A DNA stretch of 41,697 nt from an uncultured Methylibium sp. (GTDB lineage Bacteria; Pseudomonadota; Gammaproteobacteria; Burkholderiales; Burkholderiaceae_C): contig NZ_CADEFR010000030.1 in the NCBI RefSeq assembly GCF_902826655.1, forward strand, positions 1 to 41,697, read 5' to 3'. The first letter of the stretch is position 1. Every line of letters begins with the position of its first letter. Under the pieces are notes generated by a model. The model ran no database searches, was not told the origin of the DNA, and was given only the letters and a program-made list of their open reading frames with translations. Both the position numbers and the translations under genes were made by a program. Positions 1 through 41,697 of the stretch are shown piece after piece.

Positions 1-1
1 C

Positions 2-391
<390 letters not shown>

Positions 392-535
392 ACCCGACCC
401 CGGGCCTGGTGCAGATGGATACACAACCGGCCGCTGCCGTCCCCTGATTGCAGGGGCGGCCCAGGCTGCTCATCGTCATCGACTTGCCGCATGATCGGGC
501 CGGGGCGGGGAGCCTTGTGATCTGGAGTCGATTTC

Positions 536-1291
536 ATGCGCGACTTTGAGGACTCGACCTTGTGGCGCATCAGCGCCTTCGAGCGTATCCGTGCCGAAAC
601 CGGCGGCAGCGGCTTCATGCGGCTGGAAGGCCGGCCGACGCTGCTGCCGACGACCTTGCAGGCCGACCTCGAGCGACTCGAGGAGCAGGACGCCGGCGAC
701 GACGTGCTCGAGATCGTCGCGGCCTGCATCCGCCACCGCGAGCCGGCGCTGCTGTGCATGCAGCACGAGCAGCTGGTCTGGCCCGTCACCCTGTTTCCGG
801 CCGAAGGCCTGTACCACTCGCCGCGCGACATGTCGCAAGCCTCGCGGGACGGCATGGCGGGGCTCAAGGTGATCACCACCGAGCCGCCCGGCGTGCGGCC
901 TCCGGGCCACTGGATGTACGAGCGCATCGGCTCGGCCGACCAGTACCACCCGCTCGTGCCCTGGCTGTGGGCCGTGTCGCTGCACGGGCCGCGCAAGACG
1001 CTGCTCACGGAGATCGGCGGCACGGCCGCCTACCGTGCGCTGTCGCGCTCGACCGAAGGACGTCCGGTGATCACCGGCGTGCTGGGGTCGGCGCTCGAGC
1101 GCCTGCACCGCGAGTCGGTCTCCTACCGCGACATCGCCCGGTGGCCCGGCATGAACCCCGAGCGCGCGGCGCGCCTGCTGAACGCGCTCTATCTGTCGGC
1201 CGGGCTGATGGTCACGCGCGCCAACGCCGCGGCCAAGTCCGAACGCAGCCTGATGGGCGGCCTGTTCAATCTGGGCAAGCCCAAGCGCTGA
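536..1291 (+). CDS. Conserved hypothetical protein, 251 aa
   Basis: I do not recognise a named family. The start ATG is preceded by CTGGAG about nine bases upstream, which supports it. The protein is soluble by appearance, with no signal peptide or membrane segment. The N-terminal half (about 1-160) is a mixed domain containing the sequence PALLCMQHEQLVWPVTLFP. The C-terminal part (about 170-235) is helical and reads like a small winged-helix or DNA-binding-like bundle (HRESVSYRDIARWPGMNPER), but this is inference from pattern only. It lies downstream of an ABC exporter on the same strand and upstream of an exported lipoprotein; neither neighbour suggests a function. Codon use matches the surrounding genome, so it is an ordinary resident gene. 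Confidence 0.8.
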   Translation: MRDFEDSTLWRISAFERIRAETGGSGFMRLEGRPTLLPTTLQADLERLEEQDAGDDVLEIVAACIRHREPALLCMQHEQLVWPVTLFPAEGLYHSPRDMSQASRDGMAGLKVITTEPPGVRPPGHWMYERIGSADQYHPLVPWLWAVSLHGPRKTLLTEIGGTAAYRALSRSTEGRPVITGVLGSALERLHRESVSYRDIARWPGMNPERAARLLNALYLSAGLMVTRANAAAKSERSLMGGLFNLGKPKR

Positions 1292-1376
1292 CCGCCCCGG
1301 CCCGCCGGCCTCCGCTGCTCGCTTTTCCTGCCCCTCGATCCGGGTGGTGGAGCCCGGTCCGGGATCGGTGCCCCGC

Positions 1377-1382
1377 TACAGT
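1377..1382 (+). promoter_or_regulatory. Candidate -10 hexamer (TACAGT)
   Basis: TACAGT followed by GCGC lies 37 bases before the lipoprotein start at 1419. The same kind of hexamer followed by GC-rich bases recurs at a similar distance before several other genes here. I see no convincing -35 box, so this is weak. Confidence 0.3.
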
Positions 1383-1418
1383 GCGCCCGACTCGATGACG
1401 ATCGCCTGGGAGGGCAGG

Positions 1419-3179
1419 ATGAAGCAGCGGCGCCAGCGTGCGTTCAGAGCGTGTGCGTGGGTCCTGGCCGCCCTGCTGGCGGCCTGCGGTGGGGGCGGAG
1501 GCGGCGGTGGCAGTGGGGGCAGCTCCGGCCCGGCGCCCTTGCTGCCGACGCTGTCGGAAGACGTGGCGCCCGCCGGCACGCGCATCGACGTGTCGGCCCG
1601 CAACCTGTTTCCGCTGGCGCTCGGCGACACCTGGACCTACGACCGCCGCTCGGGCAGCACCGGCGGCATCACCGGCACGGTGACGCGCTCGGTCGCGGCC
1701 GGCCCCGACGCCAATGGCTACCTGCGCCTGCGCGAAGTCGACGGCGCCGACACGATCGACACCCTGTACCGCCGCGTCGCCGCGGGGCTCGAGATGCGCG
1801 ACCCGTTCGGAGCCGAGGGCTTCCTGCCCGGCGTCTACCAGGCCTTGCCGAGCTACATCGAGTACCCGACGCCCCTCTACCCGGTCGGCGGCCTGCGGCG
1901 CAGCCTGCGCCAGGGCAGCCTCGGCGTCGACATCGACGGCGACGGACAGGTCGACTACTACAGCGCCGAGCTGCGCCAGATCTTCCGCGGCTTCGAGGTG
2001 CTCACGGTGCTCGGCCAGCCCACCGAGGTGGCGCACTTCAGCATCACGCTGTCCTTCCTGGCCGTGGGCACGCGGACGCGCGTCAGCTACACCGTGACCG
2101 CCACCGAGGAGACCTACTTCGCGTCCGGGATCGGCCTGGTCCGCGCCGAGCGCGGGGCGATCGGATCGGACGGCGCGATCGTCACGCCGGCCTACTCCAT
2201 CGAGCTGCGCTCGGCCACGGTCGGCGGGCAGGTCGTCAACGGCACCGACGGCAACTCGACGATCGTCACGATGACTCACGCCGGCCTCGTCTACGACCCG
2301 CTGCGGGCCGTGTACTACGCCAGCGTGCCGTCGTCGGTGATCGATGGCAACCGCATCGCGCGCATCGACGCGTCGAGCGGCGCGGTCAGCTACTCGGCGC
2401 CCGTCGGGTCCAACCCCGGCGCACTGGCGCTGTCGGCGGACGGCAGCCTGCTGTACGTCGGCCTCAGCGGGTCCGGCGAGGTCGTCAGCCTCGAGCTGCC
2501 CGGCCTGCAGGAACTCGCGCGCGTGCGCCTGCCGATGGATCCGTTCTTCGGCCAGCTGTTTGCCGAGGACCTCAGCGTCTCGCCGGCTTCGCGCGACGTC
2601 TTCGCGGTCTCGACGCGGCGCGCCGGCATCTCGCCGCGCCACGGGGGTGTCTTCCTGGTGCGCGACATGGTGGTCCAGCCGCGCCGCACGCAGGACCACA
2701 CCGGCAGCAACCGCATCGGCTTCGATGCGACCGGAAGCCAGATCTACGGCTACAACAACGAGACCACCGAGTTCGGCCTGCGCCGCATCGAGGTGCTCGC
2801 CGACGGGCTGCGCGAAGCGGCGGTGGTGGCCACGAACGGCGGCTTCGGCACGATGCTGGACGTGCGCGACGGTCTCGCTCTGGTCGGACCGTCGGCGTTC
2901 ACCGCCGACATCTCGCTGGCGCCGCTCGGCAGCGTCAGCGGCGCATGGGACTGCAGCAAGCTGCCCGGTCGGCCACGCGTCGCCTGCCTGTCGTCGACCG
3001 AAGCCAACCGGCTCGTCGTGGCCGACACAGTGAGCTTCGCGCTGGTCGGGACGCCGCGCTACGTGGACGGCGGCGGCAACCTGTTCGCCGCCCGGCGCGT
3101 GGTGCCGGGCGCGGCGCGCCGCGTGGCGATCAGTGAAGGCGATCGCATCGTGCTGTTCGAGAGCGACCTGCTGCAGTAG
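1419..3179 (+). CDS. Exported lipoprotein with beta-propeller-like repeats
   Basis: The 586-aa protein begins with a lipoprotein signal: basic residues, a hydrophobic stretch, then the lipobox LLAAC with Cys23, directly followed by a run of about ten glycines and a Ser/Gly/Pro linker. The start at 1419 was chosen because a purine-rich AGGGCAGG lies just upstream and it gives a normal signal peptide; an upstream in-frame start at 1344 would bury the signal. Residues about 310-420 contain strand-rich segments such as NPGALALSADGSLLYVGLSG, characteristic of YVTN/NHL-type seven-bladed propeller repeats. An N-terminal domain (about 50-270) reads 'FPLALGDTWTYD', a pattern seen in secreted beta-sandwich lipoproteins. 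The likely place is the periplasm or outer membrane. The substrate or partner is unknown. The polyglycine after the lipidated Cys probably acts as a flexible spacer. Confidence 0.85.
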   Translation: MKQRRQRAFRACAWVLAALLAACGGGGGGGGSGGSSGPAPLLPTLSEDVAPAGTRIDVSARNLFPLALGDTWTYDRRSGSTGGITGTVTRSVAAGPDANGYLRLREVDGADTIDTLYRRVAAGLEMRDPFGAEGFLPGVYQALPSYIEYPTPLYPVGGLRRSLRQGSLGVDIDGDGQVDYYSAELRQIFRGFEVLTVLGQPTEVAHFSITLSFLAVGTRTRVSYTVTATEETYFASGIGLVRAERGAIGSDGAIVTPAYSIELRSATVGGQVVNGTDGNSTIVTMTHAGLVYDPLRAVYYASVPSSVIDGNRIARIDASSGAVSYSAPVGSNPGALALSADGSLLYVGLSGSGEVVSLELPGLQELARVRLPMDPFFGQLFAEDLSVSPASRDVFAVSTRRAGISPRHGGVFLVRDMVVQPRRTQDHTGSNRIGFDATGSQIYGYNNETTEFGLRRIEVLADGLREAAVVATNGGFGTMLDVRDGLALVGPSAFTADISLAPLGSVSGAWDCSKLPGRPRVACLSSTEANRLVVADTVSFALVGTPRYVDGGGNLFAARRVVPGAARRVAISEGDRIVLFESDLLQ

Positions 3180-3255
3180 CCCCGGCCGGTCGGTCGGGAG
3201 CGCCGTCATGCCAACATCGCGGCGCGTCCGGGTCGTCCGGTCACGGGAGCGAAGC

Positions 3256-3594
3256 ATGCGTCTTGCACTCTGCGCCGGGGTCGTGCTGGCGTTGGCGATG
3301 CGCGCGGTGTCGGCCGCGCCGCCGGCCGACGACGACGCCCGCCAGTACGTGGCATTCGTCGAGGACTTCGTCGGCACCTGCGTCTCGCGCAACGGCGTGC
3401 AGATCCAGGTGAAGAACACGCATCCGACGCGCAAGCTGCGCGTCTGGCTCGACCGCTACCACATGGGCAGCGGCACCGGCGACCGCTCGCGGTCCGTGCT
3501 GCTGCCGGGCGCCGAGCCGGAGCCGCTGGGATGTTCGCGCACCGGCCACGGCACGCAGGAGTGGCGCATCGTGCGCGCCGTCTTCATCGACTGA
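3256..3594 (+). CDS. Small exported hypothetical protein, 112 aa
   Basis: The protein starts with a cleavable signal peptide (MRLALCAGVVLALAMRAVSA followed by APPA), so it should be periplasmic. The ATG at 3256 has GGGAG about six bases upstream; longer in-frame starts at 3133 and 3208 are less likely because they would extend the N-terminus before the signal. The mature part of about 90 residues has two cysteines (in GTCVSRNG and LGCSRTG), which could form a disulfide. The pattern 'VQIQVKNTHPTRKLRVWLDRY' suggests a small beta-sandwich fold. I know no function. It is followed by a GC-rich hairpin that could end its transcript. Confidence 0.78.
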   Translation: MRLALCAGVVLALAMRAVSAAPPADDDARQYVAFVEDFVGTCVSRNGVQIQVKNTHPTRKLRVWLDRYHMGSGTGDRSRSVLLPGAEPEPLGCSRTGHGTQEWRIVRAVFID

Positions 3595-3624
3595 GCCCCG
3601 CCTCGCCGCGCGACGCGGCGGGGC
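3595..3624 (+). terminator. Hairpin, probable terminator
   Basis: GCCCCGCC (3595-3602) pairs with GGCGGGGC (3617-3624) across a 14-nt loop directly after the stop codon of the preceding gene; the stem is followed by CTTGTC rather than a clean T run. Confidence 0.55.
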
Positions 3625-3783
3625 CTTGTCCGACGCCGGGTGGGCGTCGGCCTACACGCAGCACCTGGATCGACCGACAGACCGCGGCCGGGCGCGACCT
3701 TACGGTGTCGTTGCTCGTTCGACGTGCTCGCCACGCGGCCCCAGGCCGGGCGAGCCGGCCTCAACTCCACGAAAGGTGCCGCG

Positions 3784-4545
3784 ATGAACAACCGACGCAA
3801 TTTCCTCTTCGCCGCTCTCGCGCCGATGGTCCTGCTGGCCGCCTGCGGCGGTGGTGACGACAGCCTCGACGACCGCCTGGACATCGCCGATCCCAAGGTG
3901 CGCTTCGTGCACGCGATCCCGCTGGGGCCGAACGTGTCGCTGGTGCGCAATGACGTCGCGCAATCGGATGCGACCAACGTGCCCTACCGTTTCGCGTCGC
4001 GCTACTTCGACGTCGAGACCGGCAACGCCACCTGGTCGGTGCGCACGGCGGTCGGCAACGTGAACCTCGGCAACGTGCCCTTCGACGCCAACCGCGGCAA
4101 TCGTTACTCGATCATCGCCCTGCCGGGCTCCGCGGCGGCCGACACGCTGCTGATCGACGATCCGTACAACAAGGGCCTGACCGCCAACAACGCGCGCGTG
4201 CGCGTCGTCAACGCGTCCTTCAACGCGTCCAACGTCGACGTCTACGTCAACCCGACCGGCACCGACATCAACACCGTCTCGCCGAACTTCACGACGGTGG
4301 GCTACAAGAACGCGAGCCCGGCGTCGGGCAACGACTCGGTCGACGTCGCCCCGGCGACCTACCAGGTCCGCGTCACCCAGGCCGGCACGAAGAACGTCAT
4401 CTTCAACGCACCGATGGTCATCGGGGTCAATGCCGACCTGCTGGTGATGACGCTGCCGGCCAGCGTCGCTGCCGACTCGATCAAGCTGCTGGTGGTGCAG
4501 TCCGACGACGACACCCGCACGGCGACCGAGATCGAGACGCAGTGA
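3784..4545 (+). CDS. DUF4397-domain lipoprotein
   Basis: The 253-aa product has a lipoprotein signal ending in LLAAC with Cys21, then a short acidic linker. The rest matches the DUF4397 pattern, with two immunoglobulin-like beta repeats: one beginning with VRFVHAIPLGPNVSLVRND and the second with ARVRVVNASFNASNVDVYVN. DUF4397 proteins are surface or periplasmic lipoproteins of unknown function, often found in several copies in environmental bacteria. The ATG at 3784 is preceded by GAAAGG at good spacing, which decides it over a longer upstream start at 3640. The gene stands alone: a hairpin precedes it, and the next gene is on the other strand and ends only seven bases downstream. Confidence 0.9.
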   Translation: MNNRRNFLFAALAPMVLLAACGGGDDSLDDRLDIADPKVRFVHAIPLGPNVSLVRNDVAQSDATNVPYRFASRYFDVETGNATWSVRTAVGNVNLGNVPFDANRGNRYSIIALPGSAAADTLLIDDPYNKGLTANNARVRVVNASFNASNVDVYVNPTGTDINTVSPNFTTVGYKNASPASGNDSVDVAPATYQVRVTQAGTKNVIFNAPMVIGVNADLLVMTLPASVAADSIKLLVVQSDDDTRTATEIETQ

Positions 4546-4552
4546 CGGGCGC

Positions 4553-4936
4553 CTAGAAGCAGTCCGCGCCGGGCTTCTTCAGCCGGCAGCTCCAGCGAAA
4601 GCTGTCGACGCCCTGCTTGGCCGAACGCCGGAGCAGGGCCGTCGGCTCGTTGAAGATCGCGTCCGGCAGCGGCACCTGCACCGCGGCGCCGGTGGAGTTG
4701 GTGAAGAAATTGACGAAGCAGGTCTCCTGCCCGGCGCACAGCGACTCGATCTGCTTGTCGTAGGCGACACGATCGCCGGCCTGGGCCTGAGGCACGATCA
4801 CCAGGCGGATGATCCCCTGGCGACCCGCCACGGCCCAGTCGGTGGGCCCTGCAGCGACGGGCGACAGCATGCCGCACGCGGCCGCCAGCAAGGCGAGGCA
4901 GCGAGCCACGGCGGGCAGAGAGTCAGGACGCTTCAC
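4553..4936 (-). CDS. Small exported hypothetical protein with three mature cysteines
   Basis: The 127-aa protein uses a GTG start preceded by GAGGA seven bases upstream. It has a signal peptide (VKRPDSLPAVARCLALLAAA, cut near SPVAAG). The mature part contains the spaced cysteines SLCAGQETCFVNFF and WSCRL, plus a Cys next to the C-terminus, so disulfides in the periplasm are likely. The pattern of a beta strand, 'LCxxxxxCF', and a C-terminal 'FRWSC' vaguely recalls the invasion-associated locus B fold, but I would not name the family on that basis. It converges with the DUF4397 lipoprotein gene, the two stops being only seven bases apart. Confidence 0.75.
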   Translation of the reverse strand: MKRPDSLPAVARCLALLAAACGMLSPVAAGPTDWAVAGRQGIIRLVIVPQAQAGDRVAYDKQIESLCAGQETCFVNFFTNSTGAAVQVPLPDAIFNEPTALLRRSAKQGVDSFRWSCRLKKPGADCF

Positions 4937-5148
4937 GGGCGGTTCCTCGGGAGGGGAGCGGGATGACCGCATCCTACCCAAGCGACCGTGTCGGAATCGT
5001 CCGACAGCAAGTGCCGGCCTGCGCCGATGGTCGCGGCCGTGGTCGATTCCTAAGCTTCTCCTACCGAAGCCCGGTCCCTGTCGCCGCCTCCGCGTTGCTG
5101 CATACCGATCCGCGTTGCCCCGTGCGGCGCATTCACCAGGAGATGAAG

Positions 5149-5628
5149 ATGAACCAACGAATGCTCGCGGTCCCTGCAGGCGCCGCACTGCTCGTGTCCC
5201 TGGCCCTGGTCGGTTGCAACCGGCCGGCCGACGAGGCGCAGCGCGCCGAGACCCAGCCCGCCGCTCCCACGTCGGTGGAGCAGAAGGTCGACCAGGCGCA
5301 GGCCAGCGCCCAGCAGCAGGTCGAGCGCGCCAAGGAGGCGGCCGCCGACATGGCGACCGACGCCAAGGTCGCCGGCAAGAACGCCGCCGACGAGGTCGGC
5401 AGCAAGGTCAGCGACGCCGTGATCACGACCTCGGTCAATGCCGAGCTCGCCAAGGACGCCAAGCTGAGCGCGCTGAAGATCAACGTCGACACCAGCAGCG
5501 GCCGCGTGGCGCTGCGTGGCACGGCGCCGGACGCGACGTCGCGCGAACGCGCGACCCAGCTCGCGATGGCCGTGAAGGGCGTCGTCAGCGTCGACAACCA
5601 GCTGACGATCGATCCGCCGAAGAGCTGA
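5149..5628 (+). CDS. BON-domain lipoprotein
   Basis: The 159-aa protein starts with a lipoprotein signal ending in LALVGC, followed by a charged helical linker rich in Ala, Gln and Lys (about 25-85; QKVDQAQASAQQQVERAKEA), then a single BON domain (about 88-157) with the pattern VITTSVNAELAKDAKL, 'INVDTSSGRVALRG' and 'VKGVVSVDNQLTI'. BON domains bind membranes or phospholipids and occur in OsmY and DolP-like periplasmic proteins tied to envelope stress. Two in-frame ATGs lie six bases apart at 5143 and 5149. AGGAG abuts the first but is six bases from the second, so 5149 is chosen. A strong 13-bp hairpin follows the gene. Confidence 0.92.
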   Translation: MNQRMLAVPAGAALLVSLALVGCNRPADEAQRAETQPAAPTSVEQKVDQAQASAQQQVERAKEAAADMATDAKVAGKNAADEVGSKVSDAVITTSVNAELAKDAKLSALKINVDTSSGRVALRGTAPDATSRERATQLAMAVKGVVSVDNQLTIDPPKS

Positions 5629-5646
5629 TCGGCCGGTCGCGCAGGA

Positions 5647-5686
5647 CGACGACGGGCACGTTCCTCGCGGGACGTGCCCGTCGTTC
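5647..5686 (+). terminator. Strong hairpin, probable terminator of the BON gene
   Basis: ACGACGGGCACGT (5649-5661) is perfectly complementary to ACGTGCCCGTCGT (5672-5684) with a 10-nt loop. It lies 20 bases after the BON stop codon. The tail (TCGTCG) is not a run of T, so termination may be weak or factor-assisted. Confidence 0.65.
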
Positions 5687-5864
5687 GTCGAGCGGGCCGC
5701 GTCGGTCCGTGACGCAGCGCACGCTGCGATGGGCCGGTCAACCCCGCGGAGCGGCAAGCCGTTGAACTGGCCAGGAAAGTGCTCGCGTCTCGATGCTTTG
5801 CCGGCGGGGTGCCGGCAGCACATTGAACCCAGGGACGTCGCACTTGCCACAGGAGATCGCCGCC

Positions 5865-6080
5865 ATGGGCTCTGCCAGCCGCCAATCGGAAATGCACTAC
5901 GAGATCCGGTTCCAGTCGCTCTTCAACGAGGGCCGGGCACTGAGCTTTCCGTGCGACGCCGAGGGCCACGTGCTGTTCGACGAACTGAGCGATCGCGCCC
6001 GCCACAACTACCTTTATGCGCGCGCCGTCGTCGGCCGCGAGTACGCCGCGCCCGCCATCCTGGCCTGCGACCTGCACTGA
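5865..6080 (+). CDS. Small hypothetical protein, 71 aa
   Basis: The ATG at 5865 has AGGAG nine bases upstream, a good initiation site, and the upstream in-frame start at 5793 has none. The protein has no signal peptide. It reads MHYEIRFQSLFNEGRALSF followed by 'PCDAEGHVLFDELSDRARHNYLYARAVVGREY', a short alpha/beta pattern that I have met in uncharacterised Burkholderiales proteins but cannot assign. Codon use is normal for the genome. It lies between the BON gene terminator and the cytochrome P460 gene, about 97 bases before the latter, and could be its own unit. Confidence 0.72.
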   Translation: MGSASRQSEMHYEIRFQSLFNEGRALSFPCDAEGHVLFDELSDRARHNYLYARAVVGREYAAPAILACDLH

Positions 6081-6140
6081 GCGCGCCGGCCGTCGGGCCG
6101 GCACCCCGTTGCGCTGCATCCGCGCGACATTGTTTGCGCG

Positions 6141-6146
6141 TACATT
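6141..6146 (+). promoter_or_regulatory. Candidate -10 hexamer (TACATT)
   Basis: TACATT followed by GCCC lies 31 bases before the start of the cytochrome P460-cupredoxin gene. No good -35 box is visible. Confidence 0.3.
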
Positions 6147-6177
6147 GCCCCTGCTCCATCCAACCAAGGAGGCAGGC

Positions 6178-7014
6178 ATGGGCAGAAGAGCGAGTCGGGC
6201 CGCGGTGCTGGCGGCATGTGCGATCGGTGGCGTGACCGCCGTGGCGGTGGCTCAGCAGGTGCTGGTGACGCCGGGGCCGAACAAGCTGGCCTATCCGGCC
6301 GGCTACGACAAGGGCGTGCTGTACGCCACCCTGGACCGCTGGGACAACAAGCAGTACCGCGAGTTCTGGACCAGCGCCGACGTGGTCAAGGCCGCCAAGG
6401 AAGGTCGGCCGATCCCCGACGGGGCGGTCATCACGCTGGCGGCCTACGCCGCCAAGCTCGACGCCGACGGCAAGCCGCTGAAGGACGCCAACGGGCGCTT
6501 CATCAAGGACAAGCTGCTGGCCGTCAACCCGATGATGAAGAAGCAGGGCGCGGCCGACGACATCCCGGCCTCGATCCGCAACGGCGACTGGATCTACCAG
6601 TCCTTCACCCCCGACGGCCAGGTCAACGACAAGGCCAACCTCACGGCCTGCTACCAGTGCCATCTGCCGTTCGCGAAGGACGACTACCTGACCAACCTCG
6701 CCAAGCTGGCGGGCAAGTTCCCGAGCGACGCGAAGGTGGCCGCGGCCGGTCCGAACGACGTGAGCATCACCAACTGGGTGTTCGGCCCCGGCGCGGTGAA
6801 GATCACCGCCGGCCAGTCGGTGACCTGGATCAACGGGGACGACTCGCCCCACCAGATCACCGTCGTCGGCGCCGACGGCAAGCCGGGGCAGCGCAGCGAG
6901 CTGATGCTCAAGGGCCAGAGCGCCAGGCTGCAGTTCGACGCGGCCGGCAACATCGCCTACGTCTGCGGCCTGCACCCGTCGATGAAGGGCACGATCGAGG
7001 TCGCTGCGAAGTAG
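6178..7014 (+). CDS. Cytochrome P460 / cupredoxin fusion protein
   Basis: This 278-aa exported protein joins two redox domains. A signal peptide (about 1-26, ending AVAVAQ) is followed by a cytochrome P460-type domain (about 38-180), recognised by YPAGYDKGVLYATLDRW near the start and a c-type heme site ACYQCH (Cys158, Cys161, His162). A linker then leads to a plastocyanin/pseudoazurin-like domain (about 195-278) with all four type-1 copper ligands visible: His225 (SPHQITV), Cys263, His266 and Met269 (YVCGLHPSMKG). P460 proteins oxidise hydroxylamine or detoxify nitrogen oxides when they carry the Lys-heme crosslink; related c'-beta cytochromes bind NO. Here the copper domain could pass electrons to or from the heme within one chain, which is inference. 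AAGGAGG six bases upstream fixes the start. A hairpin follows. Confidence 0.9.
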   Translation: MGRRASRAAVLAACAIGGVTAVAVAQQVLVTPGPNKLAYPAGYDKGVLYATLDRWDNKQYREFWTSADVVKAAKEGRPIPDGAVITLAAYAAKLDADGKPLKDANGRFIKDKLLAVNPMMKKQGAADDIPASIRNGDWIYQSFTPDGQVNDKANLTACYQCHLPFAKDDYLTNLAKLAGKFPSDAKVAAAGPNDVSITNWVFGPGAVKITAGQSVTWINGDDSPHQITVVGADGKPGQRSELMLKGQSARLQFDAAGNIAYVCGLHPSMKGTIEVAAK

Positions 7015-7055
7015 CCGCCGCGGCTCACAAGCTGCAACACACACGCCGGCGGCCT

Positions 7056-7088
7056 GGCGCCGGCCGCTGAACCTCGGCGGCCGGCGCC
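7056..7088. terminator. GC-rich hairpin after the P460 gene
   Basis: GGCGCCGGCCGC (7056-7067) pairs perfectly with GCGGCCGGCGCC (7077-7088) across a 9-nt loop, in the gap between the P460-cupredoxin and DUF3014 genes. No T tract follows, so it may work as a terminator only in part. Confidence 0.5.
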
Positions 7089-7127
7089 GGTCCATCATGC
7101 GGTCCTGACGATGGCAAGGAGCCACGC

Positions 7128-7952
7128 ATGAGCCGCACGGCACTCTGGATCTCGGCGCTCGCGATGCTGCTCGGCCTGGGCGTGGGCGGCTGGTACGGCT
7201 ACGAGCGCTACCTGAAACCGCGCCCGGCGGCGGTCGCGGCAGCGCCGGCCCCGGTCGCCGCGGTCGAGCCGGCGCCGGCGGCCGCCAGCGAACCGGCCAT
7301 CCGCTATCCGGTCGAGCCGCCGGCCTCGGCCGGGGGCATCGCCAGCCTGGAAGAGGCCGCCGCCGCCCTGCTGGGCCGCGCCGACGCGCAGCGCTTCCTG
7401 CGGCTGGACGAGGCAGCGCGGCGCTTCGTCGCGACCGTCGACAACCTGGCGCGCGAGCAGGCGCCCGCACGGCTGTGGCCGGTGCAGCCGACGCCCGGAC
7501 GCTTTGCGCCCGAAGCGCGCGGCGAGCGCAGCATCCTGTCGGCCGCCAACGCGCAGCGCTACGCGCCGTTCGTCGCGATGGTCTCCGCGCTCGACAGCGC
7601 GCGCGCCGTCGGCCTCTACCGCCAGTTCTATCCGCAGCTCCAGCAGGCCTACGAGGCCCAGGGCTACCCCGGGCGCTACTTCAACGACCGCGTCGTCGCC
7701 GTCATCGACCACCTGCTGCAGACGCCCGATCCGTCGGGCGAGGTCGCGCTGGTGCAGACCGACGTGAAGGGGCCGCTGCAGCCGCAGAGCCCGTGGCTGC
7801 GCTACGAGTTCGCCGATCGCTCGCTCGAGCAGCGCTCGGCCGGCCAGAAGATGCTGCTGCGCATGGGACCGGCGAACGCCCGGGTGCTGAAGGCCAAGCT
7901 GGGCGAACTGCGGGCCTTGCTGGTCGCGCCGGCCGCGGCGGCCTCGCGCTAG
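7128..7952 (+). CDS. DUF3014-domain membrane-anchored protein
   Basis: The 274-aa protein has one N-terminal membrane segment (about 5-22, [20 protein letters not shown]), an Ala/Pro-rich linker (about 30-65), and a DUF3014 domain (about 75-265). Diagnostic segments are [14 protein letters not shown], '[16 protein letters not shown]', '[26 protein letters not shown]' read in short pieces, and the closing [19 protein letters not shown]3014 proteins are inner-membrane proteins facing the periplasm; the function is unknown. AAGGAG seven bases upstream supports the ATG. It converges with the ferredoxin gene and overlaps its end by four bases. Confidence 0.9.
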
Positions 7953-8293
7953 CGCGAGGCGCTGCCCTCGACCACCGGCTGCTCGATCACCAGGTCCGAC
8001 GCCGCATGGGCGACGCAGGGCAGGATCCAGCCCTCGGCCTTCTCTTCGGCCAGCAGCCCCGGCCACTCGATGCGGTAGGCGATGCGCCCGCTGCGCAGCC
8101 GGCAGCGGCAGGCGCGGCAGCTGCCGTTGCGGCAGGAGCTCGGCAGCCCCAGTCCGGCACCGCGCGCCGCGACCAGCAGCGGCTCGTCGGGCGACGCCTC
8201 GAACTCCTGGCCGCCGGGCTCGACGCGGACGCGATGGCGGCCCGCGGCACGGCTCGTGCTCTGGGTGCCAGGGGGATCGGTGGGGTCGGGCAT
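7949..8293 (-). CDS. 2Fe-2S ferredoxin
   Basis: The 114-aa protein is a plant-type [2Fe-2S] ferredoxin. The cluster ligands are visible as Cys54, Cys59, Cys62 ([13 protein letters not shown]) and Cys93 (ILPCVAHA), the normal CX4CX2C...C spacing. Such ferredoxins carry single electrons to oxygenases or other redox enzymes in the cytoplasm. An N-terminal extension of about 20 polar residues has no motif, so the true start could be a little downstream. No partner enzyme lies next to it: upstream is the divergent DUF808 gene, downstream the convergent DUF3014 gene. Confidence 0.9.
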
Positions 8294-8351
8294 CGGCAGG
8301 TTCGGCGGGACCGGCGGCGGCGCCGTGCCGGATTGTCGGCCGCCCAGCGGC

Positions 8352-8357
8352 TAGCAT
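8352..8357 (+). promoter_or_regulatory. Candidate -10 hexamer (TAGCAT)
   Basis: TAGCAT followed by GGCGCC lies 50 bases before the DUF808 start in the divergent gap between the ferredoxin and DUF808 genes. No clear -35 box is seen. Confidence 0.28.
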
Positions 8358-8407
8358 GGCGCCCGCTCGTCTCCATCCCGCCTTCCGACCTGCCCACGAG
8401 GACCTCC

Positions 8408-9358
8408 ATGGCCAGCAGCCTGCTTGCACTGCTCGACGACATCGCCACCGTGCTCGACGACGTGTCGGTGCTGACCAAGGTCGCCGCCAAGAAGACGGCG
8501 GGCGTCCTGGGTGACGACCTCGCGCTCAACGCGCAGCAGGTCTCGGGCGTCAAGGCCGACCGCGAGCTGCCGGTGGTCTGGGCGGTCGCCAAGGGCTCGG
8601 CGATCAACAAGCTGATCCTCGTGCCGGCGGCGCTGGCGATCAGCGCCTTCGCGCCGTGGCTGGTGACGCCGCTGCTGATGGTCGGCGGTGCCTTCCTGTG
8701 CTTCGAGGGCTTCGAGAAGCTCGCGCACAAGTTCCTGCACAGCCGCGCCGAGGACGAGGCCCACCATGCCGAGCTGACGCAGGCGCTGACCGACCCGAGC
8801 GTCGACCTGGTGGCCCTGGAGAAGGACAAGATCAAGGGCGCCGTCCGCACCGACTTCATCCTGTCGGCCGAGATCATCGCGATCACGCTGGGCACGGTGG
8901 CCAACTCGCCCTTCGGCACCCAGGTCGCGGTGCTGACCGGCATCGCGGTGATCATGACGATCGGCGTCTACGGCCTGGTCGCGGGCATCGTCAAGCTCGA
9001 CGACGCCGGCCTCTACCTGAGCCGGCGGCCGGGCTCGGCGGCACTGCAGGCGCTGGGCCGCGGCATCCTGCGCGCGGCGCCCTGGCTGATGAAGGGCCTG
9101 TCGATCGCCGGCACGGCCGCGATGTTCCTGGTCGGTGGCGGCATCCTCACGCACGGCGTCCCGGCGCTGCACCACGCCATCGAGGGCCTGGCGCAGCAGC
9201 TGGCCACCTGGCCGGCCGTCGGCGGGGTGCTGGCCTGGATCGGCCCGGTGCTGCTGGACGGCATCGTCGGCATCGTCGCGGGTGCGCTGGTGCTCGCGGT
9301 CGTCACGCTGGCCCAGCGCGTCTTCAAGAAGGGCGCGGCCAGGCCGCAGGCGAGCTGA
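8408..9358 (+). CDS. DUF808 (YedI-like) inner membrane protein
   Basis: The 316-aa product begins [20 protein letters not shown] and continues '[20 protein letters not shown]', the hallmark of the DUF808 family, to which E. coli YedI belongs. After the soluble N-terminus there are several membrane segments: about 75-107, 152-170, 175-200, 235-255 and 280-305. Between the first two lies a charged loop with [10 protein letters not shown]. Length fits the family (about 300). The physiological role is unknown; it is an integral inner-membrane protein. GAGG lies about eight bases before the ATG. It ends three bases before the stop of the convergent DUF1415 gene. Confidence 0.93.
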
Positions 9359-9361
9359 GGC

Positions 9362-9943
9362 TCAGGTCGGCGCCTGCTCCGCGTCGCGGCGGCACTGCGC
9401 CTGCAGCGCGGCCCAGCCGTCCGCGCCCAGGGCTTCGAGCGTGCGCAGGTTGGCGCGATAGATCTCCGCCGTGTCGGGAAACGCGGCGACCGCGCGCTCG
9501 ATGCTGGACTCGCGCAGCAGCTGCAGCATCGGGTAGGGCGAGCGGTTGGTGGCGTTGGTGACGTCGTCGGGCCCGGTGCCGGCGAACTGGTACTGCGGGT
9601 GGAAGCTCGCCACCTGCAGCACCCCGGCATGGCCCAGGCGGTCGAGCGCCGCATCGACGACGTCGAGGAAGTCGTTGTAGTCGAGGAAGTCGCGCAGCAG
9701 CTGCGGGTGGACCAGCAGCGTCGTCTCGACCCGCACCGGGTCGACGGCCACCAGCGCCTCCATCTCGTCGACCAGCTCGGCCAGCAGCGCGTCCTCGTCG
9801 TCGGCCTCGCTCAGCACGTAGCGCACCTGCTGCTTCGCCTGCACGGCCCGCGCGAAGGGGCAGAGGTTCAGCCCGATCACGGCGCGCTCGACCCAGGCGC
9901 GGGTCTCGGCCAGGACGGGATCCCCGGAGTCGGCCAGGGCCAC
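9362..9943 (-). CDS. DUF1415 family protein
   Basis: The protein (about 193 aa) has the DUF1415 core: ETRAWVERAVIGLNLCPFAR at the N-terminus, 'LLVHPQLLRDFLDYNDFLD' in the middle, and 'HPQYQFAGT' with 'NRSPYPMLQLLRE' towards the end. Members are soluble proteins of unknown function, widespread in beta- and gammaproteobacteria. The start is uncertain. The reading frame stays open upstream through the FKBP gene; I chose the GTG at 9943, just after the FKBP stop codon, because it yields a normal family length. It follows the FKBP gene on the same strand and the two are probably cotranscribed. Confidence 0.85.
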   Translation of the reverse strand: MALADSGDPVLAETRAWVERAVIGLNLCPFARAVQAKQQVRYVLSEADDEDALLAELVDEMEALVAVDPVRVETTLLVHPQLLRDFLDYNDFLDVVDAALDRLGHAGVLQVASFHPQYQFAGTGPDDVTNATNRSPYPMLQLLRESSIERAVAAFPDTAEIYRANLRTLEALGADGWAALQAQCRRDAEQAPT

Positions 9944-9957
9944 GGCGTCGGCGTCGA

Positions 9958-10410
9958 TCAGCGGGCCGCGATGCCCAGCAGCTCGACCTCGAACTGCAGC
10001 GTCGCGTTCGGCGGGATCATGCCGCCGGCGCCGCGCGAGCCGTAGGCGATGTCGGGCGGGCAGGTCAGCTTCGCCTTGCCGCCCACCTTCATGCGCTGCA
10101 CGCCCTCGGTCCAGCACGGGATGACGCGGCCGAGCGGAAAGCTCGCCGGCTGGCCGCGCTTGTAGGAGCTGTCGAACTCCTTGCCGTCGGCCAGCACGCC
10201 GCGGTAGTTGACGGTGACGACGTCGGCGGCGGTCGGGTTCGGTCCCTTGCCGTCCTTCAGCGACCGGTAGACCAGGCCGCTGGGGCTGACCACGGCCGCC
10301 TTCTCCTTGGCGGCGATCGCGGCCAGGTCGGGCGCCGCGGTCTGGGCGCGCGCGATCGTCAGGCCGCCGGCCAGGGGGAGGAGGGCGATGAAGGCGAGGA
10401 TCTTGAGCAC
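9958..10410 (-). CDS. FKBP-type peptidyl-prolyl isomerase, periplasmic
   Basis: The 150-aa protein has a signal peptide (VLKILAFIALLPLAGGLTIA, cut after ARAQ) and one FKBP domain (about 50-148). Typical segments are VTVNYRGVLADGKEFDSSY, 'FPLGRVIPCWTEGVQRMKVG' and 'AYGSRGAGGMIPPNATL', which carry the conserved active-site residues (Tyr, Phe/Asp, Val-Ile-x-x-Trp, Tyr). Such proteins catalyse cis-trans isomerisation of prolyl bonds and help fold envelope proteins. The start is GTG at 10410 with GGAG five bases upstream. The DUF1415 gene follows directly. It is divergent from dusC, from which it is separated by 87 bases. Confidence 0.93.
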   Translation of the reverse strand: MLKILAFIALLPLAGGLTIARAQTAAPDLAAIAAKEKAAVVSPSGLVYRSLKDGKGPNPTAADVVTVNYRGVLADGKEFDSSYKRGQPASFPLGRVIPCWTEGVQRMKVGGKAKLTCPPDIAYGSRGAGGMIPPNATLQFEVELLGIAAR

Positions 10411-10463
10411 GGACGCTCCGGCAAGGTCTGGGGGGACGGATGATCGCCGGCCGCACGCCGTGG

Positions 10464-10469
10464 TGCAAT
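10464..10469 (+). promoter_or_regulatory. Candidate -10 hexamer (TGCAAT)
   Basis: TGCAAT followed by GCGGGC lies 29 bases before the dusC start in the 87-base divergent gap. Weak support: no clear -35 box. Confidence 0.27.
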
Positions 10470-10497
10470 GCGGGCCGTCCCGCCACGCCTGCCATCG

Positions 10498-11451
10498 ATG
10501 ACCCTGCTGCTCGCGCCCATGGAAGGGCTGCTCGACCACCTGCTGCGCGACGTGCTGACGCGTGCCGGCGGCATCGATCGCTGCGTGTCGGAGTTCATCC
10601 GCGTCACCGGCACGCTGCTGCCGGAGCGGGTCTTCCTGCGCATCGTGCCCGAGCTGCGCCAGGGCGGCCGCACGCGCGCCGGCGTGCCGGTGCGGCCGCA
10701 GCTGCTGGGGTCCGACCCGGTCTGTCTGGCCGAGAACGCGGCCCGGCTGGCCGGCCTGGGACCCGAGGGCATCGACCTCAACTTCGGCTGCCCGGCCAAG
10801 GTCGTCAACCGGCATGGCGGCGGCGCCGCGCTGCTGCAGGACCCGGAGCTGCTGACGCGCATCGTCGGCGCGGTGCGCCACGCGGTCCCGGCGACGCTGC
10901 CGGTCACCGCCAAGATGCGGCTCGGCTTCGACGATGCGACGCGCGCCGTCGAGTGCGCGCAGGCGCTGGTCGCCGGCGGCGCCAGCGAACTGGTGGTGCA
11001 CGCCCGCACGCGCGCCGACGGCTACCGGCCGCCCGCCTACTGGGAGCGGATCGCCGAGATCCGCCAGGCCGTCGCCGTGCCGGTGGTCGCCAACGGCGAG
11101 ATCTGGACCGCCGCCGACGCGGCGCGCTGCCGCGAGGTCTCGGGCTGCGAGGCGCTGATGCTGGGCCGCGGCATGGTCGCCGATCCGGGCCTGGCGCTGG
11201 CCATCGCGGCGCCGGGCCAGGCCCGCCTGGGCTGGGCCGGCGTGCAGCCGCTGCTGCGCGAGTTCTGGCTGGGCGTCGAGCAGCACATCGACGCGCGCCA
11301 CCGCGCCGGCCGCATCAAGCAGTGGCTGCACTACCTGCGGCGCTGCCACCCCGAGGCCGAGGCCGCCCACGCCGAGGTGCGCACGATCAACGACCCGCGC
11401 GAACTCGCCGCACGGCTGTTCAGCGGGTTTCCACCGGCGGCGGCGTCCTGA
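10498..11451 (+). CDS. dusC: tRNA-dihydrouridine(16) synthase DusC
   Basis: The 317-aa enzyme reduces uridine to dihydrouridine in the D-loop of tRNA, using FMN and NADPH. It has the Dus TIM barrel: LLLAPMEGLLDHLLRDVL at the N-terminus, the catalytic Cys98 in DLNFGCPAKVVNRHGGG, 'VTAKMRLGFDD' and 'LVVHARTRADGY' for substrate and FMN binding, and 'VVANGEIW' with 'LMLGRGMVADP' for the flavin phosphate. The MEG motif and length agree with DusC rather than DusA or DusB. No strong ribosome-binding site is visible; ATG 10498 gives the standard N-terminus. The last 32 bases overlap the convergent SRPBCC gene. Confidence 0.95.
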   Translation: MTLLLAPMEGLLDHLLRDVLTRAGGIDRCVSEFIRVTGTLLPERVFLRIVPELRQGGRTRAGVPVRPQLLGSDPVCLAENAARLAGLGPEGIDLNFGCPAKVVNRHGGGAALLQDPELLTRIVGAVRHAVPATLPVTAKMRLGFDDATRAVECAQALVAGGASELVVHARTRADGYRPPAYWERIAEIRQAVAVPVVANGEIWTAADAARCREVSGCEALMLGRGMVADPGLALAIAAPGQARLGWAGVQPLLREFWLGVEQHIDARHRAGRIKQWLHYLRRCHPEAEAAHAEVRTINDPRELAARLFSGFPPAAAS

Positions 11452-12040
11452 GCCGCGACCAGTCGGCGGGCCCGTCGACGAAGCGCTTGTGCAGCTGGGT
11501 CAGCGACCAGCCGTTGCCCGCCTCGAACTGCCGATAGACGCTGTCCCAGGGCTCGCCCGCGGGGTAGGCCGGCTGGGCGATGGTGACGCGGGTGCGCCGC
11601 TCGCCCAGCGGCTCGAACAGCACCACCGTGTGCAGCTTCTGGAAGGCCGCGGCGTCGAAGGCCGTGTTCGGCGGCGCCTGGCGATTGCGCATCGCCAGCA
11701 TGCGCTGCGGCACGAAGGCGACGATCTCGTTGCGGATGTTGCCGGGCGCGCCGATCTTCGCGTCGGGGTCGTAGCTCGCCTCGATGATGCCGCCGAGCCG
11801 CATCTCGACCTGCGCCACCGGCGCGGCCCAGGCGCGGAAGCCCTCGGTGGTGGTGAAGGCGGCCCAGGCCTCGGCCAGCGGCGCCGGCAGCTCGATCGAC
11901 TGCTGCAGCACGCGGCTGCCGTCGGCGGCGCGGTAGGACTCGTTCTTCAGGGCGGGGCGCTCGGCCGGCGGGGCTGCCATGACGGCCGACGAGGCGCCCA
12001 GCAGGCCCAGGGCCAGGGCGCGGATCAGGTGTCGCTTCAT
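11420..12040 (-). CDS. Exported SRPBCC/AHSA1-domain protein
   Basis: The 206-aa protein carries a signal peptide (MKRHLIRALALGLLGASSAV, cut near MAAPP) before an SRPBCC (START/Bet v1-like) domain of the AHSA1 type (about 40-180), visible as SIELPAPLAEAWAAFTTTEG, 'FRAWAAPVAQVEMRLGG' and the closing 'GWSLTQLHKRF'. SRPBCC domains enclose hydrophobic ligands; AHSA1-like members are usually cytoplasmic, so the export signal is less common. GGAG seven bases upstream supports the ATG. Its 3' end lies antisense to the last 32 bases of dusC, so both coding ends share that DNA. Confidence 0.88.
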   Translation of the reverse strand: MKRHLIRALALGLLGASSAVMAAPPAERPALKNESYRAADGSRVLQQSIELPAPLAEAWAAFTTTEGFRAWAAPVAQVEMRLGGIIEASYDPDAKIGAPGNIRNEIVAFVPQRMLAMRNRQAPPNTAFDAAAFQKLHTVVLFEPLGERRTRVTIAQPAYPAGEPWDSVYRQFEAGNGWSLTQLHKRFVDGPADWSRLRTPPPVETR

Positions 12041-12131
12041 CGGTGACTCCAGCTGGTCGGCACAGTGTGCAGCAGGGCGCTGCGGGCTGCGGCATAGTGC
12101 AGCTTTCCGCAGGGACAGGCAGGAGACAGCG

Positions 12132-12746
12132 ATGCTGGGTGTGGCCGACTATGGAGCCTTCGTGGTGGCGGTGATCGTCTTCCTGGCGATCCCGGGGCCG
12201 GGCAACCTCGCGCTGATCACCTCGACCAGCAAGGGCGGCGTGCGCGGCGGCCTGGCGGCCACCTTCGGTGTCATCGCCGGCGACCAGGTGCTGATGTGGC
12301 TGGCGGTGGCCGGCGTGGCGGCGGTGCTGCAGGCCGCACCGGTGGTGTTCGGCGCGGTCCAGTGGCTGGGCGCCGCCTACCTCGCGTGGCTGGGCTTTCG
12401 CATGCTGGTCAGCAAGCCGGGCGACACGCCCATCCTGGAGATCCGGCCGCACCAGTACTTCCAGCAGGCCTGCGCGATCACGCTGCTCAACCCGAAGGCG
12501 ATCGTGTTCTACATGGCCTTCTTCCCGCTCTTCGTCGACCCGGCCACGCACCAGGGCCTGGCGACCTTCGGCCTGATGGCCGCGACGATCGCGACGCTGA
12601 CCTTCCTGTACGGCGCGATCGTCGTGCTGCTGACGCACCGGCTGGCCGATCGCCTGCGGGCCAGCCCGCGCGTCACCAAGGCGCTGGAGCGCGTCGCCGG
12701 CGTGCTGCTGATCGGCTTCGGCGTGAAGCTGGTGCTGAGCCGCTGA
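12132..12746 (+). CDS. LysE/RhtB family amino-acid exporter
   Basis: The 204-aa protein is an inner-membrane exporter with about six membrane segments. The family marker PGPGNLALITSTSKGGVRGG appears near the N-terminus (about 20-40), and LNPKAIVFYMAFFPLFV marks the fourth-fifth segment. Members export amino acids such as lysine, threonine or homoserine lactone; the substrate here cannot be told. AGGAG lies six bases before the ATG. The upstream gap to the divergent SRPBCC gene holds a CATAGT hexamer at 12093-12098 that could be its -10 box. No dedicated LysR-type regulator lies next to it. Confidence 0.93.
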   Translation: MLGVADYGAFVVAVIVFLAIPGPGNLALITSTSKGGVRGGLAATFGVIAGDQVLMWLAVAGVAAVLQAAPVVFGAVQWLGAAYLAWLGFRMLVSKPGDTPILEIRPHQYFQQACAITLLNPKAIVFYMAFFPLFVDPATHQGLATFGLMAATIATLTFLYGAIVVLLTHRLADRLRASPRVTKALERVAGVLLIGFGVKLVLSR

Positions 12747-12755
12747 CGCGCGAGC

Positions 12756-13190
12756 TCAGGGCGTTTCGACACTCATCGACTCGACCGCGAGACTCAGCGT
12801 CTCGATCAGCACGGCGCTGCAGTCCGCGTCCAGCGGCGACCACGCCAGCCGCGTCGGGAAGCAGCGGCGCAGCTGCCAGATCATCGTCGGCGAGTGGCTG
12901 GCGTCGAGCAGCCGCACCACCACGTCGCGGCGCTGCACGCTGCCGACCGCGATGGTGTTGAGCCACTGGAAGAACTCGTCGTCGGGCGGCACGACGCCGC
13001 GCTCCAGCACGCAGGGACCCAGGCGCAGCAGGCCGGGCAGCAGGCGCGCGGCTTCCTCGAGGTCGCTGCCGTCGCGGTAGCGGATCAGCTCGCGCTCCAT
13101 GGTCGGCAGCAGCACGCGCGCGAAGCCGACGCGCGACAGCCCGGCCTCGACCGAGAAGTGGAAAGCCGGATGGGGGTTGGCGACTGCCAT
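12756..13190 (-). CDS. T4 gp19-like phage tail tube protein (solitary)
   Basis: The 144-aa protein matches the T4 gp19 / 'conserved phage tail region' family. The usual order of segments is present: the N-terminal NPHPAFHFSVEAGLSRVGFA, then ERELIRYRDGSDLEEAARLL with PGLLRLGPCVLERGV, the Trp-containing helix 'EFFQWLNTIAVGSVQRRDV', and the end 'WSPLDADCSAVLIETLSLAVE'. Such proteins form the inner tube of contractile phage tails and of extracellular contractile injection systems (Afp1/Pvc1). AGGAG precedes the ATG. What is odd is the setting: no sheath, baseplate, spike, LysM or ATPase gene is near. Its only companion is the gene 16 bases upstream. Cysteines at three places are atypical of tube proteins, but the fold assignment is firm. 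Confidence 0.85.
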   Translation of the reverse strand: MAVANPHPAFHFSVEAGLSRVGFARVLLPTMERELIRYRDGSDLEEAARLLPGLLRLGPCVLERGVVPPDDEFFQWLNTIAVGSVQRRDVVVRLLDASHSPTMIWQLRRCFPTRLAWSPLDADCSAVLIETLSLAVESMSVETP

Positions 13191-13206
13191 GGGGTTCTCC
13201 TCGTCG

Positions 13207-13617
13207 TCACAGGGCCTGGCGGAGCTGGGTCCAGGCGGCCAGGTCGTGGGTCAGGCGGCGCTTGTGCACGCGGCCGGCGTCGTCCTGCCAGGCCAGCCGG
13301 ACCTCGAAGCGCAGCGGCTGGCGTCGCCGCAGGTAGCCGGCCAGGGTGTCGACCAGCAGCGGCACGCGGCGGCCCTGCGGCAGGAACTCCAGGCCGCCGA
13401 ACAGCGGGTTGTCGTTGATGCGCTGGCCGGCCAGGTCGCGCAGGCTGCGGCTGAAGGCCACCCGCAGCGCGTGCGCCGGCGCGTCGCCCAGGTTGGCCAG
13501 CACGAAGTGCAGGGCGCCGTGGCCGTCGACCTCGACGTCCAGCACCACGTCGGGCCGCGCAGCGGCGCCGGCCGGCGGGCCGTCGGCCGGGGCAGGGCGG
13601 CTGCGGGTTGAAGTCAC
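13207..13617 (-). CDS. Unknown protein paired with the tail-tube gene
   Basis: The 136-aa protein has no signal peptide or membrane segment. After a Pro/Ala-rich N-terminus (about 1-24) it reads as an all-beta domain: VVLDVEVDGHGALHFVLANL, 'APAHALRVAFSRSLRDLAG', 'NPLFGGLEFLPQGRRVPLLV', 'RFEVRLAW', ending in a short helix. The pattern resembles an immunoglobulin-like or CARDB-type sandwich, but I cannot name a family. The start is a GTG with weak initiation signals and could lie further in. It is the first gene of a two-gene unit with the gp19-like gene 16 bases downstream, and its stop-to-start spacing suggests coupled expression, so it may bind or cap the tube protein (inference). Confidence 0.75.
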   Translation of the reverse strand: MTSTRSRPAPADGPPAGAAARPDVVLDVEVDGHGALHFVLANLGDAPAHALRVAFSRSLRDLAGQRINDNPLFGGLEFLPQGRRVPLLVDTLAGYLRRRQPLRFEVRLAWQDDAGRVHKRRLTHDLAAWTQLRQAL

Positions 13618-13681
13618 GCCGGCAGCGTAGGCCGCGCGATGCGGCCGTCGCCATCCCCAGAACTCCCGGGGTCGCTTGGGC

Positions 13682-13687
13682 TACGCT
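13682..13687 (+). promoter_or_regulatory. Candidate -10 hexamer (TACGCT)
   Basis: TACGCT followed by GCGG lies 31 bases before the M48 protease start, in the divergent gap after the tail-tube unit. Weak, without a clear -35 box. Confidence 0.27.
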
Positions 13688-13717
13688 GCGGATATCGTGG
13701 CGACGGCGAGGACGGTC

Positions 13718-15226
13718 ATGACAGGCAAGGGACTTTCGGCTTGGCGCGGGTTCGGAGCGGTCGCGGCGCTGGCGGCGGCCTTGCTCGCCGGCTGCGCGAC
13801 CGTGGTCAACCCGGTCACCGGACGCGAAGAGCGCAGCGTGATGTCCGAGGAAGCCGAGATCGCCGAGGGCAAGAAGGCCCACGAGCAGGTGCTGGCCGAG
13901 TACGGCGTCTACGGCGACGCGAAGCTGCAGGCCTATGTCGACGACCTGGGCCAGCGTCTGGCGAAGCAGTCGCACCGCGCGCAGCTGCAGTGGACCTTCA
14001 CCGTGCTCGACAGCCCCGAGATCAACGCCTTTGCGCTGCCCGGCGGCTATGTCTACGTGACGCGCGGGATCATGGCCTACATGGAGAGCGAGGCCGACCT
14101 CGCCGGCGTGATCGGCCACGAGATCGGTCACGTCACCGCGCGCCACGGCGCGCAGCGCGCGACGCGCCAGCAGACCGCCGGCATCGGCGTGCTGGCGGCC
14201 ACCGTGCTGGGCGCGGTGCTGGGCGTCGGCGATGTCGCCAGCCAGCTGTCGCAGAGCGTGGCCGCGGGCTACGTCGCCTCGTACAGCCGCGACCAGGAAC
14301 TGCAGGCCGACCGCCTGGGCGCCGAGTACCTGGTGCGCAACAGCTACGACCCGCAGAACATGGTCGACGTGATCCAGGTGCTCAAGCGCCAGGAGCAGTT
14401 CGCCGCCGACCAGGCGCGTGCCGAAGGCAAGACGCCGCGCCAGGGCGGCGACTGGCTGGCCTCGCATCCCAGCAACGAGCAGCGCCTGCACGACATCACC
14501 GAGATCGCCGCCAGCTACAAGGGCCGCGCGAGCGCTGCCTATGCCGACGACGGCCGGGCGCGCTACCTGAAGGCCGTCGACGGCCTGCCCTTCGGCGAGA
14601 GCCGCGAACAGGGCGTGACCCGCGGGCGCAACTTCTACCACGAGCCCCTCGGCCTGGCGCTGACCGCGCCGTCGGGCTGGCGCATCCAGAACGCGCAGGA
14701 TGCGATCACGCTGATCAACGCCGCAGGCGACGCCGGCCTGGTGGTGCGGCCGGTGCCCGAGAAGGCCGGCAAGACCCACGACGAGATCATCCGCAGCGTG
14801 ATCAAGCCCACCCAGGGCCGCACCGAGAAGCGCGACCTCAACGGTCTGGCGGCGACCTACTTCGCCGGCACGCGGCAGAACGCGCAGGGCCAGTCGCAGA
14901 ACGTCCAGGCCACCGTCGTGACGGGACCGCAGAGCCGCCACTACCTCCTGCTGTACGCGGCCAAGGACTCGGCGGCCCTGCAGCGCGCCGGCACGCAGCT
15001 GCGCGAGGCCGAAGGCTCGTTCCGCGCCTTGAGCAGCGCCGACCGGTCGGCCGCGCGGCCGTGGACGCTGCGCACGACCGCCTTCCCGCGCGGCGGCTTC
15101 GCCGAGCTGGCGAAGCGCTCGCCGCTCACGGCCAACGCCGAGCAGCAGCTGCGGCTGGTCAACGGCGTCTACGGCAGCAATGCCGGCGAGCCCAAGGCCG
15201 GCCAGCCGGTCAAGGTCATCGAGTAG
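13718..15226 (+). CDS. M48 family metalloprotease, lipoprotein
   Basis: The 502-aa protein begins with a lipoprotein signal (lipobox LLAGC, Cys26), so it is probably anchored in the periplasm. The catalytic zinc motif HEIGH is at residues 134-138 (GVIGHEIGHVTARHGAQRA); the third zinc ligand is the Glu in 'QELQADRLGAEYL', about 60 residues later. The peptidase domain (about 40-260) matches BepA/YfgC and LoiP-type proteases, which degrade misfolded outer-membrane proteins and help assemble LptD. A long C-terminal part (about 300-500) has no tetratricopeptide repeats of the BepA kind; it looks like an additional alpha/beta domain (FYHEPLGLALTAPSGW onwards), common in betaproteobacterial M48 lipoproteins. 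ATG 13718 is preceded by GAGG and gives a proper signal; an earlier start at 13676 is less likely. Confidence 0.92.
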   Translation: MTGKGLSAWRGFGAVAALAAALLAGCATVVNPVTGREERSVMSEEAEIAEGKKAHEQVLAEYGVYGDAKLQAYVDDLGQRLAKQSHRAQLQWTFTVLDSPEINAFALPGGYVYVTRGIMAYMESEADLAGVIGHEIGHVTARHGAQRATRQQTAGIGVLAATVLGAVLGVGDVASQLSQSVAAGYVASYSRDQELQADRLGAEYLVRNSYDPQNMVDVIQVLKRQEQFAADQARAEGKTPRQGGDWLASHPSNEQRLHDITEIAASYKGRASAAYADDGRARYLKAVDGLPFGESREQGVTRGRNFYHEPLGLALTAPSGWRIQNAQDAITLINAAGDAGLVVRPVPEKAGKTHDEIIRSVIKPTQGRTEKRDLNGLAATYFAGTRQNAQGQSQNVQATVVTGPQSRHYLLLYAAKDSAALQRAGTQLREAEGSFRALSSADRSAARPWTLRTTAFPRGGFAELAKRSPLTANAEQQLRLVNGVYGSNAGEPKAGQPVKVIE

Positions 15227-15242
15227 CCAGGGAGACGCCACC

Positions 15243-15542
15243 ATGATCGAGCAAGTCCTGGCCGGCCTCGTGCTGGCGGTCTGCGTGATGCTGCTGCTGC
15301 GCCTGACGCTGAATGCGCCACGCCGCTACCGCATCGACTCGGCGCTGCGGCGTGGCTGGCAGTGGTGCGGCCGGCAGTTCAGGCGGCCCGGGCAGCACCG
15401 CGCGCGCAAGCGCGCCGCCGCAGCGCAGGCCGAGGAGCTGATCCGCCGCGTGCGCCGCGAGGTCGAGCGCGAAGGCAACGTGATCCGGCCGCGCCAGTTC
15501 CGCGGGAGCCGCGACCCCCGCGAACCCCGCAAGCCTCACTGA
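15243..15542 (+). CDS. Small membrane-anchored basic protein, 99 aa
   Basis: One N-terminal membrane segment (about 5-22, QVLAGLVLAVCVMLLLRL) is followed by a strongly basic cytoplasmic tail with about two dozen Arg and Lys residues, partly helical (AQAEELIRRVRREVERE). No family is recognised. The ATG at 15243 follows the M48 stop by 16 bases and has AGGGAGAC upstream, so the two are probably cotranscribed. The end overlaps the convergent DUF1232 gene by seven bases. Function unknown. Confidence 0.72.
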   Translation: MIEQVLAGLVLAVCVMLLLRLTLNAPRRYRIDSALRRGWQWCGRQFRRPGQHRARKRAAAAQAEELIRRVRREVEREGNVIRPRQFRGSRDPREPRKPH

Positions 15543-15814
15543 GCCGTCGCGCGCGCCTCCACGTCGCGCTGCAGGTCGGGCGGCAGGCGCCTGAGCATGA
15601 AGCGGATCGCGGTCGGGACCAGCACCAGGTCGTCGACCACGCCGATGAAGGGCAGCGCGTCGGGGATCAGGTCGATCGGCGACACCAGGTAGAGCAGCAC
15701 CAGCGCCGTCCCCACCTTGAGCCAGCGCGGGGCCTGCGGGTGCCGCAGCGCGATCCACAGCCGGCGCGCGTCGCCGCGCACCAGCAGCCACAGCATCGAC
15801 AGGCGCTTCCACAT
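15536..15814 (-). CDS. DUF1232 (YkvA-like) membrane protein
   Basis: The 92-aa protein shows the DUF1232 hallmark LVLLYLVSPIDLIPDALPFI followed by 'GVVDDLVLVPTAIRFMLRR'. The motif SPIDLIPD-x-x-P-x-x-G-x-x-DD is strictly conserved in this family of small membrane proteins, whose role is unknown. GGAGG seven bases upstream fixes the ATG at 15814. It is divergent from the small membrane protein gene at 15964 (149-base gap). Confidence 0.93.
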   Translation of the reverse strand: MWKRLSMLWLLVRGDARRLWIALRHPQAPRWLKVGTALVLLYLVSPIDLIPDALPFIGVVDDLVLVPTAIRFMLRRLPPDLQRDVEARATAQ

Positions 15815-15963
15815 GGATGACCTCCGTTCGGCGTGTCACCGCAGGATCGCGGGCATCGTCGGAGATGCGGCCCGCCGGGCGCGATGCAAGGGGGGAGGCC
15901 GGCAGAATTGTTGTGGGTCGCAGCGGAACTGCCGCCTGGGCCCGATGTCAGAGGAGCATGGAC

Positions 15964-16293
15964 ATGACCGGACAGGATTTCTCGAACGGCGCTGCGATCG
16001 GCCGCGGCGTGCAGCGCATCGTCTCCTTCGTGCTGCGCGCGCTGATGGCGGCCGTGGGACTGGTCTTCATGCTGATGCTGATGGCCTTCGGCCTGGTCGT
16101 CGGCAGCCTTGTGGTGATGTGGGCGCTGCTGCGCGGGCGTCGGCCGGCGCCGGTGCGCTTCGGCATGCCGCGGGGCGCGGCCTGGCAGGACTTTCGTCGT
16201 GCCGCCTCCGGCACGCCGCGCGGCGAAGTGATCGACATCGAGGCCCGCGAAGTCTCGCCCGGCGGCGCCGACGCCCCCCGCGATCGGCCCTGA
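15964..16293 (+). CDS. Small inner-membrane protein, 109 aa
   Basis: A hydrophobic stretch of about 40 residues (20-60; RIVSFVLRALMAAVGLVF and following) probably forms two membrane helices, and the last 50 residues are polar. No known family. Two in-frame ATGs at 15958 and 15964 follow GAGGAG; spacing favours 15964. An AGAATT hexamer at 15904-15909 could be the -10 box. The gene lies 42 bases upstream of sbcB on the same strand, and the two may share a transcript, although a promoter-like TATCTT at 16323-16328 sits between them. Confidence 0.7.
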   Translation: MTGQDFSNGAAIGRGVQRIVSFVLRALMAAVGLVFMLMLMAFGLVVGSLVVMWALLRGRRPAPVRFGMPRGAAWQDFRRAASGTPRGEVIDIEAREVSPGGADAPRDRP

Positions 16294-16335
16294 TTCGGGT
16301 CGGCGGCCCGCGGGGCGTCGGTTATCTTGCGGTCC

Positions 16336-17781
16336 ATGACCGCCCCCTTCAGCTTCTTCTGGCACGACTACGAGACCTTCGGTCGCGAGCCGCGCCGCGA
16401 CCGCCCCTCGCAGTTCGCCGGCGTGCGCACCGATGCCGAGCTGAACGAGATCGACGCGCCGCAGATGCTGTACTGCCGGCCGGCGCCGGACTACCTGCCC
16501 GATCCCGAGTCCTGCCTGCTGACCGGCATCACGCCGCAGCGCTGCCTGGAGCGTGGCCTGCCCGAGCACGCCTTCGCCGACGCGATCGAGCAGCAGCTCG
16601 CGCGGCCGGGCACGGTGGGCGTGGGCTACAACTCGATCCGCTTCGACGACGAGGTGACGCGCTTCCTGTTCTGGCGCAGCCTGATCGATCCGTATGCGCG
16701 CGAGTGGCAGAACGAATGCGGGCGCTGGGACCTGCTCGACGTCGTGCGCGTCACGCACGCGCTGCGGCCCGAGGGCATCGCGTGGCCGAAGCACGACGAC
16801 GGCCGGCCCTCGTTCAAGCTCGAGCACCTGAGCGCCGCCAACGGCCTGGCGCACGAGGCCGCGCACGACGCGCTGTCGGACGTGCGCGCGACCATCGCGC
16901 TGGCGCGCCTGATCCGCGAGCGCCAGCCGCGCCTGTGGGACTTCTGCCTGCGCTTGCGCAGCAAGCACGAGGTGGTGCGCGAGCTCGCCGCGGCCGAGAA
17001 GGCCGGCGGCCCCTTCCTGCACGTGTCGGGCATGTACGGCGCCGAGCGGGGCGGCATCGCCGTCGTGTGGCCGCTGGCGCCGCACCCGACCAACAAGAAC
17101 GAGCTCATCGTCTGGGACCTGGCGCAGGACCCGGCCGAACTGCTGACGCTCGGCGTCGAGGCGATCCGCCAGCGCATGTTCACGCGGGCCGACGACCTGC
17201 CCGAAGGCGTCACGCGGCTGCCGATCAAGACCTTGCACATCAACAAGTCGCCGATCGTCATCGCCAACCTGCGCACGCTCAGCGCCGAGCGCGCGGCGCA
17301 CTGGGGCATCGACATGGACCAGGCGCAACGCCACGCCGACGTGCTGCGCGACCAGGCCGCCGGCCTCGCCGGCCTGTGGCCCGAGGTGATGCAGCGACCG
17401 CCGCTCGAGCGCGATCCCGACGTCGACGAGGACCTCTACGGCGGCTTCGTCGGCAACGACGATCGCCGCAGCCTGCAACGCCTGCGCGTGCTGAGCCCCG
17501 AGGAGCTGGCCGCCCGGCGGCCGGCCTTTGCCGATCCGCGGCTCGAGGAACTGCTGTTCCGCTACCGCGCGCGCAACTTCCCCGCCACGCTGACCGACCC
17601 CGAGCAGCAGCGCTGGCTCGCGCACCGCGTCGCGCGGCTGCACGACGGCGAGGGCGGCAGTCGCACCGTCGACAGCCTGCTCGCGCAGATCGACGCCCTG
17701 GTCGAGGACGCCGACGAGCGCGGCCAGGCCATCCTCGAGGCGCTGGTCGACTACGCGACCGACATCGCGCCGGAGCGCTGA
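16336..17781 (+). CDS. sbcB: Exodeoxyribonuclease I
   Basis: This 481-aa enzyme degrades single-stranded DNA from 3' to 5' and acts in mismatch repair and recombination. The DEDD exonuclease core is complete: Asp11 and Glu13 in FFWHDYETFG, Asp104 in YNSIRFDDEVTRFLFWRS, and His177/Asp182 in HEAAHDALSDVRATIALA (a DEDDh-type fifth motif). The SH3-like and C-terminal domains follow (about 200-470), with 'KNELIVWDL', 'LPIKTLHINKSPIV' and the end 'ILEALVDYA' matching E. coli SbcB over its full length (about 475 aa). ATG 16336 is used because it gives the normal N-terminus; a TTG nine bases upstream is also in frame. The last 31 bases overlap the convergent GNAT gene. Confidence 0.96.
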   Translation: MTAPFSFFWHDYETFGREPRRDRPSQFAGVRTDAELNEIDAPQMLYCRPAPDYLPDPESCLLTGITPQRCLERGLPEHAFADAIEQQLARPGTVGVGYNSIRFDDEVTRFLFWRSLIDPYAREWQNECGRWDLLDVVRVTHALRPEGIAWPKHDDGRPSFKLEHLSAANGLAHEAAHDALSDVRATIALARLIRERQPRLWDFCLRLRSKHEVVRELAAAEKAGGPFLHVSGMYGAERGGIAVVWPLAPHPTNKNELIVWDLAQDPAELLTLGVEAIRQRMFTRADDLPEGVTRLPIKTLHINKSPIVIANLRTLSAERAAHWGIDMDQAQRHADVLRDQAAGLAGLWPEVMQRPPLERDPDVDEDLYGGFVGNDDRRSLQRLRVLSPEELAARRPAFADPRLEELLFRYRARNFPATLTDPEQQRWLAHRVARLHDGEGGSRTVDSLLAQIDALVEDADERGQAILEALVDYATDIAPER

Positions 17782-18467
17782 CGCGCGTCGATCCGGCTCA
17801 CCACCCGCAGCGGCAGTTGCTGGTGGTGGCGGAAGCCGAGCTGCTCGTAGAGACGCCGGGCGCCGGCATTGCTGTGGATCACCTGCAGGAAGGGCTGCTG
17901 CCCGCGTTGCAGCTGAAGGCGCACGACGTGGTGCACCAGTCGCGCCGCCAGCCCGCGACCGCGGAAGGCCGGGTCGGTGCAGACGGCGCTGACCTCGCGC
18001 AGCGCGCCGGCCTGCATGCGCTCGCCGGTCATCGCCATCAGCTGCGGGCCGTCGAAGACTCCGTAGTACTCGCCGAGCTCCGGCGTGCGCTCGCCGAAGG
18101 GGCCGGGGTGAGTGACCGCGACCAGGGCCAGCATCGCCGCAAGCTGCTGCGGGCCCAGCCGCACGACGTCGCCTCGGGAGTCGGCCGCAGGGACGGGAGC
18201 GTCCCACACCATCTGATCCATCGGTGCCTCGAAGTGCAGCTGCCAGCCCGGCGGCACCGGGCCGGACCAGCCGGCGCAGTAGACCTGCTCGCCGGGATCG
18301 CAATGCGGCGCCAGGGCGGCGAAGTCCGGCCGGGCCGCATCGGCGAAGGCGACGATGGGCGAGAAGCCGCGCGCATAGCGCCGTGCCGTCGCGGCGCCCA
18401 TCGAGCATCCGGCCTGCGGACCGGTCAGGCTGTGCCAGACGACGTTGGTGAGAAGCTCGTAGCTCAT
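17751..18467 (-). CDS. GNAT family N-acetyltransferase
   Basis: The 238-aa protein contains a GNAT acetyl-CoA-binding domain in its C-terminal half (about 115-225): REVSAVCTDPAFRGRGLAAR is motif A with the RGxGxA pyrophosphate loop, followed by 'LQVIHSNAGARRLYEQLGF', motif B. An N-terminal part (about 1-110) resembles FR47-like acetyltransferases, in which a degenerate first domain precedes the catalytic one. The substrate is unknown. ATG 18467 has no strong ribosome-binding site; a longer start at 18581 lacks one too and its extra residues look non-coding. Its end overlaps the end of sbcB by 31 bases in antisense orientation. Confidence 0.9.
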   Translation of the reverse strand: MSYELLTNVVWHSLTGPQAGCSMGAATARRYARGFSPIVAFADAARPDFAALAPHCDPGEQVYCAGWSGPVPPGWQLHFEAPMDQMVWDAPVPAADSRGDVVRLGPQQLAAMLALVAVTHPGPFGERTPELGEYYGVFDGPQLMAMTGERMQAGALREVSAVCTDPAFRGRGLAARLVHHVVRLQLQRGQQPFLQVIHSNAGARRLYEQLGFRHHQQLPLRVVSRIDARQRSGAMSVA

Positions 18468-18592
18468 GGGGTCCGCAACGGTAGCGCAGGCGACCGATCC
18501 ATGTTTACCCTTGGTTGCGATCGGGGATGTCGAATGCGTGCGCGCTGCTTCGTCGTGCCGGTACAAACCCACTCCATCCAAAGGACACCGGC

Positions 18593-19078
18593 ATGACCAC
18601 CCCGACCCCTGCCTCCGACCGCGAACTGCTCCTCACCCGCCTGATCGACGTCCCGCGCGCGAAGGTCTTCGCCGCCTGGACGACGCCCGAACTGCTGGTG
18701 CAGTGGTTCGCGCCCCAGCCCTGGACCACGCCGCGCGCCGAGACCGACGTGCGGCCCGGCGGATCCAGCCTCATCGTGATGCGTGGCCCCGACGGCAGCG
18801 AGTTCCCGAACCGCGGTGTCTATCTCGAAGTCGTGCCCGACGAGCGCCTGGTCTTCACTGACGCCTACACCGAAGCCTGGCAGCCGTCGGAGAAGCCCTT
18901 CTTCACCGCCGTGCTGACCTTCGAGGACGAAGGCGGCAAGACGCGCTACACGGCACGCGCGCTGCACTGGACCGTGGCCGACTGCGAGGCCCACGCCAAG
19001 ATGGGCTTCCACGAAGGTTGGGGCCAGTGCACCGACCAGCTGGCTGCGCTGCTCGGCGCGCCCAAGCCCACGGCCTGA
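18593..19078 (+). CDS. SRPBCC/AHSA1-domain protein (cytoplasmic)
   Basis: The 161-aa protein is a single AHSA1-type SRPBCC domain: LLTRLIDVPRAKVFAAWTTP, 'LLVQWFAPQPWTTPRAETDV', 'RPGGSSLIVMRGPDG' and the closing 'GWGQCTDQLAALL'. It has no signal peptide, unlike the exported relative at 11420-12040. Members bind small hydrophobic ligands; in this subtype they often sit with ArsR regulators or glutathione transferases. Here a glutathione S-transferase gene follows 25 bases downstream, so the two may act together on small toxic compounds (inference). AAGGA precedes the ATG at good spacing. Confidence 0.93.
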   Translation: MTTPTPASDRELLLTRLIDVPRAKVFAAWTTPELLVQWFAPQPWTTPRAETDVRPGGSSLIVMRGPDGSEFPNRGVYLEVVPDERLVFTDAYTEAWQPSEKPFFTAVLTFEDEGGKTRYTARALHWTVADCEAHAKMGFHEGWGQCTDQLAALLGAPKPTA

Positions 19079-19103
19079 GCCTGCGCCGCCCACGGAGATC
19101 TCG

Positions 19104-19757
19104 ATGAAGCTCTACGCCCATCCCTTCTCGTCCTACTGCCAGAAGGCGCTGATCGCGCTCTACGAGAACGCCACGCCCTTCGAATGGGCGCTGCTGTCGC
19201 CGGAGAACGAACCCGCACTCGCCGCGCACGCCGCGCTGTGGCCGCTGCGGCGCATGCCGGTGCTGGTGGACGGCGCGCACACGGTGGTCGAGGCCAGCGT
19301 GATCGTCGAGCACCTGGACCTGCACCACCCCGGGCCGGTGCGGATGCTGCCGGCCGATGCGCGCGCCGCGCTCGAGGTCCGCGCGCTCGACCGCGTGTTC
19401 GACAACTACGTGATGACGCCGATGCAGAAGATCGTCTTCGACGTGATCTGCGCGCCCGAGCATCGCGATCCGCACGGTGTCACCCAGGCGCACCGCCTGC
19501 TCGATACGGCCTATGCCTGGCTCGACGGGCGGCTCGCCGGCCGGCGCTGGGCCGCGGGCGAGGCCTTCGGGCTGGCGGATTGCGCCGCGGCACCGGCGCT
19601 CTTCTACGCCGACTGGGTGCATCCGATCGGCGCGACGCATCGCGAACTCGGGGCCTACCGACAGCGGCTGCTGGCGCGCCCCTCGTTCGCACGCGCGGTC
19701 GACGAGGCGCGGCCCTATCGCAGCTTCTTTCCGCCGGGAGCACCCGACCGCGACTGA
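19104..19757 (+). CDS. Glutathione S-transferase family protein
   Basis: The 217-aa protein has the thioredoxin-like N-terminal domain (about 1-78) with MKLYAHPFSSYCQKALIALY, where the serine/cysteine at 9-12 is the candidate catalytic region, and the glutathione gamma-glutamyl-binding 'VVEASVIVEHLD' (the usual Glu-Ser is Glu-Ala here). The helical C-terminal domain (about 90-205) has the N-capping motif 'GEAFGLADCAAAPAL'. GST proteins conjugate or reduce electrophiles with glutathione. GGAG precedes the ATG. It probably forms an operon with the SRPBCC gene upstream. Confidence 0.93.
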   Translation: MKLYAHPFSSYCQKALIALYENATPFEWALLSPENEPALAAHAALWPLRRMPVLVDGAHTVVEASVIVEHLDLHHPGPVRMLPADARAALEVRALDRVFDNYVMTPMQKIVFDVICAPEHRDPHGVTQAHRLLDTAYAWLDGRLAGRRWAAGEAFGLADCAAAPALFYADWVHPIGATHRELGAYRQRLLARPSFARAVDEARPYRSFFPPGAPDRD

Positions 19758-19808
19758 AGCCGCTGGTGCGCAAAGCAACCTTGCGCCGCAGCAGATCGTG
19801 CCTCCCGA

Positions 19809-19836
19809 TTGACAGACGGCTGACGTGCCCTAGCCT
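19809..19836 (+). promoter_or_regulatory. Candidate promoter of the PhoX gene, with a small palindrome
   Basis: TTGACA at 19809-19814 is a perfect -35 hexamer; TAGCCT at 19831-19836, 16 bases on, could be a weak -10. GTGCCC and GGGCAC arms surround it as a short inverted repeat, a possible operator. I do not see a convincing PhoB box pair. Confidence 0.35.
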
Positions 19837-19885
19837 GGGGCACAGCGGTCAGCAGTCCGCCTCAATCCCAACGACGGAGGACGAC

Positions 19886-21832
19886 ATGCAGGAAGCCTTG
19901 CCCCCTGGCACCAACGTGCTCGATGACCTGGTCGATGCGCGCATCGGTCGACGCGACTTTCTCGGCGGATCCCTCGGCGCGGCGGCGCTCGGCTTCCTGA
20001 ACGGCTGCGGCGTGTCGCCCGGCCCGGCGCCGTCGGGACCGCTGATCGGCTTCGCGTCGATCCCCATCTCGCGGGCCGACACCGTCGTGGTGCCCGAGGG
20101 CTACACCTGGCAGGTCGTCAACGCCTGGGGCGACCCGATCATGGCCGGCGCGCCGGCCTTCAAGCCCGACGCCAGCCAGAGCGCCGCCGAGCAGGCGATG
20201 CAGTCGGGCATGTTCCACGACGGCATGCACTACTTCCCGCTGCCCAAGGGCTCGAACTCGTCGACGCATGCGCTGATCGGCATCAACTACGAGTACACCG
20301 ACGACAACCTGCTCACCACCGACGGCATGGCCACCTGGACGGCCGAGAAGGTGCAGAAGTCGAAGAACGCGCACGGCCTGGGCGTCTACGAGGCGAAGTT
20401 CGAGGACGGTCGCTGGCGCACCGTCGCCGACTCGCGCTACGGCCGGCGCATCACCGCCGACACGCCGTTCCGCATCAAGGGGCCGGCCGCCGGCCACGCC
20501 CTGATGCGCACCGCCGAGGACCCGACCGGCACGCGCGTGCGCGGCACCTTCCAGAACTGCGCCAACGGCTACACGCCCTGGGGCACCTACCTGTCCTGCG
20601 AGGAGAACTTCACCGCCTACTTCGTCAACGATTCCGGCAGCATCCCGCGCCTGCAGGACCGCTACGGCATCCCGACCACCAAGGACAGCTGGGGCTTCCG
20701 CTGGCACGAGCACGACCCGCGCTTCGATGCCGTGAAGCACTCCAACGAGGCGAACCGCTTCGGCTGGGTGGTCGAGTTCGACCCCTACGACCCGGCCAGC
20801 GAGCCGGTCAAGCACACCGCGATGGGCCGCATGGCCCACGAGGGCGCGGCGCTGTCGATCGCCAACGACGGGCGCGTCGTCTACTACATGGGCGACGACG
20901 ACTACCGCTCGAAGTTCGAGCACATCTACAAGTTCGTCAGCAAGCGGCCGTACGTCAAGGGCGGCAGCGCGGCCGACAACAAGGACATCCTCGACGAGGG
21001 CACGCTCTACGCCGGGCGCTTCAACGCCGACGGCAGCGGCGAGTGGATCGAGCTCACCCAGGGCAGGAACGGCCTCACTGCCGAGCGCGGCTTCGCCTCG
21101 CAGGCCGAGGTGGTGATCGACGCCCGCACCGCCGGCGACGTGGTCGGCGCGACCTACATGGATCGCCCCGAGTGGCTGACCGTGCACCCGCGCAGCAAGG
21201 AGGTCTACGTCACGCTGAGCAACAACACGGCGCGCGGCAAGGGCAAGCCGCTGCATCAGGCCGACGCGCTGGGCGCGGACGGTGCCAACCCCCGCGCGCC
21301 CAACCTGATGGGCCACATCGTGCGCTGGCGCGAGGCCGGCGGCGACGCGGCCTCGACCACGTTCCAGTGGGACGTCTTCCTTCAGGCCGGCGAACCGACG
21401 CATGCCGACGCGCTGAAGCGCGGCAACGTCAAGGGCGGCGTCGCCTTCGCCCAGCCCGACGGCTGCCACATCGACGCGCGCGGCGTGCTGTGGATCCAGA
21501 CCGACTCGTCGGCCCAGAACATGGCGCATGCCGACTGGACGCTGATCGGCAACAACCAGATGGTGGCCGCCGACCCGTCGACCGGCGAGGTGCGGCGCTT
21601 CCTGACCGGCCCGGTGGGCTGCGAGGTCACGGCGGTGCAGCTGACGCCGGACCTGCGCACGATGTTCATCAACATCCAGCATCCCGGCGAGGCGCCGCTG
21701 CCCCACCCGGGCCGCAACGATCCGAGCAAGCCCAAGGCGATCAGCTCCTGGCCCGACGGTGCCGCGGGCGGCCGTCCACGCTCGTCCACGATCGCGATCC
21801 GCCGCAAGGACGGTGGCATCGTCGGGACGTGA
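19886..21832 (+). CDS. PhoX-type alkaline phosphatase (DUF839), Tat-exported
   Basis: The 648-aa protein begins with a twin-arginine signal (GRRDFLGGSLGAAALGF at about 21-37) and continues with the PhoX/DUF839 fold. Family segments are 'GYTWQVVNAWGDPI', 'GINYEYTDDN', 'NGYTPWGTYLSCEENFTAYF', 'WGFRWHEHDPRFD', 'FGWVVEFDPYDP', 'KHTAMGRMAHEGAAL' and 'YVTLSNNTARG'. PhoX enzymes are monomeric, calcium- and iron-dependent phosphomonoesterases of the periplasm that release phosphate from organic esters, usually when phosphate is scarce. A Cys at residue 41 (LNGCG) follows the hydrophobic core, so the protein might be lipidated after Tat export. GGAGG five bases upstream supports the ATG. It stands as a single-gene unit. 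Confidence 0.94.
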   Translation: MQEALPPGTNVLDDLVDARIGRRDFLGGSLGAAALGFLNGCGVSPGPAPSGPLIGFASIPISRADTVVVPEGYTWQVVNAWGDPIMAGAPAFKPDASQSAAEQAMQSGMFHDGMHYFPLPKGSNSSTHALIGINYEYTDDNLLTTDGMATWTAEKVQKSKNAHGLGVYEAKFEDGRWRTVADSRYGRRITADTPFRIKGPAAGHALMRTAEDPTGTRVRGTFQNCANGYTPWGTYLSCEENFTAYFVNDSGSIPRLQDRYGIPTTKDSWGFRWHEHDPRFDAVKHSNEANRFGWVVEFDPYDPASEPVKHTAMGRMAHEGAALSIANDGRVVYYMGDDDYRSKFEHIYKFVSKRPYVKGGSAADNKDILDEGTLYAGRFNADGSGEWIELTQGRNGLTAERGFASQAEVVIDARTAGDVVGATYMDRPEWLTVHPRSKEVYVTLSNNTARGKGKPLHQADALGADGANPRAPNLMGHIVRWREAGGDAASTTFQWDVFLQAGEPTHADALKRGNVKGGVAFAQPDGCHIDARGVLWIQTDSSAQNMAHADWTLIGNNQMVAADPSTGEVRRFLTGPVGCEVTAVQLTPDLRTMFINIQHPGEAPLPHPGRNDPSKPKAISSWPDGAAGGRPRSSTIAIRRKDGGIVGT

Positions 21833-21856
21833 TCGCGACGCGCTGGCGCGGCGTCG

Positions 21857-22423
21857 TCAGGCGCGGGTCCAGCGCATGACCCAGTTCTCCTGCCACTGAC
21901 GACCGCCGTCGCGCGACACGGCCTGGTACCAGCGGCAGGAGCCGGGCGTGATCTGGTCCCAGGCGCCGCGCACGACGATCGGCTGGCCGCCGTCTTCCTC
22001 GTCCGAGTCCCACAGGCCGACGCCATCGACGAAGCTGCCCCAGGACGGCGGGGGTGTCAGCACGCCGGCCTTGCCGTTGACCCAGTAGTCGGCCCAGAGC
22101 CCGCGCCCGGTGTCGAGCAGCCGCAGTCCCAGGCCGCTGAAGCCGCGCGCCGGGATGCGCAGTTCCTCGACGCTGGCGATGCCGCCCAGCAGCCCGTGCA
22201 CGGTCGCCTCGCCGTCGAAGTTGTCCCAGACACCGTCCTTCAGCCGGCGGTGCGCGATCTTCCATTCGCCGCTGAGGAAATCGAAGTCGCCGGGCCGGCC
22301 GGTCGCCGGCGGTGGCTGGGTCGCGGCGCGGGCCGCCGGCAGCCCGGCCTGTGCCGCGGCCAGCAGGCCGGCCGAGACCTGCAGGACGGTGCGGCGCTGG
22401 ATGTCGGCGGGTGCCTGGCGCAT
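21857..22423 (-). CDS. Tat-exported hypothetical protein (DUF1579-like)
   Basis: The 188-aa protein has a probable twin-arginine signal (IQRRTVLQVSAGLLAAAQA) and a mature domain starting DFDFLSGEWKIAHRRLKDGV. The opening 'FDFLxGxWxxxHRR' and the later 'GIASVEELRIPARGF' and 'GLWADYWVNGKAGV' recall the DUF1579 / lipocalin-like beta-barrel proteins found in Burkholderiales; I would not go beyond that. The presumed place is the periplasm. GGAGG precedes the ATG. It lies convergent to PhoX (24-base gap) and divergent from the small repeat-bearing exported gene at 22629, with which it shares a 205-base control region. Confidence 0.85.
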   Translation of the reverse strand: MRQAPADIQRRTVLQVSAGLLAAAQAGLPAARAATQPPPATGRPGDFDFLSGEWKIAHRRLKDGVWDNFDGEATVHGLLGGIASVEELRIPARGFSGLGLRLLDTGRGLWADYWVNGKAGVLTPPPSWGSFVDGVGLWDSDEEDGGQPIVVRGAWDQITPGSCRWYQAVSRDGGRQWQENWVMRWTRA

Positions 22424-22501
22424 CGGGGTGCCTCCGTGGCTGTCGGGCCGAGGACATCCCGGCCGTCGCGCCGACTATCGACGTGCAAGCCTGCCAAACC
22501 G

Positions 22502-22515
22502 CGGCATGTATGCCG
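22502..22515. promoter_or_regulatory. 14-bp palindrome, candidate operator
   Basis: CGGCAT-GT-ATGCCG is a perfect inverted repeat with a 2-bp centre in the divergent gap between the genes ending at 22423 and starting at 22629. It is typical in size and symmetry of a dimeric repressor site. No regulator gene is adjacent. Confidence 0.35.
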
Positions 22516-22529
22516 TGGCGGGAGCGCCT

Positions 22530-22615
22530 CACTTAAGGTTCAGGCGTGCATATTTAGATCCTAGGGTTAACCATAATCAGGGTTATCCCTTGATCCCTTT
22601 GATCTTCTTGCAACC
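22530..22615 (+). promoter_or_regulatory. AT-rich control region upstream of the repeat-bearing exported gene
   Basis: This stretch is markedly AT-rich against the GC-rich genome, with TATTTAGAT at about 22550 and two direct copies of AGGGTTA (22563-22569 and 22579-22585). It probably holds the promoter for the gene at 22629; the exact -35/-10 boxes cannot be fixed by eye. Confidence 0.4.
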
Positions 22616-22628
22616 CTGGAGTCCCGCC

Positions 22629-22958
22629 ATGACGAACCGTCACTCTCTGCTCATCGCCTCGCTGCTGGCCCTGGCCGGTGTCGCACAGGCTCAGGATGTC
22701 GGCCAGCACCCGGCCGTCTTCTCGGCGCGCAAGCTGCCGGGCGTCGATCCGTCGACCTTCATCGTGCAGCACCCGGCCAGCCCGAGCTGGCGTGCCGGCC
22801 ACGCGAATCACGAGCATCCGGCGGTCGCCCAGAAGGCCGAAAGCGCCCCGATTTCGGTCGATGCAAACACATTCATCGTGCAGCCGCCGGCGCACGTGGA
22901 CTGGCTGGAAGCCCGCTCGACGCCGATTGCGGCCGTGCCGGGCGCGACGCTGCGCTGA
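22629..22958 (+). CDS. Small exported protein with an internal repeat
   Basis: The 109-aa protein has a clear signal peptide (MTNRHSLLIASLLALAGVAQ, cut near AQA-QD). The mature 87 residues contain a duplicated motif: DPSTFIVQHPASPSW at about 41-55 and DANTFIVQPPAHVDW at about 77-91, each preceded by about 25 residues with His or Pro. The repeat suggests two short strands or ligand-binding loops; several histidines (NHEHP) between them could bind metal (inference). I do not recognise the family. GGAG lies seven bases before the ATG. It has its own AT-rich promoter region and ends at a hairpin shared with glnS. Confidence 0.8.
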   Translation: MTNRHSLLIASLLALAGVAQAQDVGQHPAVFSARKLPGVDPSTFIVQHPASPSWRAGHANHEHPAVAQKAESAPISVDANTFIVQPPAHVDWLEARSTPIAAVPGATLR

Positions 22959-22967
22959 GCGCAGCGA

Positions 22968-23006
22968 TGACGGGCTCGAGCGGCCGGTGGCCGTCCGGGC
23001 CCGTCA
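22968..23006. terminator. Bidirectional hairpin between convergent genes
   Basis: TGACGGGC (22968-22975) pairs with GCCCGTCA (22999-23006), with a smaller inner stem CGGCC/GGCCG. It lies just after the stop of the small exported gene and overlaps the stop codon of glnS, so it can serve both convergent transcripts. Confidence 0.55.
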
Positions 23007-24800
23007 CTTGCCCCAGCTGTCCTTCAGGCCGGTGATCCGGTTGAAGACCGGGGCCGTCACGGCATGCGACGTCGCGTCGGCGACGAAGTAGCCGTGCCGC
23101 TCGAACTGGAACTTCGCATCCGCCACCGCCGTGCCCAGGCAAGGTTCCACGTAGCCCGTCACGACCTTCTTGCTGGCCGGGTTGAGGACCGACAGGAAGT
23201 CGCGGCCGCCCGCGTCCGGCTGGGCTTCGGTGAACAGCCGGTCGTAGAGCCGCACTTCGGCGGCCAGCGCCTCGTGTGCGCCGACCCAGGTGATCGTGCC
23301 CTTGACCTTGACGGCATCGGCGCCGGGCGTGCCGCTCTTGGTGTCGGGCACGACCGTGGCCCGCACCGCCGTGACGCGACCCTCGGCGTCCTTGTCGCAG
23401 CCGGTGCACTCGACCACCACGCCGTACTTCAGCCGCACCTTGTTGCCCGGGAACAGGCGGAAGAAGCCCTTGGGCGGCTGCTCGGCGAAGTCGTCGCGTT
23501 CGATCCAGACTTCCGGCCCCAGCGTGAAGCGGCGCGTGCCCAGCTCGGGCAGGTGCGGATGCGCGGGCGCCTGGCAGGGCTCCAGGTGGCCGGCCGCCCC
23601 GAAGACCTCGGACCAGTTCGTGAACTCGAGCTTCAGCGGGTCCAGCACCGCCATCGCGCGCGGCGCCTTGCCTTCCAGGTCGTCGCGCAGCGCGGCGTCG
23701 AGCGAGGCGTAGTCGATCCAGCTGTGGTCCTTGGTGACGCCGATGCGCTCGCAGAACAGCTGGATGCTCTGGGGCGTGTAGCCGCGCCGGCGCAGGCCGG
23801 CGAGGGTCGGCATGCGCGGGTCGTCCCAGCCGTCGACGTGGCCTTCGTCCACCAGCTGCCTCAACTTGCGCTTGCTGGTGATCACGTAGCTCAGGTTGAG
23901 CCGCGCGAACTCGTGCTGGTGCGGCCGCGGGCGGGCCAGCAGGCCCAGGTCGCACAGCTTGTCCAGCAGCCAGTCGTAGAAGGGCCGCTGGTCCTCGAAC
24001 TCGAGCGTGCAGATGCTGTGCGTGATGCACTCCAGCGCATCCTCGATCGGATGCGCGTAGGTGTACATCGGGTAGATGCACCAGCGGTCTCCGGTGTTGT
24101 GGTGCGTGGCGCGCTTGATGCGGTACAGGGCCGGGTCGCGCAGGTTGATGTTGGGCGAGGCCATGTCGATCTTGGCGCGCAGCACGGCCGCGCCGTCGGC
24201 GAGCCGGCCGTCGCGCATCTCGCGAAAGCGCGCCAGGTTCTCGTCCGGCGTGCGGCTGCGGAACGGGCTGTCGGTGCCGGGCGTCGTGAAGTCGCCGCGG
24301 CTCGCGCGCATCTGCTCGGCCGTCTGCTCGTCGACGTAGGCCAGCCCGGCGCCGATCAGCGCCTCGGCGGCGCGGTACATGAAGTCGAAGTAGTCGCTGG
24401 CGAAGTAGAGGTTGGAGCGCGTCGCGCCCGGCTTCGCGGGATCGGGCTCGTCCCAGCCGAAGCCCAGCCAGTGGACCGCGTCGACGATGGCGTCGACGTA
24501 CTCCTGCTCTTCCTTCTCGGGGTTGGTGTCGTCGAATCGCAGGTGGCAGACGCCGCCGTAGTCGCGCGCCAGGCCGAAGTTCAGGCAGATGCTCTTGGCA
24601 TGGCCGACGTGCAGGTAGCCGTTGGGTTCGGGCGGGAAGCGGGTGCGGATCTTCGCCGCGTCGACCGGCGCGGCCGCGTGGTGGGATGCATCGCCTGGCG
24701 TCCCGGCGTAGCGACGGCCGGCATAGCGGCCGGCCTCGAGGTCGCGGTCGATGATGCCGCGCAGGAAGTTGCTGCTCGGCTTGCTGGTGGCGTCGGTCAT
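23004..24800 (-). CDS. glnS: Glutaminyl-tRNA synthetase
   Basis: The 598-aa class I enzyme charges tRNA-Gln with glutamine. The signature PPEPNGYLHVGHAKS holds the HIGH motif as HVGH (64-67), and YVITSKRKL holds the KMSKS-type loop as TSKR (about 308-311). Other markers are 'HLRFDDTNPEKEE' and 'PMYTYAHPIEDALE', typical of GlnS and not of GluRS. The anticodon-binding beta-barrel domains follow to the end (about 350-590). ATG 24800 gives the usual N-terminus (MTDATSKPSSNF); an in-frame start nine codons upstream at 24827 is possible. Its presence fits a beta- or gammaproteobacterium that charges tRNA-Gln directly. Confidence 0.97.
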   Translation of the reverse strand: MTDATSKPSSNFLRGIIDRDLEAGRYAGRRYAGTPGDASHHAAAPVDAAKIRTRFPPEPNGYLHVGHAKSICLNFGLARDYGGVCHLRFDDTNPEKEEQEYVDAIVDAVHWLGFGWDEPDPAKPGATRSNLYFASDYFDFMYRAAEALIGAGLAYVDEQTAEQMRASRGDFTTPGTDSPFRSRTPDENLARFREMRDGRLADGAAVLRAKIDMASPNINLRDPALYRIKRATHHNTGDRWCIYPMYTYAHPIEDALECITHSICTLEFEDQRPFYDWLLDKLCDLGLLARPRPHQHEFARLNLSYVITSKRKLRQLVDEGHVDGWDDPRMPTLAGLRRRGYTPQSIQLFCERIGVTKDHSWIDYASLDAALRDDLEGKAPRAMAVLDPLKLEFTNWSEVFGAAGHLEPCQAPAHPHLPELGTRRFTLGPEVWIERDDFAEQPPKGFFRLFPGNKVRLKYGVVVECTGCDKDAEGRVTAVRATVVPDTKSGTPGADAVKVKGTITWVGAHEALAAEVRLYDRLFTEAQPDAGGRDFLSVLNPASKKVVTGYVEPCLGTAVADAKFQFERHGYFVADATSHAVTAPVFNRITGLKDSWGK

Positions 24801-24993
24801 GAGGGCGCTTCGGAGGACTCGACTCATTCTAAGGAGCGGCCCGCGCGCCCCCGGCCGGGCGCCGATTCACAAAACTTCACCCGCTCGTTCGCAGTTCGAT
24901 ACAGATTCCTGTGAACCTGTCGGGGCGCTGACCCGTTCAGAGCACACGGGGCAAGACATTCGACCTTGAACGCCCCGACACAGGAGTCCGACC

Positions 24994-25398
24994 ATGAAGC
25001 AAGCGATCCGCAAGTTCCTGGCCCTCGCCGCCCTCGGCGCTGCCGGGCTGGCCGCCACCGGTGCGGCGCATGCAGGGGGCGTCAACTGGCACATCGGCAT
25101 CAACCTGCCGGGCGTGTTCTACCCGGCGCCGCCGCCGGTGGTCTACGCACCGCCGCCGCCCGTGTACTACGAGCCGCCGCCGGTGGTGTATGCCCCGCCG
25201 CCGGTGGTCTACCGCCCGGCGCCCATCGGCTACTACCGTCCGGCGCCGGTCTACGTGCAGCCGGCCCCGCGCGGCTACTGGCGCGACGGCCACTGGCACG
25301 ACCACCGCTACGACGGCCATCGCGGCCGGGGCCGCGGTGACGACGATCGCCGGGCCTACAAGCACGGCCGGGGTGGCGACGACCGCTACCGCTACTGA
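24994..25398 (+). CDS. Pro/Tyr-rich exported protein, 134 aa
   Basis: The protein has a signal peptide (MKQAIRKFLALAALGAAGLA, cut at GAAHA). The mature part has three zones: a short start with 'NWHIGINLPGVFYP', a low-complexity stretch (about 45-95) made of repeated PPPVVY and PAPVY units, and a charged end rich in His, Arg, Asp and Gly (about 97-134). Such proteins, often annotated only as exported or lipoprotein-like, are common in Burkholderiales; the role is unknown, perhaps in the cell surface or cell wall. AGGAG lies seven bases upstream of the ATG. A 13-bp hairpin follows. Confidence 0.88.
   Translation: MKQAIRKFLALAALGAAGLAATGAAHAGGVNWHIGINLPGVFYPAPPPVVYAPPPPVYYEPPPVVYAPPPVVYRPAPIGYYRPAPVYVQPAPRGYWRDGHWHDHRYDGHRGRGRGDDDRRAYKHGRGGDDRYRY
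25119..25280 (+). repeat. Low-complexity Pro/Tyr/Val repeat inside the gene
   Basis: The codons specify irregular repeats of PPPVVYxPP and PAPVYxxP. The DNA repeats GCCGCCGGTGGTCTAC-like units several times, so slippage or length change between strains is likely. Confidence 0.7.
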
Positions 25399-25413
25399 TC
25401 CGCCGACCCGGAT

Positions 25414-25453
25414 CCGCAGGCCCCGCCCGGCGCAAGCCGCGCGGGGCCTGCGG
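25414..25453. terminator. Strong bidirectional hairpin
   Basis: CCGCAGGCCCCGC (25414-25426) is perfectly complementary to GCGGGGCCTGCGG (25441-25453) with a 14-nt loop. It lies between the ends of two convergent genes and probably ends both transcripts, though no T run is present. Confidence 0.6.
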
Positions 25454-25463
25454 CCTTGCGGGG

Positions 25464-26252
25464 CTACATCGCCTTGAAGCGATGGGCGTAGAGCCGGCTG
25501 ACCGCCAGCCGTTCGCTGCGCCCGCGCAGCAGCAGGTGCTGCTTGCCGGCCTCGTCGCGCGTGACGCTGACGATCGTGTCGGCACGCACGACGGTGCCGC
25601 GGTGGATCTGCCAGAACACGCCGGCATCGAGCTGCGGCAACAGGTCGCGCAGCGAGCTGCGGACCAGATGCTCGCGTTCCGCCGTGACGACCCGCACGTA
25701 CTTGTCCGCCGCCTCGAAGTACAGCACCTCGCCGACCGGGACGAAGTGCAGCGTGCTGCCGACGCCGGCCTGGATCACGCGCAGCGGTGGCGCCGCCGGC
25801 GCGGCGGCGCGGTCGAGCAGGCCGCGCAGTTGTTCGATCGCGGCGTCCGGCAGCACGCCGCCTGCGCGCAGCTTGAGTGCGGCGCGCAGGCGATCGCAGG
25901 TCTGCGCCAGTCGCGCGGCCTGCACGGGCTTGAGCACGTAGTCGACGGCCGAGCGCTCGAAGGCCTCGAGCGCGTGCTGGTCGTAGGCGGTGACGAAGAC
26001 GATCAGCGGCAGCGGCCGCTCGGGCGGCCAGTCCTCGACGATGGCCTGGGCCGCGTCCAGGCCGCTCAGGCCCGGCATGCGGATGTCGAGGAACAGCAGC
26101 TCGGGATGCTGCTGCAGCGCCGCGCTGACCGCCGTCTCGCCGTCGGGGGCCGTCGGCAGCAGCCTCAGGTCGGGCCACAGCGCCGTCAGCTCGACGCGCA
26201 GGGCCTGCGCGAGCAGCGGCTCGTCCTCGGCGATCAGCGCGCGGTACGGCAT
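25464..26252 (-). CDS. LytTR-family response regulator
   Basis: The 262-aa protein has an N-terminal receiver domain (about 3-120) with acidic pocket Asp10/Glu11, phosphoacceptor Asp56 (LLFLDIRMPGLSG), Thr88 and Lys108 (YVLKPV). A linker leads to a LytTR DNA-binding domain (about 155-258) with 'HFVPVGEVLYFEAADKYVRV' and 'FWQIHRGTVVRADTIVSV'. LytTR regulators bind direct repeats in promoters. The start codon lies three bases after the stop of the kinase gene, whose end contains the ribosome-binding site GGAG. It is the last gene of the DUF2306-kinase-regulator unit. Its targets are unknown; the divergent polyene cluster is the obvious one to test. Confidence 0.95.
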   Translation of the reverse strand: MPYRALIAEDEPLLAQALRVELTALWPDLRLLPTAPDGETAVSAALQQHPELLFLDIRMPGLSGLDAAQAIVEDWPPERPLPLIVFVTAYDQHALEAFERSAVDYVLKPVQAARLAQTCDRLRAALKLRAGGVLPDAAIEQLRGLLDRAAAPAAPPLRVIQAGVGSTLHFVPVGEVLYFEAADKYVRVVTAEREHLVRSSLRDLLPQLDAGVFWQIHRGTVVRADTIVSVTRDEAGKQHLLLRGRSERLAVSRLYAHRFKAM

Positions 26253-26255
26253 CGT

Positions 26256-27335
26256 TCAGGCTCCGAGGGGCAGGGTGATCGTGGCCAGGGTGCCACCGCC
26301 CGGCGCCGAAGCGAGCGTCAAGGAGGCGGCGTCGCCGTAGAGCGTGGCGAGCCGTTCGCGCACCTGGGTCGTGCCGAAGCCGGTGCCGGCCGACGCCCGT
26401 GCCGCCTCCAGGCCGATGCCGGTGTCGTGCACGCTCAGGTGCAGGCGGTCGCCGTCGCGCCAGGCCCGCAGCGCGATGCGGCCGCCGGGGCGGTGCGGCT
26501 CGATGCCATGCTGGATCGCGTTCTCGAGCAGCGGCTGCAGCAGCAGCGGCGGCACCGGCTGCGCGGCCAGCTCCGGCGGCAGGTCCAGCGTGCTGGCCAG
26601 CCTGTCGCCCAGGCGCACCTGCATCAGCGCCAGGTAGTCGGCACTGCGCTCGAACTCGGCCGCCAGCGGGTGCAGCGAGGCGCGGCTCGCCGCCAGCGTG
26701 CTGCGCAGGAAGGCGATCAGGTGGTCCAGCATCGCCTGCGCCCGCGGCGGGTCGAGCGCGATCAGCGCACGCAGGTTGGCCAGGGTGTTGAACAGCATGT
26801 GCGGCTCGAGCTGCGATTCCAGCAGCTTGAGCTGGGTGTCGGCCGCGAGGCGCTGCGCCGCCTCGGCCCGGGCCTGGGCCGAAGCCAGGCGTCCGCGCAT
26901 CCAGAAGAAGGCCGTCGCGATGCAGGCGACCGTCAGGCTGATCGTCAACGAGGCCACCGCGGAGGCGGCGCTGCCGAACTTCCAGGGCATCGGCAGGCCC
27001 TTGCCGCTGAGCGCGTTGCCGATGCTCGCGCCCAGCGTGTAGCCGGCCGTCGTGCCGAACACGATCACGACGCTCATCCACGGCCAGCCGGGCCAGCGGC
27101 CCGCGGCATGCCCGTGTCGGGCCTGCCACCGCCATGCCCAGTCCGGGGCGATGCGCCGGCCGCCCTCGATCAGGCCCAGGCAGCTCATGCCGATGGCGAA
27201 CGAGTACACCAGATTGGCCGCCAGGTCGCGCCCGCCGCGCAGCCCGGTGAGGACGAGCGCGACGCCCAGGCACATCAGCACCCCGAGGATCAGGGTGCGC
27301 TTCAGGTCGTCGACGGCGGGGGCGGTGGGAGCCAT
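26256..27335 (-). CDS. LytS-type sensor histidine kinase (His_kinase/PF06580)
   Basis: The 359-aa protein has about four hydrophobic segments in its first 145 residues (about 12-30, 40-55, 86-105, 125-147), then a short coiled coil (SAQARAEAAQRLAADTQLKL) leading to the phosphoacceptor His179 in ESQLEPHMLFNTLANLRAL. The ATPase domain shows the N box PLLENAIQHGIEPHRPGG (Asn272) and the G1 box 'VHDTGIGLEAARA' with 'GFGTTQVRERLATLYG'. This is the typical kinase partner of LytTR regulators such as AlgR/FimS or LytS. No extracytoplasmic sensor loop of size is present, so the signal is probably sensed in the membrane. The start at 27335 is a plain ATG without a strong ribosome-binding site. Confidence 0.94.
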   Translation of the reverse strand: MAPTAPAVDDLKRTLILGVLMCLGVALVLTGLRGGRDLAANLVYSFAIGMSCLGLIEGGRRIAPDWAWRWQARHGHAAGRWPGWPWMSVVIVFGTTAGYTLGASIGNALSGKGLPMPWKFGSAASAVASLTISLTVACIATAFFWMRGRLASAQARAEAAQRLAADTQLKLLESQLEPHMLFNTLANLRALIALDPPRAQAMLDHLIAFLRSTLAASRASLHPLAAEFERSADYLALMQVRLGDRLASTLDLPPELAAQPVPPLLLQPLLENAIQHGIEPHRPGGRIALRAWRDGDRLHLSVHDTGIGLEAARASAGTGFGTTQVRERLATLYGDAASLTLASAPGGGTLATITLPLGA

Positions 27336-27382
27336 GGGCGTGAAGGTCGTGGTGCTCGGGGGGACTCGGGGTTGGGGCCGGC

Positions 27383-27796
27383 TCACATCCACCCCAGCCA
27401 ATCGTGCCAGACCAGCATGCCGAGCCGGCGCGTCGGCAGCAGCGAGAACAGCGCGGCGATCACGACGCCGTTGTACGCGAACAGGATGGCCCGGCGGTGC
27501 GCCCTGATGTTGCGGCGCGAGATGTGCCACATCGCCATCGCGATGCCGCCGACGGTCAGCACCACCAGCAAGTGCACGGGCGTGTAGCCGGCGATGTTGG
27601 GCAGGCGGTAGTCGCGGATCGCCATGGCAGACAACGCCGCGCCCAGCATCAGCGTCACCCAGGCATAGCCGGTGGCACGGTGCCAGCGGCTGCCCTTGCG
27701 GATCAGCATCGCGACCGGCCCCAGGACCAGGGCGGCCAGCGCCAGCACCAGGTGGACGGCGATCAGCGGCGGCATGTGGGTGAGGGTGCTGGGCAT
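27383..27796 (-). CDS. DUF2306 membrane protein
   Basis: The 137-aa protein has four membrane segments (about 10-30, 42-62, 68-90, 108-130). The markers are HLVLALAALVLGPVAMLIRK, 'WHRATGYAWVTLMLGAA' with its conserved His-Arg, and 'NIRAHRRAILFAYNGVV', typical of DUF2306 proteins whose function is unknown, though the conserved His and Arg suggest a cofactor- or heme-like site (inference). AGGAG precedes ATG 27796. It is the first gene of a unit with the histidine kinase (47-base gap) and response regulator, so it may be the sensory partner of the kinase. Confidence 0.9.
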   Translation of the reverse strand: MPSTLTHMPPLIAVHLVLALAALVLGPVAMLIRKGSRWHRATGYAWVTLMLGAALSAMAIRDYRLPNIAGYTPVHLLVVLTVGGIAMAMWHISRRNIRAHRRAILFAYNGVVIAALFSLLPTRRLGMLVWHDWLGWM

Positions 27797-27933
27797 GTCG
27801 GGCTCCTGGAAGGCGGGATCGCTCCCGATGGCCGGCATCGTCGGGCGCCGGCCCGGGCCGGCCCAGCGGCATGCGACGGCCGGCATCCCGGCGTCGCCGG
27901 ATGCGCCGGACGCGGCGCGAGATGCGGCCCGGG

Positions 27934-27966
27934 GAGGGGCCGCTGTGAGGGGCCGCTGTGAGGGGC
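27934..27966. repeat. 13-bp tandem repeat in the divergent control region
   Basis: GAGGGGCCGCTGT occurs twice head to tail (27934-27946, 27947-27959), followed by a partial third copy GAGGGGC (27960-27966). It lies between the DUF2306-kinase-regulator unit and the polyene cluster. The remaining gap of 283 bases holds no other gene. Confidence 0.75.
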
Positions 27967-28032
27967 TTCACGCGACCCGTGGGCCCGTCGGCCGGGGGGC
28001 GTGGCGCGGCCGGTCGGATGGCAGTGCCCTCG

Positions 28033-28038
28033 TACAAT
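28033..28038 (+). promoter_or_regulatory. Candidate -10 box of the polyene cluster (TACAAT)
   Basis: TACAAT is five of six with the sigma-70 consensus and lies 42 bases before the carrier-protein start. At the -35 position CGGTCG is a poor match, so an activator may be needed. The 13-bp tandem repeats end about 65 bases upstream, a place where an activator could bind. Confidence 0.4.
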
Positions 28039-28079
28039 CGCCCGGCTGTTTCCAGACCATCAAGAACAGGGATCCCTCC

Positions 28080-28388
28080 GTGAATTCGCCCGCTCAAGCC
28101 CTGCGGCCCGATGCCGGCGCCCCGGCCGGGCAGTCCGCGCCCGAGCGCGAGCTCGCCGAACTGCTGGTCCAGGCGCTGAACCTCGAGGTCGCCCCGGCCG
28201 AGATCGACCCCACCGCGCCGCTGTACGGCGACGGCCTGGGCCTGGACTCGATCGACATCCTCGAGGTCGCGCTCGAGGTCTCGCGGCGCTACGGCTTCCA
28301 GCTGCGTTCGGACGACGAGAACAACGTCGTCATCTTCCAGTCGCTGCGCAGCCTGGCGGCCCACGTGGCCCAGCACCGCACGCTGTAA
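28080..28388 (+). CDS. Acyl carrier protein of the polyene cluster
   Basis: The 102-aa protein has an N-terminal Pro/Ala-rich extension (about 1-22) and a carrier-protein fold (about 23-100). The 4'-phosphopantetheine attachment site is Ser57 in GDGLGLDSIDILEVALEV, preceded by 'DPTAPLYGDGL', the pattern of aryl-polyene carrier proteins (ApeE/ApeF type). In these systems it carries the aryl starter and the growing polyene chain. It is the only carrier protein in the cluster; most have two. The start is GTG. It overlaps the next gene by one base (TAATG), the first of a series of coupled junctions. Confidence 0.93.
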   Translation: MNSPAQALRPDAGAPAGQSAPERELAELLVQALNLEVAPAEIDPTAPLYGDGLGLDSIDILEVALEVSRRYGFQLRSDDENNVVIFQSLRSLAAHVAQHRTL

Positions 28389-29017
28389 TGCCCGACTGGC
28401 GTCTGGTCCTCGGGCTGCTGGCGGCAGCGGCCTACGCCTTGCTCTCGCACGGGCTGATGCTCCATGCGGCGGACCGCCCCTGGGCCGTGGCCGCGTTGCT
28501 GGGTCCGCTGCTGCTGGCCGGCCTGGGCTTCGCGCTGAAGCGCCGCAACCTGCCGGCCGTGGCGCTGATGCTGCTGGCCGGCGCCGGCCTGCTGGTGGCG
28601 GTGGCGCGCGGCGGCATCGGCCCGGTCAACCGGCTCTACGTCGCCCAGCACGTGGGCATCCATCTGGCGCTGTGCGCGAGCTTCGGCCTGACCCTGTGGC
28701 GCAGCCCGCTGTCGCTGATCGGGCAGATCGCACAGCGCGTGCACGGCAGCATCACGCCGGCCATGGTGGCCTACACGCGCCGCGTGACCGCCGTCTGGAC
28801 CGGTTACTTTGTCGGCATGGCGCTGCTGTCCCTGTGGGTCTACGCGAACCACTCGTGGGACAGCTGGTCGCTGCTGGCCAACCTGATCACGCCGCTGGCG
28901 ATCGGCGGCCTGTTCGTCGGCGAATACCTGCTGCGCTACCGCCTGCATCCGGAGTTCGAGCGCAGCACGCTGATGAGTGCGGTGCGCGCCTACAGCCGGC
29001 CGCGGACCATCCCCTGA
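28388..29017 (+). CDS. COG4648 inner-membrane protein of the polyene cluster
   Basis: The 209-aa protein has five or six membrane segments (about 6-25, 32-50, 55-72, 82-105, 137-160, 165-190). It matches the COG4648 membrane proteins that follow the carrier-protein genes in aryl-polyene clusters (ApeG-like). The pattern VNRLYVAQHVGIHLALCASF with 'GSITPAMVAYTRRVTAVWTGYF' is typical. The biochemical role is not known; it may hold the biosynthesis enzymes at the membrane. It is joined by one-base overlaps to both neighbours (TAATG and TGATG). Confidence 0.9.
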   Translation: MPDWRLVLGLLAAAAYALLSHGLMLHAADRPWAVAALLGPLLLAGLGFALKRRNLPAVALMLLAGAGLLVAVARGGIGPVNRLYVAQHVGIHLALCASFGLTLWRSPLSLIGQIAQRVHGSITPAMVAYTRRVTAVWTGYFVGMALLSLWVYANHSWDSWSLLANLITPLAIGGLFVGEYLLRYRLHPEFERSTLMSAVRAYSRPRTIP

Positions 29018-30396
29018 TGGACACCACGCTGCCGCTGCTGGCCGCGGTCGATCTCGACGCCCCGGTCGCGTGGCGGCAGGGCGAGGCGATCAGCGCACGG
29101 CGCTTCCTGGCCGATGCGCGCGCCGAGTCCGCCCGCCTGCCCGGTGCCGGCCCGATGGTCAACCTGTGCGGCGACCGCTACCGCTTCGCCGTCGGCCTGG
29201 GCGCGGCGCTGATGCGCGGCCACACCAGCCTGCTGCCGCCGAACGCGCTGCCCGACACGCTGGCGCGGCTGCGCGGCGCGCACGCCGGCCTGTACGGCTA
29301 CACCGACGACGCGGCACTGGCCGTGACCGGCCTGCCGATGCTGCAGGCGGCCCCCATGACGCCGGACGCAGCGACGGACGCAGCGACGGACGCGACGATC
29401 CCCCGCCTGGCCGCCGACCTGCAGGCCGCCTGCCTGCTGACGTCCGGCTCGACCGGCCAGCCCCAGCCGCATGCCAAGACCTGGGGCCAGATCGTCGTCA
29501 ACATCCGCGCCGAGGCCGAGCGCCTGGCCGACTTCCTGGAGCGGCCGACGCTCGCCGGCGTGAACCTCGTCGCCACCGTGCCGGCCCAGCACAGCTACGG
29601 CTTCGAGTCCAGCGTGCTGCTGGCCCTGCTGGGCGGCGCGGCCTTCGACAGCGGCCGGCCCTTCTACCCCGCTGACGTGGCCGCGGCCCTGGCCCGCCTG
29701 CCGCGCCCGCGCATGCTGGTGACGACGCCCTTCCACCTGAAGACGCTGCTGCTGTCCGAGGTGGCGTTGCCGCCCACCGACCTGGTGCTGTGCGCGACGG
29801 CGCCGCTGTCGCCGCAGCTGGCGCTGCAGGCCGAGCGTGTGTTCGGCGGCCCGCTGGTCGAGATCTACGGCTGCACCGAGGCCGGCCAGGTCGCGACCCG
29901 CCGCACCGTGCACGGCGAGACCTGGCGCACCTTCGGCGCGCTGCGCCTGAAGCGCGAGACCGACGGCGCGCAGGAGCGCTTCATCGTCGAGGGCGGCCAC
30001 GTGGCGGAGCCGACGCCGCTGTCCGACGTGCTGCAGCTCGAGAGCGCCCAGCGCTTCCGGCTGCTGGGCCGTGCCAACGACCTGATCCACGTGGCCGGCA
30101 AGCGCAGCTCGCTGGCTCACCTGAACCACCATCTCAACAGCATCGACGGCGTGGTCGACGGCGCCTTCTGGATGCCCGACGAGGTGGCCGACGGCATCGT
30201 GCGGCCGATCGCCTTCGTCGTGGCGCCGGGCCTGGGCGCGGCGCAGCTCGTCGCGGCGCTGCGCGAACGCCTCGAGCCGCAGTTCGTGCCGCGGCGCATC
30301 GTGCACGTCGACGCGCTGCCGCGCGAGGCGACCGGCAAGCTCACGGCCGAGTCGCTGCGCCGCTTCGCGCTCGAGAAGCTGGGAGCGGTCTCGTGA
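29017..30396 (+). CDS. AMP-dependent starter-unit ligase (ApeH-like)
   Basis: The 459-aa protein is an adenylate-forming enzyme (PF00501-like). The AMP-binding loop is LLTSGSTGQPQPHAKTW (141-157), followed by 'VPAQHSYGFESSVLLAL', the A5 motif 'EIYGCTEAGQVATR', A7/A8 'GRANDLIHVAGKRSSL', and the C-terminal catalytic lysine in REATGKLTAESLRRF. In aryl-polyene systems the corresponding enzyme activates an aromatic acid such as 4-hydroxybenzoate and loads it on the carrier protein; the exact acid here is inference. It is shorter than usual acyl-CoA ligases (about 500-550), as ApeH types are. A DNA triplet repeat codes for the segment (DAAT)2DAT at about 117-126. It overlaps the next gene by four bases (GTGA). 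Confidence 0.9.
   Translation: MDTTLPLLAAVDLDAPVAWRQGEAISARRFLADARAESARLPGAGPMVNLCGDRYRFAVGLGAALMRGHTSLLPPNALPDTLARLRGAHAGLYGYTDDAALAVTGLPMLQAAPMTPDAATDAATDATIPRLAADLQAACLLTSGSTGQPQPHAKTWGQIVVNIRAEAERLADFLERPTLAGVNLVATVPAQHSYGFESSVLLALLGGAAFDSGRPFYPADVAAALARLPRPRMLVTTPFHLKTLLLSEVALPPTDLVLCATAPLSPQLALQAERVFGGPLVEIYGCTEAGQVATRRTVHGETWRTFGALRLKRETDGAQERFIVEGGHVAEPTPLSDVLQLESAQRFRLLGRANDLIHVAGKRSSLAHLNHHLNSIDGVVDGAFWMPDEVADGIVRPIAFVVAPGLGAAQLVAALRERLEPQFVPRRIVHVDALPREATGKLTAESLRRFALEKLGAVS
29365..29397 (+). repeat. 12-bp tandem repeat inside the ligase gene
   Basis: GACGCAGCGACG occurs at 29365-29376 and 29377-29388, then a shortened copy GACGCGACG to 29397. It encodes DAATDAATDAT in a linker before the AMP loop. 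Being in frame, changes in copy number would vary the linker without frameshift. Confidence 0.8.
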
Positions 30397-30713
30397 GCGT
30401 GCCCGTGCTGCGCGTCGACCGCGAGATCGCGGCCGACCATCCGGCCTTCGCCGGGCACTTTCCGGGGCGGCCGCTGCTGCCCGGCGTGCTGCTGCTGGCC
30501 GAGGTGATGGAGGTGCTGGCCGCACACCCCGCGCTGGCGGCCCGCGTCGGACCGCGGCCGACGCTGAACGCCGCCAAGTTCTTCGCGCCGGTCGGCCCCG
30601 GCAGCCGGATCAGCGTCGAGCTGCACGACGAGCCGCGCGGCCTGCGCTTCGAGATCCTGCGCGGCGAGGTGCTGGCGGCGACCGGCCAGTTCGCGCCGGT
30701 CGCGCCCGCATGA
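30393..30713 (+). CDS. FabZ/FabA-like hotdog protein (ApeI-like dehydratase)
   Basis: The 106-aa protein is a single small hotdog domain. The dehydratase motif AFAGHFPGRPLLPGVLLLAE contains the conserved His22 and 'FPGxPLLPG' of FabZ. A companion acidic residue (Glu37 in LLLAEVME) lies in the helix where FabA/FabZ use Asp or Glu. It probably takes part in the 3-hydroxyacyl dehydration of the polyene together with the larger ApeP-like gene at 38362. It is shorter than FabZ (about 140), as ApeI types are. Start GTG overlaps the ligase stop (GTGA); its stop overlaps the acyltransferase start (ATGA). Confidence 0.9.
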   Translation: MSVPVLRVDREIAADHPAFAGHFPGRPLLPGVLLLAEVMEVLAAHPALAARVGPRPTLNAAKFFAPVGPGSRISVELHDEPRGLRFEILRGEVLAATGQFAPVAPA

Positions 30714-31672
30714 AGCCCGCCGCCGCACCGCCGCCCGCGGCCGCCGCCGCGGGGGCCGCGGACTGGTCGCAGGCGCCCGAGCGCAGCAACGCCTTCGCGC
30801 TGCGCGTGATGAGCTGGATCGCGCTGCGTTGCGGGCGTCGCGTCGCGCGCTGGGTGCTGCATCCGATCACGCTGTACTTCGTGCTGTTCGCGCCCGGTCC
30901 GCGCCGCCAGTCGCGGCGCTACCTCGGCCGCGCGCTCGGCCGCGAGGCCGGCTGGATCGACGGCTACCGCCAGGTCTTCGCCTTCGCGTCGACCATCCTC
31001 GACCGCGTCTACTTCCTCGGCGACCGCATGGACCTGTTCGACGTGCGCGTGGTCGGTGCCGAACAGGTCGACGTGGCGCTCGAAGCCGGCCGCGGCGCCT
31101 TCCTCGTCGGGGCGCATGCCGGCAGCTTCGAGGCGCTGCACGTGGTCGGCCGTCACCACGCCGGCCTGCGCATCGCGATGGTCATGTACCCCGACAACGC
31201 GCGCCTGATCAACGCCGCGCTGGCGGCGGTCGCGCCGCACTACCGGCCCGCGATCATCCCGCTGGGCCGCATGGACTCGATGCTCGCGATCCGCGACTGG
31301 CTCGACGCCGGCGGACTGGCCGGCATGCTGGCCGACCGCTCCCTGCCCGAGGCCGATGCGGCGCGCAGCGGCCAGCACACGCTGCCCTTCCTGGGCCGGG
31401 ACGCGGTCTTCGCCGATGGCCCGTTCCGCCTGGCCCTGCTGCTGAAGCGGCGCGTCTTCTTCATGGCCGGCCTCTACCTCGGCGGCAGGCGCTACGAGGT
31501 GCGCATCGAGCCGCTGGCCGACTTCAGCACGCCGACCGGTGGCGCGGCCGAGCGCGAACGACTCATCGCCGACGCGCTGGGGGCCTACGTGCAACGACTC
31601 GAGGCGCTGTGCCGCGAGCATCCGTACAACTGGTTCAATTTCCATGACTTCTGGCGCGAAGATGGGGCCTGA
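30710..31672 (+). CDS. LpxL-like lysophospholipid/lipid acyltransferase
   Basis: The 320-aa protein is of the LpxL/HtrB lauroyltransferase type. The catalytic motif HX4E is His136-Glu141 in LVGAHAGSFEALHVVGRH; further markers are 'MVMYPDNARLIN' and 'GGLAGMLADRSLPEA' plus 'LPFLGRDAVFADGPFRLALL', the glycine-rich second block. A hydrophobic segment at about 48-62 can anchor it to the inner membrane. In aryl-polyene clusters such enzymes (ApeK/ApeJ-type) attach fatty acyl groups or the polyene to the lipid anchor. The N-terminus is Ala/Pro-rich. It begins in a four-base overlap with the hotdog gene and overlaps the LolA-like gene by 11 bases. Confidence 0.92.
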   Translation: MKPAAAPPPAAAAAGAADWSQAPERSNAFALRVMSWIALRCGRRVARWVLHPITLYFVLFAPGPRRQSRRYLGRALGREAGWIDGYRQVFAFASTILDRVYFLGDRMDLFDVRVVGAEQVDVALEAGRGAFLVGAHAGSFEALHVVGRHHAGLRIAMVMYPDNARLINAALAAVAPHYRPAIIPLGRMDSMLAIRDWLDAGGLAGMLADRSLPEADAARSGQHTLPFLGRDAVFADGPFRLALLLKRRVFFMAGLYLGGRRYEVRIEPLADFSTPTGGAAERERLIADALGAYVQRLEALCREHPYNWFNFHDFWREDGA

Positions 31673-32270
31673 GATCGCGCGGCGCGAGCTCGCGCGCGGC
31701 CTGGCGGCCTGCCTGCTGCTGCCGCTGACCGGCGGCGCGCAAGCCTTCGACCTGCCCGAGCTGATGAGCCTGCTGGCGCGGCGCAAGAGCGGCGAGGCGC
31801 GCTTCACCGAGCAGCGTTTCGTGCAGGGCTTCGACGCGCCGCTGGAGTCGAGCGGCACGCTGGCCTTCACCGCGCCCGACCGCTTCGAGCGCCGAACGCT
31901 GCAGCCGCGCGCCGAGGCGATGGTGGTCGACGGCAACACGCTCACGCTGACGCGCAGCGGCCGCAGCCGCCAGCTGGTGCTCGACGCGACGCCCGAACTG
32001 CAGCCGCTGGTCGAGGCGCTGCGCGGCACGCTCAGCGGCAACGGCGCGGTGCTGTCGCGCTACTTCCGCAGCGCGCTTTCGGGCAGCGCGGAGCAGTGGA
32101 CGCTGGAGCTGCGCCCGTTGCAGACGCGCATCGGCGAGTCGCTGCGCAGCCTGCGCCTGGCCGGGCGGCGCGACGAGCTCGTGCGCGTGGAGATGGACTT
32201 CGCCGGCGGCGACCGGTCGGTGATGACCATCGTGCCGCGGGCCGCGCCCGGCCCGGCCTCGTCGCCGTGA
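31662..32270 (+). CDS. LolA-like outer-membrane lipoprotein carrier (ApeM-like)
   Basis: The 202-aa protein has a signal peptide (about 1-30, ending TGGAQAF) and a LolA-type half-barrel domain (about 32-190): LLARRKSGEARFTEQRFVQG, 'LESSGTLAFTAPDRFERRTL' and 'GNTLTLTRSGRSRQLVL'. LolA-like proteins ferry lipid-modified molecules through the periplasm; in the polyene clusters they accompany the MMPL pump. The start at 31662 overlaps the acyltransferase end by 11 bases; an ATG at 31644 six codons upstream is an alternative, neither with a strong ribosome-binding site. The end overlaps the exporter gene (GTGA). Confidence 0.9.
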   Translation: MGPEIARRELARGLAACLLLPLTGGAQAFDLPELMSLLARRKSGEARFTEQRFVQGFDAPLESSGTLAFTAPDRFERRTLQPRAEAMVVDGNTLTLTRSGRSRQLVLDATPELQPLVEALRGTLSGNGAVLSRYFRSALSGSAEQWTLELRPLQTRIGESLRSLRLAGRRDELVRVEMDFAGGDRSVMTIVPRAAPGPASSP

Positions 32271-34681
32271 CGCCGGCCTCGTCACCGCGCGCGCGCGGCG
32301 CGGCGGCGCTGCTGCTGTGGCTCGCCGTCATGGGCATCGCCGTGCTGGTGATCGCCCGCGGCCGCTTCGACACCGACCTCTCGGCCTTCCTGCCGGCGCG
32401 GCCCGACGCGCAGCAGCGCCTGCTGATCGAGCAGCTGCAGGACGGCGTCGCCGCGCGCACGCTGCTGGTCGGCATCGAGGGCGGCGATGCGGCGCAGCGC
32501 GCCGCCGCCTCGCGCCAGCTGGCCGCGGCGATGCGTGCGAGCGGGCGCTTCGAGCAGGTGCAGAACGGAGACCGAGGCGGCGAACGCGACGCCGCCGGCG
32601 ACGAGCTCGCGGCCAGCGCCGACTGGGTCGTCGCGCACCGCTACCAGCTCAGCCCCGCGGTCAATGCCGAGCGCTACAGCGTCGCCGGCCTGCGCGACGC
32701 GATCGACGAGACGCTGTCGCTGCTGGGCACACCGGCCGGGCAGGCGGTGAAGCCGCTGCTCGAACGCGACCCGACCGGCGAGACGCAGCGCATCGTCGAG
32801 GGCCTGATCCCGTCGAGCGCGCCGCGCAGCGAAGAGGGCGTCTGGGTCGGCCGCGGCACGCCGCGCGCGCTGCTGCTGGCGATGACCCGCGCGCCCGGCG
32901 CCGACCTCGACGCGATGCAGGCCAGCATCGCGGTCATCCGCGGCGCCTTCGAGGCGCAGACGACAGCGGACGCGCCGGCCTTGACGCTGCAGCTCAGCGG
33001 GCCGGGCGTGTTCTCGGTGCTGAGCCGCGAGCGCATCGAGCGCGAGGTCAAGCAGCTCGCCGCTGTCGGCGTGCTGGTGATGGGCGGCCTGCTGCTGCTG
33101 GCCTTTGCGTCGCTGCGTGCGCTGGGCGTCGCGATGCTGCCGGTGCTGACCGGCATCGCCTTCGGCGTGGCCGCGGTGATGCTGGCCTTCGGCAGCGTCC
33201 ACGGCATCACGCTGGCCTTCGGCAGCACGCTGATCGGCGAGGCCGTCGACTACGCGATCTACTACCTGATCCAGGCCCGGCCGCGGTCGGCCGCCGACCC
33301 TGCCGGGAGCGGCTGGCGCCACTGGCGCGACGACAACTGGCCCACCGTGCGGCTGGGCCTGCTGACCTCGGTGTGCGGCTTCGCGGCGCTGCTGTTCTCG
33401 GGTTTCCCGGGTCTGGCGCAGCTGGGCGCGTTCTCGGTGGCCGGGCTGTGCGGCGCAGCGCTGGCGACGCGCTGGCTGCTGCCGCAGCTGCTGCCCGACG
33501 GCGCCGGTGCGTCCGGCCTGCGCGCATCGCTGGGCCGCATCGCCGGCCGGCCGCTGCGCGCGCTGCCGCGCTGGCGGCCGCTGTTCCTGCTGCTCGGCGT
33601 GGTCGCGGCGCTGCTGCTGGTGCTGCGCGAGGCGCCGCTGTGGCGCGGCGACCTCGGCTCGCTCAGCCCGGTGCCGCGGTCGCAGATCGAGCTCGACGAA
33701 TCGCTGCGCGCCGACCTCGGCGCCGGCGACGCGCGCACGCTGGTGGTGGCCACCGCGCCGGACCCGCAGGCCGCGCTGCGTGCCGCCGAAGCGGCGTCTG
33801 CGCGGCTCGACGCGCTGGTGGCGCAAGGCCTGCTGGCCGGCTACGAGACGCCGACGCGCATCCTGCCCAGCATTGTGACCCAGCAGGCGCGCCTGGCCAG
33901 CCTGCCCGACGCCGACCTGCTGCGCGCCCGGCTGGCCGAGGCGACCGCCGGCGGGCCGCTGAAGGCCGAGCGGCTGCAGCCCTTCATCGCCGAGGCGCAG
34001 GCGGCGCGCGGCGCCCCGCCGGTCGCGCGTGCCGACCTGCCGCCCGGTCCGCTGGCGACCGCGGTCGACGCCCAGCTGGTGCCGCGCACCGGCGGCGGCT
34101 GGTCGGTGCTCATGCCCCTGACGGCGCCGCCCGGGGCGGTGGACGGCGTCGACACGCCGCGCGTGCGCGAGGCACTGCGCGGTCTGGACGGGGTCGACGC
34201 GATCGACATCGGCGGTGCGCTGCGCGGGCTCTATGCGAACTACCTGCACGAAGCCTTCGTGCAGGCCGCGCTCGGCGCGCTGGCCGTCGTGGCGCTGCTG
34301 GCGGCCTGGCTGCGGTCGGGCCGCCGCCTGCTGGCCGTGTGCCAGCCGCTGGCGCTGGCGCTGCTGCTCACGCTCGGCGGCCTGGCGTTGTTCGACGTGG
34401 CGCTCGGCATCCTGCACCTGGTCGGGCTGCTGCTGGTCGTTGCGGTCGGCTCCAACTACGCGCTGTTCTTCGACCAGCTTGGCGGCGCCGCGTCGGCCGA
34501 CGACGACACGCTGGCCTCGCTGCTGCTGGCCAACCTCACGACGGTGGCGTCGTTCGGGCTGATCGCGCTGTCGGAGATCCCGGCGCTGTCGGCCATCGGC
34601 CGGGTGGTCGCGCCGGGCGCGCTGCTGGCGCTGCTGCTGTCGGCGGCGTTCGCCTCGACCCCTCGCCCGGGTATGCGCTGA
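32267..34681 (+). CDS. MMPL/RND-family exporter (ApeN-like)
   Basis: The 804-aa protein is an RND-superfamily exporter with the normal duplicated plan: a first membrane helix (about 12-30), a periplasmic domain (about 35-245), five helices (about 250-420), a helix at about 440-460, a second periplasmic domain (about 460-660), and a closing five-helix group (about 665-800). Markers are 'LPARPDAQQRLLIEQLQDG' and 'GITLAFGSTLIGEAVDYAIY', and 'VAVGSNYALFFDQLGG', the fourth-helix motifs with Asp used in proton relay. It likely exports the polyene-lipid across the inner membrane with the LolA-like carrier. The start is GTG, overlapping the LolA stop. The polyene cluster is broken after it by an 81-base gap. 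Confidence 0.93.
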   Translation: MTPASSPRARGAAALLLWLAVMGIAVLVIARGRFDTDLSAFLPARPDAQQRLLIEQLQDGVAARTLLVGIEGGDAAQRAAASRQLAAAMRASGRFEQVQNGDRGGERDAAGDELAASADWVVAHRYQLSPAVNAERYSVAGLRDAIDETLSLLGTPAGQAVKPLLERDPTGETQRIVEGLIPSSAPRSEEGVWVGRGTPRALLLAMTRAPGADLDAMQASIAVIRGAFEAQTTADAPALTLQLSGPGVFSVLSRERIEREVKQLAAVGVLVMGGLLLLAFASLRALGVAMLPVLTGIAFGVAAVMLAFGSVHGITLAFGSTLIGEAVDYAIYYLIQARPRSAADPAGSGWRHWRDDNWPTVRLGLLTSVCGFAALLFSGFPGLAQLGAFSVAGLCGAALATRWLLPQLLPDGAGASGLRASLGRIAGRPLRALPRWRPLFLLLGVVAALLLVLREAPLWRGDLGSLSPVPRSQIELDESLRADLGAGDARTLVVATAPDPQAALRAAEAASARLDALVAQGLLAGYETPTRILPSIVTQQARLASLPDADLLRARLAEATAGGPLKAERLQPFIAEAQAARGAPPVARADLPPGPLATAVDAQLVPRTGGGWSVLMPLTAPPGAVDGVDTPRVREALRGLDGVDAIDIGGALRGLYANYLHEAFVQAALGALAVVALLAAWLRSGRRLLAVCQPLALALLLTLGGLALFDVALGILHLVGLLLVVAVGSNYALFFDQLGGAASADDDTLASLLLANLTTVASFGLIALSEIPALSAIGRVVAPGALLALLLSAAFASTPRPGMR

Positions 34682-34705
34682 ACGCTGCCCTTTGGGGCAT
34701 GTGGG

Positions 34706-34711
34706 AAAATT
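34706..34711 (+). promoter_or_regulatory. Candidate internal promoter element (AAAATT)
   Basis: The only sizeable gap in the cluster (34682-34762) contains the AT-rich patch GGGAAAATTCTGCC, whose AAAATT could be a -10 box, 51 bases before the deacetylase gene. It may drive the second half of the cluster. Confidence 0.35.
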
Positions 34712-34762
34712 CTGCCTGCAGTCCCCATCCCCGCGGCCCGCTGGCCGGTCCGCATCCCCCGA

Positions 34763-35602
34763 ATGTCCGTCGCCACCTCTTCCGGCAGCCCGTGGACCAT
34801 GCCGCCGCTGCTGCGTGCCAGCTTCGGCCTGCACGCGCTGGCCGCCGGCGCCGCAGTGGCCGTGCCCGACGCGGCGCCCTGGGCCCTGGGCAGCGTCGTC
34901 GCCAACCACGCGGCGCTCACCGCCGCCGGCCTGTGGCCGCGCAGCCGCTGGCTCGGCCCCAACGTCACGCAGCTGCCGGCCGGCCGTGCCGCGCGCGGCG
35001 AGATCGCGCTGACCATCGACGACGGTCCCGACCCCGAGGTCACGCCGCGCGTGCTGGACCTGCTGGACGCACAGGACGTGCGAGCCACCTTCTTCTGCAT
35101 CGCCGAACGTGCCCGCGAGCACGCGGCGCTGACGCGCGAGATCGTCGCGCGCGGCCACAGCGTGCAGAACCACAGCCTGGCGCATCGCCACAACTTCTCG
35201 CTGCTGGGGCCGCGCGGCTACGAGGCCGAGCTGTCGCGCGCCCAGCAGCTGCTGGCCGACCTGACCGGGCAGCGGCCGACCTGCTTCCGCGCGCCGGCCG
35301 GCCTGCGCAATCCCTTCCTCGACCCGGTGCTGCATCGCCTCGGCCTGCACCTGGTCAGCTGGACGCGGCGCGGCTTCGACACGCGCGAGCGCAGCGCCGA
35401 CCGCGTCCTCGCGCGCCTCACACAGCGGCTCGCGGGCGGCGACATCCTGCTGCTGCACGACGGCCACGCCGCACGCGCGGCCAGCGGCCGCCCGGTGCTG
35501 CTGGACGTGCTGCCGCTCCTGCTGGCGCAGGCCCGCGCCGCCGGGCTGCACTGGGTGACGCTGGCCGAGGCCTTGCCGCCGCGCGGCACCGCATCCGCAT
35601 GA
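34763..35602 (+). CDS. Polysaccharide deacetylase (NodB) family protein
   Basis: The 279-aa protein has a hydrophobic N-terminus (about 20-55, perhaps two membrane segments) and a NodB domain (about 78-270). The catalytic metal site is visible as IALTIDDGPDPEVTP (Asp86/Asp87) and NHSLAHRH (His137, His141), then 'CFRAPAGLRNP' and the final 'GDILLLHDGHAA'. Such enzymes remove N- or O-acyl groups from glycans. Its place in a polyene cluster suggests it deacylates a sugar or lipid on the final product, but this is inference. It has its own upstream gap and possible promoter, then overlaps the methyltransferase start (ATGA). Confidence 0.93.
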   Translation: MSVATSSGSPWTMPPLLRASFGLHALAAGAAVAVPDAAPWALGSVVANHAALTAAGLWPRSRWLGPNVTQLPAGRAARGEIALTIDDGPDPEVTPRVLDLLDAQDVRATFFCIAERAREHAALTREIVARGHSVQNHSLAHRHNFSLLGPRGYEAELSRAQQLLADLTGQRPTCFRAPAGLRNPFLDPVLHRLGLHLVSWTRRGFDTRERSADRVLARLTQRLAGGDILLLHDGHAARAASGRPVLLDVLPLLLAQARAAGLHWVTLAEALPPRGTASA

Positions 35603-36405
35603 ACGGACCCGACTTCACCCGGCTCGCGCCGGCCGCTGCCACCGCCACCGCCGCGGTCGACGAGGACAGCGCCTGGCACCACCTGCGCGACGCCGCGGCC
35701 GAGCCCTACCGCAGCGCCGGTCGCTTTGCCTGGCACTTCGCGCGCGGCAAGCTGGGCCGCGACCCGGTGTTCCGTGCGCTGGTCGAGCGCGGCGACCTGT
35801 CGCAGCAGGCCCGCGTGCTGGACATCGGCTGCGGACAGGGGCTGCTGGCCAGCCTGCTGGCGGCCGCCAGTGCGCAGCAGGCCGGCGGGCGCTGGCCGAT
35901 GTCCTGGCCGATGGCACCGGGTGCGGTGCACTACACCGGCATCGAGCTGATGCCGCGCGACATCGCCCGCGCGCAGTCGTCGCTGCGGGGGCTGCAGCCG
36001 CTGCCGCAGTTCGCCTGCGCCGACATGCGCGAGGCCGCGCTGCCGCCGTGCGACGCGGTCGTGATCCTGGACGTGCTGCACTACGTCGACCACGCCAGCC
36101 AGGAGAACGTGCTCGGCCGCGTCCGCGAGGCCCTGCGCGCCGGCGGGTCGGCGCGCGCGCGCCTGCTGCTGCGCGTCGGCGACGCCGCCGATCGCCGCGG
36201 CTACGCCGTCAGCCAGTGGGTCGATCGCTGGGTCACGCGCGTGCGCGGCCATGGCGTCGCGCCGACCTGGGGCCGGCGGCTCGACGACTGGATCGCCCTG
36301 CTGGTGCGCCTGGGCTTCGCGGTCCAGACGCTGCCGATGAGCCGCGGCACGCCGTTCGCGAACGTGCTGCTGGTGGCGGAGTTGCGGGACGGGGTGGCGT
36401 CGTGA
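35599..36405 (+). CDS. SAM-dependent methyltransferase
   Basis: The 268-aa protein is a class I methyltransferase. The AdoMet-binding motif I is ARVLDIGCGQGLLASLL (71-87); 'YTGIELMPRDIARAQ' holds the acidic residue that binds the ribose, 'ADMREAALPPCDAVVILDVL' is motif II/III, and 'VREALRAGGSARARLLLRV' follows. Some aryl polyenes are methylated on the ring oxygen or carbon; this enzyme is the likely candidate. An insertion at about 93-110 (PMSWPMAPGAVHY) is unusual in length but not diagnostic. It begins in a four-base overlap with the deacetylase gene and ends in one with the synthase. Confidence 0.92.
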   Translation: MNGPDFTRLAPAAATATAAVDEDSAWHHLRDAAAEPYRSAGRFAWHFARGKLGRDPVFRALVERGDLSQQARVLDIGCGQGLLASLLAAASAQQAGGRWPMSWPMAPGAVHYTGIELMPRDIARAQSSLRGLQPLPQFACADMREAALPPCDAVVILDVLHYVDHASQENVLGRVREALRAGGSARARLLLRVGDAADRRGYAVSQWVDRWVTRVRGHGVAPTWGRRLDDWIALLVRLGFAVQTLPMSRGTPFANVLLVAELRDGVAS

Positions 36406-37586
36406 AGCCGCTCGCTGTCAGTGACTACACCGTGGTCTCGGCGCTCGGGGCGGGGCGCGATGCGACCGTCAGTGCGCTGCGCGAGGGCCGCAGCGGCCTC
36501 GCGCGCAAGCCCTTCGAGACCGTCGCGCTCGACACCTGGATCGGCGAGGTCGACGGCGTCGACGGGCAGCGGCTGCCGCCGGCACTGGCCGAGTTCGACT
36601 GCCGCAACAACCGGCTCGCGCTGCTGGGCCTGCAGGCCGACGGCTTCGCGGCCAGCGTGGCGGTCGCGCGTGAGCGCCTGGGCCCGCAGCGCATCGGCGT
36701 CTTCGTCGGCACCAGCACCTCGGGCATCCTGCAGACCGAGCTGGCCTACCGCCGCCGCGACCCGGCGACCGGCGCGCTGCCGGCCGACTTCCGCTACGCG
36801 CAGACCCACAACACCGGGTCGGTCGCGGCCTTCGTGCGCCAGGCGCTCGACTTGCGCGGCCCGGCCGTCGTCGTGTCGACCGCCTGCTCGTCCAGCGCCA
36901 AGGTCTTCGGCAATGCGGCGCGGATGATCGCGCTGGGCCTGATCGACGCGGCCGTGGTCGGCGGCGTCGACAGCCTGTGCCTCACCACGCTCTACGGCTT
37001 CAACTCGCTCGAGCTGCTGTCGCCCGACATCTGCCGGCCCTGGGATGCCGCACGGCGCGGCCTCTCGCTGGGCGAGGCCGCGGCCTTCGCGCTGCTGGAG
37101 CGCGACGCGACGCGGCCGCGCGCCTGGCTGCGCGGCGTCGGCGAAAGCAGCGACGGCCACCACATGAGCAGCCCGCACCCCGAAGGCGCCGGCGCCGCCG
37201 AGGCGATGCGCGGCGCGCTGGCCGATGCGGGCGTCGGCCCCGAGGCCATCGACTACCTCAACCTGCACGGCACCGCCACGCCGAACAACGACGCCGCGGA
37301 AGACCTGGCGGTGCAGGCCGTGTTCGGCGAACGCCTGCCCTGCAGCTCGACCAAGGGCGCGACCGGCCACACGCTGGGCGCGGCCGGCGGCGTCGAGGCG
37401 GCGATCGCGATGCTGGCGCTGGAACACGGCTTCATGCCCGGCGGCCTGAACCGCCAGCAGCCCGACGACGCATTGCGCAGCCGCTATCTCGACGCAGGCC
37501 GCGAGGCGCCGCTGGCGATGGTGGCCAGCAACTCCTTCGGCTTCGGCGGTTCCAACGCCTGCCTCGTGTTCGGGGTGGCGCCGTGA
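36402..37586 (+). CDS. Beta-ketoacyl synthase (full ketosynthase of the cluster)
   Basis: The 394-aa protein is a FabF-like ketosynthase with an intact catalytic triad: Cys162 in VVVSTACSSSAKVF, His289 in LNLHGTATPNNDAAED, and His323 in STKGATGHTLGAAGG with Lys318. It condenses malonyl units with the carrier-bound chain. It corresponds to the ApeO-type synthase. The shorter, half-length synthase gene follows directly, which suggests a heterodimer of synthase and chain-length factor. The start is GTG, overlapping the methyltransferase stop (GTGA); its own stop overlaps the next GTG. Confidence 0.95.
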   Translation: MKPLAVSDYTVVSALGAGRDATVSALREGRSGLARKPFETVALDTWIGEVDGVDGQRLPPALAEFDCRNNRLALLGLQADGFAASVAVARERLGPQRIGVFVGTSTSGILQTELAYRRRDPATGALPADFRYAQTHNTGSVAAFVRQALDLRGPAVVVSTACSSSAKVFGNAARMIALGLIDAAVVGGVDSLCLTTLYGFNSLELLSPDICRPWDAARRGLSLGEAAAFALLERDATRPRAWLRGVGESSDGHHMSSPHPEGAGAAEAMRGALADAGVGPEAIDYLNLHGTATPNNDAAEDLAVQAVFGERLPCSSTKGATGHTLGAAGGVEAAIAMLALEHGFMPGGLNRQQPDDALRSRYLDAGREAPLAMVASNSFGFGGSNACLVFGVAP

Positions 37587-38365
37587 TCGCGGTCAGCGTC
37601 GCGGGCATCGGGCTGCTGGGGCCTGGCCTGCCCGACTGGGCGTCGGGCCGGGCCTTGCTGAGCGAACCGGCGGACTGGCGCTTCACGCCGACCGCGCTGC
37701 CGTCGCCGATGCGGCTGCCGCCGGCCGAGCGCCGCCGCGCCGGCGCGATCGTGAAGGTGTCGCTCGCGGTGGCCGACCAGGCCTGCGCCCAGGCCGGCGT
37801 CGATCCGGCCCGGCTGGCGACGGTGTTCACCGCGTCCAGCGGCGACGCCGGCAACTGCCACGCGCTGTGCGAGTCGCTGGCGACGCCGGAGCGCGCCGTG
37901 TCGCCGACGCGCTTCACCAACTCGGTCCACAACGCCGCGGCCGGCTACTGGCACATCGCGACCGTGAGTCGCGCCCCGTCGACCAGCCTGTGCGCGCACG
38001 ACGCCAGCTTTGGGGCCGGCCTGCTGGAAGCCGCCGCGCAATGCGTCGCGCAGGCGCGCCCGGTGCTGCTGGTGGCGGCCGACGTGCCCTATCCCGAGCC
38101 GCTGCACAGCGCGCGGCCGCTGCCCGATGTCTTCGGCGTGGCCTTGCTGCTGACGCCGGCTTCGGACGCGGCGCCTCGACTGCGCATCAGCCTGGCCGAG
38201 GCCGCGCCCGGCACCTGCGGCCACGACGGGCTGGATGCGCTGATGCGCCAGGTGCCTGCCGCGCGCAGCCTGCCGCTGCTGCAGGCGCTGGCGCGTGGGG
38301 CGTCGACCCGGCGGGTGATCGACTACCTCGATCCGCTGGGGCTGGCGGTGGAGCTGCAAGCGTGA
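37583..38365 (+). CDS. Half-length ketosynthase-like protein (chain-length-factor type)
   Basis: The 260-aa protein matches PF13723 (N-terminal ketosynthase-like), present in aryl-polyene clusters as ApeC. The N-terminal half of a thiolase fold is visible (VAGIGLLGPGLPDWASGRAL, 'TSLCAHDASFGAGLLEAAAQ'), and the C-terminal catalytic half with the two histidines of an active synthase is missing. A cysteine (137) occurs at the position of the nucleophile, but without the histidines it is unlikely to condense on its own. In related systems it pairs with the full synthase and sets chain length. Linked by GTGA overlaps to both neighbours. Confidence 0.92.
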   Translation: MIAVSVAGIGLLGPGLPDWASGRALLSEPADWRFTPTALPSPMRLPPAERRRAGAIVKVSLAVADQACAQAGVDPARLATVFTASSGDAGNCHALCESLATPERAVSPTRFTNSVHNAAAGYWHIATVSRAPSTSLCAHDASFGAGLLEAAAQCVAQARPVLLVAADVPYPEPLHSARPLPDVFGVALLLTPASDAAPRLRISLAEAAPGTCGHDGLDALMRQVPAARSLPLLQALARGASTRRVIDYLDPLGLAVELQA

Positions 38366-38832
38366 GCAGTCCGGCCGTTCTTGATCGTGCCGGCATCGCT
38401 GCACGCATCCCGCATCACGGCCGCATGTGCCTGCTCGACCGCCTGGTCGGCTGGACGCCCGAGCGCATCGAGTGCCGCGCCCGCAACCACCGCGACGCCG
38501 ATCACCCGCTGCGCAGCGCCTCCGGGCTGCTGGCGCCCTGCGCGATCGAGTACGCGGCGCAGGCGATGGCGCTGCACGGTGGCCTGCTGGCGCCGCCGGC
38601 CGCGGGTGCGCGGCCCGGCTATCTGGCCAGCGTGCGCGGCGTGCGCCTCGCGGTCGCGCGGCTCGACGACATCGACGGCGAGCTGCAGGTCCGCGCCGAG
38701 CGTCTGGCCGGCGATGCGAACCAGGTGCTGTACGGCTTTGTCGTTGCGGACGAAGGCGGCCGCACGCTGGTCGAGGGGCGCGCCACGGTCGTGCTGAACA
38801 CGCCGCTGCCGCTGGAGGTGGCCACTCCATGA
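38362..38832 (+). CDS. ApeP-like 3-hydroxyacyl-ACP dehydratase
   Basis: The 156-aa protein is a hotdog dehydratase of the ApeP type. The motif IPHHGRMCLLDRLVGW (16-31) carries the catalytic His of the family, and the partner Glu is in LAPCAIEYAAQAMALHG, equivalent to the FabA/FabZ acidic residue. It probably dehydrates each 3-hydroxyacyl intermediate to the trans double bonds of the polyene. It differs from the smaller FabZ-like gene at 30393; the two may act at different chain lengths (inference). It overlaps both neighbours by four bases (GTGA and ATGA). Confidence 0.92.
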   Translation: MSSPAVLDRAGIAARIPHHGRMCLLDRLVGWTPERIECRARNHRDADHPLRSASGLLAPCAIEYAAQAMALHGGLLAPPAAGARPGYLASVRGVRLAVARLDDIDGELQVRAERLAGDANQVLYGFVVADEGGRTLVEGRATVVLNTPLPLEVATP

Positions 38833-39563
38833 GCAAGCCGCCGCGCCGGGCCCTCGTCACCGGCGCCAGCGGTGCGCTCGGCAGCGCGATCGCGCGGCGC
38901 CTGGCGGCCGACGGCTTCGCGCTCGTCCTGCATGCCAGCTCGCGGCCCGAGGCCGTGCAGGCGCTGGCGGCGGAGATCGCCGCGGCCGGCGGCCGCGCCG
39001 AGACCTGCGTCTTCGACGTCGCCGACGCGGACGCCGCCCGCGCGGCCTGCGAAGCGCTGCTGCTCGCAGGCCCGGTGCAGGTCATCGTCAACAACGCCGG
39101 CGTGCACGACGACGCCGTCTTCCCCGGCATGCGTGCGGCGCAGTGGCACCGCGTGATCGACGTGTCGCTGCACGGCTTCTTCCACGTGACCCAGCCGCTG
39201 CTGCTGCCGATGCTGCGCACGCGCTGGGGCCGCATCGTCAACGTCTCGTCGGTCGCGGCGCGCACCGGCAACCGCGGGCAGACCAACTACGGCGCTGCCA
39301 AGGGCGCGCTGGAGGCCGCGACGCGCTCGCTGGCGCTGGAAGTGGCGAGCCGCGGCGTCACCGTCAACGCGGTGGCGCCGGGCATCATCGCCTCGCCGAT
39401 GGCCGACGCGGTGTTCGACGCGCAGACCATCGCCCGGCTGGTGCCGCTGGGCCGTGCGGGCCGGGCGGAAGAAGTGGCCGACCTCGTCGGCTTCCTGGCT
39501 GGCGATGCCGCGGCCTACATCACCGGCCAGGTGCTGCCGATCAACGGCGGCATGACGCCATGA
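38829..39563 (+). CDS. FabG-like 3-ketoacyl-ACP reductase (ApeQ-like)
   Basis: The 244-aa short-chain dehydrogenase has the NAD(P) glycine motif TGASGALGSA (11-20), the NNAG motif (IVNNAGVHDD), and the catalytic Ser141, Tyr154 and Lys158 in NVSSVAARTGNRGQTNYGAAK read in parts. It reduces the 3-keto group after each condensation. Its length and motifs are those of FabG (about 245). In aryl-polyene clusters this is ApeQ. It is the last biosynthetic gene of the cluster and overlaps the antiporter gene by four bases (ATGA). Confidence 0.95.
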   Translation: MSKPPRRALVTGASGALGSAIARRLAADGFALVLHASSRPEAVQALAAEIAAAGGRAETCVFDVADADAARAACEALLLAGPVQVIVNNAGVHDDAVFPGMRAAQWHRVIDVSLHGFFHVTQPLLLPMLRTRWGRIVNVSSVAARTGNRGQTNYGAAKGALEAATRSLALEVASRGVTVNAVAPGIIASPMADAVFDAQTIARLVPLGRAGRAEEVADLVGFLAGDAAAYITGQVLPINGGMTP

Positions 39564-40870
39564 GCGGCGCACCCCCGTCGTCGCTGCACGCCACCGAGCA
39601 ACTGCTGTTCGCGATCCTGCTGCAGCTGGCCGTCATCGTGCTGGCCGCACGCGCCGGCGGTGCGCTGGCGCGGCGCTGCGGCCAGGCGGTGGTGGTCGGC
39701 GAGATCGTGGTCGGCATCCTGCTGGGGCCGTCGCTCTTCGGCGCGCTGGCGCCGGGGCTCTTCGAGCGCGTCGTCCTGTCGGCGCCGGCCCAGCCCATGG
39801 CCATCCTGTCGCAGATCGGCCTGCTGTTCCTGATGTTCCAGATCGGCATGGAGTTCGACTTCGGGCACCTGCGCGAGCGCACGCACCGGCGCGTGGTCGC
39901 CGCCGTCGCGACGGCCGGCGTCGTCGCGCCCTTCGTGCTGGGCATTGCGCTGGCGCTGGCCTGGCCGGAGAACCTGCGCACCGCCGCCGACCGCACGGCC
40001 TTCGCGCTCTTCATGGCGACCGCGTTCTCGATCACCGCGATGCCGGTGCTGGGCCGCATCCTGATGGAGTGCGACCTGACGAAGCGGCCGCTCGGCGTCA
40101 TCGCCATCAGCAGCGCCGCGGTCAGCGACGTGGTCGGCTGGCTGCTGCTGGCGCTGGTCACCAGCCTCGCCGTCGCCGGTGCGCTGAGCTGGGCGGTGGC
40201 CTGGCGCTTCCTCGGCGTGCTGGCCTTCGCGGCGCTGGCCTGGTGGGTCGCGCGGCCGCTCCTTCTGAAGCTGCTGCGCAGCACCGCCGGCCCGGAGGCG
40301 GGGCAGGGCGACCCGCTGCCGCCGACGCTGATGGGCGCGGTCATCGCGCTGGTCTGCCTGGCCGGCATGGCGACCTATCAGCTCGGCGTGTTCGCCATCT
40401 TCGGCGGCTTCGTGATGGGCGTGCTGCTGCATCGCGAGCGCGCCTTCGCCACGGCCTGGGACGAGCGCGTGGGCCGCTTCGTCAACTTCTTCTTCCTGCC
40501 GATCTACTTCACCTACACCGGGCTGCGCACCGACATCGGCGGGCTGTCCGGCGCCTCGGCCTGGGGCTGGTGCGCGCTGCTGATCGCGCTGGCGACGCTG
40601 GGCAAGTTCGGCGGCTGCTGGGCCGCGGCGCGCTGGGCCGGCCTGGACGGCACGCGCGCGCGCATCGTCGGCATCCTGATGAACACGCGCGGCCTGATGG
40701 AGCTGATCGTCGTCAACGTCGGCTACGACCTCGGCGTGATCGGCCGCGAGACCTTCACGATGCTGGTGCTGATGGCGATCGTCAGCACGGTGGTGACGAC
40801 GCCGCTGCTGCGGCGGTGGTTGGCGAGGCTGGAGGAGCGGGCGGTGCCGGGGGTAGTGGTGGCGCGCTAG
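39560..40870 (+). CDS. CPA2 family cation/proton antiporter
   Basis: The 436-aa protein has 12-13 membrane segments with the Kef/CPA2 plan: VVVGEIVVGILLGPSLFG near the N-terminus, LSQIGLLFLMFQIGMEFDF in the fourth helix, 'FSITAMPVLGRILMECDL' and 'SSAAVSDVVGWLLLALV', in which Ser-Asp-Val represent the ion-binding site, and 'ILMNTRGLMELIVVNVGYDL', a highly conserved closing motif. No TrkA-N domain follows, so it is a shorter type, exchanging Na+ or K+ for protons. It is translationally coupled to the FabG-like gene, which is unusual; whether it serves polyene export or pH control is unknown. Its stop lies just before the low-GC region. Confidence 0.94.
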   Translation: MSGAPPSSLHATEQLLFAILLQLAVIVLAARAGGALARRCGQAVVVGEIVVGILLGPSLFGALAPGLFERVVLSAPAQPMAILSQIGLLFLMFQIGMEFDFGHLRERTHRRVVAAVATAGVVAPFVLGIALALAWPENLRTAADRTAFALFMATAFSITAMPVLGRILMECDLTKRPLGVIAISSAAVSDVVGWLLLALVTSLAVAGALSWAVAWRFLGVLAFAALAWWVARPLLLKLLRSTAGPEAGQGDPLPPTLMGAVIALVCLAGMATYQLGVFAIFGGFVMGVLLHRERAFATAWDERVGRFVNFFFLPIYFTYTGLRTDIGGLSGASAWGWCALLIALATLGKFGGCWAAARWAGLDGTRARIVGILMNTRGLMELIVVNVGYDLGVIGRETFTMLVLMAIVSTVVTTPLLRRWLARLEERAVPGVVVAR

Positions 40871-40926
40871 CTGGAGCGGTGTTGGCGCGTCGAGCTGGAC
40901 TCGAGCCTTCCGGCGTGAGGTGGATG

Positions 40927-40977
40927 TGTCAACGAGACCGGTACAAGCTCCGGGTCCGCTTGAAGGAAGGGTCAGGC
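40927..40977 (-). other. attC-like sequence after the low-GC gene
   Basis: On the minus strand, starting at the stop codon of the low-GC gene, GCCTGAC (R''-like), five bases later CTTCAAGC (L''-like), then GGACCCGG, GCTTGTA (L'-like) and GTTGACA (R'-like) follow. The spacing and the CTTCAAGC box match integron attC left halves closely; the right half is degenerate. The first box overlaps the stop codon, as it often does in cassettes. Confidence 0.35.
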
Positions 40978-41634
40978 ACGGGTGATCTCCTTGATTACGA
41001 TTGATGCCTTGCCTTGAATGTTGGATATCGCCCCGAGAACCGCGGCGTAGAGTGGCTTCCATTCCGGGAGATGCTTTGCGTGGAGGTTCTCCACTGCCTT
41101 GAGATCGTTCCCTACAGCTTGGGCCTTCTGAGCCATTCCAATAACCCAGGAGAAGGCCTCGCGTTGAGCGGCTACCAGAGCCAACGTTTCCTTCTCCAGC
41201 TCTGGAAAGTACAGCGCTGTGAGCTGGCTCACACGATCTGCCGGTGAAGGGAGATTCTTGTCCTCCTTCTTGAACATCCAGATTCCTCGCTGCTGATCCA
41301 ACCAATGGTCTGTTGCGTGTGCCTGCTCCAGAAGCTCTTCCAGCTTTGTACGCCGAAGAGTTTTCCACTCTCTTGTTGCCCAGTCAGTGTGCGAAATTGC
41401 TGTCCGAACTTCTTCGGTTGCCTCGGTCGTCTTGCGAAGTTGTCGAAGAATCTCTTCAAGGTCAGCCTTGGTTGCGTAGGTCTCAGCTCGGCGACGAGCA
41501 TAGTTGGCAACGTACGCTCCGAAGACAGAGCTAAGAAAAGTCAATGCGCCAAGGAGTGCATAAAGCGTCCAGTTCTCCAGGATTTGCTCTCTGAAGACCT
41601 GTATTGCAATCTCGCGGACTAGTTGATCTTGCAT
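40972..41634 (-). CDS. Membrane-anchored coiled-coil protein of low GC
   Basis: The 220-aa protein has one N-terminal membrane segment (about 23-43, WTLYALLGALTFLSSVFGAY), then a helical region (about 50-95, RRAETYATKADLEEILRQL, TTEATEEVRTAI) that looks like a coiled coil, and a further helical part to the end with WDEQ-like tryptophans (TDHWLDQQRGIWMF). I know no function. DNA composition differs from the rest: four 60-base lines I counted hold 29-36 G+C, against about three quarters in the genes to the left. ATG 41634 is chosen over the GTG at 41658 because TTAGGC precedes it as in many cassette genes; both have weak ribosome-binding sites. It points towards the antiporter gene. Confidence 0.75.
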   Translation of the reverse strand: MQDQLVREIAIQVFREQILENWTLYALLGALTFLSSVFGAYVANYARRRAETYATKADLEEILRQLRKTTEATEEVRTAISHTDWATREWKTLRRTKLEELLEQAHATDHWLDQQRGIWMFKKEDKNLPSPADRVSQLTALYFPELEKETLALVAAQREAFSWVIGMAQKAQAVGNDLKAVENLHAKHLPEWKPLYAAVLGAISNIQGKASIVIKEITRA

Positions 41635-41639
41635 TGAGT

Positions 41640-41677
41640 GCCTAAGGAACGTCTGCACAACGCGCCGCGCGGTGCAG
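41640..41677 (-). other. Second attC-like end with hairpin, upstream of the low-GC gene
   Basis: On the minus strand the gene start is preceded by CTTAGGC (six of seven bases of a canonical GTTAGGC R' box), 13 bases from a hairpin whose arms CTGCAC and GTGCAG enclose a GC-rich loop. Such a hairpin next to a TTAGGC box is a common plan of attC sites. The window ends before the other half can be seen. Confidence 0.3.
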
Positions 41678-41697
41678 TTTGGAGCGACGTGATGGCG

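Follow-up and report, generated by a model that had tools for sequence, protein, structure and literature searches.

Fourteen genes in the window, a 41,697-nucleotide stretch of an uncultured Methylibium sp. (contig NZ_CADEFR010000030.1, here C30), very probably direct, as judged from their sequences, the synthesis and export of a xanthomonadin-type aryl polyene, a yellow pigment that protects against light. An aryl-polyene pathway of the arc/xanthomonadin type is, with high confidence, the best explanation of the cluster, which is real but ordinary. In the proposed pathway, a XanB2-type chorismatase encoded on a second contig (C20) would supply 3-hydroxybenzoate (and 4-hydroxybenzoate), which the ligase would load onto the carrier protein. 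The ketosynthase (KS) and its half-KS partner would elongate this starter with malonyl units, and the reductase and the two dehydratases would leave a double bond in each round; the cluster contains no enoyl reductase. The methyltransferase is predicted to cap the hydroxyl group of the ring. Attachment of the polyene to an envelope lipid or glycolipid may be the work of one or both acyltransferases together with the glycosyltransferase and the deacetylase, and the MMPL protein and the LolA-like carrier would transfer it to the outer membrane, where pigments of this type give protection against light and peroxide.

Layout and gene content

The fourteen open frames are all located on the plus strand and span positions 28080-40870, from the carrier-protein gene, which begins with GTG, to the stop codon of the antiporter (Table 1), and the frame listing thereby bears out the fourteen one-strand genes of the initial annotation. 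Its count of twelve overlapping junctions out of thirteen was reproduced as well, with overlaps of 1 base (two junctions), 4 bases (nine) and 11 bases (one) and a single 81-base gap (34682-34762); these numbers depend on the start codons chosen, which are not proven (30393 or 30399 in the case of gene 4). Since many overlapping long frames are expected by chance at the GC content of this stretch (73-76%), frame length is weak evidence for a gene. Judging from the family matches of 12 of the 14 products (Pfam/NCBIfam profiles), tblastn homologues of the other two at matching positions in related clusters and the conserved order, the fourteen frames are genes. Overlapping junctions were also counted in four relatives (9/11, 8/12, 9/12 and 8/13, generous values because the start codon nearest to the upstream stop was used), and the E. 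coli cluster has overlapping frames, too (PMC8253772, in its accessible part); tight gene coupling is thus usual for such clusters.

Table 1. Features of the cluster and of the regulatory gene pair upstream of it.
Feature	Position	Strand	Basis
LytTR response regulator, possible arcX counterpart	25464..26252	-	PF00072, PF04397
LytS-type histidine kinase, possible arcW counterpart	26256..27392	-	PF06580, PF02518
Acyl carrier protein, arcV-like, GTG start, GLDSIDI motif	28080..28388	+	PF00550, NF006617
Membrane protein, arcU slot	28388..29017	+	tblastn relatives in arc-/APE-type loci
AMP-forming starter (predicted hydroxybenzoate) ligase, arcT-like	29017..30396	+	PF00501, PF13193, ligase tree
Hotdog 3-hydroxyacyl-ACP dehydratase 1, arcS/ApeI-like	30393..30713	+	PF07977, alignment
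LpxL-type acyltransferase, arcR-like	30710..31672	+	PF03279
LolA-like periplasmic carrier, arcQ	31662..32270	+	PF19574
MMPL/RND exporter, arcP	32267..34681	+	PF03176
NodB-type polysaccharide deacetylase, arcN	34763..35602	+	PF01522 (101 bits), alignment
SAM-dependent methyltransferase, arcM	35599..36405	+	PF13649 and related
Ketosynthase, arcK/ApeO/Lysobacter ORF17 type	36402..37586	+	NF006618, 6qsp_A, KS tree
Half ketosynthase, arcJ/ApeC/Lysobacter ORF16	37583..38365	+	PF13723, 7f28_A, 6qsp_B
Hotdog dehydratase 2, arcI/ApeP-like	38362..38832	+	conserved in slot of relatives
FabG-type 3-ketoacyl-ACP reductase, arcH/ApeQ	38829..39563	+	PF13561, NF004200
CPA2 cation:proton antiporter, arcG	39560..40870	+	PF00999 (176 bits)

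Wherever a product matches a family, the functional label given earlier is borne out, while that of the second dehydratase rests on its position and on relatives: neither this protein nor the membrane protein in the arcU slot matches a Pfam or NCBIfam family, and the structure match of dehydratase 2 is not significant, as 6qsr_B (E 0.16) trails an unrelated chain (E 0.016). The carrier protein scores 131 bits against NF006617 (cut-off 70) and aligns with the carriers of Pectobacterium and Huaxiibacter loci. Relatives of the membrane protein are found by tblastn in arc-/APE-type loci (e.g., 46% in L051 and 36% in L081) and occupy the same slot in enterobacterial APE-type loci; we take it to be ApeG/COG4648. 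Dehydratase 1 gives a FabZ-type match below the FabZ cut-offs, and its best matches of solved structure are FabZ chains, with 6qsr_A at E 0.0017. The LolA-like carrier and the MMPL exporter match flexirubin LolA2 (NF053544) and HpnN, respectively, both weakly and under the cut-off, and the reductase reaches 331 bits against NF004200 (cut-off 273). The substrate of the ligase is probably hydroxybenzoate, by analogy with ArcT, which acted on 3-HBA in vitro (PMC3949708, in its accessible part).

Ketosynthase pair and phylogenetic placement

An LpxL-type acyltransferase, a FabG-like reductase and a FabZ-like dehydratase would also suit an ordinary fatty-acid or lipid-A-modification operon. This reading is hardly conceivable, since the KS (PRK09185 kind) scores above the cut-off of NF006618 (543 bits, cut-off 407) but does not reach that of FabF, the half-KS gene follows the KS gene in 28 of 30 same-family loci, that of the window among them, and the KS and ligase trees place the cluster with polyene-type clusters; it is in the main these trees that refute a plain fatty-acid operon. 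In the KS tree (88 rows, excluding L080, L123 and L129, whose frames are shorter than 300 amino acids), the window lies inside a 17-row clade (100/92) nested in a 30-row clade (100/99), which also includes rows of Lysobacter, Luteimonas and Pseudoxanthomonas; the next set out comprises 23 APE-type rows (Pectobacterium, Shewanella and others), and own FabF is far off. In the ligase tree (38 rows), 31 ligases of polyene-type loci, that of the window included, are separated from seven ordinary own-genome ligases (100/100). These seven were kept from 10 of 28 own-genome matches that were tried; L155 was dropped for want of an open frame, and L154 and L160 because both strand versions failed the motif filter. 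Both trees consist of rows without experimental verification (no Azoarcus, no L. enzymogenes). Synthase and ligase thus fall among polyene-type clusters, away from FabF, ordinary acyl-CoA ligases and other non-polyene systems, which agrees with the aryl-polyene/xanthomonadin-type assignment made initially.

The KS carries TACSSS, HGTA and TGHT, presumably its active-site motifs. Among solved structures, 6qsp_A is its best relative, and KS and half-KS together find their nearest counterparts in the two chains each of 6qsp and 7f28. The half-KS gene adjoins the KS gene with a 4-base overlap, and its product, of the PF13723 type, corresponds to the truncated chain-length-factor-like protein described in Lysobacter, where the exchange Q166A in ORF16 abolished pigment (PMC3691225, in its accessible part). 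S107 and Q153 of the half-KS show the 46-residue spacing of S120 and Q166 in ORF16, in a register inferred via alignment with Lysobacteraceae rows and not with ORF16 itself. The equivalent of Q166 is absent from Variovorax L051 and the enterobacterial rows of the half-KS alignment, making it a weaker mark than stated in the accessible part of PMC3691225.

Comparison with known systems and the starter genes

The arcuflavin (arc) loci of Azoarcus sp. BH72 (azo0253-0264 and azo3910-3921), published in 2014, have the orders arcV-U-T-S-R-Q-P-(O)-N-M and arcK-J-I-H-G, with arcN encoding a PS-deacetylase and arcG a Na+/H+ antiporter (PMC3949708, Table 1). In the accessible part of the same paper, insertion mutants in both arc loci lost pigment and ArcB made 3-HBA and 4-HBA. 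Three runs of genes recur in identical order: ACP, arcU, ligase, dehydratase, acyltransferase, LolA, exporter, deacetylase and methyltransferase; KS, half-KS, dehydratase, reductase and antiporter; and halogenase, XanB2, MipA, acyltransferase and glycosyltransferase. Kinase and regulator are likewise close to the ACP end, all of this being a likeness of gene order and annotation, not of aligned sequence, with arcF and arcL left out. Unlike the arc loci, the window fuses the first two runs, thereby joining two loci that lie apart in Azoarcus, does not have arcO between exporter and deacetylase and contains a DUF2306 gene between kinase and ACP; furthermore, no DarB-level gene was found and the glycosyltransferase set is located on a separate contig. 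The initial annotation had regarded the gene order, with its deacetylase and antiporter, as unusual; a novel order is rejected, because arcN and arcG occupy the same slots. Other Proteobacteria, among them Variovorax and Methylococcus, also show much of this order, and a literature search for a xanthomonadin gene cluster with an antiporter in Variovorax gave only PMC3949708.

As arcuflavin, the closest published gene order, is a polyene-dialkylresorcinol hybrid (PMC3949708), the product might be of the flexirubin/arcuflavin type, with the polyene acid bound as an ester to a dialkylresorcinol whose synthesis is encoded at another site of the genome. This is very unlikely: the DarB family (NF005293) matched no better than at FabH level in this genome, where the best hit has 53 bits (cut-off 450), or in G060, a genome of the same genus, so that a plain polyene is expected, although hybrid genes may be missed by this search, which used the DarB profile on a draft assembly of 142 contigs. 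Among the eight genomes searched, one (G074) exceeded the cut-off and G069 reached 328 bits. The flexirubin-type Bacteroidota locus L096 has matches to the deacetylase, the glycosyltransferase and the MMPL protein; however, its KS belongs to a distant clade and it possesses DarB and flexirubin LolB2.

The xanthomonadin-like cluster of Lysobacter enzymogenes OH11 shares KS and half-KS (ORF17/16), ACP, reductase, two dehydratases, acyltransferase, outer-membrane carrier protein, exporters and the XanB2-type ORF5, but differs in organisation and is said to be missing the methyltransferase; the words deacetylase and antiporter are absent from the main text of the paper (PMC3691225, in its accessible part). 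The Lysobacteraceae loci L066, L071 and L073 are without the deacetylase slot, in contrast to the window. The APE clusters of E. coli CFT073 and Xenorhabdus doucetiae resemble the window in ACP, KS with its partner ApeC, the dehydratases ApeI and ApeP, reductase, RND exporter ApeM, the Lol-like ApeL and ApeN and the COG4648 membrane protein ApeG; E. coli, however, has two ACPs and three ketosynthases (ApeC, O and R), with ApeC distant from the other core genes (PMC8253772, in its accessible part), whereas the cluster in the window contains a single ACP and a single full KS, with the half-KS adjoining the KS. A cluster of the E. coli/Xenorhabdus subtype was ruled out by these counts and by the position of the KS outside the APE-type clade.

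Contig C20 starts with genes for a glycosyltransferase, an acyltransferase, MipA, the XanB2-type chorismatase and a halogenase, which corresponds to the order arcE-D-C-B-A. The chorismatase (PF21168, 139.8 bits, C20:3185-3553) is the single match in the genome. In G060, the same five starter genes directly adjoin the cluster, and it is this synteny, as the one line of evidence, that suggests adjacency of C30 and C20 and hence linkage of the starter genes to the cluster in the present genome. A comparison of the window with the initial 16 kb of C20 revealed no common end word of 21, 33, 55, 77, 99 or 127 bases. A 55-base repeat at the right end of the window has copies in five further locations (84-100% identity), and the start of C6 matches the left 63 bases of C20 at 95%, which indicates that the contigs break at repeats. 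This break, which parts the cluster from its starter genes, and the genes immediately upstream, which differ from those in G060, would fit a cluster without pigment production, either silent or decayed. Such a state is improbable, given that all fourteen frames and those of XanB2 and the halogenase on C20 are open and that residues conserved in relatives are kept in KS, half-KS, deacetylase, dehydratase 1 and carrier.

Variable genes, a possible glycolipid product and regulators

The deacetylase carries TIDDGPD and HSLAH, which we assume to be functional motifs of the NodB type. Among the matches listed for the twelve titled loci of the same KS clade, the deacetylase slot is present in all, the methyltransferase in four and the antiporter slot in three. 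These comparisons used tblastn (E 1e-4) with the window proteins as queries, so that small or divergent genes may be missed, and the contig scan for relatives kept 80 of at least 577. Within the family, 24 of the 39 other genomes with a KS over the cut-off, mostly the best-scoring ones, were compared. Antiporter homologues (55-61% identical) occupy the cluster slot in five of these 24, and homologues that similar were found nowhere else in these relatives. XanB2 is present in 16, within 10 kb of the KS in ten of them; it was not found in the other eight, which have such a KS, nor in G018. G060 has no methyltransferase at the corresponding position and is missing the antiporter, too; thus, methyltransferase, antiporter and XanB2 are not constant parts.

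It is tempting to speculate, albeit as a rather doubtful extension of the arc/xanthomonadin-type reading, that antiporter and deacetylase are dedicated pigment genes, that the GT2 enzyme and the acyltransferases build the product on a lipid bearing an N-acetylhexosamine, that the deacetylase converts it into a free-amine glycolipid and that a dedicated cation/proton exchanger is linked to its export by the MMPL protein. If this holds, polyene glycolipids of the arc type would form a subtype of their own, separate from free xanthomonadin acids and dialkylresorcinol esters; a search for published sugar compositions of aryl polyene lipids yielded nothing beyond a citation in the accessible part of PMC9966250. 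As the deacetylase and the antiporter each return in a fixed slot, their roles are approachable by single-gene deletion.

Upstream of the cluster, and divergent from it, lies a LytS/LytTR pair. Kinase homologues (46-55% identity) occur in 14 of the 24 relatives, and one of the 24, G098, has its homologue near the KS (50% identical, 9.5 kb away), there in cluster direction; no such pair is found beside the G060 cluster. The pair was therefore rejected as a conserved part of the cluster; that it represents the counterparts of arcW and arcX is a possibility suggested mainly by the presence of these genes in the Azoarcus table. The flanking genes, which were matched between G060, C20 and the window by eye from translations and not by search, are glnS and a small gene on one side and genes for an ATPase and YebC, purD and hemF on the other.

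Gene content and order of the cluster

All fourteen genes listed in the initial annotation are present in the window and are as tightly coupled as it had described, with 12 of the 13 junctions overlapping by 1 base (two), 4 bases (nine) or 11 bases (one); the sole exception is an 81-base gap upstream of the deacetylase. The order is carrier protein, membrane protein, AMP ligase, FabZ-type dehydratase, LpxL-type acyltransferase, LolA-like carrier, MMPL exporter, NodB-type deacetylase, methyltransferase, ketosynthase (KS), half ketosynthase (half-KS), second dehydratase, FabG-type reductase and CPA2 antiporter. The membrane protein and the second dehydratase reached no curated family in family profile searches and were identified from where they lie and from homologues that other clusters carry at the corresponding positions.

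This order had been described as unlike that of familiar clusters; however, PMC3949708 (Table 1) gives a matching order for Azoarcus sp. BH72. There, locus 1 comprises arcM (methyltransferase), arcN (PS-deacetylase), arcO, arcP (exporter), arcQ (lolA), arcR (acyltransferase), arcS (dehydratase), arcT (ligase), arcU, arcV (ACP), arcW (kinase) and arcX (regulator), and locus 2 comprises arcL, arcK (ketosynthase), arcJ (half-KS), arcI (dehydratase), arcH (reductase), arcG (Na+/H+ antiporter), arcF, arcE (glycosyltransferase), arcD (acyltransferase), arcC (outer membrane protein), arcB (XanB2) and arcA (halogenase). Likened by order and annotation, the window holds the run from arcV to arcM without arcO, followed directly by arcK-J-I-H-G. 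It is a real, ordinary arc-type aryl-polyene cluster, and probably a complete one.

Coordinates of the cluster, its flanks and loci compared with it
Feature	Location	Strand	Remark
Small gene	window 24994-25398
LytTR regulator, LytS-type kinase, DUF2306 gene	window 25464-27838	-	between small gene and carrier protein
Fourteen-gene cluster	window 28080-40870	+
Region past antiporter	window 40871-41697		GC falls to about 49-59%
Frame reaching nearly to contig end	window 40972-41658	-	no Pfam match
KS and AMP-binding matches	G000:C10:50621-54407		frames of 2177 and 1627 aa
Deacetylase overlapping KS by 4 bases	L045 (same-genus genome G060) 11009-15000
Second KS/half-KS pair	L072 (Aquabacterium) 4664-6585

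Placement of the synthase and ligase

Neither the synthase nor the ligase groups with non-polyene systems, which upholds the polyene-type reading. In the KS tree (88 rows), the window's KS falls into a 17-row group (100/92) made up of rows from its own family together with Variovorax, Methylococcus, Burkholderia and others, which is nested in a 30-row set (100/99) including Lysobacter, Luteimonas and Pseudoxanthomonas and joined by one more row, L074. One step further out, 23 rows (100/98) form a set of APE-type loci, among them Pectobacterium, Huaxiibacter and Shewanella, and the other half of the tree holds the FabF rows, the genome's own FabF among them, and flexirubin-type Bacteroidota rows. 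The ligase tree (38 rows) splits 31 ligases of polyene-type loci, including the window's, from seven ordinary ligases of the same genome (100/100).

Among solved structures, the KS is closest in sequence to 6qsp_A and 7f28_B and the half-KS to 7f28_A and 6qsp_B, the partner chains of the same two entries; 6qsp is ApeO:ApeC of Xenorhabdus. The half-KS retains a serine and a glutamine at 46-residue spacing, as Lysobacter S120 and Q166. PMC3691225 describes Q166 as shared by all homologues, but in our alignment the glutamine is absent from Variovorax (L051) and the two enterobacterial rows. Elsewhere in the genome, the very long frames on contig C10 suggest a putative modular PKS/NRPS locus.

Distribution of the cluster and its optional genes

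The KS exceeded the NF006618 cut-off in 40 of 150 same-family genomes, the window's own included. Among 30 loci fetched from these 40, again with the window's, the half-KS follows the KS in 28; the KS is preceded by the deacetylase in 22 (nine directly, 13 with a methyltransferase between), directly by the exporter in three and by neither in five. Of the 39 further genomes that passed this cut-off, 24 were compared; the antiporter (55-61% identity, about 2.1 kb beyond the KS) follows the reductase in five of them, and matches elsewhere in the 24 genomes reach at most 36% identity (E 1e-20 or better). Since it follows the reductase in some relatives only and close matches are absent elsewhere, the antiporter is a recurrent, optional cluster gene. 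XanB2, the chorismatase for the hydroxybenzoate starter, is present in 16 of these 24 relatives (<10 kb from the KS in ten) and missing in eight; G018 also lacks it.

Among the best 80 loci of 577 relatives, at least 23 have a KS of >50% identity, 12 of them in the window's KS clade. The deacetylase precedes the KS or the methyltransferase in all 12 and occupies that slot in none of the remaining 11. Seven of the 12 (L051, L052, L055, L057, L058, L059, L062) show the carrier protein-to-reductase run, in L058 with a 1-kb gap upstream of the KS; the other five show contig-end cuts, interruption, rearrangement or a gene missed at the threshold used. Within the clade, the methyltransferase was detected in four loci (L051, L056, L058, L072), and the antiporter follows the reductase in three (L052, L058, L072). 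In L072 and L049 (genome G053), a second, 48%-identical KS/half-KS pair adjoins the first and falls with the Xanthomonad-type clade of the KS tree. L067 comes from a contig that binning assigned to Candidatus Planktophila (Actinomycetota); its xanthomonadin-type cluster, which includes matches to XanB2 and halogenase, reflects either misbinning or transfer.

Starter genes, proposed product and contig ends

A PF21168 search of the assembly gave a single XanB2-type gene. It lies on contig C20, which starts with glycosyltransferase, acyltransferase, MipA, XanB2, FAD halogenase and UbiE-type methyltransferase genes; the first five correspond to arcE-D-C-B-A in the same order. The window's contig and C20 were probably neighbours, because G060 holds both gene sets in one stretch: a glnS-like and a small gene lead into the ACP-to-deacetylase and KS-to-reductase runs, followed by glycosyltransferase to halogenase in convergent orientation. 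Compared by eye, the genes further on resemble those of C20 except for an RND-type pair in G060. Both contig breaks fall at repeats. G060 lacks the methyltransferase and the antiporter, which suggests that two tailoring genes were gained or lost inside one genus. It also has no match to the regulator, kinase or DUF2306 genes, and a similar small gene directly adjoins its carrier protein.

According to PMC3949708, insertion mutants in either Azoarcus locus lose the pigment, ArcB yields 3- and 4-HBA, and ArcT is active on 3-HBA. For the window, the best reading from gene content is a methylated aryl polyene acid, which the KS/half-KS would synthesize on a 3-HBA primer; it would then be passed to an envelope lipid, with MMPL and LolA predicted to carry out export. 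It may serve in photoprotection, as PMC3691225 describes for the Lysobacter pigment. A dialkylresorcinol ester is unlikely, since a DarB search of the genome gave matches at FabH level only. Bromination cannot be predicted from the halogenase, because the Azoarcus pigment was inferred to be non-brominated despite arcA (PMC3949708).

Deacetylase matches of 28-38% identity also occur in seven of 19 Bacteroidota KS-clade loci among the best 80 of 577 relatives (L084, L086, L096, L102, L103, L109, L111; flexirubin genes were checked in L096), which would fit lipid anchoring better than polyene synthesis as its role. The last 55 bases of the window recur at five other sites of the assembly, namely the right end of C20, C57, C100, C36 and C96.
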